DNA from: Bacteroidales bacterium Bact_14
Lineage (GTDB): Bacteria > Bacteroidota > Bacteroidia > Bacteroidales > UBA932
Length of the DNA stretch: 59,088 nt
NCBI GenBank assembly: GCA_001602865.1
Contig: LUZF01000007.1
Span: 1 to 59,088, forward strand
Direction of reading: 5' to 3'
The first letter of the stretch is position 1; each line of letters starts with the position of its first letter. Shown piece by piece: positions 1 through 59,088 of this stretch. The position numbers were made by a program, and so were the translations under genes. The notes below the pieces were generated by a model that saw only the letters and a list, made by a program, of their open reading frames with translations, was not told the DNA's origin and ran no database searches.

Positions 1-2
1 CG

Positions 3-155
3 TGCCTCGCCGCGCGCTGCCCGACCGCCGTCGAGTTTGTCAACGGCGGCGACCGCTTCGGCGAGTCCGGCACTCCGGCGGGCCTGCTGGCCGCCTACGG
101 CCTCGACGCCGCGAACATCCGCGCAGCCGCCCTCCGCGCCATCGTCCGGAAATAA
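3..155 (+). CDS. C-terminal fragment of a transketolase C-terminal-domain protein (5' end outside window)
   Basis: Frame 3 reads CLAARCPTAVEFVNGGDRFGESGTPAGLLAAYGLDAANIRAAALRAIVRK*; the 'GESGTPAGLLAAYGLDAANI' tail is typical of the transketolase C-terminal domain. Confidence 0.75.
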   Translation, partial: CLAARCPTAVEFVNGGDRFGESGTPAGLLAAYGLDAANIRAAALRAIVRK

Positions 156-158
156 CGC

Positions 159-668
159 ATGGACAATCTGGAACAGGTTTTCAACGAAATCGTTGAGCAA
201 TACCGCGAGCGGCTGTACTGGCACATCCGCTCGCTGGTGTGTTCCCACGAGGACGCGGACGACGTGCTCCAGGATACCTTTATAAAAATATGGAAGGCGC
301 TGCCTTCCTTCCGCGGCGACTCGGAACTCTTCACCTGGGCCTACCGCATCGCGACCAACGAGTCGCTGAACTATCTCCACAAGCAGAAGATCCGCTCCGC
401 CCTCTCCTTCGAGAGCCTGCGCACGACGCTGGAAAACCGCATCGACGACGACCCCTGGTTCGACGGCGACGCCCTCCAGCGCGACCTGGCGAAGGCCATC
501 CAGGGCCTGCCGGAAAAGCAGCGCGTGGTCTTCCAGCTGCGCTATTTCGAGGAGCTGCCCTACGAGCAGATTTCGGAAATCACCGGCACTTCCGTCGGCG
601 CCCTGAAAGCGTCGTATCACATTGCTTATGAGAAAATCAAGGAGAAACTTAAACTTTCTTCCCTGTAA
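159..668 (+). CDS. ECF-type RNA polymerase sigma-70 family factor
   Basis: Sigma2-like (HEDADDVLQDTFIKIWKALPSF) and sigma4-like (LPEKQRVVFQLRYFEELPYEQISEITGTSVGALKASYH) regions. Confidence 0.93.
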   Translation: MDNLEQVFNEIVEQYRERLYWHIRSLVCSHEDADDVLQDTFIKIWKALPSFRGDSELFTWAYRIATNESLNYLHKQKIRSALSFESLRTTLENRIDDDPWFDGDALQRDLAKAIQGLPEKQRVVFQLRYFEELPYEQISEITGTSVGALKASYHIAYEKIKEKLKLSSL

Positions 669-710
669 TCTGTCAAATGTTTGCTTTTGCGTTGAAAACC
701 CGTTTGTGAA

Positions 711-1097
711 ATGAACCGGAACCGTCCATACAAAGTCCCTGAAGGCTACTTCGAAGCGCTCGGCGCGCGGCTGTCGGAAATTCCCGAGACCTACCGCCGT
801 CCCTCCGCCTGGGATTACATGCGTCCGTACCTGGCTTATGCGGCCCTGATCCTCTGTGGCCTTGCCGTCGGTACCCTGCTGTTCCGCAATCCCGCCCCGG
901 CCGAAGCCGAGGGCGTGGACAGCTACGAGCTGATGTATTATGCGGATCTCGTCCCGCGGACGGATCCGTACGCGATTTTCGATGCGATGGAAGCGTCCGC
1001 GACGGAAGTTTCCTATACCTCCGAGGACATCGTCTCCTACCTGATCGACAGCGGCACGTCCCTGGAGGCCATCAACACCCTTTTGTATGACTTTTAA
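711..1097 (+). CDS. Single-TM hypothetical protein downstream of the sigma factor; possible anti-sigma or accessory protein
   Basis: One TM helix (YLAYAALILCGLAVGTLLF); YKVPEGYFEAL N-terminus often seen next to Bacteroidetes ECF sigma genes. Confidence 0.6.
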   Translation: MNRNRPYKVPEGYFEALGARLSEIPETYRRPSAWDYMRPYLAYAALILCGLAVGTLLFRNPAPAEAEGVDSYELMYYADLVPRTDPYAIFDAMEASATEVSYTSEDIVSYLIDSGTSLEAINTLLYDF

Positions 1098-1109
1098 CCG
1101 CGCTTGACC

Positions 1110-1601
1110 ATGAACAGAACCATACGAATCCTCCTTGTCTCCGCCGTGCTGCTTGCCGGTGTGTCCGCGCTTGCGCAGAACAATGACCGGAAAGCGCCGC
1201 AGCGTTTCGACTGGAAAGAAAAGATGAAGACCGAGAAGATCGGATTCCTGACCTCGGAGATCGGGCTCACCCCGGACGAGGCGAAGCTCTTCTGGCCGGT
1301 CTATGAGAAGATCGAGGTCGCCCGCGAGGATGCGATGAAGCGCTCCTTCGAGGCCTTCCAGGCGCTGGAGAGCGCGCTGCGCGAAGGGAAAGGCGAGGCC
1401 GCGATCAGCGAGGCGCTGAACGAGTATCTCGCCGCCGGCGAGGAAATCTCCTCCATCGACCGCCGGTATGTCGGCGAGTACCGCCGCATCCTTTCCTCCG
1501 AAAAGATCGCGCGCCTCTATTTCGCGGAAGAAAAATTCCGTCGCAACCAGATCAACCGCCTCAACGTCGCCCCTCCCGGGGGTTCTAACCCTAGGAAATA
1601 G
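1110..1601 (+). CDS. Exported Spy/CpxP-like helical protein
   Basis: Signal peptide MNRTIRILLVSAVLLAGVSALAQ, then charged helical sequence with LTPDEAKLFWPVYEKI. Confidence 0.65.
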   Translation: MNRTIRILLVSAVLLAGVSALAQNNDRKAPQRFDWKEKMKTEKIGFLTSEIGLTPDEAKLFWPVYEKIEVAREDAMKRSFEAFQALESALREGKGEAAISEALNEYLAAGEEISSIDRRYVGEYRRILSSEKIARLYFAEEKFRRNQINRLNVAPPGGSNPRK

Positions 1602-1629
1602 GTTTCGCGATCACAGGATAAGTCAGTAT

Positions 1630-1699
1630 AAGCAAAAAGAAACATTTTTCTGAGTAGCCCTTTTTCCGGGATATCTCAGGAAAATGTTTCTTTTTGCGT
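1630..1699. repeat. Palindromic intergenic element, copy A
   Basis: Arms 1630-1654 AAGCAAAAAGAAACATTTTTCTGAG and 1675-1699 CTCAGGAAAATGTTTCTTTTTGCGT (2 mismatches in 25), 20-nt loop. Convergent intergenic region. Confidence 0.85.
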
Positions 1700-1714
1700 A
1701 ATTATCTGATTATC

Positions 1715-2368
1715 CTACAGGAATAAACCGTCTTTCATATAAAGGGTGCGGTCGCACATCTGGGCCAGCTCCGGGTCGTGGGTTACGATGATGATGGTCT
1801 GGTGGTAGCGGTCGCGGAGCTGGAAGAAGAGGCGGTGGAGGTCCGCCTTGGTCGCGGAGTCCAGGTTGCCGGAGGGCTCGTCGGCGAAGAGGATCGCGGG
1901 GCGGTTGATGAGCGCGCGGGCGATGGCGACGCGCTGCTGCTCGCCGCCGGAGAGCTCCGAGGGCTTGTGGGTGATGCGCTCGGCGAGGCCCAGGTCGTCC
2001 AGGAGGGCGAGCGCTTCCTTCTTCGCCTCGTGCTCCCTGCGTCCGGCGATGAACGCGGGGATGAGCACATTCTCCAGGGAGGTGAATTCCGGCAGGAGGT
2101 GGTGGAACTGGAAGACGAAGCCGATGCGGCGGTTGCGGAAGGCGGAGAGTTCCTTGCTCCCGAGGTGCAGCACATCCGTGCCGTCGATCTCCAGCGAGCC
2201 GCAGTCCGGCGTGGACAGGGTCCCCAGAATCTGCAGCAGCGTGGATTTTCCCGCGCCCGAGGCACCCATGATGGAGACGACCTCCGCCTCCTGCGCCTCG
2301 AAATCAATGCCCTTCAGCACCTTCAGCGCGCCGAACGACTTTTCTATGCCCTTTGCCTGGATTATCAT
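1715..2368 (-). CDS. ABC transporter ATP-binding protein, LolD/MacB type
   Basis: Walker [10 protein letters not shown], signature [15 protein letters not shown], Walker [14 protein letters not shown]. Confidence 0.93.
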
Positions 2369-2441
2369 ACCCCAAAGTTAGAAAATTTGCTTTTTTTTCA
2401 AAAGAGCCATACCTTTGCCATCCCTCGCGTGCGGGGGAATT

Positions 2442-2515
2442 CGGGGTGTGGCGCAGTTGGCTAGCGCATCTGGTTTGGGACCAGAGGGTCCGGTGTTCGA
2501 GTCACCGTACCCCGA
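2442..2515 (+). tRNA. tRNA-Pro (anticodon TGG)
   Basis: Acceptor CGGGGTG/TACCCCG, D-arm, anticodon stem-loop ctggtTTGGGAccag with TGG, T-arm CCGGTGTTCGAGTCACCG region; no encoded CCA. Confidence 0.93.
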
Positions 2516-2559
2516 CAATATTCGCGAAAACGCCGGATAATCATTTAAACTTTTACGAT

Positions 2560-3246
2560 ATGAAACGCATCCTGATGGGCATCGCCCTGGTAAGCCTGAT
2601 CTTCCTGGCTTCGTGCAACAACAAGAAAACCCAGCAAGCTCCGAAAGCAGAAGACGTTGAATTCATCCGCCTGAACGTGCCGCTCGTCGTGGAGCCGGCG
2701 AAAGTCGACGCCGCGGTCGCGCTGGCCTCGGATCTGGTCGCCGCCTCGCAGTCGGATGCGGGTATGATTGAGTATGACCTGTTCCGCAGCGAGACCCGCC
2801 CGGACTGGATGCTGATCTATGAAACCTGGAAGGACCAGCCCTCGCTGGACGTCCATTCCGCCGCGCCGCACTTCACCTCCCTCGTGCCGCAAATCCAGGC
2901 CCAGGGGAATATGACCATCGAGCAGTTCCTCCAGGTCGCGAATCCCGACAAGGCAGGCAAGAGCCTCCGCATCAACTGCCATTTCGTCGCCAAGGATGAG
3001 GCCTCCCGCGAGCAGGTCATCGCCAAGGCGAAGGAGTTGGTCGCCGCGACCCTCGCGAACGACGCCGGCGTCATCGAATATGACATCCTGACCAGCACGA
3101 CCCGCCCCCTGGAGCTTATGATTTATGAGACCTGGAAGGACCAGGCCGCGCTTGACGCCCATTCCGCCTCCGACCACTTCAAGCGCCTCGTCCCCGAACT
3201 CGGCGCCCTCTGCACCACCGTCAAGGCCGAAACCTTCTACCGGTAA
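2560..3246 (+). CDS. Lipoprotein with two tandem antibiotic-biosynthesis-monooxygenase (ABM)-like domains
   Basis: Lipobox LIFLASC; duplicated 'GMIEYDLFRSETRPDWMLIYETWKDQPSLDVHSAAPHF' and 'GVIEYDILTSTTRPLELMIYETWKDQAALDAHSASDHF'. Start placed at ATG 2560, after the tRNA. Confidence 0.85.
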   Translation: MKRILMGIALVSLIFLASCNNKKTQQAPKAEDVEFIRLNVPLVVEPAKVDAAVALASDLVAASQSDAGMIEYDLFRSETRPDWMLIYETWKDQPSLDVHSAAPHFTSLVPQIQAQGNMTIEQFLQVANPDKAGKSLRINCHFVAKDEASREQVIAKAKELVAATLANDAGVIEYDILTSTTRPLELMIYETWKDQAALDAHSASDHFKRLVPELGALCTTVKAETFYR

Positions 3247-3250
3247 GCCG

Positions 3251-3490
3251 TTACGGCACGGGATCGTAGCCGGAGCCGCCCCAGGGGTGGCAGCGGAGGA
3301 TGCGCTTGAGGGAGAGCCAGAAGCCCTTGAGGGGGCCGTACCTGCGGAAGGCCTCGAGGGCGTACTGCGAACAGGTCGGCGTGAAGCGGCAGCTCGGCGG
3401 CTTCAGCGGCGAGATGCAGAGCTGGTAGAACTTGATCAGCAGGATGAAAGGCGCGGCCAGCACCTTTCTCAGAAACGATCCGGCGCTCAT
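3251..3490 (-). CDS. yidD: Membrane protein insertion efficiency factor YidD
   Basis: [59 protein letters not shown]. Confidence 0.96.
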
Positions 3491-3876
3491 GGCTGGGTCG
3501 TTTTTGCGTCAGTCGGAGCGGCGAGCCGGGTCAGCACTTCCGCCACCGCGGCGCGGATGGTTTCGAACGGGAGTACTTCCGGGGAATTGTAGAGGAAAAG
3601 GATGTCCCGGTGGCCCTCCGCTGCGCCCAGGAGGGATTTCTGGGTGCGGTAGGCTTCGCGGATGCGGCGCTTCAGGAGGTTGCGCCGGACGGCGCGCTTG
3701 AACAGTTTCTTCGGCACGGACACGACGATGCGGTCCGTCTCCGCCCCGTTCGGGGCGACCCAGCAATAGTGGAGGCAGGAACAGCTTCCCCGGCGGCCCT
3801 GGGCGATGAGCCGGGAAATGTCGTTCTTGCCGCGCAATCTCTCCCCGCGGGAGAGGCTGTTGCCGGTAGATTCCAT
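3487..3876 (-). CDS. rnpA: Ribonuclease P protein component
   Basis: RNR-type motif [18 protein letters not shown]; upstream of yidD. Confidence 0.92.
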
Positions 3877-3880
3877 TGTA

Positions 3881-4624
3881 TTAATTATTCTGTTCGAGGT
3901 AGAGCTCGATGGCCTTGGCGGCGGAAGGGGCTTCCGGGCTCGGGCCGCGGAAGGCGGTCTCCAGGCCGGCTTCCTCCATCGCCTTGACGATGGAGCGGCC
4001 GTAGGAGCCGAAGCGGGTCCCGCCCGGCTGGAAATCCGGGAAGTTCTCCCGGAGGGACTTCACGTCCGCGGGATTGTAGAGCACCACGAGGTCGTAGGCC
4101 GCGAGGTCCACGTCCTTGAGGTCCTGGGAAACGGTCTTCACCAGCATGGCGTTCTTGAAATCCAGGCCTTTCTCTTCGAAGAGCCGGACGATGCTGCCGC
4201 CGGAGGTATCCGAAGACGTCAGGAGGAATTTCTCCCCGGCGTGGCGGGTACCGATCTGGGCGAGGACGGAGGCCGGCGTGCCGTCTCCGAAGAAAATCTT
4301 GCGCTTGCGGTACACGATGTGCTTCTGGAGGTACATCGCGACGATGTCCGTCGTGCAGAAGTACTTCATCGTCTCCGGAACCTTGATCCGGAGCTCTTCG
4401 CAGAGCGCGAAGAAAGCGTCGATTGCGTGGCGCGAGGAGAAAACGACGGCCGTATAATCCAGGATGTTGATCCGCTGGGTCCGGAACTCGCGGGACGAAA
4501 GCGGCTCGACCAGATAGAAAGGACGGAAGTCCACGCTGACCCCGTATTTCTCGCTCAGGGCGGCGTAGGGCGCCATATTCTTCGGCGTCTGCTGTGAGAT
4601 CAATATCTTCTTTATCTTACCCAT
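3881..4624 (-). CDS. hemD: Uroporphyrinogen-III synthase family protein
   Basis: HemD-like fold pattern and the conserved Bacteroidetes order DUF4271-hemD-rnpA-yidD. Confidence 0.8.
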   Translation of the reverse strand: MGKIKKILISQQTPKNMAPYAALSEKYGVSVDFRPFYLVEPLSSREFRTQRINILDYTAVVFSSRHAIDAFFALCEELRIKVPETMKYFCTTDIVAMYLQKHIVYRKRKIFFGDGTPASVLAQIGTRHAGEKFLLTSSDTSGGSIVRLFEEKGLDFKNAMLVKTVSQDLKDVDLAAYDLVVLYNPADVKSLRENFPDFQPGGTRFGSYGRSIVKAMEEAGLETAFRGPSPEAPSAAKAIELYLEQNN

Positions 4625-5289
4625 AATGCGGCTAGGATTCCCAGTGGCAGGAATTCAAGGGCGCAAAGATACAAAAATGTTGTGAAAGGGCCGTAAGAGT
4701 TTTGTAAAAATTGCCACTTTCGTACGAGGAAGAATAAGTAAAATATTGATAGAACGGAGATTACGAATGTTTTAACGGTTTCGTCCGCTGCGCCCGCGAC
4801 ATTCATCACCCCGACACCGGCCAGCGAAACGGCCGCGGCGAGCAGGGAATAGGTGAAAAAACAGGTGTACGCATAGCGGAAACGCTCCCCGCCGAGGATG
4901 CGGTACCGGATCATCCCGTAAATCAGCAGCCGCAGCAACAGGAAGCCCGTGACCAGACCCATCGTAACCAGGATCCTGCTCTCCGGCGCCAGGTAGCGGT
5001 CGGCAATCAGGCAGAGCGGGAGCATAAACACGGAGGACACCCAGGTCCGCGTCCGGCTCGTCTGCATATTGTATTCCGCTTCCTCGCAGCCTTTCCGGCT
5101 CGTCAGCGAATGCAGCAGCGCCGGTATCAGCCGGAGGTCGCGCAGCGTCACCACCACCGCTATCACCGCCACGAGCGTCAGTGCCGCGTTGAGCGGATTG
5201 TCGCTCCACGTGGCCTCGGCGGCAGGAAGGTATTCCCGCGGCATCATCAGTTGCCCGAAAACGAAGGTGGTGTCCTGCAACAGCATCAT
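4612..5289 (-). CDS. DUF4271 membrane protein
   Basis: Multiple TM helices; overlaps hemD in the conserved order. Confidence 0.75.
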   Translation of the reverse strand: MMLLQDTTFVFGQLMMPREYLPAAEATWSDNPLNAALTLVAVIAVVVTLRDLRLIPALLHSLTSRKGCEEAEYNMQTSRTRTWVSSVFMLPLCLIADRYLAPESRILVTMGLVTGFLLLRLLIYGMIRYRILGGERFRYAYTCFFTYSLLAAAVSLAGVGVMNVAGAADETVKTFVISVLSIFYLFFLVRKWQFLQNSYGPFTTFLYLCALEFLPLGILAALWVR

Positions 5290-5636
5290 CAGTTGCCTCT
5301 TTTCGCCTTGTACCCAAGGGAGAGCAGCAGCGCCGTGACCTTCTCGCGCAGGTCTCCCTGGATCGTGATTTCACCGTCCTTGGCGGTCCCGCCGACGCCG
5401 CAGCGCGTCTTCAGCGTCTTGCCCAGGGCGGCGAGGTCCTCCGCGCTTCCGACGAAGCCGCGGACCAGCGTGACCTGCTTCCCGGCGCGCCCGCTGCGCT
5501 CCAGCGAGACGATCAGCTTCTGGCGGGAAGGCTCGAGGGTCTCCGCCTCCGCGGCGTCATCCTCCGCGGCGTATGCGAAATCCGGATTTGTCGAATACAC
5601 GACGCCCAGCCGTTTTTTCCAGTCATTGTCTCCCAT
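5289..5636 (-). CDS. Translation initiation factor SUI1/YciH family
   Basis: LERSGRAGKQVTLVRGFVGSAEDLAALGKTLKTRCGVGGTAKDGEITIQGD; start at MGDNDWKKR. Confidence 0.92.
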   Translation of the reverse strand: MGDNDWKKRLGVVYSTNPDFAYAAEDDAAEAETLEPSRQKLIVSLERSGRAGKQVTLVRGFVGSAEDLAALGKTLKTRCGVGGTAKDGEITIQGDLREKVTALLLSLGYKAKRGN

Positions 5637-5649
5637 ACGAGGTGCTATT

Positions 5650-5682
5650 TTTGCAAAGATAAAGATTCCTTTTATATCTTTG
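5650..5682 (+). promoter_or_regulatory. Bacteroidetes-type promoter for the DUF2723 gene
   Basis: -33 TTTG (5650-5653), 21-nt spacer, -7 TATCTTTG (5675-5682), 6 nt before ATG 5689. A minus-strand TATCTTTG lies at 5654-5661. Confidence 0.6.
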
Positions 5683-5688
5683 TAGGAT

Positions 5689-8600
5689 ATGGATACCAAG
5701 AAATTCAATTTGTGGAACAGGCTGACGGGGCTGCTCGTCTTCGCCGTCTCGCTCGCGACCTACCTGTCCACGATGGAACCGACCGCCTCCTTCTGGGACT
5801 GCGGCGAGTTCATCGCCTCCTCATACAAACTCGAAGTCGGCCACCCGCCGGGAAACCCCGTTTTCCAGCTCATCGCCCGTTTCTTCACGATTTTCGGCGA
5901 CAATATGCACGCCGCGATCCTGGTGAACGCCGTCAGCGCGCTCTGCTCCGCGCTGACCATCTTCCTGCTGTACCTGACCATCGTCTTCTTCGTGAAGCGC
6001 CTGGTGCGCCCCGGCGCTGACGGCCGTTACAACCTCGCCAACGCCCTCATCATTTTCGGCAGCGGCGCGGTCGGCGCCCTCGCCTATACCTTCAGCGACA
6101 CCTTCTGGTTCTCCGCCGTCGAAGGCGAGGTCTACGGAATGTCCTCGCTTTTCACCGCCCTGGTCTTCTGGGCGATGATCCGCTGGTACGAGACTGCGGA
6201 CGAGCCGTACGCCAACCGCTGGATCGTCCTGATCTCCTTCCTGATGGGCCTGTCCATCGGCGTCCACCTGCTGAACCTGCTGACCATCCCGGCGCTCGTG
6301 TTCCTGTTCTATTACCGGAAGCGCGAGAACGGGACCTTCTCTTTCTGGGAATATGTCAAGATCCTGCTGATCTCCGTAGTGATTCTCGGGGCCATCCTCT
6401 TTGTCATCGTGCCGTGGCTGCCGAAGGCGGCCGCCTATGCGGACCTGGCCTTCGTGAACGGCCTCGGCCTGCCGTACAACAGCGGCGCCGCCTTCTTTAT
6501 GGTGGCCCTGCTGGCCCTCTGCTTCTGGGGCCTCTTCCGGAGCCTGAAGCGCGAAAAGGTGGTCCTGAACACGGTCCTGCTGTGTTTCACGACGATCATC
6601 ATCGGCTTCTCCATCTTCAGCATCTGCATCATCCGCTCCGCCGCGAAGACCCCGACGAACGAGTACCAGCCGGACAACGCCTTCACCCTCGTCCGTTACC
6701 TCTCCCGCGAGCAGTACGGCTCGAACCCGATCCTGTACGGCCAGTATTTCGACGCCCCGTATGACCTCAAGGTGAAGCGCTACTGGGCGCCGCTGAACGG
6801 GAAATATGTCCACGCGGACGGCCCCGTGGATATAAAATACAAAGCGGAAGGCAAGATGCTCTTCCCGCGTATGTGGTCTCCCAGCACCTCCGGCACCGCC
6901 AACGAGGACTTCTACGAGAGCTATATGAACGGCAAGGGCAAGCGCATCGACGGCACCGACCATAAGAAGCCGACGATGGGCGCCAACCTTGCCTACTTCT
7001 TCGACTACCAGATGAACTGGATGTACTGGCGCTACTTTATGTGGAACTTCGTCGGCCGCCAGAACGACATCCACAGCCCGACGCCCGGCGACATCTTCCT
7101 CGGCAACTGGGAGAGCGGCGTCAAGTTCCTCGACAACTACCGTCTCGGCGACCAGGCCGACGCGCCGGATATGCTGAAAAACAACAAGGGCAAGAACCAC
7201 TATTATTTCCTGCCGCTGCTCCTCGGCCTGCTGGGCCTGTTCTTTCAGTTCGGTCGCGACAAGCGCGGCTGCTGGCTGGTGTTCCTGCTCTTCTTTATGA
7301 CGGGCATCGCCATCGTCGTCTACCTGAACCAGCCGCCCTACCAGGTGCGCGAACGGGATTACGCCTATGCGGGCTCCTTCTACGCCTTCAGCATCTGGAT
7401 CGGCATCGCCGTCGCGGCGGTGTACGGCTGGCTGAAGGACCTCCTGCGCAAGGACAGTGTCGCGGCCGCCGCGGGCGTGACCGTCCTGCTGCTCTGCGTG
7501 CCCGCGCTGATGGCCGCCCAGAACTGGGACGACCACGACCGCTCCCACCGCACGAGCGCCGTCGAGATCGGCTACAACTATCTCAATTCGGCGGGGGAGA
7601 ACGGCATCCTCGTGACCCACGGGGACAACGATACCTTCCCGCTCTGGTATGCGCAGGAAGTTGAAAACGTCCGCCCGGACGTGCGCATCTGCAACACCTC
7701 CCTGCTCGGCACCGACTGGCACATCGACCAGATGAAATATGCCGTGAACGAGTCCGCGCCGCTCGACCTGCGGGTCGGCCTGGAGCAGTACCTCTACGGC
7801 ACGAATGAAGTCGTCTACATCTACGACACCCGCAACCAGGTCATCCCGCTCTCCGACGTGATGACCGTCTTCCGCCACCCGGACGCGAAGATCGTCCTCG
7901 CGAGCGGGAAGCGCGTGGATTACATTATGTCCCGCAGGTTCTCCATCCCGGTGAACAAGGAGAACGTCCTGCGCTGCGGCATCCTGTCCGAGAAGTACGC
8001 GGACCAGATTCCGGACGAGATCGTCCTCGAGATTCCGGAGGGCAAGGACTACCTGACGAAGCCGGAGCTGTTTATGCTCGACCTGCTGTCGAATTACCGG
8101 TGGGACCGTCCGCTGAACCTGCTGAATATGGCCGGCGACCTGAATATGGGCATCAAGGATTACCTGATGTTCGAGGGCTTCTCCTACCGCTTCGTCCCGC
8201 TCCGCAACACGCCGTCGAGCCGCGACGCGGGCATCGTCGACACGGACCGCCTGTATGACCTGCTGACGAACGTCTACAGCTTCGACGCCGTGAGCCGGGA
8301 AGGCTGGTATGTGGATTACCAGAACCTCTATACCTACCTGGGCGCGGTGCCGCTGCGCTCGATGTTCGTGACCGCCGCAGACGCCTTCCTGAAGGCGGGC
8401 GAGACGGAGCGCGCCATCGAGATGCTGGATATGTGCGAGGAAAAGGTGCCTGCCTCGAATTTCCCGATCGAGACGATTCCGATCGGCTTCTCCGGCAACG
8501 ACTTTATGATCACGGAGATGGTCGACCTGTACTACCGGCTGGGCCAGCGCGACAAGGCGCGGGAGCTGGGCATCGCCCTGGCGAACGAGCTCATCGTGAC

Positions 8601-8820
8601 CGCGCGCTTCTACCTCGAATTCTACGAGTACGCCGTCGATGATTTCGAACTCTGCGGCAACTACATCTATTACCTCGCCGACACGTTCAAGGTGAACGGA
8701 GACGAAGGGCTTTCCGACAAACTGGTGGACAATTTCTCCAGGCTGGTGGACCTGATGACCGGTAAGGAGGATGGGGACATCCGGGATGCGGACGCCGGCG
8801 AGATGGAATTGGTCGGTTAG
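5689..8820 (+). CDS. DUF2723 integral membrane protein (GT117-like)
   Basis: N-terminal TYLSTMEPTASFWDCGEFIASSYKLEVGHPPGNP motif, multi-TM region, large soluble C-terminus. Confidence 0.92.
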   Translation: MDTKKFNLWNRLTGLLVFAVSLATYLSTMEPTASFWDCGEFIASSYKLEVGHPPGNPVFQLIARFFTIFGDNMHAAILVNAVSALCSALTIFLLYLTIVFFVKRLVRPGADGRYNLANALIIFGSGAVGALAYTFSDTFWFSAVEGEVYGMSSLFTALVFWAMIRWYETADEPYANRWIVLISFLMGLSIGVHLLNLLTIPALVFLFYYRKRENGTFSFWEYVKILLISVVILGAILFVIVPWLPKAAAYADLAFVNGLGLPYNSGAAFFMVALLALCFWGLFRSLKREKVVLNTVLLCFTTIIIGFSIFSICIIRSAAKTPTNEYQPDNAFTLVRYLSREQYGSNPILYGQYFDAPYDLKVKRYWAPLNGKYVHADGPVDIKYKAEGKMLFPRMWSPSTSGTANEDFYESYMNGKGKRIDGTDHKKPTMGANLAYFFDYQMNWMYWRYFMWNFVGRQNDIHSPTPGDIFLGNWESGVKFLDNYRLGDQADAPDMLKNNKGKNHYYFLPLLLGLLGLFFQFGRDKRGCWLVFLLFFMTGIAIVVYLNQPPYQVRERDYAYAGSFYAFSIWIGIAVAAVYGWLKDLLRKDSVAAAAGVTVLLLCVPALMAAQNWDDHDRSHRTSAVEIGYNYLNSAGENGILVTHGDNDTFPLWYAQEVENVRPDVRICNTSLLGTDWHIDQMKYAVNESAPLDLRVGLEQYLYGTNEVVYIYDTRNQVIPLSDVMTVFRHPDAKIVLASGKRVDYIMSRRFSIPVNKENVLRCGILSEKYADQIPDEIVLEIPEGKDYLTKPELFMLDLLSNYRWDRPLNLLNMAGDLNMGIKDYLMFEGFSYRFVPLRNTPSSRDAGIVDTDRLYDLLTNVYSFDAVSREGWYVDYQNLYTYLGAVPLRSMFVTAADAFLKAGETERAIEMLDMCEEKVPASNFPIETIPIGFSGNDFMITEMVDLYYRLGQRDKARELGIALANELIVTARFYLEFYEYAVDDFELCGNYIYYLADTFKVNGDEGLSDKLVDNFSRLVDLMTGKEDGDIRDADAGEMELVG

Positions 8821-9719
8821 CGCTCGAGGCGCACGAAAATACTGAGCGGGAGAGCTTTGCCGTAACGGTCGGGAAGGGCGAGCTCCCCGCTTTCCATTTG
8901 CCCGCCGGGGCCGAAGGCTTCGCGCACCGTGGTTTCGCCCAGCAGGGGAGAGTAGCCGTTCGAGTAGAGGTTGAGGACGAGGAAGCTGCGCTCCGGTTCG
9001 AGGATGGCGGCAACGGTCTCCAGCATTTCGAAGAGGCACTCGTCGAGCTTCCATTTCTCCCCGTCGGGGCCGTGGCCGTAAGCCGGCGGATCCAGGATGA
9101 TGCCCTGGTAGCGGTTGCCGCGGCGCGCTTCCCGGCGCACGAATTTCATCGCATCCTCCACGAGCCAGCGGATGCCGTCCATCCCGCTGCGCTCCATGTT
9201 GCCGCGGGCCCAGGTGACGACCTGGCGCACGGCGTCCAGGTGCGTCACGTCCGCCCCGGCGGCCTTGGCGGCCAGCGAAGCGGCGCCGGTGTAGGCGAAG
9301 AGGTTGAGGACTTTCGGCCGGGGGCCGAGGGCCTTGGTATGGCTGTAGATATATTCCCAGTTGGCGGCCTGCTCGGGGAAGACGCCGACGTGCTTGAAGG
9401 CGGTGAGCCCGAGGCGGAGCTGGAAGTCCAGGCCCGGCTGCGCACCCTTGTAGCGGATGTACCACTGGTCATCCATCGTCTTGAGGCGCTCCCAGGTGCC
9501 GCTGTCCTCCTTGCCGGCCTTGCCGAAGCCGGCGCCCGGGCGGAAGCGCACGTGGGCGAGTTTCTCCCACTCCGCGGCGGACATCGACGGGCGCCAGAGC
9601 GCCTTCGGCTCCGGCCGTATCATCGTGTACGGGCCGAAGCGCTCGAGCTTCGCCCCGTCGCCGCTGTCCAGCAGCGCGTAATCCTTCCAGAATTCCCCGG
9701 GATACTCCACTTTCATCAT
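8817..9719 (-). CDS. Class I SAM-dependent methyltransferase (RlmI-like)
   Basis: VLNLFAYTGAASLAAKAAGADVTHLDAV and IILDPPAYGHGP motifs. Confidence 0.88.
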   Translation of the reverse strand: MMKVEYPGEFWKDYALLDSGDGAKLERFGPYTMIRPEPKALWRPSMSAAEWEKLAHVRFRPGAGFGKAGKEDSGTWERLKTMDDQWYIRYKGAQPGLDFQLRLGLTAFKHVGVFPEQAANWEYIYSHTKALGPRPKVLNLFAYTGAASLAAKAAGADVTHLDAVRQVVTWARGNMERSGMDGIRWLVEDAMKFVRREARRGNRYQGIILDPPAYGHGPDGEKWKLDECLFEMLETVAAILEPERSFLVLNLYSNGYSPLLGETTVREAFGPGGQMESGELALPDRYGKALPLSIFVRLER

Positions 9720-9726
9720 GGTTCTG

Positions 9727-9734
9727 CAAAGATA
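9727..9734 (-). promoter_or_regulatory. -7 promoter box (TATCTTTG on minus strand) for the methyltransferase gene
   Basis: CAAAGATA on plus strand; 7 nt from start codon at 9719. Confidence 0.5.
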
Positions 9735-9793
9735 GTATTTTCTGTAAAAATTGTATTTTTGTATATGCGTGAGACCCCGCTCACGGAGGGAAA

Positions 9794-11143
9794 TTGCGGA
9801 AAGCACAAATCAAATCTTCGGTCGTTGCAGGACTGCTGGCAGGGATGCTGCTGGCAGGGAGCTGTGCGCGGGTGAAGTATGAGACCCGCGCGGAGCTCCC
9901 GGAGATTTTTCCGGACTATGTCGGCGTGACGGTCCCGGAGGGGATGGCGCCCCTGACTTTCCGGATGAAAGACGGGCGAAAACTGTCTTATGCCGTTGAA
10001 CGGAAGGGAGATACGCTGTTCTACCGGGTCAGGGCGCGGGAGCGGGGGAGTCGCCGCGGGACGGAATATGCGCCGTTCCCGGTCTATGTCTCCCGGGACG
10101 CCATCGATCCCTTCATCGCCTACCGGCTGATCGAGCCCGGCTACCAGAGCTGGAGCGATATGGGCATCTATGCCCGGGAGCTGGCCTCCTACCGCGAAAA
10201 GACCGTGGTCTCCAGCAAAGACATCGGCGGAGGATGCGTCAACTGCCATCAGTTTCCGGGCGGAGACCCGTCCCGGATGATGCTCCACGTCCGCGGGACG
10301 GGCGGCGGAACCGTCTTCCGCGACGGGGAGGACCTCCACCTCCTGAATCTGGCGACCGTGGGCCCGCAGCGGCAGGGAACTTATCCCGCCTGGCACCCTT
10401 CCGGCCGCTGGATCGCCTTCTCCTCCAATTCCACGCAGCAGAGCTTCCCGCTGACGGGGAGCCAGCAGGTGGAAGTCTATGACCACTTCTCGGACATCAT
10501 CCTCTTCGATACGCAGACGGAATCCGTCTCCACGTATGAGCCGATGTTCGGCGACGCGGCGATGGAGACATTCCCGGCCTGGTCGCCGGACGGCGGGACG
10601 CTGTACTACTGCAGCGCGCCGCAGGTGGAGGATGTCGCCGGGAACCGCGCGGACATCCGTTATGCCCTGAAGGCCGTCCGTTTCACGGCCGGGGCCTTCA
10701 CCGGCGAACCGCAGACGCTGCTGGAAAGCGACACGCTCTCGGTCTCCTTCCCGCGCGTAAGCGGGAAATGGCTGCTCTTCACCGGTTCCGCGTACGGGAC
10801 CTTCCCGATCTGGCACCGGGAGGCGGACCTGTACCTGATGGACCTGGAGGCGGGTGCCGTGCGCCGCGTGGATGAACTCAACAGCGCGGACACGGAGAGC
10901 TACCATTCCTGGTCCTCCGGCGGCCGCTGGATCGTCTTCTCCAGCCGCCGCATCGACGGCCGCTTCACCCGCCTGTACCTGTCGCACTTCGACGGGGAAG
11001 GCCATTTTTCGAAACCGTTCCTTCTCCCGCAGAAGGATCCATCCCACAATACCCTCCGGCTCAAGTCCTACAATGTGCCCGAGTTCGTCAAGGGCGATCC
11101 TGGGACGTGGTCCAAACCGATTTCCAGCCTCTTTGCCCGATGA
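9794..11143 (+). CDS. Lipoprotein with TolB/PD40-type beta-propeller repeats and a CxxCH heme-c motif; TTG start
   Basis: Lipobox MLLAGSC; GGGCVNCHQFPGGDPSRM; repeats such as YPAWHPSGRWIAFSS and FPAWSPDGGTLYYCS. In-frame stop at 9770 and no upstream ATG. Confidence 0.82.
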   Translation: MRKAQIKSSVVAGLLAGMLLAGSCARVKYETRAELPEIFPDYVGVTVPEGMAPLTFRMKDGRKLSYAVERKGDTLFYRVRARERGSRRGTEYAPFPVYVSRDAIDPFIAYRLIEPGYQSWSDMGIYARELASYREKTVVSSKDIGGGCVNCHQFPGGDPSRMMLHVRGTGGGTVFRDGEDLHLLNLATVGPQRQGTYPAWHPSGRWIAFSSNSTQQSFPLTGSQQVEVYDHFSDIILFDTQTESVSTYEPMFGDAAMETFPAWSPDGGTLYYCSAPQVEDVAGNRADIRYALKAVRFTAGAFTGEPQTLLESDTLSVSFPRVSGKWLLFTGSAYGTFPIWHREADLYLMDLEAGAVRRVDELNSADTESYHSWSSGGRWIVFSSRRIDGRFTRLYLSHFDGEGHFSKPFLLPQKDPSHNTLRLKSYNVPEFVKGDPGTWSKPISSLFAR

Positions 11144-12390
11144 AACGATTCCTGCCGCCCGTGATTCTCTTCCTCGGAGTGTTTCTCGTCACGCTGCTGG
11201 CGCAGAAATACACGTTCGTGGCCCAAGAGCAGAACGGGCTGTTCCTGCTCTCGCGGGATTACTTCGCCGGGCGTTTCGCTTCCCCGCTGCCGGTGTCCGG
11301 CATCCTCGGGGATTTTCTGGCGCAGTTCTTCCGTTTTTCCTTCTATGCGCAGGCGATTGTCGCAGCCGGGGTGACGCTGGCCTTCCTGCTGCTGCAGGGG
11401 GTGTTCCGGCGGTTGCGGGTGCGCTGGGCGTGGGTCCCGATGGTGCCGGCCGTGGCGCTGTGGATCGTCGTGGCTTTCGGGCATACGCCGCAGCGGGGCG
11501 TGTTCCTGATCTTGGTCTGCGCCGGCTTGTGGCTGCTCTCGCGCCTCTTGCCGTCGCCGGAGAAGGGGAAATGCGGATGGGTGGATGTTGCGCTCTGCGC
11601 GCTGCTGGTCGCGGCCGGGGCGGGGGTGATTGCCCTCCATCCGTCGCTCCGCAGGCGGGAGATTGTTGCCGGGACGCAGTATGCCGTGACCCTGGGGAAC
11701 TGGGACCGTGTGCTCGCCGTCGCGACGCCGGAGCGCTGCGCTGCGGACGAGACGCTGACGCCCCTCGCGCTCCTCGCGCTCGGGGAGAAGGGAATGCTCG
11801 GCGACCGGATTTTCGATTACCCGGTCCGCGGGGAGAATGATTTCGACTGCTGCGACCGGAGCGACGAGGAGAGTGCGTTCTTCCGGACTTTCCTGGATGA
11901 GCGGCTCGGCAGCTACAACGAGGCCGTCCACGCGCTCTACCAGCTGGCCGCGACCCAGGAGCACGGGATGAGCTTCCTCGTGCTGCGGCAGCTGCTGATC
12001 GATTATTACCGCCTGGGGGATTACGCGCTGGCGGAGAAATACTGCGCCGTGCTGTCCCGCAGCCTGTGCCACGGCCAGTTCGTCCGGCGCTTCCGCCGGG
12101 AGATGGCCGCCGGGAAGGCCCGGACGCCGGATACTCCCGCCGCCCGGGGCGTCGCGCCGCTCGCTTCGCGCGACCCGCTCCACCACCTGTACCTGCTGGA
12201 GGCCGCCGGCATCCATTCGCCCGCAGCGGTCGACCGGATGCTATGCACGCTGCTCCTCCGGGGGGAGACGGAGGCTTTCCGGACCCTTTTCGATTCCGTC
12301 CACAAGGCGGGCGCTCCCGTCCCGCGCTATTATCAAAACCCGCGAAGCAACCTTTCAGCCACTTCGCGGGAACCATACATTAAAAACTAA
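11140..12390 (+). CDS. DUF6057-like multi-TM membrane protein
   Basis: N-terminal hydrophobic helices and a soluble C-terminal domain; start overlaps the preceding gene end. Confidence 0.55.
   Translation: MKRFLPPVILFLGVFLVTLLAQKYTFVAQEQNGLFLLSRDYFAGRFASPLPVSGILGDFLAQFFRFSFYAQAIVAAGVTLAFLLLQGVFRRLRVRWAWVPMVPAVALWIVVAFGHTPQRGVFLILVCAGLWLLSRLLPSPEKGKCGWVDVALCALLVAAGAGVIALHPSLRRREIVAGTQYAVTLGNWDRVLAVATPERCAADETLTPLALLALGEKGMLGDRIFDYPVRGENDFDCCDRSDEESAFFRTFLDERLGSYNEAVHALYQLAATQEHGMSFLVLRQLLIDYYRLGDYALAEKYCAVLSRSLCHGQFVRRFRREMAAGKARTPDTPAARGVAPLASRDPLHHLYLLEAAGIHSPAAVDRMLCTLLLRGETEAFRTLFDSVHKAGAPVPRYYQNPRSNLSATSREPYIKN
12339..12370. repeat. Inverted repeat inside the 3' coding end of the DUF6057-like gene
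   Basis: CCCGCGAAG (12339-12347) and CTTCGCGGG (12362-12370), perfect 9-bp arms, 14-nt loop. Confidence 0.75.
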
Positions 12391-12405
12391 CCAGAGAGAA
12401 CTCTA

Positions 12406-14169
12406 TTATTCGTATCCGTCGTTCTGGGTACACAGCGGGTTGGCTGTGAGCTCGGAAGTAGGAATCGGATAGCGGAGGTGGATCGGGTTCCAATCCCAGT
12501 CACGCGCCTGGACGGGAATCATATTCGCTCGCTCAGCTTCGGAAGCCTTGTCCCACGGCTCGTTCTTGTCCGCACCGCTCGGGACATAGTACTTCTTGGT
12601 CGCGGTGTTGTAGAAGGTCGCGCCGCCGTTCTTCGGATATTCGCAGTCGAGCCACTCCTGGACGAGATCCATACGGCAGAGGTCGTACCATAGGCTGAAC
12701 TCGTAAGTGAACTCCTTGCGGCGTTCCTGTGTCAGGGCGACGACCCATACGTCGCTCTTGTAGCCCTTGTCCGCCTTGTACTTGGTGTAGACGGTCTTGG
12801 CGTCAGGAACGGTGACCTTCTCGGTGTTCAGCATCGCGGTGGGGAACTTGTAGGTGGACTTGTTGGTCACATTCGGATCGTAGCCGACTTCCAGGTTACC
12901 CCAGGCACGGTTGCGGATCTGGTTGATGATGTCCCAGCCTGCGGCTTCGTCACCGGTACGGAAGCAGCACTCGGCATAGTTGAGCAGCACTTCGGAGTAG
13001 CGGTAGAGCTGGACGGAGAAGGCGTTGTACTTGTTGTTTGTCTTCCACCATTTCGTGCTGTGGTTGTTCGGCGTACCCTTGTCCTGCCAAAAACGCTGGA
13101 AATTGGACTTCTTGCCGATCGGGTCACCCGTGTACGGGTTCACGTCGCCGTAGGTGCCGTGCCAGCAGACGATGTTGTAGGTAAGGCGCTTGTCGCCGGG
13201 CTCGAAGGAGCGGACCAGCTCGTAGGACAGCGCGGAGTCGCCCCAGCCGCCGTACTCGTTCGCCTTGGTCTGCTGCGTGAAATAACGGTAGTCGTCCTTC
13301 ATCTCGTTGCGGTAGGCCTTGTAGCCGCTGTTCATATCCGGGAAGAGCGGGAAGGAAACTTCCCAGATGGTCTCTTCGCTCTGCGGGTTGCCTTCCCAGT
13401 GGAGCATACCGTGGACCGGGTTCAGCTTGCGGCCGCTGTGGTCGATAATGTCCTTGAGCTGGGACTTGGCCGTAGTAAAGTCGCCGATGTACATATTGGC
13501 CTTCGCGGCATAGGCGAGCGCGCCGGCCTTGGTGAAACGTCCGACCATACCGTCGGCCGGCCACCAGTCGAGGTATTTGGCTGCGTATTCGAAGTCCTCC
13601 TTGATGGTCTTCCAGGCCTCCTCGTCGGAATCCGGACGCGCCTTCTCCGGAGAGTTGGCATAGGTCTCGCCGGTCATCAGCATCGGCACGCGGCTGAAGT
13701 TGATGGTCAGGTAATAATAGGCGGCGGCACGCAGGCACCGGGCTTCGGATTCATAGATCACGCGGGTTGCCGCGGGAACCACGTCGTCGCTGACGTTCTC
13801 CAGGTCCGCGAGATACAGGTTCGCGCGGGAAACCATCTGGTAGGAATAGCGCCAGGCCCGCTCGAAGAATTCGGACTTGGATTCGACGCCCCAGGAGTGG
13901 GTGGACATTTCCGCGTCCCAGCCATCCGCCTGCAGGTCGAGGGTCGGCAGGTTCGCGAGGGCCGGATGCGGCTTTACGTAGAAGTTGCTGGGTTCATACA
14001 GGATGCTGTATACACCCGTAAGCCCTCTGAAGACATTGTCTGCATCTTCATACACGCCGTCCGGGTTGACGACGCTGTAGTAATCGACGTTGAGGAAATC
14101 GTCGCTGCAGGATACGGTCAGGGCGGTCGCACCCAGGACGATCATTGCATATAATAGGATCTTTTTCAT
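12406..14169 (-). CDS. SusD/RagB family outer-membrane lipoprotein
   Basis: Lipobox ALTVSC; SusD features (ARCLRAAAYYYLTINFSRVPML, C-terminal YPIPTSELTANPLCTQNDGYE). Confidence 0.96.
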   Translation of the reverse strand: MKKILLYAMIVLGATALTVSCSDDFLNVDYYSVVNPDGVYEDADNVFRGLTGVYSILYEPSNFYVKPHPALANLPTLDLQADGWDAEMSTHSWGVESKSEFFERAWRYSYQMVSRANLYLADLENVSDDVVPAATRVIYESEARCLRAAAYYYLTINFSRVPMLMTGETYANSPEKARPDSDEEAWKTIKEDFEYAAKYLDWWPADGMVGRFTKAGALAYAAKANMYIGDFTTAKSQLKDIIDHSGRKLNPVHGMLHWEGNPQSEETIWEVSFPLFPDMNSGYKAYRNEMKDDYRYFTQQTKANEYGGWGDSALSYELVRSFEPGDKRLTYNIVCWHGTYGDVNPYTGDPIGKKSNFQRFWQDKGTPNNHSTKWWKTNNKYNAFSVQLYRYSEVLLNYAECCFRTGDEAAGWDIINQIRNRAWGNLEVGYDPNVTNKSTYKFPTAMLNTEKVTVPDAKTVYTKYKADKGYKSDVWVVALTQERRKEFTYEFSLWYDLCRMDLVQEWLDCEYPKNGGATFYNTATKKYYVPSGADKNEPWDKASEAERANMIPVQARDWDWNPIHLRYPIPTSELTANPLCTQNDGYE

Positions 14170-14188
14170 ACTTCAGTGCGTTTTTACG

Positions 14189-17100
14189 TTAGAAGCCAAG
14201 CTGGATACCGAGCATATAGGTGCGCGGGAAAGGATAACGGCCGTCGTCGTAACCCGTCGTAATCACGCTTGCGGAAACCTCCGGATCGCCGTACTTGTTG
14301 TACGGGGACAGGGTGAGGAGGTTCTGGATGCTCAGGGAGACGCGCAGGCTGCGGAAGGTATCGCCGAGCGAACGGGTGTTGAAGTTGTAGCCCAACTGGA
14401 AGTTGGAGACCTTCAGGTAGCTGGCCTTCTCGACGTAGAAGTCGGAGACGCGCATGTTGCTGCCGGCGTCGGTACGGGTCAGGCGCGGATAGGTGCCGTT
14501 CGGGTTGGACGGGCTCCACGCGTTCTTCGCGACATCCGCGAGCATATTGTAGTAACCGTTATGCTCGCTGCGGATGGAGATCAGGGAGCACTTGGCCCAG
14601 GACAGGAGGGTCTGGCCGAGGGCGCCGTACATATAGACGGAAGCGTCCCAGTTCCGGAAGCTTGCGGAGAGGTTCAGACCGTAGTTCAGGTCCGGGAAAC
14701 CGTTGCCCAGGTAGGTCTTGTCTTCGGTCGTGATATGTCCGTCTCCGTTCAGGTCCTTGTAGAGGAAGTCGCCGGGGGCGGTGCCCGCATAATCATAATA
14801 GGAGCCCTGGCCATAGAGTTCGACGGCCTTCGCGTTGAGGGCGTCGATTTCGGCCTGGCTGGTGATGATGTGGTCCACGACATAGCCCTGGTAGGTACCG
14901 AGCGCGAGGTCGTTGTAGGAAACCTGGCAGTCTTCCCAGCCGGAACCCTTCGGGCCGGAGACGGTCGTACCGGCGCCGATATCGACAGCCCTGTTCTTGT
15001 TGGTGGATGCGGTCGCGGTCGCGGAGAAGAACCAGTCACGGCTGAACTGCTTCTTGTAACCGAGGGCGAATTCGAAACCGGAGTTGCGGATGGAACCGAA
15101 GTTCGTCGTAATCTTATCAAAACCGGCGGAAGGACGGATGGTCTTCTCGAGGATCAGGTCCCGGGTATCGCGGATGTAGTAATCGACGCTGAAGGTCAAG
15201 GCGTTGCGCAGGAATGCGAGGTCGAGACCGACGTTGGTCTGGACGGAGGTTTCCCAGTGGAGACCCGTGTCGATTTCGCTGGTCTGGATGAGACCGACGA
15301 GGCGGTTCATATCACCGTTGGTGCCGAAGTAGTCGAAGGAAACGCCTGCGGAGAGCCGGGGAACGGAGGCAAGCGCGTCAACATTGCTGTTACCGGTGGT
15401 ACCCCAGCCGGCGCGGAGTTTCAGGACGTCGAATACGCCCAGGTCCTTGATGAATTCTTCGCGGCCGATGTTCCAGGCGGCGGAGAAGGACGGGAAGGTA
15501 CCCCAGCGCTTCTGCTTACCGAAGTTGGAGGAACCGTCGCGGCGGATTGTCGCGGTCAGCATATAACGGCTGTCATAGGCGTAATTGAGACGCGCGAAGT
15601 AGGAGGCGTTGCGGGACTGGACTTTCGGACCGCCGGAACCCTTGTCGTAAGCGGTAGGATCCTTGGAGAAGAAGCCGCGCAGGAAGTCGTAGGTCAGGTA
15701 CGAAGTCTCGGAACCGTTCGAGGAAGCGTGGTAGATGCCCGCGGACTGACCGGCCATCAGCGTGATGTGGTGCTTGAAGAATTCGCGGTCCCAGGTCAGG
15801 TAGTTCTCCGCGCTGACGCTGGTGCTGGCGGAACCGCTCGTCCTGAAGGAGTCCATGGGCGTGTTCTTGTTCTGGTCCCACTCATAGTAGGTACCGAACC
15901 AGACCGGCGTATAGTTCCAGCTGTTGGAACCGGAGAAGTCGTACTTGAGGTTGGTGCGGAAAGTGAGGCCCTTCGCGAGGGTCACTTCGGCCCAGAAGGA
16001 ATTGCGGATGGAACCGTTGTCGTTGTCCCAGTCCTTCTTGTAGGTGGTCTTGTACTGCTCCGCATACGGGTTGGAGGCGTACATACCGGCCGAGCTTTCC
16101 ACGTCCGCGTCGAACATGAAGTGGCCGTAGGTGCCGTCCGGGTAGACGACAGGGACGTTGTTGAGCGTGCCCGTCGCGCGGTCGACATAGTCCATCGTCG
16201 GGACGATGCGGGCATAGTCGAGCATATTGCCGCCGCTCTTGCCCTTGGAGGTGTTGAAGTTCATCGAGAGACCCGCCTTGAGCCACTTCGTGATGTTGAA
16301 GTCGGAGTTGAGGCGGATGAAGAGGCGTTTCTGCCAGGTGTTCACGACGATACCCTTGTTGTCCAGGTAGCCGATGGACAGGCTCGTGCGGGCGGAGTCG
16401 GAACCGCCGGAGATGGCGATGTTGTACTGCTGGCGGAAGGAAGGCTGGGTCATCACGTCCTGCCAGTCGATCTCGTTGAGCCGGCTGTCATACGTGCCGT
16501 CGAACGCCGGGAAAGGCATACGGCCGTCGGCGTTGAGGGACTCGCGGTAAGCGGCCAGCCAGTCGGTCAGGTTCGCCACGTCCATTCTGCGGGCGTAGGA
16601 GGAGATACCGAAATTGGAGGTGAAGTCCACGCGCGTCTTGCCCGCGGCGCCCTTGCGGGTCGTCACGAGGATGACGCCGTTCGCACCGTTGGAACCGTAG
16701 ATCGCGGTCGCGGAAGCGTCCTTGAGGATTTCGATGCTGAGCACTTCCTGCGGGTCGAGCCAGGTGAGGTTCGAGGAGGTACCGTGATCGACGCCGTCCA
16801 CGATCCAGAGCGGATTCGTGTCGCCGTTCACGGTCGCGACGCCGCGGATGCGGATGTTATATCCGCCGGTCGGGTCGCCGCTGGACTGGGTGATGACGAC
16901 GCCGGCCGCCGCGCCCTGGAGACCCTGGGCGATGGTAAGCGGCGCGCGCTTCATCATAGACTCGGAGTCCACCGAGGCGACCGAACCGGTCACGTCGCTC
17001 TTTTTCTGGACGCCGTAACCGATCACCACGGTTTCTTCCAGTAGTTCCGCGTCCTCCTGCAGGAGGATGTCGAATACCGTCCGGGTCCCGATGGTGATTT

Positions 17101-17332
17101 CCTGGTCCTTGTAACCGATGGAAGTAATCACGAGCGTGGCGCCCGGGCGAACCGTCAGGGCAAAGGAGCCGTCAGGTCCGGTCATCGTGCCGTTGGTCGT
17201 CCCCTTCTCAAGGATGCTGACGCCGACGGCAGGTCCCTGGTTGTCCTTGACGACACCGCTGACCCGCGTCTGCGCGAAGAGCGAGATGCCCAGCGACAGA
17301 AACAGAAGCACAGTAAATAGTTTACTTTTCAT
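14189..17332 (-). CDS. SusC/RagA family TonB-dependent receptor
   Basis: CarboxypepD_reg-like N-terminus (RVSGVVKDNQGPAVGVSILEKGTTNGTMTGPDGSF), VVIGYGVQKKSDVTGSV box, plug and C-terminal barrel. Confidence 0.97.
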   Translation of the reverse strand: MKSKLFTVLLFLSLGISLFAQTRVSGVVKDNQGPAVGVSILEKGTTNGTMTGPDGSFALTVRPGATLVITSIGYKDQEITIGTRTVFDILLQEDAELLEETVVIGYGVQKKSDVTGSVASVDSESMMKRAPLTIAQGLQGAAAGVVITQSSGDPTGGYNIRIRGVATVNGDTNPLWIVDGVDHGTSSNLTWLDPQEVLSIEILKDASATAIYGSNGANGVILVTTRKGAAGKTRVDFTSNFGISSYARRMDVANLTDWLAAYRESLNADGRMPFPAFDGTYDSRLNEIDWQDVMTQPSFRQQYNIAISGGSDSARTSLSIGYLDNKGIVVNTWQKRLFIRLNSDFNITKWLKAGLSMNFNTSKGKSGGNMLDYARIVPTMDYVDRATGTLNNVPVVYPDGTYGHFMFDADVESSAGMYASNPYAEQYKTTYKKDWDNDNGSIRNSFWAEVTLAKGLTFRTNLKYDFSGSNSWNYTPVWFGTYYEWDQNKNTPMDSFRTSGSASTSVSAENYLTWDREFFKHHITLMAGQSAGIYHASSNGSETSYLTYDFLRGFFSKDPTAYDKGSGGPKVQSRNASYFARLNYAYDSRYMLTATIRRDGSSNFGKQKRWGTFPSFSAAWNIGREEFIKDLGVFDVLKLRAGWGTTGNSNVDALASVPRLSAGVSFDYFGTNGDMNRLVGLIQTSEIDTGLHWETSVQTNVGLDLAFLRNALTFSVDYYIRDTRDLILEKTIRPSAGFDKITTNFGSIRNSGFEFALGYKKQFSRDWFFSATATASTNKNRAVDIGAGTTVSGPKGSGWEDCQVSYNDLALGTYQGYVVDHIITSQAEIDALNAKAVELYGQGSYYDYAGTAPGDFLYKDLNGDGHITTEDKTYLGNGFPDLNYGLNLSASFRNWDASVYMYGALGQTLLSWAKCSLISIRSEHNGYYNMLADVAKNAWSPSNPNGTYPRLTRTDAGSNMRVSDFYVEKASYLKVSNFQLGYNFNTRSLGDTFRSLRVSLSIQNLLTLSPYNKYGDPEVSASVITTGYDDGRYPFPRTYMLGIQLGF

Positions 17333-17465
17333 ACTGTTGTGATTTGATGGTTAGATAAAGATTATGATGTTGAACTATGATTTCCGTCCCGTATCGTAAT
17401 TTTACGCAGAATCCGGCGGCTCTTCGTTCCATTATCGCCCGTTTTCTACCTTGTTCGTAACGTTC

Positions 17466-17513
17466 GCCCATTTGGGCACCTTTTAGAGCGTTTTGGGATA
17501 AAAACGCCTAAAA
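17466..17513. promoter_or_regulatory. Two adjacent palindromes in the divergent susC/regulator intergenic region
   Basis: GCCCATTTGGGC (17466-17477) and TTTTAGAGCGTTTTgggatAAAAACGCCTAAAA (17481-17513). Confidence 0.5.
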
Positions 17514-17568
17514 TCGCGAACATACTATTCTTATTTTTGTACAAACGGGAATAAGACCTGACGATGCC

Positions 17569-20500
17569 ATGACTTTCCTGAGCCTGATACTGAGTGCAAT
17601 CCTTGCCATAGGTGCCGGCAGCGGCGCCTCGATGCAACATTTCAATACCCTCGGAGTCAAAAACGGACTGTCCGACAATTATGTCAGGGACATCGAGCAG
17701 GGCAGCGACGGCTATATGTGGTTCGCGACGCTCGACGGCCTCAACCGCTACAACGGCTACAGCTTCACCAAATACTCCCTCCTGGATCTCGGCTTCAGCC
17801 ACGACGTCTTCGGATATGTCAAGGAGGACGGTGGCGGGACACTGTGGGTCAAGACCTCGGAAGGGGATATCTTCTTTTATGCGCGTGCTGAAAACAGACT
17901 CGATCCGGACATCGCGGCGCCGCTTGCGGGAATCGGCATCACGCGCGAGGACATCGTCGACCTTTTCGTCGATGAGGAAAAGAACCTGTGGGTCCAGTCC
18001 GGCGACAGCCTGTACACCTATTATTATCAGGCGCAGCGGCTGGAATCCTGTCTCCTGCCGGAGCGTTGCAGCGCCGTTTCCACCACAGGTGCCAGTTCCT
18101 ATGTGCTCCTGGCCGGCGGCGATGTCTGGGCCGTCCGTCCGGAGCGGAAATGCATTCTCACCGGAGACGCGGAAACGCCGCCGGACGGAATCCGGGGCGA
18201 CCTCCAGGGAAGGCTCTGGGCCTATGGCCACAGCCTGTCCTTCTATGACGCATCCACGGGAAGCCGGCGGGACTTCGAGTTGCAGAAGTATCTGCCGGAA
18301 GGGGATTATATCCGGACGATGGCGGTCGTAGGGGAGGACCTATGGTTCGGAACAGACCGGAGCGGCATCTATATCCTGGATGGGAATCTCTCCCTGAAAC
18401 CTCCCATCCGTTATGAGCCGGACCAGGAATCCACGCTGCCGGGCAACCATATCAACTGCATTCTCTACCGGAACGGAATTATCTGGATCGGCGTCGGTCA
18501 GATGGGCGTCGCCTACTCGGAAGAGAAAATGCTGGATATCCGGCGCTTCAGGACCGACGTTTCCGAAAACATCGGAACCATTGCCGAAGATGCCCGGGGC
18601 CGGCTCATCGTCGGATACGACGGCCGCGGACTGATGGAAATGCAGCCCGGGGACGGCCGCCTGGCCGGCACCCGCCTGTCTGCCGACGGCCTGAACATCG
18701 TCGATTCCTGGGCGGACAAAAACGGGCTCCTGTATTTCTGTACCTACGGCAACGGCATCTTCTGCCTGGACGAAAGCGTCCACAGGCCGGCGGGCACAAG
18801 CCGCGCGTTCCGAAGGCTCACGGACAAGAGTTATGTCATCCGCGGAGACCGTGCCGGAAGGCTGTGGGTCGGGACCTACCACGACGGCATCGTCCGCATG
18901 GATCCGGACGGAACCCTGGAACAATACGACACGGACAATTCCGACCTGCTTTCCAACTCCATCACGGGAATGACGCGTCCTTCCGCCGAAGGGATCATCT
19001 ACGCCTGTACCCGCGGAGACCTGTACGCCATCGCGACGGAGCAGCCCGGCGTCAGGCGGCTGGACAACAGCATCCGCCAGTTCTCCTGCCTGTATCTGGA
19101 CGGACGGGGCATCCTCTGGATCGGCAGTACCGACGGCCTGTATTACATCGACTGGAAACGCGATTCCGAGCCGCAGCGGCTGACCGTCGCGGACGGCCTT
19201 TCCCACAACCACATCCTCGGCATCTGCGAAGACGGCTACGGCAACATCTGGGTCACGACCTACGACGGCTTCAACAATATCTTCGTCCTGGACGATCCGC
19301 TCTCGGACCACATCACGCTCCGCTGCTATCCCTATTTCGACGAGGACGGCATCGGCGAAGGCATGTTCAACCCCAATGCCATCTACTGCACTTCGGACGG
19401 GGATATCCTGATGGGCCTGGGCAGCGACATCATCGCGGTCCGGCCGGAGCTGTATCCGCCAGCCTCGACCACACAGGCCGTCACCATCACCCGCTTGCTG
19501 GTGTCCGGCGTCCCGGTTCCGCCCGCCACCCTGGAAAGCGGGAAACCGGTCAGGCTGAAATTCCACGACAACCTCTGGCTGGAAGTGTCCACGATGGACT
19601 ACCACGGCCATCTGGCCCGTTTCGAATTCCGGACGGACAGCCAGAAGGACTGGATTTTCCTGACAACCAACGTGCTGTATTTCAATGCGATGAAGAGCGG
19701 GAAACACAGCGTGGAGATCCGCCCGGTCGGCAACAGTTCGGGCATTTCCCCCGCCAGGCTCGATTTCCGGGTCGCTCCGCCTTTCTATCGTTCCCCGTTC
19801 GCCATCGTCGCCTATATCCTCCTCCTGGCGGGCGCCCTCCTGTACCTGGTCCATCGCGTCCGGGAGCACAACAGAATGCGCATCGAAGCCGAACGGCAGC
19901 GCGCCAACGAAGCCAAATTCCAATTCTTTACCAACGTCAGCCACGACCTCCGCACGCCGCTGACCCTGATCATCACCCCGCTCCAGCAGCTGATCCACAA
20001 GCACCAGGGGCAGCCGATCGCCGGGAACCTCGAGCAGATCAACCAGACCGCGAAAATGCTCCTCAACGAGATCGACCAGATCCTCGACTTCAAGCAGATC
20101 AACGGGGAACTCTCCTTCAACCCGACCTACGGCAACCTCTCCCGTTTCGTTGAGGAAACCTGCCGGAGCTATGTCTCCATCGTGAAAGAGAATCCGGAAT
20201 CCCTCACCGTTGAGGTCGGTGGGACGCCCGTGATGACCTCATTCGATACGGCGAAGATGAGCCGTATCCTCTACAACCTCGTCGGAAACGCCTTCAAATA
20301 CTGCGGGGACGACTGCAAGGTGACCGTCTCCGTCGCGCAGGAGGACGGCCGCGCGCTCGTCCGGGTGGCGGACAACGGCCCGGGCATCAGCGACAAGGCC
20401 AAGGCGCATATCTTCGAACGCTTCTACCGGGAAGAGAAGAAACCGGCGGTGGGGAACGGCATCGGACTGAACATCGTCCAGGAATTCGTCCGCCTCCACG

Positions 20501-21351
20501 ACGGCGAAATCACGGTTACGGACAACCAGCCCCGCGGAAGCGTCTTCACGGTCTCCCTGCCCCTCCGGGAGGAAGAGAAACCGCAGCCGGCGCCGGCGCG
20601 GGAGGAGCAGCGCGAAGGCCGGCTCCGCATCCTCAACGCCGAGGACAACCCCGCCTTCCGCCATTTCGTCACGGAATGCCTCTCCTCCGAATACGAGGTC
20701 ACCGAAGCCTCCAACGGCAGGGAAGCGCTCGCGCTCCTCGAGTCCGGTCCGTATGACCTCATCCTCAGCGACGTGCTGATGCCGGAGATGGGCGGACGCG
20801 AACTGTGCCGCGCGCTGCGCGCCGACATCCGCTACGCCTCCATCCCCGTCATCCTGCTCACGGCCCTCCACGGCAAGGAACAGGAGCGCGAGAACCTCAA
20901 GGCCGGCGCCGACGATTCCCTCGAGAAGCCCTTCGACGTCGAAACCCTCCACCTCCGCATCTCCAAGCTCCTGAAAGCGAAGGTCTCCTCCGCTCCCGAA
21001 GCGCCGGAATGGCAGGGGAGCCGGAGCGACCGGGAACTGCTCGAGCGCATCTCCGCGGAACTGGAGGAGCACCTGACGGAGAGCGAATACGGCGTCGAGG
21101 CGCTCTGCTCATCCCTCAACCTCTCGCGCAGCGTCCTTTACAAGCGCATCATGGCCCTGACCGGCAAGGCGCCGCTGGCCTACATCCGGCAGATCCGCCT
21201 CGAGAAGGGACGGGCCCTGCTGGAAGGCGGCGAGACCTCCATTTCCCAGGTGGCCTGGAGCGTGGGCTTCTCGCCGAAGCAATTCTCCCGCCACTTCAGG
21301 GACGAATACGGCTGCCTGCCGACGGAGTATCTCCAGCATCTTCGGCAATAA
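17569..21351 (+). CDS. Hybrid two-component system regulator (beta-propeller/Y_Y_Y sensor, histidine kinase, receiver, AraC-type HTH)
   Basis: FFTNVSHDLRTPLTLI H-box; GNGIGLNIVQEFV; receiver DLILSDVLMPEMGG; HTH IRLEKGRALLEGGETSISQVAWSVGFSPKQFSRHFRDEYG. Confidence 0.97.
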   Translation: MTFLSLILSAILAIGAGSGASMQHFNTLGVKNGLSDNYVRDIEQGSDGYMWFATLDGLNRYNGYSFTKYSLLDLGFSHDVFGYVKEDGGGTLWVKTSEGDIFFYARAENRLDPDIAAPLAGIGITREDIVDLFVDEEKNLWVQSGDSLYTYYYQAQRLESCLLPERCSAVSTTGASSYVLLAGGDVWAVRPERKCILTGDAETPPDGIRGDLQGRLWAYGHSLSFYDASTGSRRDFELQKYLPEGDYIRTMAVVGEDLWFGTDRSGIYILDGNLSLKPPIRYEPDQESTLPGNHINCILYRNGIIWIGVGQMGVAYSEEKMLDIRRFRTDVSENIGTIAEDARGRLIVGYDGRGLMEMQPGDGRLAGTRLSADGLNIVDSWADKNGLLYFCTYGNGIFCLDESVHRPAGTSRAFRRLTDKSYVIRGDRAGRLWVGTYHDGIVRMDPDGTLEQYDTDNSDLLSNSITGMTRPSAEGIIYACTRGDLYAIATEQPGVRRLDNSIRQFSCLYLDGRGILWIGSTDGLYYIDWKRDSEPQRLTVADGLSHNHILGICEDGYGNIWVTTYDGFNNIFVLDDPLSDHITLRCYPYFDEDGIGEGMFNPNAIYCTSDGDILMGLGSDIIAVRPELYPPASTTQAVTITRLLVSGVPVPPATLESGKPVRLKFHDNLWLEVSTMDYHGHLARFEFRTDSQKDWIFLTTNVLYFNAMKSGKHSVEIRPVGNSSGISPARLDFRVAPPFYRSPFAIVAYILLLAGALLYLVHRVREHNRMRIEAERQRANEAKFQFFTNVSHDLRTPLTLIITPLQQLIHKHQGQPIAGNLEQINQTAKMLLNEIDQILDFKQINGELSFNPTYGNLSRFVEETCRSYVSIVKENPESLTVEVGGTPVMTSFDTAKMSRILYNLVGNAFKYCGDDCKVTVSVAQEDGRALVRVADNGPGISDKAKAHIFERFYREEKKPAVGNGIGLNIVQEFVRLHDGEITVTDNQPRGSVFTVSLPLREEEKPQPAPAREEQREGRLRILNAEDNPAFRHFVTECLSSEYEVTEASNGREALALLESGPYDLILSDVLMPEMGGRELCRALRADIRYASIPVILLTALHGKEQERENLKAGADDSLEKPFDVETLHLRISKLLKAKVSSAPEAPEWQGSRSDRELLERISAELEEHLTESEYGVEALCSSLNLSRSVLYKRIMALTGKAPLAYIRQIRLEKGRALLEGGETSISQVAWSVGFSPKQFSRHFRDEYGCLPTEYLQHLRQ

Positions 21352-21432
21352 GCGCCGCGCCAAGGGTGCGGGATTCCGCAAATTATTGTTATATTTGTGG
21401 TTCGGAAATCTATTTTATAATATCATAGTCTT

Positions 21433-22686
21433 ATGCAACAGCACATTGATTCTTACGATTTTGCAGGTAAAAGAGCCATCGTCCGCGTGGATTTCAACGT
21501 TCCGCTGAACGAGAATTTCGAAATCACCGACGACACCCGCATCCGCCGGGCCATCCCTACCCTCAAGAAAGTCCTTGAGAAGGGCGGTTCCCTCATCATC
21601 ATGTCCCACCTCGGACGTCCGAAGAAGGTCGATCCGAAGTTCTCCCTCAAGCACATCGTCGGCCGCGTCAGCGAGTGCCTCGGTGTCCCGGTCCAGTTTG
21701 CCGAGGATTGCCAGAAGGCGGACGCCCAGGCCGCTGCCCTGAAGCCGGGTGAGGTCCTCCTCCTCGAGAACCTCCGCTACTATGCCGAGGAAGAAGGCAA
21801 GCCGAGAGGCCTCGCCGAGGATGCCACCGACGAAGAGAAGAAGGCTGCCAAGAAGGTGGTCAAGGAGTCCCAGAAGGAGTTCGTGAAGAAGCTCGCCTCC
21901 TATGCCGACTGCTACATCAACGACGCTTTCGGTACCGCCCACCGCGCCCACGGTTCGACCGCCCTCATCGCCGCCTACTTCCCGAACGACAAGATGTTCG
22001 GCTACCTGATGGAAGGCGAGATCAAGGCCATCGACAACGTGCTCAAGAACGCCGGCCATCCCTTCACCGCCATCATCGGCGGCGCCAAGGTCTCCAGCAA
22101 GCTCGCCGTGCTTGAGAATATGCTCGAAAGGGTGGACAACCTCGTCATCGGCGGCGGTATGTCCTATACCTTCATCAAGGCCCAGGGCGGCAACATCGGC
22201 AACTCCCTCCACGAGGACGACCTGATGCCGCAGGCCCTCGAGATCCTCGCCAAGGCGCAGGAGAAGGGCGTGAAGGTGTATCTGCCTACGATGTCCGTCG
22301 TGGCCGACGCGTTCAGCGACGACGCCAATTCGAAGGTGGTCCCGACCGCGGAGATTCCGGAAGGCTGGGAAGGAATGGATGTGGCTCCTGAGAACCTGAA
22401 GGAGTGGAAGGAAGTGATCCTCGGTTCCAAGACCGTGCTCTGGAATGGCCCCGTGGGCGTTTTCGAGATGCCGAACTTTGCCAAGGGTACCCTGCAGATC
22501 GCCGAAGACCTCGCCGAGGCTACCGTGAAGGGCGCTTATACCCTCGTCGGCGGTGGTGACTCCGTCGCGGCCGTGACCAAGATGGGCTTCGCCGACAAGG
22601 TCAGCTATGTGTCCACCGGCGGTGGCGCCATGCTCGAAGCCCTGGAAGGCAAAGACCTCCCCGGCATCGCCGCAGTCCGCGAATAG
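21433..22686 (+). CDS. pgk: Phosphoglycerate kinase
   Basis: [53 protein letters not shown]. Confidence 0.98.
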
Positions 22687-22700
22687 ACTTCGTTCCAGCA

Positions 22701-22772
22701 AGTATTAAAAGAACTATTTTCCTGAGATCGTCAGAAAAATGCCGACTCAGGAAAATAGTTCTTTAATATACT
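22701..22772. repeat. Palindromic intergenic element, copy B (loop inverted relative to A and C)
   Basis: Arms AGTATTAAAAGAACTATTTTCCTGAG (22701-22726) and CTCAGGAAAATAGTTCTTTAATATACT (22746-22772); loop ATCGTCAGAAAAATGCCGA. Confidence 0.9.
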
Positions 22773-22829
22773 GTCGTTATTGCTGGCAACTATACCGAGC
22801 GATAGCGAGGTAAATCGTTTACCAAAAAA

Positions 22830-23711
22830 CTAAAGCGCGTGGGCAACGGGCTTTGAGGGGGTTTTCGGCGTTTGCTTCGGGGGATGCACGGCGCGGGCGG
22901 GGATGTTCTTGTGGTAGGCGTAGATGAGGATGCCGATGCCGGCGAGGATGAAGGGGACGGAGAGCAGCTGGCCCATGTTGAAGAGCATGCTCTGCTCGAA
23001 GCCGACCTGGGGTTCCTTGATGAACTCGATCAGGAAGCGCATGCCGAAGCATCCGACGAGGAACGCGCCGAAGAAGAAGCCGCGCGGGGTCTTGTCGAGG
23101 CGTTTGGCATAGCGCCAGACGAGGAAGAAACCGAGCAGCAGGTAGGACAGGGCCTCGTAAATCTGCGTCGGATGCTTCGGCGCAGTCTCGCCGTTGCGCT
23201 CGAACACGAAGCCCCACGGCAGCGAAGTCACGTCGCCGTAAATCTCCGAATTGAAGAGGTTCCCGAGGCGGATCATGCAGCCGGCGAATGCGACGGCGAT
23301 GCAGAGGTGGTCCATGATCCAGAGGAAGTCGAAGTCATGCTTTTTCCCATACTTGCGGGCGAACCAGATCATCGCCAGGATCAGCGCAATCGCGCCGCCA
23401 TGGCTCGCAAGGCCGCCTTCCCAGGTCTTGAAGATTTCCCAGAAGCCCTTCCAGCTGCCGAAATAGTAGTCCGGCTGGTAGAAGATGCAGTGGCCGAGGC
23501 GCGCGCCGACGATGGTTGCGACGAGCAGCACGATGAGGAGCTTGTCCATCAGGCTCTCCGGAATCTCCTCCCGGCGGAAGAACCAGCGGAACAGGTACCA
23601 GCCGATGACGAAGCCGGACAAAAACAGCAGGGAATACCAGCGGAGGCCGAAATTGCCGATATGGAAGAGGAACGGACTGACGTTCCAGTGGATGGCGAGA
23701 ATCGTATTCAT
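22830..23711 (-). CDS. lgt: Prolipoprotein diacylglyceryl transferase
   Basis: ARLGHCIFYQPDYY, EGGLASHGGAIALI, RLGNLFNSEIYG, RNGETAPKHPTQIYEAL. Confidence 0.96.
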   Translation of the reverse strand: MNTILAIHWNVSPFLFHIGNFGLRWYSLLFLSGFVIGWYLFRWFFRREEIPESLMDKLLIVLLVATIVGARLGHCIFYQPDYYFGSWKGFWEIFKTWEGGLASHGGAIALILAMIWFARKYGKKHDFDFLWIMDHLCIAVAFAGCMIRLGNLFNSEIYGDVTSLPWGFVFERNGETAPKHPTQIYEALSYLLLGFFLVWRYAKRLDKTPRGFFFGAFLVGCFGMRFLIEFIKEPQVGFEQSMLFNMGQLLSVPFILAGIGILIYAYHKNIPARAVHPPKQTPKTPSKPVAHAL

Positions 23712-23717
23712 AACATA

Positions 23718-23725
23718 CAAATATA
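23718..23725 (-). promoter_or_regulatory. -7 promoter box (TATATTTG on minus strand) for lgt
   Basis: CAAATATA on plus strand; 6 nt from the lgt start at 23711. Confidence 0.5.
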
Positions 23726-23769
23726 GGAATAAAATTTGCAGCAATACGCGCGCCAAACCTGGAAACTTT

Positions 23770-25161
23770 ATGAAGAGATTTTTAGTCGCAATCTCCCTCC
23801 TCATCGGCTCCCCAGTTCTCGTTTCCGCCCAGGAAACGCTCGTCCTGTCCCTTGAGAAGGCCATCGAGATTGCCTTGAGTGAGAACGTGTCTGTCAAGGT
23901 GGCAGACATGGAGGTTACGCGCGCGGAGTATGCGCGCAAAGGCACCTACGCTTCCCTTTTTCCGCAGGTGGACGCTTCCGCCGCCTACCAGCGCACCATC
24001 AAGAAGCAGGTGATGTACATGGATTTTGATATGGGCAGCCTGATGGGAGGTGCCCTGGGCGACGACTCCGCCATCGCCGCGAACACCGATTCCGGCTCGA
24101 AGGGCAATGACGGCATCGAGGTCGGCCGGTGGAATACGTATTCCGCCAGCATTTCCGCCGGAATGCCGCTGGTCAACGCGCAGCTCTGGAAGAGCCTCCG
24201 CATTTCCGCGCAGGACGTGGAGCTGGCTGTCGAGAAGGCCCGCTCCTCGCGCCTGGAGACAGTGACGCAGGTCAAACAGGCCTTCTATGCCGCCCTGCTG
24301 GCGAAGGAAGTCCTGAACGTCTATACCCAGGTCTATGAGAATGCGGTCGAGAACTTCCGCCAGACCGAGATGCGCTACAACGTAGACAAGGCTTCCGAAC
24401 TCGACTACACCCGCGCCAAGGCCAGCATCGCCAACGCCGTTCCGAACATGTTCGACGCCGAGAATTCCTCCTTCCTGTCCCTGTGGCAGCTCAAGGCGGT
24501 GATGGGCATCGACCTCGACCGGGAGATCGAGGTGGCCGGCACGCTGGACGACTACGCGGAAGGGATGCTCGCCGACCTGGCGCAGGGAGAAATGGCCGAC
24601 CTCAGCGGCAACTCTGCGATGCGCCAGCTCGCCATCCAGGCGGAAGAGCTTGCGAACATGGTCAAGATGCAGCAGTTCGCCTCCATCCCTTCGCTCGCGA
24701 TGCAGTTCTCCTACAGCATGAATGCGATGACCAACGACTTCAAGTTCAGCGAATACAAGTGGACCCCGTACTCCTTCATCGGCCTGAGCCTTTCCATCCC
24801 CATTTTCGCGGGCGGGAAGCGCCACGCCGCGGTGCGCCAGGCGAAGGTCCAGCGCGACGAGCTCCAGCTCCAGCAGGAGAATACCGAGCGCCAGCTGCGC
24901 ATCGCTATCCGCCAGTATCTCAACCAGATGGAAACGGGCATGAAGAGCTACTCCTCCGCCGAGGAAGCCTGCAACCTGGCGCAGAAAGCCTATGACATCG
25001 CGACGAAGTCCTACAACATCGGCCGCAGCACCCTGACGGACCTGAACGACGCCCAGCTCGCGCTGACCCAGGCGCAGCTCGGCCTCTGCCAGTCCGTTTA
25101 CGGCTATCTCGTCGCCAAGTCGAACCTCGAACAAACCCTCGGATATGATTTCAACGAATAA
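23770..25161 (+). CDS. TolC-family outer-membrane efflux protein
   Basis: Signal peptide; SLEKAIEIALSENVSVKVADME and the paired TolC helical repeat architecture; followed by adaptor and RND genes. Confidence 0.93.
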   Translation: MKRFLVAISLLIGSPVLVSAQETLVLSLEKAIEIALSENVSVKVADMEVTRAEYARKGTYASLFPQVDASAAYQRTIKKQVMYMDFDMGSLMGGALGDDSAIAANTDSGSKGNDGIEVGRWNTYSASISAGMPLVNAQLWKSLRISAQDVELAVEKARSSRLETVTQVKQAFYAALLAKEVLNVYTQVYENAVENFRQTEMRYNVDKASELDYTRAKASIANAVPNMFDAENSSFLSLWQLKAVMGIDLDREIEVAGTLDDYAEGMLADLAQGEMADLSGNSAMRQLAIQAEELANMVKMQQFASIPSLAMQFSYSMNAMTNDFKFSEYKWTPYSFIGLSLSIPIFAGGKRHAAVRQAKVQRDELQLQQENTERQLRIAIRQYLNQMETGMKSYSSAEEACNLAQKAYDIATKSYNIGRSTLTDLNDAQLALTQAQLGLCQSVYGYLVAKSNLEQTLGYDFNE

Positions 25162-25165
25162 TAAA

Positions 25166-26203
25166 ATGAACCACCATATGAAACGAATGAACAAATTGAT
25201 GCCGGCCGCGCTGGTACTTCTGCTCTCCGCCTGCGGCGCCGGTGCCGGAAAAGGCCCCGCGATGCCCGTGGCGGACCCGAATGCCCCGATCAAGGTGGAA
25301 ACCGTGACCGCCGCCTTCCGGGAAGTGCCCCAGCAGGAAGTCTATGCGACCACGGTGCAGGCCTATGCCGTCAACAACGTGGTTCCCCAGAGCGGCAACC
25401 GCATCGCGAAGATCCACGTCGAAGTCGGCGACTTCGTCCGCGCGGGCCAGGTACTCGCCGAGATGGACCGCGTGAGCCTGAACCAGACGCGCCTGCGCCT
25501 CGTCAACGACTCGACCGAGCTGTCCCGCCTGCGGGAGCTGTACCTCCAGGGCGGCCTTTCGAAATCGGATTACGAAGCCGCGGAGCTCGGCTACAACGTC
25601 AGCAAGTCCTCCTATGAGAATCTCCTGGAGAACACGATTCTCCGTTCGCCGCTCAACGGCGTCGTGACCGCCCGCAACTACGACAAGGGCGACATGTATG
25701 CGATGTCCCAGCCGATTTTCGTGGTGCAGCAGATCTCCCCCGTGAAGCTCATCGTCGGCGTGTCCGAGAAGGACTATACCCGCGTCCACAAAGGGGACGA
25801 GGTCTCGATCGAGGCCGACGCCCTTCCGGGCCGGACCTTCACCGGCAAGGTGAACCGCCTCTATCCGACCATCGACCCGGCGACCCACACCTTCTCCGTC
25901 GAGGTCCTCGTCCAGAACGCCGACCGGGCGCTCCGTCCGGGTATGTACGCGCGCGCCACGGTCACCTTCAGCGTGAACCACAGCATCGTGGTTCCGGACG
26001 CCGCCGTCCTGAAGCAGCAGGGCTCAGGCCTCCGCTATGTCTTCGTGGCGAACGGGGACGGGACCGTGTCGACCCGCACCGTCGAACCGGGCGTCCACTT
26101 TGACAGCAGCTACGAAATTCTCTCCGGCCTGCAGGAGGGGGACCGCGTGGTCACCAAGGGACAGACGTCCTTGAAAAATGGTTCAACCGTTGAAATTCTC
26201 TGA
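25166..26203 (+). CDS. RND efflux periplasmic adaptor (MFP) lipoprotein
   Basis: Lipobox LLLSAC; VGDFVRAGQVLAEMD; LRPGMYARATVTF. Confidence 0.95.
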   Translation: MNHHMKRMNKLMPAALVLLLSACGAGAGKGPAMPVADPNAPIKVETVTAAFREVPQQEVYATTVQAYAVNNVVPQSGNRIAKIHVEVGDFVRAGQVLAEMDRVSLNQTRLRLVNDSTELSRLRELYLQGGLSKSDYEAAELGYNVSKSSYENLLENTILRSPLNGVVTARNYDKGDMYAMSQPIFVVQQISPVKLIVGVSEKDYTRVHKGDEVSIEADALPGRTFTGKVNRLYPTIDPATHTFSVEVLVQNADRALRPGMYARATVTFSVNHSIVVPDAAVLKQQGSGLRYVFVANGDGTVSTRTVEPGVHFDSSYEILSGLQEGDRVVTKGQTSLKNGSTVEIL

Positions 26204-26205
26204 GT

Positions 26206-29200
26206 ATGAGCATCTATAAGGCAGCGGTCAAGAATCCGGTCACCACGGCGCTGGTTTTCATCGCCTTCATGGTGTTCGGTATCTTCTCGCTGATGAACAC
26301 CTCCATCGCCCAGTTCCCGGACTTCGACGCGAACGTCATCATGGTGATGTCCACGTACCAGGGAGCGAGCGCATCGGATATCGAAACGAACTTGACAAAG
26401 ACCCTTGAGAACGCCCTGAACAGCGTTGAAGACCTCAAGGAACTGAACTCCCGTTCCCGGGAGAATACCTCCATCCTGACCCTGCAGTTCAAGTACGGCG
26501 TCGACATCGGAGAGGCCATGAACAATGTCCGTGACAAGCTGGACATGGTGAGCTCAGTCCTGCCGGAAGGCGCGACGAATCCCACCATCTTCAAATTCTC
26601 GATGGACGACCTCCCGATCCTCATCCTTTCCGCCACGGCGGAGGAGAGCCTCCCGGGCCTCGACAAAATCCTGGATGACCGGGTGACGACCCCGCTCGCC
26701 CGTGTCTCCGGCGTGGGTACGGTCTCCGTGACCGGCGCCCCGACCCGCGAGATCCAGGTCTACTGCGACCCGAACAAGCTCCAGGCCTACGGCCTCAGCG
26801 TCAGCACAATCTCCCAGATCATCGGCGCGGAGAACCGCAACCTGCCTTCCGGCAGCATCGACGTCGGCACGAGCACCTTCGCCCTGCGCGTGCAGGAAGA
26901 GTTCTCCGACCCTTCCGAGCTGCTGGACATCGTCCTCGGCAGTGCGAACGGCCGGGCGGTCTACCTGCGCGACGTCGCCACCGTCCGTGACGGCAGCAAG
27001 GAGAAGGAGCAGGAATCCTTCACGAACGGCACCCGTTCCGCCCAGATCATCATCCAGAAACAGACAGGCGCCAACACCGTCAACGTCATCCGGGATGTCA
27101 AGAAACAGCTGGCGGAGATTCAGAAGGACCTTCCCTCGGACATCCGGATCACCACGGTCATCGACTCCTCGGACAACATCATCAATACCATCCATACCCT
27201 GCTGGAGACGATCATCATCACCTTCCTCGTCGTGATGCTCGTCGTCTTCGTCTTCCTGGGCCGCTGGCGTGCGACCTTCATCATCGTCCTCTCCATCCCG
27301 ATCGCCCTGCTCGCCTCGCTGGTCTATCTTTTCGCGACGGGCAACACGCTGAACATCATCTCGATGTCCGCGCTCACGATTGCCATCGGCATGGTCGTGG
27401 ACGACGCCATCGTCGTCCTGGAGAATATCTCGACGCACCTCGAGCGCGGGGAGAAACCGAAGGAAGCCGCCGTGCTGGCGACCTCCGAGGTGGGTATCTC
27501 CGTCATCGCCTCGACGCTGACGATGCTCTGCGTCTTCCTTCCGCTTACGATGGTCAGCGGCATGGCCGGCCTCATGTTCAAGCAGCTCGGCTGGATCGTC
27601 AGCATCATCATGATCGTTTCGACGACGGCGGCGCTGACGCTCGTGCCGATGCTCTGCTCGCGCTTCCTGCGCAGCGGGCGCAAGACGGGCCGGGCCTATG
27701 AGATCGTCTTCGGCCCGATCAACCGCGGCCTGGATGCCATCTCGAGCTTGTATGCCCGCGTGATCAACTGGGCGGTGACCCACCGCAAGACTGTCATCCT
27801 GGGATCCGCGGCCATCTTCCTGGTGGTCATCGGCACCCTCGCGCCGGGCCTGAACACCGAATTCTTCACGATGGGGGACCAGGGCCGCCTGACCGTCTCC
27901 GTCGAACTGCCTGCCGGCACTTCCCAGCAGGTGACCGGCGAGCTGGGCGCCCGTCTCTGGGAGGAGATCACGGAAGCCGTCCCGGAAATCCGCCAGGGAA
28001 GCTACTCCTTCGGCCAGGCCGGTTCGGACAACGCCTACGCCAGCATGCAGAACAACGGCTCCAACATCCTTTCGATGAACATCAACCTCGGCAGCCAGGA
28101 GGATCGCGACCGCAGCAGCGCCGAAATCGCCGATGTCGTCCGCGGCATCCTGGCGAATTACCCGGAAATCCGGCGTGCGACCGTCTCCGACGGCGCCGGC
28201 ATGATGGGCGGCGCCTCGACCGTGGAGCTGGAGATTTACGGATATGACTTCGAGACCACCGACGCGGCGGCCCGGACCTTCCAGGAAAAGATGGCTGCGA
28301 GCCCGATGTTCTCGCAGGTCATCCTGAGCCGCGACGAGTACACCCCGGAATACCAGGTGAAGTTCGACCGGACGAAGCTCGCGCTGAACGGCCTGAATTC
28401 TTCGACCGCAGGCGCCGCGTTCAGCGCGGCGATGAGCGGCGCCGTCACGTCCTATTACCGGGAGGACGGCGAGGAATATGAAATCCGGGTCCGTTACGCC
28501 CCGGAATTCCGTACCAGCGTCGCCGACATGGAGAATATCATCCTGTACAATGCCGCCGGCCGGCCCGTACGCATCAAGGACATCGGTGAGATCGTGGAGA
28601 CCCGCGTCCCGCCGACCATCGAGCGCAAGGACCGCCAGCGCGTCATCACCGTGACCGGTACGGTCGCCCGCGGCGCCGTGCTCGGCGAAGCCGTCAATGC
28701 TACACGCGCCATCGTGGATGCGACGGAGATTCCCGCCGAACTTTCGACCGTGATCGCGGGTGATTACGAAGAGCAGCAGGACATGTTCCATGACTTGATC
28801 ATCCTGATGATTCTGATCGTCCTGATGGTTTACATGGTCATGGCCTCGCAGTTCGAGTCCTTCATGAGCCCGTTCGTGATCATGTTCTCCGTGCCGTTCG
28901 CCTTCGTGGGCGTGATCCTCGGCCTGCGGGTGACGGGCACCGCGCTGGGCGTGATGGCGATGATCGGCATCCTGATCCTGCTGGGTATCGTGGTGAAGAA
29001 CGGCATCGTCCTGATCGACTACACGATCCTCTGCCGCAACCGCGGCATGAACGCCGTCGAAGCGTCCGTCACCGCCGCCCGCAGCCGTTTGCGCCCGATT
29101 CTCATGACGACCTTGACGACCGTGCTGGGTATGCTCCCGATGGCCATCGGCCGGGGCGAAGGCGCCGAACTCTGGCGCGCGCTCGGCATGACCGTCTGCT

Positions 29201-29316
29201 GGGGCCTCACCATTTCCACGATCGTGACCCTCGTCCTGATTCCGGCGGTCTATTGCGTCTTCGCCACCCGCCAGGAAAGGAGCAGGGCCGGAAGGGAAGT
29301 GGAGGAAGTGTTTTAA
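26206..29316 (+). CDS. RND efflux permease (HAE1/AcrB family)
   Basis: About 1036 aa; [30 protein letters not shown] and other AcrB-type motifs. Confidence 0.97.
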
Positions 29317-29365
29317 TTCCCATACCAAATGCTTATATTTGCGAGTATCTTTCAATAAACGAATT

Positions 29366-29680
29366 ATGGAAAAAGTCATCACCAATACGAACTTCAGCGA
29401 CATCCTCGCTTCCGACAAGCCCGTCCTCGTGGACTTCTGGGCGACCTGGTGCGGCCCCTGCCGCATGCTCGGTCCGACCATCGACGACATCGCCGCCGAG
29501 TATGAAGGCCGCGTGGTCGTTGCGAAATGCAACGTCGACGACGCGGAGGACATCGCCGCCCAGTGCGGTATCCGCAACATCCCGACCCTGATCTATTTCA
29601 AGGACGGAAAGGCCGTGGACCGCAGCGTAGGCGTCGTCCCGAAATCCGATATCGAATCCAAACTCAATGCTTTGCTTTAA
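29366..29680 (+). CDS. trxA: Thioredoxin
   Basis: [19 protein letters not shown] active site; [21 protein letters not shown]. Confidence 0.97.
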
Positions 29681-29681
29681 T

Positions 29682-30308
29682 ATGAAAAAACTCCTTACAG
29701 CTGCCGTTGCGCTGTTTGTCTCCGTGGCGGCTTACGCCCAGGGTGGCGGCATCATCGCGGGCTATACCGCATCCCAGATGTCCCTCAAGCAGGAAGTCCA
29801 GAACATCGGCGCGAACATCAAGTCCGCCCCGAACTTCCACGTAGGTTTCGCCTACAACCAGCCGCTGGTGCTCGGTTTCGCGATCCAGCCTGAAATCCTG
29901 TACTCCAGCAAGGGTACGACCTGGGGCATCGGCGGACAGGACGTGACCGGCCGCATGAGCTACATCGAAGTCCCGGTCCAGCTCCAGTGGGGCATCGACC
30001 TCATTGCGCTGAAGCCGTACGTCTTCGCCGAGCCGTTCGTCGGTTATGCCCTTTCCGGCAAGGTCGACTTGAACGGCCTGATCAACGCCGGGAAGGAATT
30101 CGACATCAACGACCTCGACAGCCGTCTCGAATACGGTTTCAGCGTCGGCGCCGGCGTGATGCTCCTCGGCCATCTCCAGGCTTCCTTCAAGTATTTCTGG
30201 AATTTCGACCAGTGCGGATTCGGCGACTATATGAAGAATGTACAGTCCGCCCTTTCCGACAGCAAGGGTTTCAGCGGCCTGAGCCTTTCCGTAGGCCTGT
30301 TCTTCTAA
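29682..30308 (+). CDS. Outer-membrane beta-barrel protein (PorT-like family)
   Basis: Signal peptide MKKLLTAAVALFVSVAAYAQ; FHVGFAYNQPLVLGFAIQPEILYSSKGT; terminal LSLSVGLFF. Confidence 0.8.
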   Translation: MKKLLTAAVALFVSVAAYAQGGGIIAGYTASQMSLKQEVQNIGANIKSAPNFHVGFAYNQPLVLGFAIQPEILYSSKGTTWGIGGQDVTGRMSYIEVPVQLQWGIDLIALKPYVFAEPFVGYALSGKVDLNGLINAGKEFDINDLDSRLEYGFSVGAGVMLLGHLQASFKYFWNFDQCGFGDYMKNVQSALSDSKGFSGLSLSVGLFF

Positions 30309-30314
30309 TACTGT

Positions 30315-30854
30315 ATGGGTAAGGCGGCTGCAGTTTTCTGCTCCTCATACCCCGACATTGACCCTGCGTTCAACGAGGCGGCACGCGCGATCGTCCGGAC
30401 TCTTTGTGGCAGGGGCTTTGCCGTTGTATCGGGAGGTACCGTGCGGGGGACGATGAAGGTCGTCGCCGACACGGTCGTCGAATGCGGCGGGACCCATATC
30501 GGTGTCCTGCCCCGCTATATGGCGGAATATGCTTACCCGGACCTGACCGAGCTCGTCTGGACCGACACGATGTCGGAACGCAAGGAGTACATCCGCAGCG
30601 TCGCGCGCGAGCTCGCGATCGTGCTCCCCGGTGGAATCGGGACGATGGACGAGTTCTTCGAGACGCTGACCCTCGCGAAGTTGGGGAAGTACGACGGCCA
30701 TATCCTGGTATGCAACATCAAGGGATACTATGACAATCTGGAGGCGCTGCTGGACTATTTCGTCCGCAGCGGCATGCTGGATCCGGCCGCCCGCGCGCTG
30801 GTGGATTTTCCAACATCCCTGGAAGAATTTGAAAAGCTGCTCGAGGCATGTTGA
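30315..30854 (+). CDS. LOG family protein (TIGR00730)
   Basis: SGGTVRGTMKVVAD and PGGIGTMDEFFETLTLAKLG. Confidence 0.93.
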   Translation: MGKAAAVFCSSYPDIDPAFNEAARAIVRTLCGRGFAVVSGGTVRGTMKVVADTVVECGGTHIGVLPRYMAEYAYPDLTELVWTDTMSERKEYIRSVARELAIVLPGGIGTMDEFFETLTLAKLGKYDGHILVCNIKGYYDNLEALLDYFVRSGMLDPAARALVDFPTSLEEFEKLLEAC

Positions 30855-31834
30855 GAGAGGAGATACAGGCCTGGCTGGGCGAAGACTGGAAGGCGCTGGA
30901 GGCATCGCTGGCCGCTTCCCTGCGGAGCGACATCGCGCTGCTGGACGCCACCAACGCATCCCTCCTGTCCCAGGGGGGCAAGCGCATCCGTCCCATCCTG
31001 GCGCTGCTCTCCGCCCGGGCTTGTGCCCCTGACGGCAAGGCGACGCAGGACAGCGTCCGCTTCGCCGCGGCCGTCGAGATGCTCCACAATGCCACGCTCC
31101 TCCACGACGACGTCGCCGACGGGAGCGCCGAGCGCCGCGGCCATCCGACCGTGATGCGCCTGCTGGGCCCGGCGGCCTCCGTGCTCATCGGGGATTTCTG
31201 GCTGGTGCGCTGTATGGACACGGTCCTGTCCGCGCCGGAACGGGGGAATGCCGTCCTGCGGGTCTTCTCGAAGACCCTGGCGGACCTCGCGGAAGGCGAG
31301 ATGCTCCAGATGGAGAAGGCCGGCCTCGGGGATACGACCGAGGCGGAATATATGCGGATCATCTACGCCAAGACGGCGTCGATGTTCGAGACGGCTTGCG
31401 TCAGCGGCGCGATGTCCGTGGATGCGCCCGCCGGATGGGTGGATGCGCTGCGGGAGTACGCGCGCTGCCTCGGCCTGGCCTTCCAGATCCGCGACGACAT
31501 CCTGGACTACGACGGCGGGCAGGCCCTCGGCAAGCCGACCGGCGTGGACCTCCGGGAAAAGAAAATCACCCTCCCGCTGCTCGGCGCCCTCCTCCAGGTG
31601 GACGACGCGTGCGGCAGGGAAATCCGCCGGATGGTCCGGGAAATCGACGGCTATCCGGAATATTGCGCCCAGATCCGGGAGTTCGTGCTGGCGCGGGACG
31701 GCATCGCGTATGCCGCCGCGCGGGCGGACGAACTGACCGGGCAGGCGGTGAAAGCGCTCGCGCCGCTGCCGCGGAGCGAGGCGCGTGACAGGCTGGAGGC
31801 TGCTGCCCTGGCCGCTGCGGCGAGAAAGGCATGA
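30848..31834 (+). CDS. Polyprenyl synthetase family protein, probably long-chain type
   Basis: LLHDDVADGSAERRGHPTV and FQIRDDILDYDG; Ala at -5 from the first Asp-rich motif. Confidence 0.93.
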   Translation: MLREEIQAWLGEDWKALEASLAASLRSDIALLDATNASLLSQGGKRIRPILALLSARACAPDGKATQDSVRFAAAVEMLHNATLLHDDVADGSAERRGHPTVMRLLGPAASVLIGDFWLVRCMDTVLSAPERGNAVLRVFSKTLADLAEGEMLQMEKAGLGDTTEAEYMRIIYAKTASMFETACVSGAMSVDAPAGWVDALREYARCLGLAFQIRDDILDYDGGQALGKPTGVDLREKKITLPLLGALLQVDDACGREIRRMVREIDGYPEYCAQIREFVLARDGIAYAAARADELTGQAVKALAPLPRSEARDRLEAAALAAAARKA

Positions 31835-32811
31835 ACCTGCGTGAGATCAAAGGGAATGAAGCGGTTGTGGCCGCGCTGACCGGGATGGTGGATTCCGGCC
31901 GGGTCCCGCACGCCATCCTCTTCCACGAGGAAGACGGCGGCGGCGCCTTCCCCCTCTGCCAGGCTTTCCTGCAGTACCTTTTCTATGGGAATGAAGATAA
32001 TCCAAAGATTTCCAAACTGATCCATTCCGACGTCTTCTATGTCTTCCCGGTCCTTGCGGGAAAACTCTCCGTCGCCTACATCTCCGAGTTCCGCGAGCTT
32101 GCGCTGCGCAATCCGTACTTCACGGAGGAGCAGCTCGACGATGCCTGCGGCTTCGAGGGAAAGACCAGCACGATCGCGGTCGCCGAGGCGAACGACCTCG
32201 TCGGCAAGCTGGCGTTCCACTCGCTCGAGGGCGGGTACAAGGCGGTCGTGATCTACCTGCCGGAGAAGATGAACGCGCCCGCGGCGAACAAGCTCCTCAA
32301 ATCGCTGGAGGAGCCCTCCGAGCGCACCCTTTTCCTGCTGATCTCCCACGCCCCGGAGAAGCTGCTCCCGACGATCCGCTCGCGCTGCCAGCTGATCCGT
32401 GTGCGCCCGGAAGGGCAGGATGCGCCGGCGGAGAACGAGGGGGAGGAAGTCTACTGGGAGCTCTTCGTGGCCCTGATGAATGCGCTGCTCGCCAAGGACC
32501 TTTCCGCTTCGCTGGATGTGGGTGAGCGGCTGGCCGCGCTGCCGTCGCGGGACAAGATGAAGACTTTCTGCCGTTTCGGAAGCGCCTGCCTGCGGAAGGT
32601 GTTCCTGCTCCAGCAGGGGCTGCCGCAGCTTGCGGCGCTGGATTCGGACGAGGAGGACTTCTTCGGGCGCCTGTCCTCGATGAGCCGCAAGACCTTCCCG
32701 CGCGCCGCCGCCGGCATCTTCGACCGGACGCAGACGCTCATCGAAAGAAATGTGAACCCCAAAATCGCGTTCACCGACCTGGTGAACCGCTTCTATATGC
32801 TAGCCGTATGA
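31831..32811 (+). CDS. holB: DNA polymerase III subunit delta'
   Basis: MNAPAANKLLKSLEEPSERTLFLLISHAPEKLLPTIRSRCQLIRV. Confidence 0.92.
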   Translation: MNLREIKGNEAVVAALTGMVDSGRVPHAILFHEEDGGGAFPLCQAFLQYLFYGNEDNPKISKLIHSDVFYVFPVLAGKLSVAYISEFRELALRNPYFTEEQLDDACGFEGKTSTIAVAEANDLVGKLAFHSLEGGYKAVVIYLPEKMNAPAANKLLKSLEEPSERTLFLLISHAPEKLLPTIRSRCQLIRVRPEGQDAPAENEGEEVYWELFVALMNALLAKDLSASLDVGERLAALPSRDKMKTFCRFGSACLRKVFLLQQGLPQLAALDSDEEDFFGRLSSMSRKTFPRAAAGIFDRTQTLIERNVNPKIAFTDLVNRFYMLAV

Positions 32812-33986
32812 ACACCGACAACGAGACCATCCAATTTGACTGCAGCCGCGGCTGCACCGTCGTCCAGGACGAGGAGACCGGCGCCTACGATTGCACGTAC
32901 CGCGAGGGCTGCTGCAAGCTGGGCGACCACGACTGGCTGAAGGGTGTCGGCAAGGCCGAAAACCCGAACCTGTTTGAAGTCCGATTCAAGAATACCCGCA
33001 AGGGCATCTATATCAATGATTCCGGCCAGAGCATCCGCCAGGGCGACCTCGTAGTCGTCGGCGCTGCGAACGGCCACGACCTCGGCATCGTGACGCTGGA
33101 AGGGGCGATCGTGCTCCGCCAGCTCCGCGCCAAGGGCATCGACCCCGCGACCGCAACGTTCCAGAAGATCTACCGCCGGGCGCGGCCCGCGGACATCTCC
33201 CGCTGGCAGGAAGCCATCGCGCGGGAGCAGGAGACGATGATCGAGGCCCGGCGCATCGCGACCGAGATTGGCCTGGATATGAAAATCGGGGACGTGGAGT
33301 TCCAGGGCGACGGCACGAAGGCGATCTTCTATTACATCGCCGACGGTCGCGTGGACTTCCGCCAGCTGATCAAGGTGTTCGCGGAGGAGTTCCGCATCCG
33401 CATCGAGATGAAGCAGATCGGCGCGCGCCAGGAGGCGGGCCTGATCGGCGGCATCGGCGTCTGCGGCCGCGAGCTCTGCTGCGCGAACTACATCACCAAT
33501 TTCCAGTCGATCACGACTTCCGCCGCGCGCTGCCAGGACCTGTCGCTGAACCCGCAGAAGCTCGCGGGCCAGTGCGGGAAGCTGAAGTGCTGCCTGAATT
33601 ACGAAGTGCCTGTGTACCAGGATGCGCAGTCGCGGATTCCGAAGGTCTCCGAACCGCTGGAGTTCCAGGACGGCGTGGCGTACCTGATGAAGACGGACAT
33701 CCTGAAGGAGATTATGTACTTCTCCTACGACAAGGGGTCCTTCTCCGACCTGATTCCGCTGGACGCTTCCGAGGTGGCGGAAATCATCAAGATGAACCGC
33801 AACGGCGTGAAGCCGGAATCCCTGCGCACCGAGCCGGAGCCGCATATGCCGGAGTTCATTACCGCCGTGGGCGACGACAGCATCACGCGCTTCGACAAAC
33901 CCAAGCGCCGGAAGGGCGGCCGGGGCCGCCGCAAGCGCGGGGGCGGGGAGAAGGGCGGCAACGCCAAGCCGAAGGATGAAGCCTAG
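32808..33986 (+). CDS. ricT: PSP1-domain protein, RicT-like
   Basis: MKQIGARQEAGLIGGIGVCGRELCCANYITNFQSITTSAARCQDLSLNPQKLAGQCGKLKCCLNYE. Confidence 0.93.
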   Translation: MNTDNETIQFDCSRGCTVVQDEETGAYDCTYREGCCKLGDHDWLKGVGKAENPNLFEVRFKNTRKGIYINDSGQSIRQGDLVVVGAANGHDLGIVTLEGAIVLRQLRAKGIDPATATFQKIYRRARPADISRWQEAIAREQETMIEARRIATEIGLDMKIGDVEFQGDGTKAIFYYIADGRVDFRQLIKVFAEEFRIRIEMKQIGARQEAGLIGGIGVCGRELCCANYITNFQSITTSAARCQDLSLNPQKLAGQCGKLKCCLNYEVPVYQDAQSRIPKVSEPLEFQDGVAYLMKTDILKEIMYFSYDKGSFSDLIPLDASEVAEIIKMNRNGVKPESLRTEPEPHMPEFITAVGDDSITRFDKPKRRKGGRGRRKRGGGEKGGNAKPKDEA

Positions 33987-34371
33987 GCTCCTGGTCCTGG
34001 CGGTGCTGCTGCTCGCGGCCTGCCACGCGCCGCGCGTGGAGGAATCCTTCGTGGAGGCTTCCTCGCTGCCCGCGCGCGGCTGGTACACCTTCGAATGTAC
34101 GCTGGACGACCCGCAGGGCCGGTATGACCTTTCTTTCTATATGAGCCTGGATATGCGGCCCGCGGAGGCTTCGTTCCCGGTCGTGGTGCGGCTGACCGCG
34201 CCCGACGGGGCGCAGATGGAGGAGCAGGTGTTCTGGGATACGTCGAAGGAAAGGGTGTTGTACCGCAGGGATATCGTTCCGCCGCAGGCGGGGGTATGGA
34301 CGGTCGCGCTGTATGTGCCGGAGTTGAAGGGCCTGCGCGGCATCGGGCTGATCCGGGAAAAGAAACGCTAG
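33976..34371 (+). CDS. gldH: Gliding motility lipoprotein GldH-like
   Basis: Small lipoprotein (LLAAC) with GldH-like sequence and the holB-ricT-gldH gene context. Confidence 0.8.
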   Translation: MKPRLLVLAVLLLAACHAPRVEESFVEASSLPARGWYTFECTLDDPQGRYDLSFYMSLDMRPAEASFPVVVRLTAPDGAQMEEQVFWDTSKERVLYRRDIVPPQAGVWTVALYVPELKGLRGIGLIREKKR

Positions 34372-34374
34372 CTT

Positions 34375-35148
34375 ATGGGACACGGGAAACTTCGAAAATT
34401 CGCTGAGAACGCGACATTCAGCTGCCTGCTGCAGCCCTCCGCCGGGGAATTGCTCTCGGACGGGTATTTCGCTTTGAAGGACCATCCGGTCAAGGGCCAT
34501 TGGAACGAAAAGATGTTCGCAAAGCCGCAGCCGGTCGTGCTGGAGCTGGGTTGCGGAAAAGGGGAGTACACGATCGACCTCGCGCGCCGCTATCCGGAGT
34601 TCAATTACATCGGCGTGGACATCAAGGGCGCGCGGCTCTGGAAGGGCGCCAAGGAAGCGCACGAGTCCGCGCTCGGCAACGTTGCCTTCCTGCGTACCCG
34701 CATTGAGTTCATCACCGCCTTCTTCGCGCCCGGCGAGGTCTCCCGGATCTGGCTGACCTTCTCGGACCCGCAGATGAAGAGCGAGAATTCGCGCCTGACT
34801 TCGCCGCTGTTCCTGGAGCGCTACCGCCGGATGCTCGTGCCGGGCGGCGACGTGCGCCTGAAGACCGACAGCCGCTTCCTCCACGAGTACACAAAGGCCG
34901 TCGTTGCGGCCAACGGCCTGCGCCTCACGGCCTGCACGGACGACCTTTACGGCTCCGCCCGCCTCGACGAGCCAGCCCTCTACGAGGTCCAGACCTACTA
35001 TGAGAAGATGTTCCTGGAAATGGGTCTGAAAATCACCTACTTATCCTTCATTATCGACCACGCCGGCGATTACGTCTACCCCGACTTCGACGCCCCCTAC
35101 TGGCGCTCGGTCGAAGGACCTAGACGGTCCTTCTCACATCGCACCTGA
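34375..35148 (+). CDS. trmB: tRNA (guanine-N7)-methyltransferase
   Basis: LELGCGKGEYTIDLARRYPEFNYIGVDIKGARLWKGAKEA and RIWLTFSDPQMKSENSRLTSPLFLERY. Confidence 0.95.
   Translation: MGHGKLRKFAENATFSCLLQPSAGELLSDGYFALKDHPVKGHWNEKMFAKPQPVVLELGCGKGEYTIDLARRYPEFNYIGVDIKGARLWKGAKEAHESALGNVAFLRTRIEFITAFFAPGEVSRIWLTFSDPQMKSENSRLTSPLFLERYRRMLVPGGDVRLKTDSRFLHEYTKAVVAANGLRLTACTDDLYGSARLDEPALYEVQTYYEKMFLEMGLKITYLSFIIDHAGDYVYPDFDAPYWRSVEGPRRSFSHRT
35113..35133. repeat. Perfect 8-bp inverted repeat in the 3' coding end of trmB
   Basis: GAAGGACC-TAGAC-GGTCCTTC. Confidence 0.75.
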
Positions 35149-35159
35149 CGGGGCGATGA

Positions 35160-35290
35160 CTATCCAACCCCCTACCCCCTTTCAGGGGGACTGCGACCTG
35201 CGCTGCGCTTCGGTCGGTGCCTCCGCTGCTTCGATGTCTTGCGACATCTCGCTGACGCTCCGGCACGCGCGATTCTGCGCGGTACGTCCA
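35160..35290. repeat. Candidate dispersed GC-rich intergenic repeat with several hairpins
   Basis: CCCCCTTTCAGGGGG hairpin and GATGTC-TTGC-GACATC within a longer imperfect GTGCC...GGCAC palindrome; convergent trmB/smpB interval. Confidence 0.4.
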
Positions 35291-35354
35291 TGGAAATGGC
35301 GGAAATGGTGGACGGAGACGGGGAATGGGGCGTATGTCCGCAGTAGGGAGGGAT

Positions 35355-35807
35355 CTAACTGCGTTCCAATTCCCGCCGGACGTCCTTTTCCTTGATGGAC
35401 TGGCGCTTGTCGTACTGCTTCTTGCCGCGGGCAAGGGCGATGACGAGCTTGGCGTAGCCATTGTCGGCGACGAAGAGCTTGACGGCGACGATGGTGAGGC
35501 CTTTTTCCTTGTCGGCCTGGCGGAGGTGGCGGAGTTCGCGCTTGGTCAGGAGGAGCTTGCGGTCACGCCGGGGCTCGTGCTGGCCCCAGGAGCCCCAGAA
35601 GTATTGGGCGATGTTCATGCCGCGGACATAGAGCTGTCCGAGGGTGTCGAAATAGCAATAGGCATCCTGGAGCGAGACTTTGCCCGCCCGGATGGACTTG
35701 ATTTCCGTGCCGGCCAGCACGATGCCCGCCGTGTAGGTCTCCAGGAACTCGTAGTCGAAGGAGGCGCGGCGGTTGCTGACCTGGATTTTGCTTTTCGCTT
35801 TCGGCAT
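35355..35807 (-). CDS. smpB: SsrA-binding protein
   Basis: [49 protein letters not shown]. Confidence 0.97.
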
Positions 35808-35813
35808 AGGGTG

Positions 35814-35821
35814 CAAAGATA
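35814..35821 (-). promoter_or_regulatory. -7 promoter box (TATCTTTG on minus strand) for smpB
   Basis: CAAAGATA on plus strand; 6 nt from start at 35807. Confidence 0.5.
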
Positions 35822-35845
35822 GGAATTTAATCGTAACTTCGCCGT

Positions 35846-36679
35846 ATGCCGAAAATGAGATTCACCATCCCCGCCGAGCTCCCGGAGCCGGAGACCGTCG
35901 ACCCGGCGGCCCTGCTGGCCGCGTTCCGCGAAGGCGGGACCGACCTGGTCTGCGTCCTCGGGCCGACGGCGTCGGGCAAGACCCGCTGCGCGGTCGCCCT
36001 CGCCCGGACGCTGAACCGCCTCGCCGGCGCCCCCGTCGCGGAGATCCTCTCCGCCGACTCGCGCCAGGTCTACCGCGGGATGGACATCGGCACTGGCAAG
36101 GATCTCTCTGAATATGAGGAGATTCCGTATCACCTGATCGACATCCGCCCGGCAGGCAGCCGCTACAACGTCTACGAGTACCAGCAGGATTTCGCAGCGG
36201 CCTACCAGGACGTGCTGCGGCGGGGCGGAATCCCCATCCTCTGCGGCGGCACGGGCCTCTACATCGAGGCTGCGACCTGCGGCTACGGCTTCGACAAGGA
36301 CCGCCCCGCCGTAGATCCGGCGCTGCTCCCGCAGCGGACCTTCTACATCGGCACGCTCGTGGACCGCGAGACGCGCAACGCGCGGATCGACGCCCGCCTG
36401 GACGCGCGCCTCGCCGAAGGCCTCGTCGACGAGATCCGCGGCCTGCTCGCCTCCGGCATCGCCGCCGAAGACCTGATCTATTACGGTCTGGAATACAAAT
36501 TCGTGACCCAGCACGTCCTGGGCATTCTCAGCTATGAGGAGATGCGTACCCTGCTCGCCAACGCCATCCACCAGTTCGCCAAGCGCCAGATGACCTGGTT
36601 CCGCGGCATGGAACGCGACGGCCGCGTCATCCACTGGATCGATGGGTGGAGTAAAGATTCTTCGCTGCGCTCAGAATGA
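35846..36679 (+). CDS. miaA: tRNA dimethylallyltransferase
   Basis: [48 protein letters not shown]-terminal KDSSLRSE is encoded by a dispersed repeat. Confidence 0.95.
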
Positions 36680-36682
36680 CAG
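36653..36682 (-). repeat. Dispersed repeat CTGTCATTCTGAGCGCAGCGAAGAATCTTT
   Basis: Plus strand AAAGATTCTTCGCTGCGCTCAGAATGACAG; related to the sequences at 57199-57282 and 48025-48060. Confidence 0.7.
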
Positions 36683-36690
36683 CGGGAGGA

Positions 36691-37947
<1,257 letters not shown>

Positions 37948-37955
37948 TTTCGCTG

Positions 37956-37963
37956 CAAAGATA
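37956..37963 (-). promoter_or_regulatory. -7 promoter box (TATCTTTG on minus strand) for metK
   Basis: CAAAGATA on plus strand; 8 nt from start at 37947. Confidence 0.5.
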
Positions 37964-38011
37964 AGAAGATTTTGGTTGAAAACCTTGTGGATAAAATGTT
38001 GATAAGTGCGA

Positions 38012-38042
38012 TTTGTGCGAATTTATATATGAGGTAAATTTG
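38012..38042 (+). promoter_or_regulatory. Promoter for the Oar-like receptor gene
   Basis: -33 TTTG (38012-38015), 19-nt spacer, -7 TAAATTTG (38035-38042). Confidence 0.65.
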
Positions 38043-38095
38043 TAGGTCTGGAACCACTGAAATGAGATTTTGTTCTTATTTAGTTATATTTAGTT

Positions 38096-41000
38096 ATGTT
38101 TAAATTAGTTAAACGAGCACTGGCGGTCCTTGCGGCCGTCTTGGTGGGCATCTCCGCATACGCCCAGGTGACCACCGCTTCCATGAACGGTAAGGTTACC
38201 GACAAACAGGGCGAACCTGTGGTCGGCGCCACCGTTGTCGCCGTCCATACCCCTTCCGGGACGCAGTACTATGCTGTGGCCAACGCGGAAGGCCGTTACT
38301 TCATCAACGGTATGCGTGCCGGCGGCCCTTACACCGTCGAAGTCAGCTGCCTGGGCTACCAGAGCATGACCTTCACCGACGTGACCCTCTCCCTCGCCGA
38401 GCCGTACGCCCTCAACGCGACGGTCAGCGATGACACGGAGATGCTTTCCGAGGCCATCGTGGTCTCCACCGCCGCCTCCAAGTTCGCAGCGGAGAAGACC
38501 GGTGCCGCGACCAACATCACCAGCACCCAGATCACCTCGCTGCCGACGATCAGCCGCAGCATCACCGACGTCACCAAGCTTTCCCCTTACGGTGGCAACG
38601 GAATGAGCTTCGCCGGTTCCGACGGCCGTACCTCCAACTTCACCGTGGACGGTGCGAACTTCAACAACAACTTCGGCCTCTCCGACGGCCTTCCCGGCGG
38701 CGGCAGCCCGATCTCCATCGACGCCATCGAGGAGATGCAGGTCGTGATTTCCCCGTACGACGTCCGCCAGGCCAACTTCATCGGCGGTGGTGTCAACGCC
38801 ATCACCAAGTCGGGTACCAATACCCTCAAGGGTTCCGCCTACGTCTACCACCGCAACGAGAACATGCGTGGTAACGTGGTCGACGGCGACGAAGTCTCCG
38901 GCGCCCGCGACAAGGATCGCACCACGACTTACGGCTTCACCCTCGGCGGCCCGATCATCAAGAACAAACTCTTCTTCTTCGCGAACTACGAGTACTCCGC
39001 GATGCCGACCGTGGTCAACCGCTGGCGTGCTTCCAAGGATGGCGCCGCCGACCCGGACAAGTTCATTTCCCGTACCTCCGAGGCTGATATGGAGACCGTC
39101 TCCAACTTCCTGAAGACGAACTACGGTTATGACACCGGTTCCTGGACCGACTTCCCGGCCGACGAGAACAACATGAAGATCCTCGGCCGCATCGACTGGA
39201 ACATCTCCGACAAACACCACCTGGCCCTGCGCTACAACTACACGGTCAATAACCGCTGGAACAGCACCAACGCTTCTTCCTCCGACTGCGGCCAGCGTAC
39301 GACCAAGAGCCGTCTGTCCGAGTACTCGATGGCCTTCGCCAACTCGATGTATTCCATGCAGAACGTGGTCAACACCTGGTCCCTCGACCTCAACAGCCGT
39401 CTGACCGACGTCCTGTCCAACCAGTTCCTCGCGACCTACTCCATCCTGGACGATGTCCGCGGTACCAACTCCGAGCCGTTCCCGTTCATCGACATCCTCG
39501 ACGGCACCGGCACGATTACTCCGTACATGTCCGTGGGTTATGAGCTCTTCACCTGGAAGAACGCCGTCCACAACCGCGTCCTCCTCATCAAGGACGATGT
39601 GACCTACTTCGCCGGCAGCCACAAGATCACCGCCGGTGCGAGCTACGAGTACCAGCTGGCCGACAACGCCTATATGCGTAACGGTTCCGGTTACTACCGC
39701 TACAACTCCCTCCAGGACTTCCTTTCCGGCGCCACCCCGGAGACCGTCAACCTGACCTACGGTTATGACGGCGACGAGGATCCGGCCGCCCGCGTGCGTT
39801 TCGCGAAGGTCGCCCTCTACGGCCAGGATGAGTGGAACCCGACCGACCGCCTCAAGCTGACCGCCGGTCTTCGTATCGAGTCCATCCTCTTCAACAACGC
39901 CGACGTAGGCCGCAACCAGGCCATCTACGACGTCGACTACAACGGCTACCACATCGACACCGGCACCTGGCCGACCACCAAGGTCCAGTTCTCGCCGCGC
40001 GTCGGTTTCGTCTGGGATGTCCTGGGCAACAAGAGCCTGAAGGTCCGTGGCGGTACCGGCCTCTTCACCGGCCGTCTCCCGCTGGTGTTCTTCACCAACA
40101 TGCCTACCAACTCCGGCGTCGTCCAGTACCAGGGCAAGATCACGACGACCTACAAGAACGGCGTCGCGACCCCGAGCCCGTACCTTTCCGCCTTCGCCGG
40201 CAAGATGATTACCGATCCTGCCGCCCTGCGTGACAAGATGGTCGCCGTGGCCGGCTTCCCGACCACCTACGATCCGGCCAAGGGTACCCTCCCGTCCAGC
40301 ATCGCCGCCGTGGATCCCAACTTCAAGATGCCGCAGGTCTGGAAGACCTCCCTCGCCATCGACTACGCGTTCCCGACGTCCTTCCCGCTCAGCATCAGCA
40401 GCGAGGTCATCTTCAACAAGACCGTCAACGCCGTCTGCATCCGTGACTACAACATGAAGCCGGTGGAAGGCTTTGCCCGCCTCAACGGCGCGGACAACCG
40501 CCACATGTATCCGACCGACTACACCTATACTTACAATTATGCGAAGAGCAACACCGGTACCTCCGCTTACCTGCTGACCAACACCAACCAGGGTTACGGC
40601 GGATCCGCCAGCTTCTCGATCGACGCCCGTCCGGTGGACGGCCTCTACCTCACGGCGGCCTACACCCACACGGTGTCCAAGGAACTCACCGGTATGCCGG
40701 GTTCCGACGCCTCCTCCGCATTCACCTATGTCCCGACTTCCGAGGGCCCGAACAACGCTCCGCTCCACAACTCCCAGTATGTGACTCCGGACCGCTTCTT
40801 CGCGAACCTTGCCTACGACGACAACTCCAACAATCACTTCAGCCTGTACTACGAGACCTGGAGAGGCGGTTCCAACTACACCTATATGTATGCGAACGAC
40901 CTCAACAACGACAACTACAACTACGATGTGATGTACATCCCGCGTGACGCCAGCGAGATCCGGTTTGCTTCCACCGACGATGCCAACGCTTACTGGGCAT

Positions 41001-41404
41001 ACGCCGAGAAGAACCCGTACCTGACCAAGCACGCCGGCAGCTACGCCGAGGCCTACAGCGTCTACTCCCCGTGGGTCCACCGCCTGGACTTCAGCTACAA
41101 GCACGACTTCAAGGTCCGTATGGGCAGGGTCACCAATACCCTCCAGCTCAACCTGGATGTCAAGAACGTCCTCAACCTGTTCAACTCCTCCTGGGGTGTG
41201 TCCAAGGTCATGAACCCGAGCCTGAACCAGGGCCGTATCCTCAATGTGGACCGCATCGATTCCGACGGTGTCCCCGTGTTCTCCACGATCAAGGACAGCA
41301 AGGATCGCCAGATCCTCTCCGCGACGGTTCCTACCTGGACCTACAGCCACGGCATCGGCCAGTGCTGGTATGCCCAGATCGGTATCAAGTATTTGTTCAA
41401 CTAA
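38096..41404 (+). CDS. Oar-like TonB-dependent receptor with carboxypeptidase-regulatory N-terminal domain
   Basis: MNGKVTDKQGEPVVGATVVAVHTPSGTQYYAVANAEGRYFI; plug TVDGANFNNNFGLSDGLPGGGSPISIDAIEEMQVVISPYDVRQANFIGGGVNAITKSGTN; Oar-like barrel, no SusD partner. Confidence 0.93.
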   Translation: MFKLVKRALAVLAAVLVGISAYAQVTTASMNGKVTDKQGEPVVGATVVAVHTPSGTQYYAVANAEGRYFINGMRAGGPYTVEVSCLGYQSMTFTDVTLSLAEPYALNATVSDDTEMLSEAIVVSTAASKFAAEKTGAATNITSTQITSLPTISRSITDVTKLSPYGGNGMSFAGSDGRTSNFTVDGANFNNNFGLSDGLPGGGSPISIDAIEEMQVVISPYDVRQANFIGGGVNAITKSGTNTLKGSAYVYHRNENMRGNVVDGDEVSGARDKDRTTTYGFTLGGPIIKNKLFFFANYEYSAMPTVVNRWRASKDGAADPDKFISRTSEADMETVSNFLKTNYGYDTGSWTDFPADENNMKILGRIDWNISDKHHLALRYNYTVNNRWNSTNASSSDCGQRTTKSRLSEYSMAFANSMYSMQNVVNTWSLDLNSRLTDVLSNQFLATYSILDDVRGTNSEPFPFIDILDGTGTITPYMSVGYELFTWKNAVHNRVLLIKDDVTYFAGSHKITAGASYEYQLADNAYMRNGSGYYRYNSLQDFLSGATPETVNLTYGYDGDEDPAARVRFAKVALYGQDEWNPTDRLKLTAGLRIESILFNNADVGRNQAIYDVDYNGYHIDTGTWPTTKVQFSPRVGFVWDVLGNKSLKVRGGTGLFTGRLPLVFFTNMPTNSGVVQYQGKITTTYKNGVATPSPYLSAFAGKMITDPAALRDKMVAVAGFPTTYDPAKGTLPSSIAAVDPNFKMPQVWKTSLAIDYAFPTSFPLSISSEVIFNKTVNAVCIRDYNMKPVEGFARLNGADNRHMYPTDYTYTYNYAKSNTGTSAYLLTNTNQGYGGSASFSIDARPVDGLYLTAAYTHTVSKELTGMPGSDASSAFTYVPTSEGPNNAPLHNSQYVTPDRFFANLAYDDNSNNHFSLYYETWRGGSNYTYMYANDLNNDNYNYDVMYIPRDASEIRFASTDDANAYWAYAEKNPYLTKHAGSYAEAYSVYSPWVHRLDFSYKHDFKVRMGRVTNTLQLNLDVKNVLNLFNSSWGVSKVMNPSLNQGRILNVDRIDSDGVPVFSTIKDSKDRQILSATVPTWTYSHGIGQCWYAQIGIKYLFN

Positions 41405-41419
41405 TCACAGGGTACGAAT

Positions 41420-43141
41420 ATGAAAACAAGATATATCCTTTCTGCGCTTGCAGCATTCTCCCTGCTTCTGACCGGCTGCGTCCAATCGCTTCCCGGCGAC
41501 CTCGAGGTTATCCAGGTTGACAAGTCCTACGTGTCCATCCCCGAAGCGGGTGGTGACGGCACGATCAAGGTGACCTGTGCAGAAGCCTGGTCCGTCTATA
41601 CCGACGAGAACAACACCATCCCGAACTGGCTCACCGTCACCCCGATGAGCGGCTCCGGCGATGCGACCATGACTTTCCATGCCGACGGCACTCCGAGCTA
41701 CCGCGAGGCGACCATCAAGATCAAGGTCGGCGACAAGTTCCAGCACATTACCGTAGCCCAGGGCGTCAATATGGTGTCCGAGGCTACCTGCGCCCAGGTC
41801 ATCGCCGGCCCGGACGGCAAGAACTTCATCGTCGAAGGCGTCTGCGTCTCCATCGCCAATACGCAGTATGGTAACTGGTACCTTGAGGACAAGACCGGCC
41901 AGATCTACATCTACGGTACCGTGGATGCGGAAGGCAAATACAACTGGACCAGTTTCGGCATCGAAGAAGGCGACGTCGTGAAGGTGAAGGGTCCGAAGAC
42001 GACCTACAACGGCACCGTCGAGCTCGTCGACGTCAAGGTTGTCAGCGTGACCAAGTCCCTGGTACAGCTTGTCTCCGGTGGCGAAGCCTCCATTGAAAGC
42101 GACGGCGGTCCCTTCGAAGTCGGCCTTGTCAGCAAGGGCGGCAGCATCGCCATCGATATTCCGGCGGCGGCCAAGGAGTGGCTCTCCATCTCCGGTATCA
42201 AGGTGGTTCCGGGCGTTCCGGATCCCGCCTTCCCGACCATCGCGGTTCCTGACACCACGGTCGTGACCTTCCAGGCTACGGCGAACGAGGCCGGCCCGCG
42301 TCTCGCGACGATTTCCTACTCTTCCTCCAAGGATGGCAACACCTCCACGGTGACTTCCCTGGTCAGCCAGGCCGGCCTGTCCGGCACCGAGCTTGTGCCG
42401 TTCACCGTCTCCGAGGCTGTCGCCTACGCCCAGAAACTGGGTAGCGAGAGCACGAAGGACTTCTATGTCAAGGGTATCGTTTCGAGAATCGCCAACAACG
42501 GCGCCTTCGGTTCCTATGGCAACTCGACGTTCTTCCTCTCCGAGGACGGTACGTTCGACGGTACGGATGACAAGAACTTCAACAAGGAAGTGACCTTCGA
42601 GGCCTACCGCGTCCTCTACTTCGACAACCAGAAGTGGGTGCCCGGTACGAATGTGGGCCAGGTCTCCGTCGGTGACGAGGTCGTCATCTGCGGCAAACTC
42701 ACGCTCTATAACGGCATCGCCGAGACTTCCGGCAACAAGGCCTATGTCTACAGCATCAACGGTGTCAAGGAAGAGACCAACGGTCTCGGCAGCCTTGCGT
42801 TCCCGTTCAAGCCTGCAGGTGCGAAGGCCTGCTTCGACGCCGGCTTCAAGGGCAGCGTCTATGTCCAGGGCATTATCAGCAAGATCGCCAACAACGGTCA
42901 GTTCAGCGCCCAGTACGGCAATGCGTCCTTCTACATCTCCGACGACGGCGTGTACCACGACGACGATTTCGAGGCCTACCGCGTCCTCTACCTGGGCAAC
43001 AGGAAGTGGGTCGAGGGTGACACCCAGATCGCTGTCGGCGACGAAGTGATCATCAATGGACCTCTGACCAAGTACAACGCTACGTACGAGACGGTCCAGA
43101 ACAAGGGTTACATCTATTCCCTGAACGGCAAGACCGAGTAA
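41420..43141 (+). CDS. Secreted lipoprotein with BACON-like domains and three OB-fold-like repeats (DUF5689-like)
   Basis: Lipobox LLLTGC; BACON-like N-terminus; OB-like repeats starting FIVEGVCVSIANTQYGNWYLED, DFYVKGIVSRIANNGAFGSYGNSTFFLSED, SVYVQGIISKIANNGQFSAQYGNASFYISDD. Confidence 0.8.
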   Translation: MKTRYILSALAAFSLLLTGCVQSLPGDLEVIQVDKSYVSIPEAGGDGTIKVTCAEAWSVYTDENNTIPNWLTVTPMSGSGDATMTFHADGTPSYREATIKIKVGDKFQHITVAQGVNMVSEATCAQVIAGPDGKNFIVEGVCVSIANTQYGNWYLEDKTGQIYIYGTVDAEGKYNWTSFGIEEGDVVKVKGPKTTYNGTVELVDVKVVSVTKSLVQLVSGGEASIESDGGPFEVGLVSKGGSIAIDIPAAAKEWLSISGIKVVPGVPDPAFPTIAVPDTTVVTFQATANEAGPRLATISYSSSKDGNTSTVTSLVSQAGLSGTELVPFTVSEAVAYAQKLGSESTKDFYVKGIVSRIANNGAFGSYGNSTFFLSEDGTFDGTDDKNFNKEVTFEAYRVLYFDNQKWVPGTNVGQVSVGDEVVICGKLTLYNGIAETSGNKAYVYSINGVKEETNGLGSLAFPFKPAGAKACFDAGFKGSVYVQGIISKIANNGQFSAQYGNASFYISDDGVYHDDDFEAYRVLYLGNRKWVEGDTQIAVGDEVIINGPLTKYNATYETVQNKGYIYSLNGKTE

Positions 43142-43161
43142 CGGACAGTTGCTTATTTTCG

Positions 43162-43195
43162 GTGAGCCGACCCATTCCGGGCCGGCTCACTTTTT
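43162..43195 (+). terminator. Rho-independent terminator between the OB-fold gene and the NUC1 gene
   Basis: GTGAGCCG...CGGCTCAC stem followed by TTTTT. Confidence 0.8.
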
Positions 43196-43246
43196 ATTAT
43201 TGCGGGAAAACTTGTAACTTTACAGACTACTAAAGTCTTGCTGTGT

Positions 43247-44395
43247 ATGGAACGTCTATTCCGGTTCAGGATGCTATCGGTTTTGACCGCCTTCCTGCTG
43301 TTTGCAACTGCCTGCGGAGAGAAAGTGGAGGGCGAGGTCAGGCTCATTGTCCCTGAGACGCAACTGGCGTGGGAAGGGGGCAGCCAGGACATTTCAATCG
43401 TGGCCGGCGGCGCCTGGACGCTCGAATTCGAGTTCGACGCCGATGCCTGGGCGCGCGTGGACCGTGCTTCCGGCACGGGGAATGCTTCCGTGACGCTCCG
43501 TTGGGACGCAAACCCGAGCACGGACGACCTGCGGTATGTCCGTTTGGTCCTGCACGGCGGCAGCAAGATGTCCAGCGTCCCGCTGACCCAGGCCAAGGCG
43601 GGGGAGGTCTCCGTCCTGACTTCCGACACGCCGGGCAAGTGGATGGAACTCCCCGCGACGAATACCCCGGGGCTGTTCTTCATCTACCACCCGATGCCGG
43701 ACAACCGCTCGCTCCGCAATTATTCCTATTACTATGATCCCTCCGCCCGTGTCGCCGTCTGGGTGGCGTATCCGCTCAACAACGGCCTGAAGGGCACCGG
43801 CAACCGCCCGGATCCGGAGCCGTGGGGGCTGGACCCGAAGGTTCCGAAGGCAGACCAGGCCGTCCTGTACAAGGGCTATTCCCTGAGCAGCACCTATGAT
43901 CGCGGCCATCAGATCCCGTCCGCCGACCGCTACGCGTACGGCGCCAACGTCGAGACTTACTACGGCGCGAATATGACCCCGCAGCGCAATGATTTCAACG
44001 GAGGAATCTGGAGCACGCTTGAAAGTAAGGTGCGTACCTGGGCCGGCAAATGCGACACGCTGTATGTCGTGACCGGCGCCGACCTGCGCGGTGCAAGCGA
44101 GAAGGTCCAGGACAACGAGCGCAAGGATGTCACCGTGCCGACGGGCTATTTCAAGGCGCTGCTCGCCTACAAGAAGGGCGGCGACTTCGGCACCGGGACC
44201 GGGAATTACATCGGGATCGGTTTCTATTTCGAACACCGCAAATACGAAAATACCAACGCCGCCGTCAAGGCCCAGGCCCTCAGCCTGGATACCCTGGAAG
44301 ACCTGCTCGGCCTGGATTTCTTCGTGAACCTTCCCGCGGACACGCAGAAAACCGTCGAGGCGCAGGATCCCGTCGACTGGTGGTGGAATAACTGA
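43247..44395 (+). CDS. BACON-domain DNA/RNA non-specific endonuclease (NUC1 family) lipoprotein
   Basis: Lipobox LLFATAC; BACON-like region; catalytic STYDRGHQIPSADR and YYGANMTPQRNDFNGGIWSTLESKVR. Confidence 0.93.
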   Translation: MERLFRFRMLSVLTAFLLFATACGEKVEGEVRLIVPETQLAWEGGSQDISIVAGGAWTLEFEFDADAWARVDRASGTGNASVTLRWDANPSTDDLRYVRLVLHGGSKMSSVPLTQAKAGEVSVLTSDTPGKWMELPATNTPGLFFIYHPMPDNRSLRNYSYYYDPSARVAVWVAYPLNNGLKGTGNRPDPEPWGLDPKVPKADQAVLYKGYSLSSTYDRGHQIPSADRYAYGANVETYYGANMTPQRNDFNGGIWSTLESKVRTWAGKCDTLYVVTGADLRGASEKVQDNERKDVTVPTGYFKALLAYKKGGDFGTGTGNYIGIGFYFEHRKYENTNAAVKAQALSLDTLEDLLGLDFFVNLPADTQKTVEAQDPVDWWWNN

Positions 44396-44403
44396 TTTAT
44401 ACT

Positions 44404-44850
44404 ATGAAACGCATCATCCTGTTTATGGTCGCAGCGCTGTTGCTTAGCTGCGAATGGGCCTTTGCCCAGAAAGAGACGTATACGATTACGCATTCCGGCT
44501 GGGGACGGCTGGAGACCGGCGTCAAGGTCGCTATGACGACCTACGAGACTTCCGTGTCCGAGCTGGACATCCACCGCTGGCGGAAGACCAGGGGAGAGCT
44601 GGTCCTGGACCAGGAGGGAAAGCTCCTCACCGTGCGCCTGCCCCGAAAAGAACTTACGTATAACCTGCTGACGGACAGCTATGTCCATCAGACCCGGGGC
44701 GGCTGGGACTATGTCGAGTGCATGGCCCTGGAGAATGACCATACCCTCTGCCGTGTCTGGGTGTGCACCCACGAGGACGGCACCCGCCAGATCCTGGTCC
44801 TGTATCCCAAGTTCGTCCAGGGCTACAAGATCATTCCCGTAGAAGAATAA
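44404..44850 (+). CDS. Exported 148-aa protein of unknown function
   Basis: Signal peptide MKRIILFMVAALLLSCEWAFAQ; between two nuclease genes; family not recognised. Confidence 0.75.
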   Translation: MKRIILFMVAALLLSCEWAFAQKETYTITHSGWGRLETGVKVAMTTYETSVSELDIHRWRKTRGELVLDQEGKLLTVRLPRKELTYNLLTDSYVHQTRGGWDYVECMALENDHTLCRVWVCTHEDGTRQILVLYPKFVQGYKIIPVEE

Positions 44851-44866
44851 CAATCCCCGATAACCG

Positions 44867-45946
44867 ATGAAAAGACTGATTTGTATGCTCCTGGCGCTGC
44901 TCGTGCTGTCCGGCACGTCGGCGTGCGGCCAGAAAAAGAAGACGACGGAGAACTTCGCCGTCGTGGGTTTCTACAACGTGGAAAACCTGTTCGACACGCT
45001 GGACGACCCGGACCGGGACGATTCCCAGTTCCTGCCGGACGGCGAGAACAAGTGGACGCCGGACAAGTACCGCAGGAAGCTGAACAACATCGCCCGGGCG
45101 ATCCGCGCGATTGCGACCGAGAACGGCCAGTTCCACGCCGTCCTCGGCCTCGCCGAAGTGGAGAATGACCACGTCTTGAAGGACCTGGTCGCCTGCGAGG
45201 ACCTCGCGAAGGCCGGCTTCAAGTTCGTCCACCACGAGGGCGGGGACGGCCGCGGCATCGACTGCGCGCTCCTGTACCGCCCGGACCGTTTCAAGGTCCT
45301 CGAGAGCCGGAGCATCCCGTATGACTTCAACAGCGACATCGAGTTCGAGTACAACAAGGAGGAGCAGGCCGCCTTTTCGACCCGCGACGTGCTGATGGTG
45401 CGCGGGAAGCTCGACGGCGAGATGTTCGCCGTCTACGTGGCGCACCTCCCGTCCCGCCGGGGCGACAAGGGGATGGACCTCCGCGCCCGTGGCGCCGAGA
45501 TCGTCTACCAGGACGCCATGGCCCTGATGAAAAAGTACCCAGGCATCAAGATCGCCGTGATGGGCGATATGAATGATGACCCCGTCGACGCCAGTATGAC
45601 CGAGTACCTCCACGCGCGCGAAACCATCGCCGAAATGACCCCGAAGGAATTCTTCTCCCCGTTTATGTCGATGCTGAAGGCCGGCTACGGCTCGATGGAG
45701 TACCGCGGCACCTGGGAGATCTTCGACCAGATCCTCGTGAACAACAACGTCGTCAACGCCCCCGCCGGCACGCTGAAAATCCAGCCTGTCGAGCAAGGCA
45801 AGTTCTACGGCCGTGTCTTCAAGCCGGACTTCCTGATCCAGCAGTCGGGCCGCTACAAGGGGACCCCTTTCCGCACATTCTCGAACGGCGAATTCATCGA
45901 CGGCTATTCCGACCATCTCCCCACCTACATCATCCTTTCCAAATAA
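44867..45946 (+). CDS. Endonuclease/exonuclease/phosphatase (EEP) family lipoprotein
   Basis: Lipobox SGTSAC; NVENLFDTLDDP, LAEVEND, GIDCALLYRPDRF, VAHLPSRRGD, MGDMNDDPVD, YSDHLPTY. Confidence 0.95.
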   Translation: MKRLICMLLALLVLSGTSACGQKKKTTENFAVVGFYNVENLFDTLDDPDRDDSQFLPDGENKWTPDKYRRKLNNIARAIRAIATENGQFHAVLGLAEVENDHVLKDLVACEDLAKAGFKFVHHEGGDGRGIDCALLYRPDRFKVLESRSIPYDFNSDIEFEYNKEEQAAFSTRDVLMVRGKLDGEMFAVYVAHLPSRRGDKGMDLRARGAEIVYQDAMALMKKYPGIKIAVMGDMNDDPVDASMTEYLHARETIAEMTPKEFFSPFMSMLKAGYGSMEYRGTWEIFDQILVNNNVVNAPAGTLKIQPVEQGKFYGRVFKPDFLIQQSGRYKGTPFRTFSNGEFIDGYSDHLPTYIILSK

Positions 45947-45953
45947 ACGACTT

Positions 45954-47975
45954 ATGAAAAAAGCCCTTTTGTTCCTCGCAGCAGTTATGACGCTTTCCGC
46001 TTGCAATACCGAGAAAAACCCGTTCTTCCAGGAATGGGACACCCCTTACGGCATTCCTCCCTACGAGAAGGTCAGCCTCGATGATTACGTTCCGGCGATC
46101 AAGGCCGGCATCGCCGAACAGACCAAGGAGATCGAGGCCATCGTGAACAACCCCGAGGCCCCGACCTTCGAAAACACCATCGCGGCGCTGGATCTCTCCG
46201 GTGCGCTCCTGGCCAAGGTCGGCGGCGTCCTCTACAATGTCGCCGAGACGGAGAATTCCCCCGAACTGGAGGCCATCGTCGAGGAGGTGACTCCGCTCGA
46301 GTCGGAGCACAGCGACAACATCTATATGAACAAGGCGCTCTATGAGCGCGTCGCCGCCGTCTACAACGCCGACCAGAGCAAGCTCACCCGCGAGCAGCAG
46401 ATGGTCCTCAAGAAGTACTACGAGGCCTTCGAGCGCAACGGCATCGGCCTGGGCGAGAAGGAGCAGGAGGAGCTCCGCGCCATCAACACGGAGATCTCCG
46501 TCAAGACCAACAAGCTCGGCAACAACATCCTGGCGGAGAGCAACGCCTTCAAGGAGCAGTTCGGCATCAGCGTGTCCGCCTACCCGACCGCGATGACCGA
46601 GACCGCCGACCGCGCGCGCCGCGAGCAGATGTTCAAGGCCTACTCCAGCCGCGGCCACAACGGAAATGACCACGACAACCGCCAGCTCGCGCTGGACATT
46701 ATCGACCTCCGCATCCGCAAGGCCCGCCTGATGGGGTATGACAACCCGGCCGACTACATCCTCGAGAACAAGATGGCCCACGACCACGAGACCGTGGACG
46801 CGTTCCTCGCCGACATTATGAAAGCCGCCGTCGCGAAGGCGAAGGAGGAGATCAAGGATATGCAGAAGGTGATGGACCGCGACATCGCCGCCGGCGTCCT
46901 CCCGCAGGGGACGAAGATCCAGCCCTGGGACTGGTGGTACTATGCCGAGAAGGTCCGCAAGGAGAAATACGACCTGGACGAGAGCCTGACGAAGCCCTAT
47001 TTCGAGATCAACAATGTCAAGAAGGGCATCTTCCTTGCCGCGAAAACGCTCTACGGCGTGAATGTGGAGCCCCTCCAGGGCGTTCCCGTCTACAACCCCG
47101 AGGTCGAGACCTACAAGCTGACCTACGACGACGGCTCCCTGATCGGCATCTTCACCTGCGATTATTTCCCGCGCTCTTCGAAGCGCGGCGGCGCCTGGAT
47201 GAACAATGTCCGCGAGCAGTATGCGGAGGCGGACGGCACCGACGTGCGCCCGATCATCGTGAATGTCGCGAACTTCACGTCCCCCGACGCGGACGGCCAC
47301 GCCTTCCTGACGGTGGACGAGGTCCAGACCGCCTTCCACGAGTTCGGCCACGCCCTCCACGGCTTCCTCTCGAAGTGCCACTACAAGATTGTCAGCGGTA
47401 CTTCCGTCGCCCGCGACTTCGTCGAGGTCTTCTCCCAGTTCAACGAGAACTGGGCCTTCCAGCCCGAGCTCCTCGCCCAGTATGCGAAGCATTACCAGAC
47501 CGGCGAGGTCATCCCGGCGGAGCTGGTCGAAAAGATCAACAACTCCCTGAAGTTCAACCAGGGCTTCATGACGACGGAGCTCTGCGCCGCGTCCATCCTG
47601 GATATGAAATGGCACGAGCTCTCGAGCATCGATGGCATTGAGGTAGACGCTTTTGAGGCGAAGGTCTGCAAGGAGATGGGCCTCATCGACGAGATCATCC
47701 CGCGCTACCGCACGACCTACTTCAACCACATCTTCGCCAGCGGCTACAGCGCCGGCTACTACGGCTACCTCTGGGCGGAGGTCCTCGACAAGGACGCTTT
47801 CGCCGCCTTCGAGGAGTCCCCGAACGGCGTCTTCGACCTCGCCCTCGCCAGGAAGTTCAAGGAAACCTTCCTGGAGAAGGGCGGCAGCGAAGAGCCGATG
47901 ACCCTTTACAAGTCCTTCCGTGGCCGCGAACCCGACACCGCCCCGATGCTCCGCGCCCGCGGCTTAAAAAAGTAG
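45954..47975 (+). CDS. M3 family metallopeptidase (Dcp-like) lipoprotein
   Basis: Lipobox MTLSAC; FHEFGHALHGFLS zinc site. Confidence 0.96.
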   Translation: MKKALLFLAAVMTLSACNTEKNPFFQEWDTPYGIPPYEKVSLDDYVPAIKAGIAEQTKEIEAIVNNPEAPTFENTIAALDLSGALLAKVGGVLYNVAETENSPELEAIVEEVTPLESEHSDNIYMNKALYERVAAVYNADQSKLTREQQMVLKKYYEAFERNGIGLGEKEQEELRAINTEISVKTNKLGNNILAESNAFKEQFGISVSAYPTAMTETADRARREQMFKAYSSRGHNGNDHDNRQLALDIIDLRIRKARLMGYDNPADYILENKMAHDHETVDAFLADIMKAAVAKAKEEIKDMQKVMDRDIAAGVLPQGTKIQPWDWWYYAEKVRKEKYDLDESLTKPYFEINNVKKGIFLAAKTLYGVNVEPLQGVPVYNPEVETYKLTYDDGSLIGIFTCDYFPRSSKRGGAWMNNVREQYAEADGTDVRPIIVNVANFTSPDADGHAFLTVDEVQTAFHEFGHALHGFLSKCHYKIVSGTSVARDFVEVFSQFNENWAFQPELLAQYAKHYQTGEVIPAELVEKINNSLKFNQGFMTTELCAASILDMKWHELSSIDGIEVDAFEAKVCKEMGLIDEIIPRYRTTYFNHIFASGYSAGYYGYLWAEVLDKDAFAAFEESPNGVFDLALARKFKETFLEKGGSEEPMTLYKSFRGREPDTAPMLRARGLKK

Positions 47976-47999
47976 TGCCATTCGGCACTACTTTAAGCC
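47961..47999. terminator. Hairpin overlapping the M3 peptidase stop codon; probable terminator
   Basis: GGCTTAAAAAAGTAGTGCC-ATTC-GGCACTACTTTAAGCC; stop TAG (47973-47975) lies in the left arm. Confidence 0.65.
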
Positions 48000-48024
48000 T
48001 TCATATTTCCCCCCTGCACCCTTC

Positions 48025-48065
48025 CTGTCATTTCAATCTGGCGAAGCGCGTAATGAAAGAATACT
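48025..48065 (+). repeat. Degenerate copy of the TGTCATTyyGA...GCGAAGCG dispersed repeat
   Basis: CTGTCATTTCAATCTGGCGAAGCGCGTAATGAAAGAATACT. Confidence 0.4.
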
Positions 48066-48094
48066 ACCCTGAGAGACAGGTGTCATCTGGCCAG

Positions 48095-48204
48095 GTGGCG
48101 GTTAAATAGTTGAAGGACGGCACAATAAGCAAACCGGAAGACCTTTATTTTGAGGTCTTCCGGTTTGCTTATAGCGCTATAAATCAGCTATTTAGCTGCC
48201 ACCG
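48095..48204. repeat. Nested ~110-bp palindrome, copy D (unrelated to A-C)
   Basis: Inner perfect 20-bp arms ATAAGCAAACCGGAAGACCT / AGGTCTTCCGGTTTGCTTAT; outer imperfect arms GGTGGCGGTTAAATAGTTGA / TCAGCTATTTAGCTGCCACC. Confidence 0.85.
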
Positions 48205-49155
48205 CTAGTCTTCGAGGCGGTAGCTGACGAAGGCGAAGCGCTTGCTGTCGGGGGCCCAGGAGTTGACGTTGATGGTGCCCTGGCCGCCGAAGAGGGTGAC
48301 TACGGTCTTGGGCTCGCCGCCGCCGGCCGGCATCATGCGAAGCTCGACGTTCTTGTTGGCGAGGTGCTGGTTCGGTTCAAGGTCGCCCTTCTTGTAGGTG
48401 ATGTAGACAACCTGCTTGCCGTCGGGGGAGACGTGGCCGAACCAGGAGTTGCGGTCCTCGTCGAAGGTCATCTGCTGCTGCTCGCTGCCGTCCGGTTTCA
48501 TGCGCCAGAGCTGCATCAGGCCGGTGCGGACGGAGTTGAACCAGATCCACTGGCCGTCCGGGGTATATTCCGGACCGTCGTCGAGGCCTTCGGCTTCCGT
48601 CAGGCGAACTTCGACACCGCCTTCCACGGGGATGGCGTAGATGTCATATTCTCCCTTGCGGCTCGCGCAATAGACGAGGGTCCTGCCGTCGGGGCTCCAG
48701 CCGTGGAGGTAGCTCGGGCCGAGCGGGGTTACGAGGTGCGGCGTACCGCCCTGGATCGGGAGCGTGTAGATGCGGGACTGGCGGTCTTCCGCAGTGCCGT
48801 GGCTGACAGCGATGTAGCGCCCGTCGAAGGAGAGGCAATGGTCATTGTTGCAGCGGTTGGCGTAGCCCGTGTCCAGGAGGAACGGCTCGCTCTTGCCGTC
48901 GGGGGAGATCTTGTAGAGGCGTCCGCCGCTGTTGTAGATCAGCCAGCGGCCGTCGACGGTCCAGTTCGGGGCCTCGATGGTCCCTTCGAATTCGCGGACG
49001 ACGGTCCGGGTCCCGGCTTCAACGTCGTAGATTTCCAGGATGCTGACGGTCTTGCGACGCTGCTGCTGTTGCTGCGCCTGCTGTTGCGGCTGCTGTGCAA
49101 ATGCGGTTCCCATGGCTGCAAGGAAGAGGATGAGGGTTAGTCTGAGTGTTTTCAT
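48205..49155 (-). CDS. Exported TolB/PD40 beta-propeller protein
   Basis: Signal peptide; Q-rich linker; repeats [48 protein letters not shown]. Confidence 0.9.
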
Positions 49156-49207
49156 ATGGTTCGTTTGTCAATGGTAATCCTAAAGGTACGAAAAAACTTC
49201 CTTTTTC

Positions 49208-50251
49208 CTACATATTTTCCGGAATCTCTACCCGGCATCCCTCTTCAGAAGACTTGATACCCGCGAAGACCACGCGCATCGCCGCCAGGACATCCTTGCC
49301 GGTAATCGGCGGCTCGGTATCGGTACGGACGCATTTGACGAAAGCGTCGATGACGCCGGACTTGGTCTGGTTGTCGTTGGTCTGGATGGCCTCGACGTTC
49401 ACCATGATTTTCTCGTGCTCGATGTTGCGGATTTCGACAGGGTACTTGCCGCTGTCGTAGATGCGCATCGTGCCCTTCGTGCCGATGATGACGGTGGAAT
49501 TGTCCTCTTCCCCGTAATACGTCCAGCTGGCGATCATCGTACCGACGGCGCCGCCCTTCATCTCATAGACGCAGACGGCGTTGTCATCGACGGAAATCGG
49601 CTTTCCGACCAGGTCCGTCTTGTCGATGGTCGAAAGTTTGGAAGTCACGGCGACGATCTTATCGCCGACCAGGTACTGGATCAGGTCTGTCTTGTGGATG
49701 CCCAGGTCGGCCATGACGCCCATCGCCGCTTTGTTCTTGTCGAAGAACCACGTTCCCTTGCCGGGATCGACGCTCCAGTTCTCCGGGCCGGAATGGCCGA
49801 AGATGGTGCGGAAGGTCAGCACGCGCCCGATTTCTCCCTGGTCGATCAGCTTCTTGGCGCGGATATGGGCTTTCGCCAGCCGCTGGTTCATGCCGATCAT
49901 CAGTTTCTTTTTGTTTTTGGCGGCTGCGCGGACCATCTGCTCACACTCCTCGATGCTCGTCGCCATCGGCTTCTCGCAGAGGACGTGTTTTCCGGCCTCG
50001 AGGGCCTTGACGGTCGCTTCGCAGTGGTTGTAGTTCGCCGTACAGACGCTCACCGCGTCGATGCGCTCGTCGGCCAGGAGCTTGTCCAGGCTCTTGTACG
50101 CCGTGGCGCCATACTCCTCCGCGAGCGCCTTCGCGCGCTCATAGTTGATATCGAACAATCCGATAATCTTCGCGTCCGGGTTGTCCCGGTACTCCGGCAG
50201 ATGCCTCACCTGGGAGATCTTGCCGCATCCGATAATGCCAATCCCTATCAT
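49208..50251 (-). CDS. Gfo/Idh/MocA family oxidoreductase
   Basis: IGIGIIGCGKISQVRHLPEYRDN nucleotide-binding motif; EAGKHVLCEKPMATSIEECEQM. Confidence 0.96.
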   Translation of the reverse strand: MIGIGIIGCGKISQVRHLPEYRDNPDAKIIGLFDINYERAKALAEEYGATAYKSLDKLLADERIDAVSVCTANYNHCEATVKALEAGKHVLCEKPMATSIEECEQMVRAAAKNKKKLMIGMNQRLAKAHIRAKKLIDQGEIGRVLTFRTIFGHSGPENWSVDPGKGTWFFDKNKAAMGVMADLGIHKTDLIQYLVGDKIVAVTSKLSTIDKTDLVGKPISVDDNAVCVYEMKGGAVGTMIASWTYYGEEDNSTVIIGTKGTMRIYDSGKYPVEIRNIEHEKIMVNVEAIQTNDNQTKSGVIDAFVKCVRTDTEPPITGKDVLAAMRVVFAGIKSSEEGCRVEIPENM

Positions 50252-50344
50252 ATATAGCTCGTTATTCTTGTCAAAAATACGAACTATATTCTAAAAAAGG
50301 GACTATTTTGATATAAATCTTGCGATTTGACTCGTTCCCGGAGG

Positions 50345-51193
50345 CTACACGTAGGAAGCGAGGAGCTTGCAGGAGGGGGAGGGGGTCAGGCGGGCGGCGG
50401 GTTCGTCACGGGTGAGGAGGATGGCCTCGCCGGCGGTGACGGGGACGCCGTTGACGGTGGCGTCGCCTTCCATGCAGAGGATCATATAGAAGCTGTCGAT
50501 GTCGCGGAGGTCTTTTTCGACGGGGGCGGTCAGGTCGAACAGGGAAGTCGTGAAGCAGGGGCACTGGACGAGCGGGGTCTCGGCGTTGGAGAGGCGCTCA
50601 TAGTGCGTCTGGTAGTCCGGCTCCACGCGCCAGTCGATGGCGTCCAACGCGAGCTCCGTGTGGAGCTCCCGCGGCTTGCCGTCGAGTCCGAGGCGGCCGT
50701 AGTCGTAGATGCGGTAGGTCACGTCCGATGCCTGCTGGACCTCGGCGAGGTAGGAGCCGCCGCCGATGGCGTGGATGCGTCCGGCGGGTAGGAAGAACAC
50801 GTCTCCCTCCTCGATGTCGTAGCGGTGCAGCACTTCGGGGATCGTCCCGTCCGCGACGCGGCGGACGTACTCGTCGCGGGACACCTCCCGGGCGAAGCCC
50901 GAGAGCAGGTGGCCCTGCTCCGAACGGATGACATACCACATTTCGGTCTTGCCGCGCTTGCGGTGGCGCTCCCAGGCCAGGTCGTCGTTGGGATGGACCT
51001 GGATGCTCAGGTCGTCGTGGGCGTCGATGAACTTCGCGAGGAGCGGGAAGGGGCCGCCGTAGACTTCGCTCAGCGTTTTCCCGGCTTCGGGCCCTTCCGC
51101 GACGACGGACTCGCAGCCCGGCACCCCGGAAAGGACCCATTTCTCCGTACCCCAGACCAGCGTCTTCAGGATGGGTTTGAACTTGTATACCAT
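50345..51193 (-). CDS. manA: Type I mannose-6-phosphate isomerase
   Basis: DAHDDLSIQVHPNDDLAWERH, GKTEMWYVIRSEQG, GDVFFLPAGRIHAIGGG. Confidence 0.94.
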   Translation of the reverse strand: MVYKFKPILKTLVWGTEKWVLSGVPGCESVVAEGPEAGKTLSEVYGGPFPLLAKFIDAHDDLSIQVHPNDDLAWERHRKRGKTEMWYVIRSEQGHLLSGFAREVSRDEYVRRVADGTIPEVLHRYDIEEGDVFFLPAGRIHAIGGGSYLAEVQQASDVTYRIYDYGRLGLDGKPRELHTELALDAIDWRVEPDYQTHYERLSNAETPLVQCPCFTTSLFDLTAPVEKDLRDIDSFYMILCMEGDATVNGVPVTAGEAILLTRDEPAARLTPSPSCKLLASYV

Positions 51194-51195
51194 CG

Positions 51196-52715
<1,520 letters not shown>

Positions 52716-52719
<4 letters not shown>

Positions 52720-54734
52720 TGCTGTATGTTTTTTTCGATTAATTCATAGTCAAGCAGTTTCTGCTCGAGGTTCGTCGCCTTGACCCTGATGCGCACCGGG
52801 TCGCCGAGGCGGAAGATGCGGCGCGTGCGCTTGCCGACGATGCGGTAGCGCTCCTCGTCGAACTCATAGAAGTCCGACTTGAGCTCGCGCAGGGAGACCA
52901 TGCCTTCGATCTTCGTCGGCTCGATCTCGACGTACATTCCCCAGTCCGTAAGGCCGGAAATGTGGCCCGGGAACTCCTGGCCGACCTTGTCCTGCATAAA
53001 CTCGACGAGCTTGTACTTGATGCTCGCGCGCTCCGCTTCGGCGGCGAGGACTTCGCGCTCGGAGGCGTGGACGCACTGCTGCTCGTAGAAATCCTTCTTC
53101 TGGCTTTCCTTGCCAGCGAGGTACAGGGTCAGCAGCCGGTGGACCATCATATCCGGATAGCGGCGGATCGGGGAGGTGAAATGGGTGTAGAACTTGAACG
53201 CGAGGCCGTAGTGGCCGATGTTGTCGGTCGTGTAAGTCGCCTTTGCCATCGAGCGCAGGGCGATCATCTGGAGGGCGTCGAACTCCGGCTTGCCCTTCGC
53301 TTCGCCGAGCAGGTCGGTCAGCGAGCGGGCGATTTCGGAGCCGTTGCTTGTCGCGCCCATCTTGTAGCCGAAATGCTTCGCGAAGGTGCGGAGGTTCTGG
53401 ATTTTCTCGGTGTTCGGTTCGTCGTGGACACGGTAGACGAAGGTCTTGGCGTTCTTCGCCGCGACGTGGTTCATCTGGCCGTTGGTGGCGACGAATTCCG
53501 CGACGGTGCGGTTCGCGAGGAGCATAAACTCCTCGATGAGCCAGTGGGACTCGTTGGAGACGGCTTCGTGGACGCCGACGGGCTTGCCGGCCTCGTCGAT
53601 TTCCACCTTCATCTCCGGGCGCTCGAACATAATCGCGCCGTTCTTGAAACGGTTGCGGCGGAGGATGGCCGCGAGGGCGTTCAGCTGGAGGATGCCCGGC
53701 TCCTCGGGCACGTTGCCGAGGATGATTTCCTGGACTTCCTCATAGTTGTAGCGGCGGTTCGAGCGGATGATGGTGCGGCCGATCCAGCGGTGGACGACCT
53801 CCGCTTTCGGGGTCAGTTCGAAAACGGTCGAGAAGGTCAGCTTGTCCTCGTCCGGGCGCAGCGAACAGAGCTTGTTGCTGAGCTTTTCCGGAAGCATCGG
53901 GACGGTCCGGTCGACCAGGTAGACCGAGGTGCCGCGCGCCTGCGCCTCCTTGTCGACGGCCGTGCCCGGCTTGACGTAATAAGAGACGTCCGCGATATGG
54001 ACGCCGATCTCGAAATTGCCGTTCGGCAGGGCCTTGACCGACAGGGCGTCGTCGAAGTCCTTCGCGTCGGCGGGGTCGATCGTCAGGGTATAGGTGTCGC
54101 GGAAATCCTTGCGGCCCTTCAGGTCCTTCTCGGTGATTTCCTCGGAAATCTTGTCCGCGGCGTCCTCGACTTCCTTCTCGAAGCGGTACGGCAGGCCGTA
54201 CTCGGCGAGGATCGCGTGCATTTCGGTGTTGTTCTCGCCAGGCATGCCGAGCACGTCGACGATGTGGCCCCACGGGCCGATCTCGTTGCGGTTCCAGTGG
54301 TCGACGACGACCGCCGCCTTCATTCCGGTCTTGCCGCCCATTTCAATCGCCTGCTGCTGGTCGACGGAGATGTCGTAAGGCATATTGCGGCTCTGCATCA
54401 GGACCCAGGCCTGGGCGCCGACGAAATGGAGGATGCCCACGAAGGGCTTCGTGCTGCGTTCGAGGATTTCGACGACTTCGCCTTCGCGGCGGCGGTCGCG
54501 TCCGTGCTCCTTGAGCACCATCACCCGCACGGTGTCGCCGTGGAGGGCGTTCTTCGTCCGGGTGGACTTGACGTAGATGTCTTCGTCCTGGCCTTCGACG
54601 AGGACGAAAATGAATCCGTCGCGGGTCATCTGGACCTTTCCGGTGTAGGTGGGGAAGTTTCTGGGTTTGCTTTTCCGGCTCCGCGCTGCGGCCGCCTTCT
54701 TCGCGGTATGGGAACGGCTGTTTTTCTTTGCCAT
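52716..54734 (-). CDS. rnr: Ribonuclease R
   Basis: [64 protein letters not shown]-terminal S1 domain. Confidence 0.97.
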
Positions 54735-54749
54735 GGATGAATTCCTAAA

Positions 54750-56120
54750 TCATACAAAGATAAGGATATATTTCGGATAATCCAGCGACAGGCCGACGGT
54801 ACGGATCAACAGGTGGGCAAAATACGCGCCCAGCAGGACGTGCAGCGCGGCGCGCCCTTCGATGTGGAACAGCAGCGCGCCGAGCGCCCAGACTGCAAGG
54901 AACGCGACCATCGCCCAGAACATCGTGTTCCGGATGGGCCGGGAGGCGGTCGCACCCATAAATATGCCGTCCCAGGTGAAGGCGGCGCAGCCCAGCGGCG
55001 GCATCACCAGCAGCCACGGCAGGAAATGCCGGCATTCGGCAACCACCGCGCCATCGGAACTCAGCATCCGCAGGACCGGTCCGCCGGCTGCCTGGTACAG
55101 GCCGATGAAAACGAGGGCGATGCCCATGCTCCAGAGGAACACGGCGCGCACGCTCCGGCGCAGCATCACCCCGTCCCCGGCGCCGATGAAACGCCCCGCC
55201 AGCGCTTCCCCCGCATAGGCGAAGCCATCGGTGAAATAGGAGAAGAGCATCAGCAGCTGCATCAGGATGGAGCTGCAGGCGAGCAGCAGGTCCCCGAAAG
55301 TCGCCGCAATCATCGTATAGCCGATGTAAATCCCGGTGAAAAACACGCTCCGGAGGAAATAATCGCCGTTCAGGCGCATAAAGTCGGCGCGCTCGCGACG
55401 GGAGAGGGAGTGGCGCAGCCGGGTGCGGTCCAGGTGCGCGAGCGTCCGCGCCGCGTATTTGCGCCGCACGACCAGGAGGCACCAGGCGAGGCCGGCGTAC
55501 TGCGCGAGGACGGTGCCCAGCGCGATGCCGTCGAAGCCCAGGCCCGGGAAGCTGCCTATGCCGAAGGCGAGCAGCAGGCTCGCCACGATGTTTACGCTGT
55601 TGACGATCAGGTCCGTCCACATTGAGCTCACGGCGTCCTGCATCCCCACGAACCAGCCGCGGAACACCATCAGCGCGAGGGTCGCCGGCGCCGCCCAGAT
55701 GCGGATGAAGAAGTAGCGCCGCGCGAGCGTCTCGACCTCCGGGGAACCGCCGGCGAGCAGGAAGGCCCCTTTGGCGAAGGGCCATTGGAGCGCGAGCATG
55801 GCGACAGCCGCGAGCGCGGCAAGGACGAGGCCGCGGGCCAGCAGGAGGCCCGCGCCGTCCCAGTCGGCCCGGCCGAAGGCCTGGGCCGTGAGCCCCCCGG
55901 TCCCGGTGCGCAGGAATCCGAAACACCAGTAGAGGAGCGTGAGCAGCATCGAGCCGAGGGAGATGGCGCCGATGTAGGAGGCAGCGCTGAAGGCGCCCTC
56001 CGGCGCCAGGTGGCCGGCGATGGCCGTATCGACCAGCCCGACAATCGGAACGGTGATGTTTGCGAGGATGCTGGGGAGGGCAAGCCGCAGGATTTCCCGG
56101 TGAAGGGCCTTTCCGGTCAT
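54750..56120 (-). CDS. MATE family efflux transporter
   Basis: LALPSILANITVPIVGLVDTAIAGHL; 12-TM organisation. Confidence 0.94.
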   Translation of the reverse strand: MTGKALHREILRLALPSILANITVPIVGLVDTAIAGHLAPEGAFSAASYIGAISLGSMLLTLLYWCFGFLRTGTGGLTAQAFGRADWDGAGLLLARGLVLAALAAVAMLALQWPFAKGAFLLAGGSPEVETLARRYFFIRIWAAPATLALMVFRGWFVGMQDAVSSMWTDLIVNSVNIVASLLLAFGIGSFPGLGFDGIALGTVLAQYAGLAWCLLVVRRKYAARTLAHLDRTRLRHSLSRRERADFMRLNGDYFLRSVFFTGIYIGYTMIAATFGDLLLACSSILMQLLMLFSYFTDGFAYAGEALAGRFIGAGDGVMLRRSVRAVFLWSMGIALVFIGLYQAAGGPVLRMLSSDGAVVAECRHFLPWLLVMPPLGCAAFTWDGIFMGATASRPIRNTMFWAMVAFLAVWALGALLFHIEGRAALHVLLGAYFAHLLIRTVGLSLDYPKYILIFV

Positions 56121-56123
56121 AAT

Positions 56124-57062
56124 TTAGCGGAATTTTTGGTCTTCCTCGAGCATGCCGAGGTAGGAGTTGTAGCGCTCCGCACTGATTTCACCGGCGTCCA
56201 CGGCCGCCTTGACGGCGCAGTCCGGCTCGTGGGTGTGGGTGCAGGGGATGAAGCGGCAGCGGTCGGAAACCCGGAGCATCTCCGGGAAGTATTTCGCGAT
56301 TTCCTCCTTCTCGAGGTCCACGAGGCCGAAGCCGCGGATGCCCGGCGTGTCGATGAGGAAACCGCCGCCCGGCAGGGGATACATCTCGTAGTTGGAGGTC
56401 GTGTGGCGACCCTGGAGGTGGACGTCGGAGATGTCGCCGATCTTGGGGTCGAGGGCCGGGTCGAGGGCCTTGATGACGGAGGATTTGCCGACGCCGGACT
56501 CGCCGGAGAAGAGGCAGACCCTGCCCCGGCAGGCCTCCTGCAGGGCGGGGATGCCTTCGCCGGTCTTGGCGGAGGTCTCAATGACGCGGTAGCCTGCGCC
56601 TTCGTAGATGGCCCGGAAGGCCTCGATCTGGTCCGGGACCTCGCTGCGGTAGAGGTCGACCTTGTTGAGGATGATGGTTGCGGGGACGTTGTACACTTCG
56701 CAGGTCACGAGGATGCGGTCCAGGAACGGCAGGCGGATCTCCGGGAAATACAGGGTCGCGACGAGGAAGACGGCGTCGAGGTTCGCGGCGATGATGTGGG
56801 ACTGGCGGGAGAGGTTGACGGACTTGCGGATCAGGTAGTTCTTCCGCGGCAGGATCTCCGTGATGGTCGCCGGATGCTCCAGGGTCGCGGGACCGTCCAG
56901 CTCGTAGCGGACGCGGTCCCCGACGGCGACCGGGTTGGTCGCGGTGCTGCCCTTGAGGCGGACGCGCCCCCGCAGCAGCGCGGGAAACAGCTCCCACGCC
57001 GGCAGTTCCGACAGCACATAATGGCTCCCGCTGTTCTTTACGACCGTCGCTTCTCCTGTCAT
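56124..57062 (-). CDS. rsgA: Ribosome small-subunit-dependent GTPase A
   Basis: LNKVDLY, LFSGESGVGKSSVIKAL, DTPGIRGFGLVDLEKEEIAKYFPEM; zinc-binding CRFIPCTHTHEPDCAV. Confidence 0.97.
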   Translation of the reverse strand: MTGEATVVKNSGSHYVLSELPAWELFPALLRGRVRLKGSTATNPVAVGDRVRYELDGPATLEHPATITEILPRKNYLIRKSVNLSRQSHIIAANLDAVFLVATLYFPEIRLPFLDRILVTCEVYNVPATIILNKVDLYRSEVPDQIEAFRAIYEGAGYRVIETSAKTGEGIPALQEACRGRVCLFSGESGVGKSSVIKALDPALDPKIGDISDVHLQGRHTTSNYEMYPLPGGGFLIDTPGIRGFGLVDLEKEEIAKYFPEMLRVSDRCRFIPCTHTHEPDCAVKAAVDAGEISAERYNSYLGMLEEDQKFR

Positions 57063-57114
57063 ATTCCTTTCAAGGACATATCATAGACATACAAAGATAA
57101 TCTGTTTCACAGAA

Positions 57115-57181
57115 AGCAGAAAGAACTATTTTTCTGAGGCGGCATTTTTCTGACGATCTCAGGAAAATAGTTCTTTCTGCT
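57115..57181. repeat. Palindromic intergenic element, copy C
   Basis: Arms AGCAGAAAGAACTATTTTTCTGAG (57115-57138) and CTCAGGAAAATAGTTCTTTCTGCT (57158-57181), 1 mismatch; loop GCGGCATTTTTCTGACGAT. Confidence 0.9.
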
Positions 57182-57198
57182 ATTAGTTTCAGTCTCTT

Positions 57199-57282
57199 TG
57201 TATTCCGGGCGAAGCCTTTCTGTCATTCCGAGCGAAGCCTTTCTGCCATTTCGAGCGAAGCGCAGCGAAGTCGAGAAATCTT
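57199..57282 (+). repeat. Three tandem degenerate units of the TGTCATTCCGAGCGAAGC repeat
   Basis: TGTATTCCGGGCGAAGCCTTTC / TGTCATTCCGAGCGAAGCCTTTC / TGCCATTTCGAGCGAAGCGCAGCGAAGTCGAGAAATCTT. Confidence 0.8.
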
Positions 57283-57284
57283 AG

Positions 57285-57292
57285 TATATTTG
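57285..57292 (+). promoter_or_regulatory. -7 promoter box TATATTTG for the second polyprenyl synthetase gene
   Basis: 8 nt upstream of ATG 57301; its -33 position would fall inside the tandem repeat. Confidence 0.45.
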
Positions 57293-57300
57293 TTATTGCT

Positions 57301-58254
57301 ATGATGACTGACGAGGAAATGAAACAGACCCTGAAGGGGCTGTTCGAGGGCCTGGAATTTCAGGCGGAACCGGCCGGGTTGTACGACCCGCTGCGATATA
57401 TGATGTCGATCGGGGGGAAGCGCATCCGGCCGCACCTTTGCCTCCTTGCTTTCTCGCTCTTCGACGAAGTCGCGGACGACCGCATCCTGGAGCCGGCGGC
57501 GGGCCTGGAGATCTTCCACGCCTTCACGCTGCTCCACGACGATATTATGGACAAGTCTGATACCCGCCGGGGCCACGAGACCGTCTGGAAGCGCTGGGAT
57601 GTGAATACCGCCATCCTCTCCGGCGACGTGATGTCAATCGAGAGCTTCCGCCGGATGGCCTACGCGCCGCGCGAAGTCCTGCCGCTCGTCCTTTCCGTCT
57701 TCACGAAGACGGCGGCGCAGGTCTGCGACGGCCAGCAGCTGGATATGGACTTTGAGAGCCGCGACCGGGTTCCGATGGCCGAATATATGGAGATGATCGG
57801 GCTGAAGACCGCGGTCCTGCTGGCCTGCAGCGCCCAGATCGGCGCGCTGATCGGCGGCGCCTCGGGCTTCGAGGCCCGCGCGCTCTATGACTACGGCTAC
57901 GACCTCGGCCTTGCGTTCCAGATCGCCGACGACTACCTCGACGTCTATGCCGATCCCGCCGTCTTCGGCAAGCCCGTCGGCGGCGACATCCGCAACAACA
58001 AGAAGAGCTGGATGCTTCTCCGCGCCTTCGAAAAGATCGGGGACACCGCCGATCTGGAATCCGCGATGCAGATCGCGGACCCCCAGCTGAAATACGATAC
58101 CGTCCGCGGTATCTACGATGCGCTGGACGTCGCCGGCGACGCGCGCGCCGAAATCGCCCGCTACACCGCCCGGGCGCTGGACCACGTAAAGGACATTGAC
58201 CGCGACGGGGCGCTGGCGCGCTTCGCGCAGTCGCTGGTCGGACGGGTGAAATGA
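57301..58254 (+). CDS. Polyprenyl synthetase family protein, probably short-chain (FPP/GGPP) type
   Basis: HAFTLLHDDIMDKSDTRRGHETV and FQIADDYLDVYADP; Phe at -5 from the first Asp-rich motif. Confidence 0.93.
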   Translation: MMTDEEMKQTLKGLFEGLEFQAEPAGLYDPLRYMMSIGGKRIRPHLCLLAFSLFDEVADDRILEPAAGLEIFHAFTLLHDDIMDKSDTRRGHETVWKRWDVNTAILSGDVMSIESFRRMAYAPREVLPLVLSVFTKTAAQVCDGQQLDMDFESRDRVPMAEYMEMIGLKTAVLLACSAQIGALIGGASGFEARALYDYGYDLGLAFQIADDYLDVYADPAVFGKPVGGDIRNNKKSWMLLRAFEKIGDTADLESAMQIADPQLKYDTVRGIYDALDVAGDARAEIARYTARALDHVKDIDRDGALARFAQSLVGRVK

Positions 58255-59088
58255 TGGACAGGAAGGAACTGGAGATCATGTGCCCCGCAGGCAACTTCGA
58301 ATGCCTGCAGGCGGCGATCCAGGGCGGCGCCGACTCGGTCTATTTCGGCGTCGGCCGCCTGAATATGCGCTCCCATTCCGCCAACAACTTCGCCCCGGAG
58401 GAGCTCTTCGAGGTCTGCCGCATCTGCCGCGAAGCCGGCGTGAAATCCTACCTGACGCTGAACATCGTCCTTTACCAGGAGGACCTGGCGGAGATGCGCG
58501 CGGCGCTCGACGCCGCCCGCGCGGCGGGCGTGGACGCCGTCATCGCCTCCGATATGGCGGCCGTCTCCTATGCCCGCTCCATCGGCCTCGAGGTCCACGC
58601 CTCGACCCAGCTCAACGTCTCGAACGTCGAGGCGCTGCGCTTCTGGGCGCAGTTCGCCGACGTCGTCGTCCTCGCGCGCGAGTTGAACCTCGGCCAGGTC
58701 CGGGAAATCAGCGATACGATTGAACACGAGCGGATTACCGGCCCTTCCGGGGAGCTGGTGCGTATCGAGATGTTCGCCCACGGCGCCCTCTGTATGGCCG
58801 TTTCCGGGAAGTGCTACCTGAGCCTCCATACCTACGGCGCGTCCGCCAACCGCGGCGCCTGTATGCAGGTCTGCCGCCGCGGCTACGAGGTGACCGACCT
58901 CGAGACCGGCAACCGGCTGGAAATCGACAACAAGTACATCATGTCCCCGAAGGACCTCTGTACCATCGGGTTTATGGACAAGATCGCCGCCGCCGGCGTC
59001 CGGGTCTTCAAGATCGAAGGCCGGGCCCGCAGCGCGGAATACGTGAAGCGCTGCGCCGCCTGCTACCGGCGCGCCGCGGACGCCGTCT
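58251..59088 (+). CDS. Peptidase U32 family protein (3' end outside window)
   Basis: ELEIMCPAGNFECLQAAIQGGADSVYFGV; FAHGALCMAVSGKCYLS...NRGACMQVCRRGYEV; FKIEGRARSAEYV. Confidence 0.93.
   Translation, partial: MMDRKELEIMCPAGNFECLQAAIQGGADSVYFGVGRLNMRSHSANNFAPEELFEVCRICREAGVKSYLTLNIVLYQEDLAEMRAALDAARAAGVDAVIASDMAAVSYARSIGLEVHASTQLNVSNVEALRFWAQFADVVVLARELNLGQVREISDTIEHERITGPSGELVRIEMFAHGALCMAVSGKCYLSLHTYGASANRGACMQVCRRGYEVTDLETGNRLEIDNKYIMSPKDLCTIGFMDKIAAAGVRVFKIEGRARSAEYVKRCAACYRRAADAV

Follow-up and report, generated by a model that had tools for sequence, protein, structure and literature searches.

A NUC1–EEP nuclease pair in a Bacteroidales genome as a candidate half of a nucleic-acid uptake locus, probably reduced to surface scavenging

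The window, the whole 59,088-nucleotide stretch of Bacteroidales DNA analysed here, contains six genes that had been described as a single locus for the capture, cleavage and import of extracellular nucleic acids. All six open reading frames were confirmed on the + strand, and they form two separable modules, A (Oar-like receptor and the lipoprotein OBlip) and B (the nucleases NUC1 and EEP), with the following features.

38012..38042, + strand: Bacteroidetes-type promoter TTTG-N19-TAAATTTG, module A, upstream of the Oar-like receptor
38096..41404, + strand: Oar-like TonB-dependent receptor, module A; CarboxypepD_reg and OMP_b-brl_4, PF25183 E=2.4e-58 (Pfam)
41420..43141, + strand: OBlip lipoprotein, module A; BACON E=2e-9 (Pfam) and three OB-like repeats, lipobox LLTGC
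41774..42070, + strand: OB-like repeat 1 of OBlip; repeat alignment, PF01336 E=0.0014, below cut-off
42383..42790, + strand: OB-like repeat 2 of OBlip; 50% identity to repeat 3
42791..43138, + strand: OB-like repeat 3 of OBlip; repeat alignment
43162..43195, + strand: intrinsic terminator closing module A; -22.8 kcal/mol, z=-3.1, followed by a T-run
43247..44395, + strand: NUC1 DNA/RNA non-specific endonuclease lipoprotein, module B; PF01223 (Endonuclease_NS) E=6.6e-39, lipobox FATAC
44404..44850, + strand: 148-aa exported protein of no family; no Pfam match, pN/pS 0.37
44867..45946, + strand: EEP-family (Exo_endo_phos_3) lipoprotein nuclease, module B; PF19580 E=8.6e-92, lipobox GTSAC
45947..45953, + strand: EEP–M3 junction of 7 bases; relatives carry a TonB-fold barrel and a DUF5689 lipoprotein at the same place
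45954..47975, + strand: M3 metallopeptidase lipoprotein; PF01432 (Peptidase_M3) E=6.4e-122, lipobox LSAC

The gene content given in the preliminary description was borne out: the six same-strand genes are present, Pfam agrees with the families named for the receptor, the BACON lipoprotein, NUC1, EEP and M3 and has no match for the 148-aa product, and the four products said to carry lipoboxes (OBlip, NUC1, EEP and M3) do so. The promoter motif TTTG-N19-TAAATTTG has four exact matches in the whole window against 0.1 expected by chance, and pN/pS values of 0.16–0.54 between the window and its relative G058 (0.16 for the Oar-like receptor) show purifying selection on each of the six genes. What did not stand was the single locus, as the proposed terminator folds well and separates two modules, each of which is found without the other in relatives.

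NUC1 scored 134 bits against a PF01223 cut-off of 23 and matched the solved nucleases NucA, Serratia nuclease, EXOG and EndoG. The claimed intact DRGH motif lies within YDRGH at residues 217–221, and its RGH (general base), the metal-binding Asn, a Trp and the Glu are all present and are invariant in 32/32 orthologues. NUC1 therefore belongs by sequence to the family of NucA (E 9e-16), Serratia nuclease and EXOG, with RGH and Asn/Glu kept, but differs from them in being a lipoprotein with a BACON-like N-terminal part and in lying beside an uptake locus. The BACON domain previously assigned to NUC1 was not detected in the window protein itself and came near threshold only in NUC1 orthologues. 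EEP scored 308 bits against a PF19580 cut-off of 27 and, as had been claimed, retains all its catalytic motifs (YN.ENLF, E.EN, HxPSR, GDMND and SDH), the residues of which are kept in 32/32 orthologues. A single-sequence search of the PDB with EEP gave no match. Its resemblance to the ExeM/NucH extracellular DNases (NCBIfam NF033681) is weak, with E=2e-7, and at 30 bits EEP falls far under the family cut-off of 300. Lipid and inositol phosphatases also belong to the EEP superfamily, and with no solved structure close to this protein one could suppose that its substrate is a phosphodiester other than nucleic acid, such as a lipid or sugar phosphate, and that the neighbourhood has nothing to do with nucleic acids. 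We consider this very improbable, as EEP lies beside NUC1, whose family is one of true nucleases, has its weak match among extracellular DNases and is linked in relatives to a pair of DNA-uptake genes.

NUC1–EEP adjacency recurs in relatives, so that the idea of surface nucleases in conserved synteny survived a neighbour test on homologues; the same test failed in part for the Oar-like receptor. Beyond EEP, 43 of the 49 readable loci of the genus continue with a TonB-transporter-fold barrel of ~960 aa and a DUF5689 lipoprotein, linkage being defined as DUF5689 within about 5 kb of EEP. The order NUC1–EEP–barrel–DUF5689 is found also in another family (f42; loci L104 and L105), and the order has 12 further families in which EEP occurs near DUF5689. 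Across the class, EEP lies ≤4 kb from DUF5689 in 13/19 genomes that carry a strong DUF5689, and among named Flavobacteriales loci, none of them from Riemerella, it adjoins the pair in 64/80. The remaining 16/80 have no EEP near the pair, a few of them being cut by contig ends, and EEP is thus not needed everywhere. In the EEP tree, the pair-linked sequences fall together on one side and a group of unlinked paralogues is set apart from them (96/91); the window EEP falls inside the pair-linked side. The only Pfam domain on the barrel is CarboxypepD_reg. The predicted structure of the Flavobacterium hydatis barrel (pLDDT 84.5) has the fold of a TonB-dependent transporter, its best Foldseek matches being PqqU, YncD, Fiu and FhuA (E to 1.8e-31). 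No comEC match was found near the barrel in the stretches of other genomes searched.

The two families in this pair are those of two genes of Riemerella anatipestifer, RA0C_RS04915 (CarboxypepD_reg, outer membrane) and RA0C_RS04920 (DUF5689), markerless deletion of either of which abolishes natural transformation (PMC8459023). From domain content, adjacency and the Flavobacterium homologues named in that paper (59.6% for RA0C_RS04915; PMC8459023), we infer that the pair found beside EEP throughout the Bacteroidia, and in most of the genus, corresponds to these genes. The transposon screen in Riemerella yielded two essential outer-membrane genes and no nuclease, the barrel was seen only in Flavobacteriaceae, and by the authors' own account it is unknown how the strand is degraded (PMC8459023). 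Mutation of tonBA or tonBB also lowers transformation, although the TonBB effect was ascribed by its authors to iron (PMC8383284), and the defect in the pair mutants could be indirect. The loci differ in that the window lacks both Riemerella genes, while the relatives add NUC1 and EEP, which PMC8459023 does not report; our literature search found no paper joining these nucleases to uptake. That EEP is linked throughout the class to a pair matching two transformation genes strengthens the nucleic-acid role first suggested for the window (PMC8459023).

One explanation would be that the locus, where intact, is for natural transformation, EEP or NUC1 being the missing nuclease that makes bound double-stranded DNA importable. 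The model for this is EndA of Streptococcus pneumoniae, a competence nuclease that we take to be of the NUC1 family and that works beside a DNA-uptake machine, although in a Gram-positive organism with pilus-like uptake and ComEC and no TonB receptor. The requirement for the pair in Riemerella and the unassigned strand-degrading step would fit, as would the presence of DprA in 32/32 and of DUF1343/NamZ in 31/32 of the near-complete genomes sampled. However, ComEC in the genus is reduced to a core of about 370 aa without DUF4131, and this speaks against transformation of the ordinary kind; some Flavobacterium have the pair with no EEP beside it, and the pair itself is gone from the window lineage. 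We therefore regard transformation as a somewhat unlikely function.

The window lineage has lost the barrel–DUF5689 pair. Both genes are absent at the locus, where EEP abuts M3, and no DUF5689 was found in the window genome, which is 66% complete, so that the pair could be in the missing part, though in five relatives the locus is arranged likewise or is degraded. The window genome, G001, G058 and G008, all without the pair, form one clade (100/99), G015 also lacks it and G019 is a separate case. The EEP/M3 distance was 1.09–1.20 in the five no-pair genomes tested, compared with 0.57–0.82 in 17/18 genomes with the pair; the exception, G052, has the pair and a ratio of 1.05. NUC1 showed no rate shift in the no-pair genomes. 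In the two lineages that lack an intact pair, which count as only two independent events, EEP evolves faster than M3 and NUC1 does not; this suggests that EEP is functionally coupled to the pair. Both nucleases have remained catalytically intact and under selection after the loss, and their function here is therefore probably the digestion of extracellular nucleic acids for food. Secreted non-specific nucleases commonly protect the cell or dissolve DNA, and another possibility is that NUC1 and EEP, being intact without the pair, serve in protection or in dissolving the extracellular DNA of biofilms, traps or competitors, their adjacency to the pair being historical. This we find improbable, since the EEP-specific rate shift and the class-wide linkage indicate cooperation with import.

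The reading that we favour, by a modest margin and from sequence, is that NUC1 and EEP (43247–45946) make up the nuclease half of a locus for nucleic-acid uptake in Bacteroidia, of which only surface scavenging is left in the window. In relatives, extracellular DNA would be captured by the DUF5689 surface lipoprotein, nicked or shortened by NUC1, processed at its ends or strands by EEP and imported by the TonB-energised barrel. The assignment to families, the order of the genes and their linkage are observed and the need for the pair is experimental in Riemerella, while the steps given to the nucleases are ones that we infer. In the window lineage, NUC1 and EEP would most likely reduce DNA or RNA to small products at the surface of the cell, so that phosphate or nucleosides could be scavenged. 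More tentatively, the Bacteroidia might own a pilus-independent, TonB-powered machine that imports DNA across the outer membrane, of which the window is a digestion-only remnant. Such a machine could, equally tentatively, consist of DUF5689 as its receptor, a TonB-dependent transporter of its own and an EEP nuclease devoted to it; some Bacteroidales would have NUC1 in addition. The linkage bears on the passage of DNA across the outer membrane in Bacteroidota by extending the barrel–DUF5689 pair beyond Flavobacteriaceae to many Bacteroidales families and by supplying two candidate nucleases for uptake; lineages without the pair are natural experiments that make EEP–pair coupling testable.

Neither of the remaining genes was retained as part of this proposal. 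Among the loci examined, the 148-aa protein is confined to the window and G058, which argues against a core role. M3 is a frequent neighbour and at most a putative part of the machine: it directly follows Oar–OBlip where nucleases are absent (G029 and G025), and in G050 (L067) its place is upstream of NUC1.

In module A, the receptor stands immediately upstream of OBlip in nearly every relative with enough sequence assembled, whether or not the nucleases are alongside, in keeping with the earlier proposal that the TonB receptor has a lipoprotein of its own that is not a SusD. The BACON domain claimed for OBlip was confirmed by Pfam and its three repeats are related to one another (40–50% identity), but their assignment to the OB fold is weak: PF01336 gave 18.9 bits against a cut-off of 27, the comparison with the OB domain of lysyl-tRNA synthetase gave E=0.17, AlphaFold on the three repeats was uninformative as to fold (pLDDT 43) and a single-sequence search of the PDB gave no match. 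One could still envisage one scavenging system, SusCD-like without SusD, in which Oar–OBlip captures and imports the products of NUC1 and EEP. Module A adjoins NUC1 in about 18/29 genus loci, its two genes are an almost constant pair, the repeats weakly resemble OB folds and in the window lineage the nucleases no longer have any TonB receptor beside them other than Oar. Against this, a terminator divides the modules, Oar–OBlip occurs without nucleases (running directly into M3 in G029 and G025, on a separate contig in G020), NUC1–EEP often has no Oar upstream, the steady partner of the nucleases elsewhere is a different barrel, and the profile comparison of OBlip with DUF5689 reached a probability of only 8%. 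A single system thus seems unlikely, and one should be wary of calling the adjacent Oar receptor the importer; the earlier reading was right on nucleic acids and probably wrong on this point. In the reading that we favour, Oar–OBlip is a separate capture-and-import pair, and it may or may not have taken over import in the window lineage. It resembles SusCD pairs as a constant receptor–lipoprotein pair and differs in having no SusD, a family absent from OBlip, in which BACON is the sole Pfam domain above cut-off. A genuine SusCD pair is found elsewhere in the window, at 12406–17332.

The window carries a reduced variant of a locus that has a fuller form in relatives, and it is this fuller form, rather than the window's variant, that is of interest. 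Six same-strand ORFs lie across 38096-47975, as the preliminary description had it, and their families were confirmed: an Oar-like TonB receptor, a lipoprotein with BACON and OB-like repeats (OBlip), an Endonuclease_NS (PF01223) lipoprotein nuclease (NUC1), an exported protein of 148 amino acids, an Exo_endo_phos_3 (PF19580) lipoprotein nuclease (EEP) and an M3 metallopeptidase lipoprotein. Two regulatory features flank the receptor and OBlip genes:

38012-38042, Bacteroidetes promoter, upstream of the Oar-like receptor gene
43162-43195, strong terminator (z -3.1), downstream of OBlip

Given this terminator, NUC1, the 148-amino-acid protein, EEP and M3 belong to a second transcription unit or have their own promoter. 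All six genes are under purifying selection in the comparison with relative G058, including that for the 148-amino-acid protein (44404-44850), which matched no family and was present, among the loci examined, only in the window and G058.

In most members of the genus, EEP is followed by a CarboxypepD_reg outer-membrane barrel of ~960 amino acids and then by a DUF5689 lipoprotein of ~340 amino acids. Of the 49 genus loci in which the side downstream of EEP is assembled, 43 have DUF5689 no more than about 5 kb from EEP. The other six comprise five in which EEP abuts M3 (the window, G001, G008, G058 and G015) and G019, where only a degenerate barrel of 542 amino acids is left. In another two loci (G040 and G060) the sequence breaks off within the barrel gene. 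The linkage extends beyond the genus. Another family of the order has NUC1-EEP-barrel-DUF5689 in identical order (L104 and L105; in L104 the gene directly upstream of NUC1 encodes a DUF5689 lipoprotein that shows a faint BACON signal), and in other families EEP is head to head with barrel-DUF5689. EEP was within 4 kb in 13/19 genomes carrying a strong DUF5689 in a class-wide sample, and a barrel alignment led by Flavobacterium, scanned against named genomes, gave 80 loci, almost all from Flavobacteriales, with DUF5689 next door in 79 and EEP in 64. A tree of 70 EEPs split into a side holding the pair-linked EEPs together with that of the window, and an opposite side holding a group of unlinked paralogues (96/91). 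The window was hand-labelled as linked there despite the loss of its pair, and contig ends account for several of the rows marked 'unlinked' among the linked ones. Linkage kept over such distance is not chance. In Myroides (L211 and L222) barrel-DUF5689 occurs in two tandem copies, with one EEP per copy in L222.

Riemerella anatipestifer cannot be transformed by external DNA without a pair of the same domain make-up: deletion of either RA0C_RS04915 (a CarboxypepD_reg outer-membrane protein) or RA0C_RS04920 (a DUF5689 protein) abolished natural transformation (PMC8459023). Its authors proposed that RS04920 binds DNA and RS04915 is the passage, leaving the strand-degrading step unknown, and reported the barrel from Flavobacteriaceae only, with Flavobacterium homologues of the pair at 60% and 40% identity (PMC8459023). 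Mutation of tonBA or tonBB lowered transformation, the tonBB effect being attributed to iron (PMC8383284). Modelling of the barrel from Flavobacterium hydatis (pLDDT 84.5) gave a TonB-dependent transporter fold, for which there was no Pfam call, with PqqU, YncD, Fiu and FhuA as best structural matches. The nucleic-acid reading of the preliminary description is supported and, through the linkage of EEP to the pair and the Riemerella requirement, gains a mechanism. Building on the observed gene order, families, linkage, transporter fold and intact active sites, we propose that DUF5689 would bind DNA at the cell surface, NUC1 and EEP would cut it and the barrel would import it. In the window, import by the barrel would be gone and the nucleases would still work at the surface, small products being taken up in some other way, perhaps through Oar-OBlip. 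It is doubtful that the locus serves transformation in this genus, since ComEC is reduced to a Competence core of ~340-410 amino acids (L230 2610-3740, L233 1777-2865 and other members), lacking the DUF4131 domain that a different family of the order has, although both DprA and DUF1343/NamZ proteins occur widely. Our first choice is nutrition.

Pair-less lineages also differ in the rate of EEP change. The EEP tree joins the pair-less window, G001, G058 and G008 in one clade (100/99) and sets G019 apart, beside G054 and G057, on a branch of 0.86 compared with 0.085 and 0.11. EEP distance relative to M3 was 1.09-1.20 in all five of the pair-less genomes compared (the same four and G019), and 17 of the 18 genomes with the pair gave 0.57-0.82, the exception being G052 (1.05); NUC1 had no comparable shift between the two groups, and catalytic residues of both nucleases are retained throughout. 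As there are only two such events, the pattern suggests but does not prove that an interaction constraint on EEP was lifted when its partner was lost, catalysis being kept.

A single import system, with Oar as the partner of the nucleases, had been proposed. Oar is directly upstream of OBlip in nearly every same-genus relative with enough assembled sequence, so the two form one unit, and NUC1 adjoins EEP in 20/20 of the genus loci first fetched. However, Oar-OBlip is within reach upstream of the nucleases in only about 18/29 genus loci (counted by eye and approximate owing to contig ends). Oar-OBlip is followed by M3 in G025 and in G029, a genome without EEP, and is on a separate contig in G020. 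NUC1-EEP is thus a distinct unit, and the nucleases probably did not evolve together with the Oar receptor. The BACON/OB-like lipoproteins upstream of NUC1 differ greatly in number and size among species, and very large ones (up to ~1,200 amino acids) lie between receptor and NUC1 in L079, L135 and L143. Between the window and G058 (L064), identity is 91% for Oar and 79% for OBlip and NUC1, far above that of MetK (72%), M3 (69%) and EEP (61%) on the flanks, which suggests that the Oar-OBlip-NUC1 stretch (38096-44395) was recently exchanged between species.

Elsewhere in the window, a genuine SusC/SusD pair beside a hybrid two-component regulator makes up a polysaccharide-utilisation-type locus (12406-21351), and a TMEM260-like protein O-mannosyl-transferase homologue (5689-8820) has its own Bacteroidetes-type promoter at 5650-5682.
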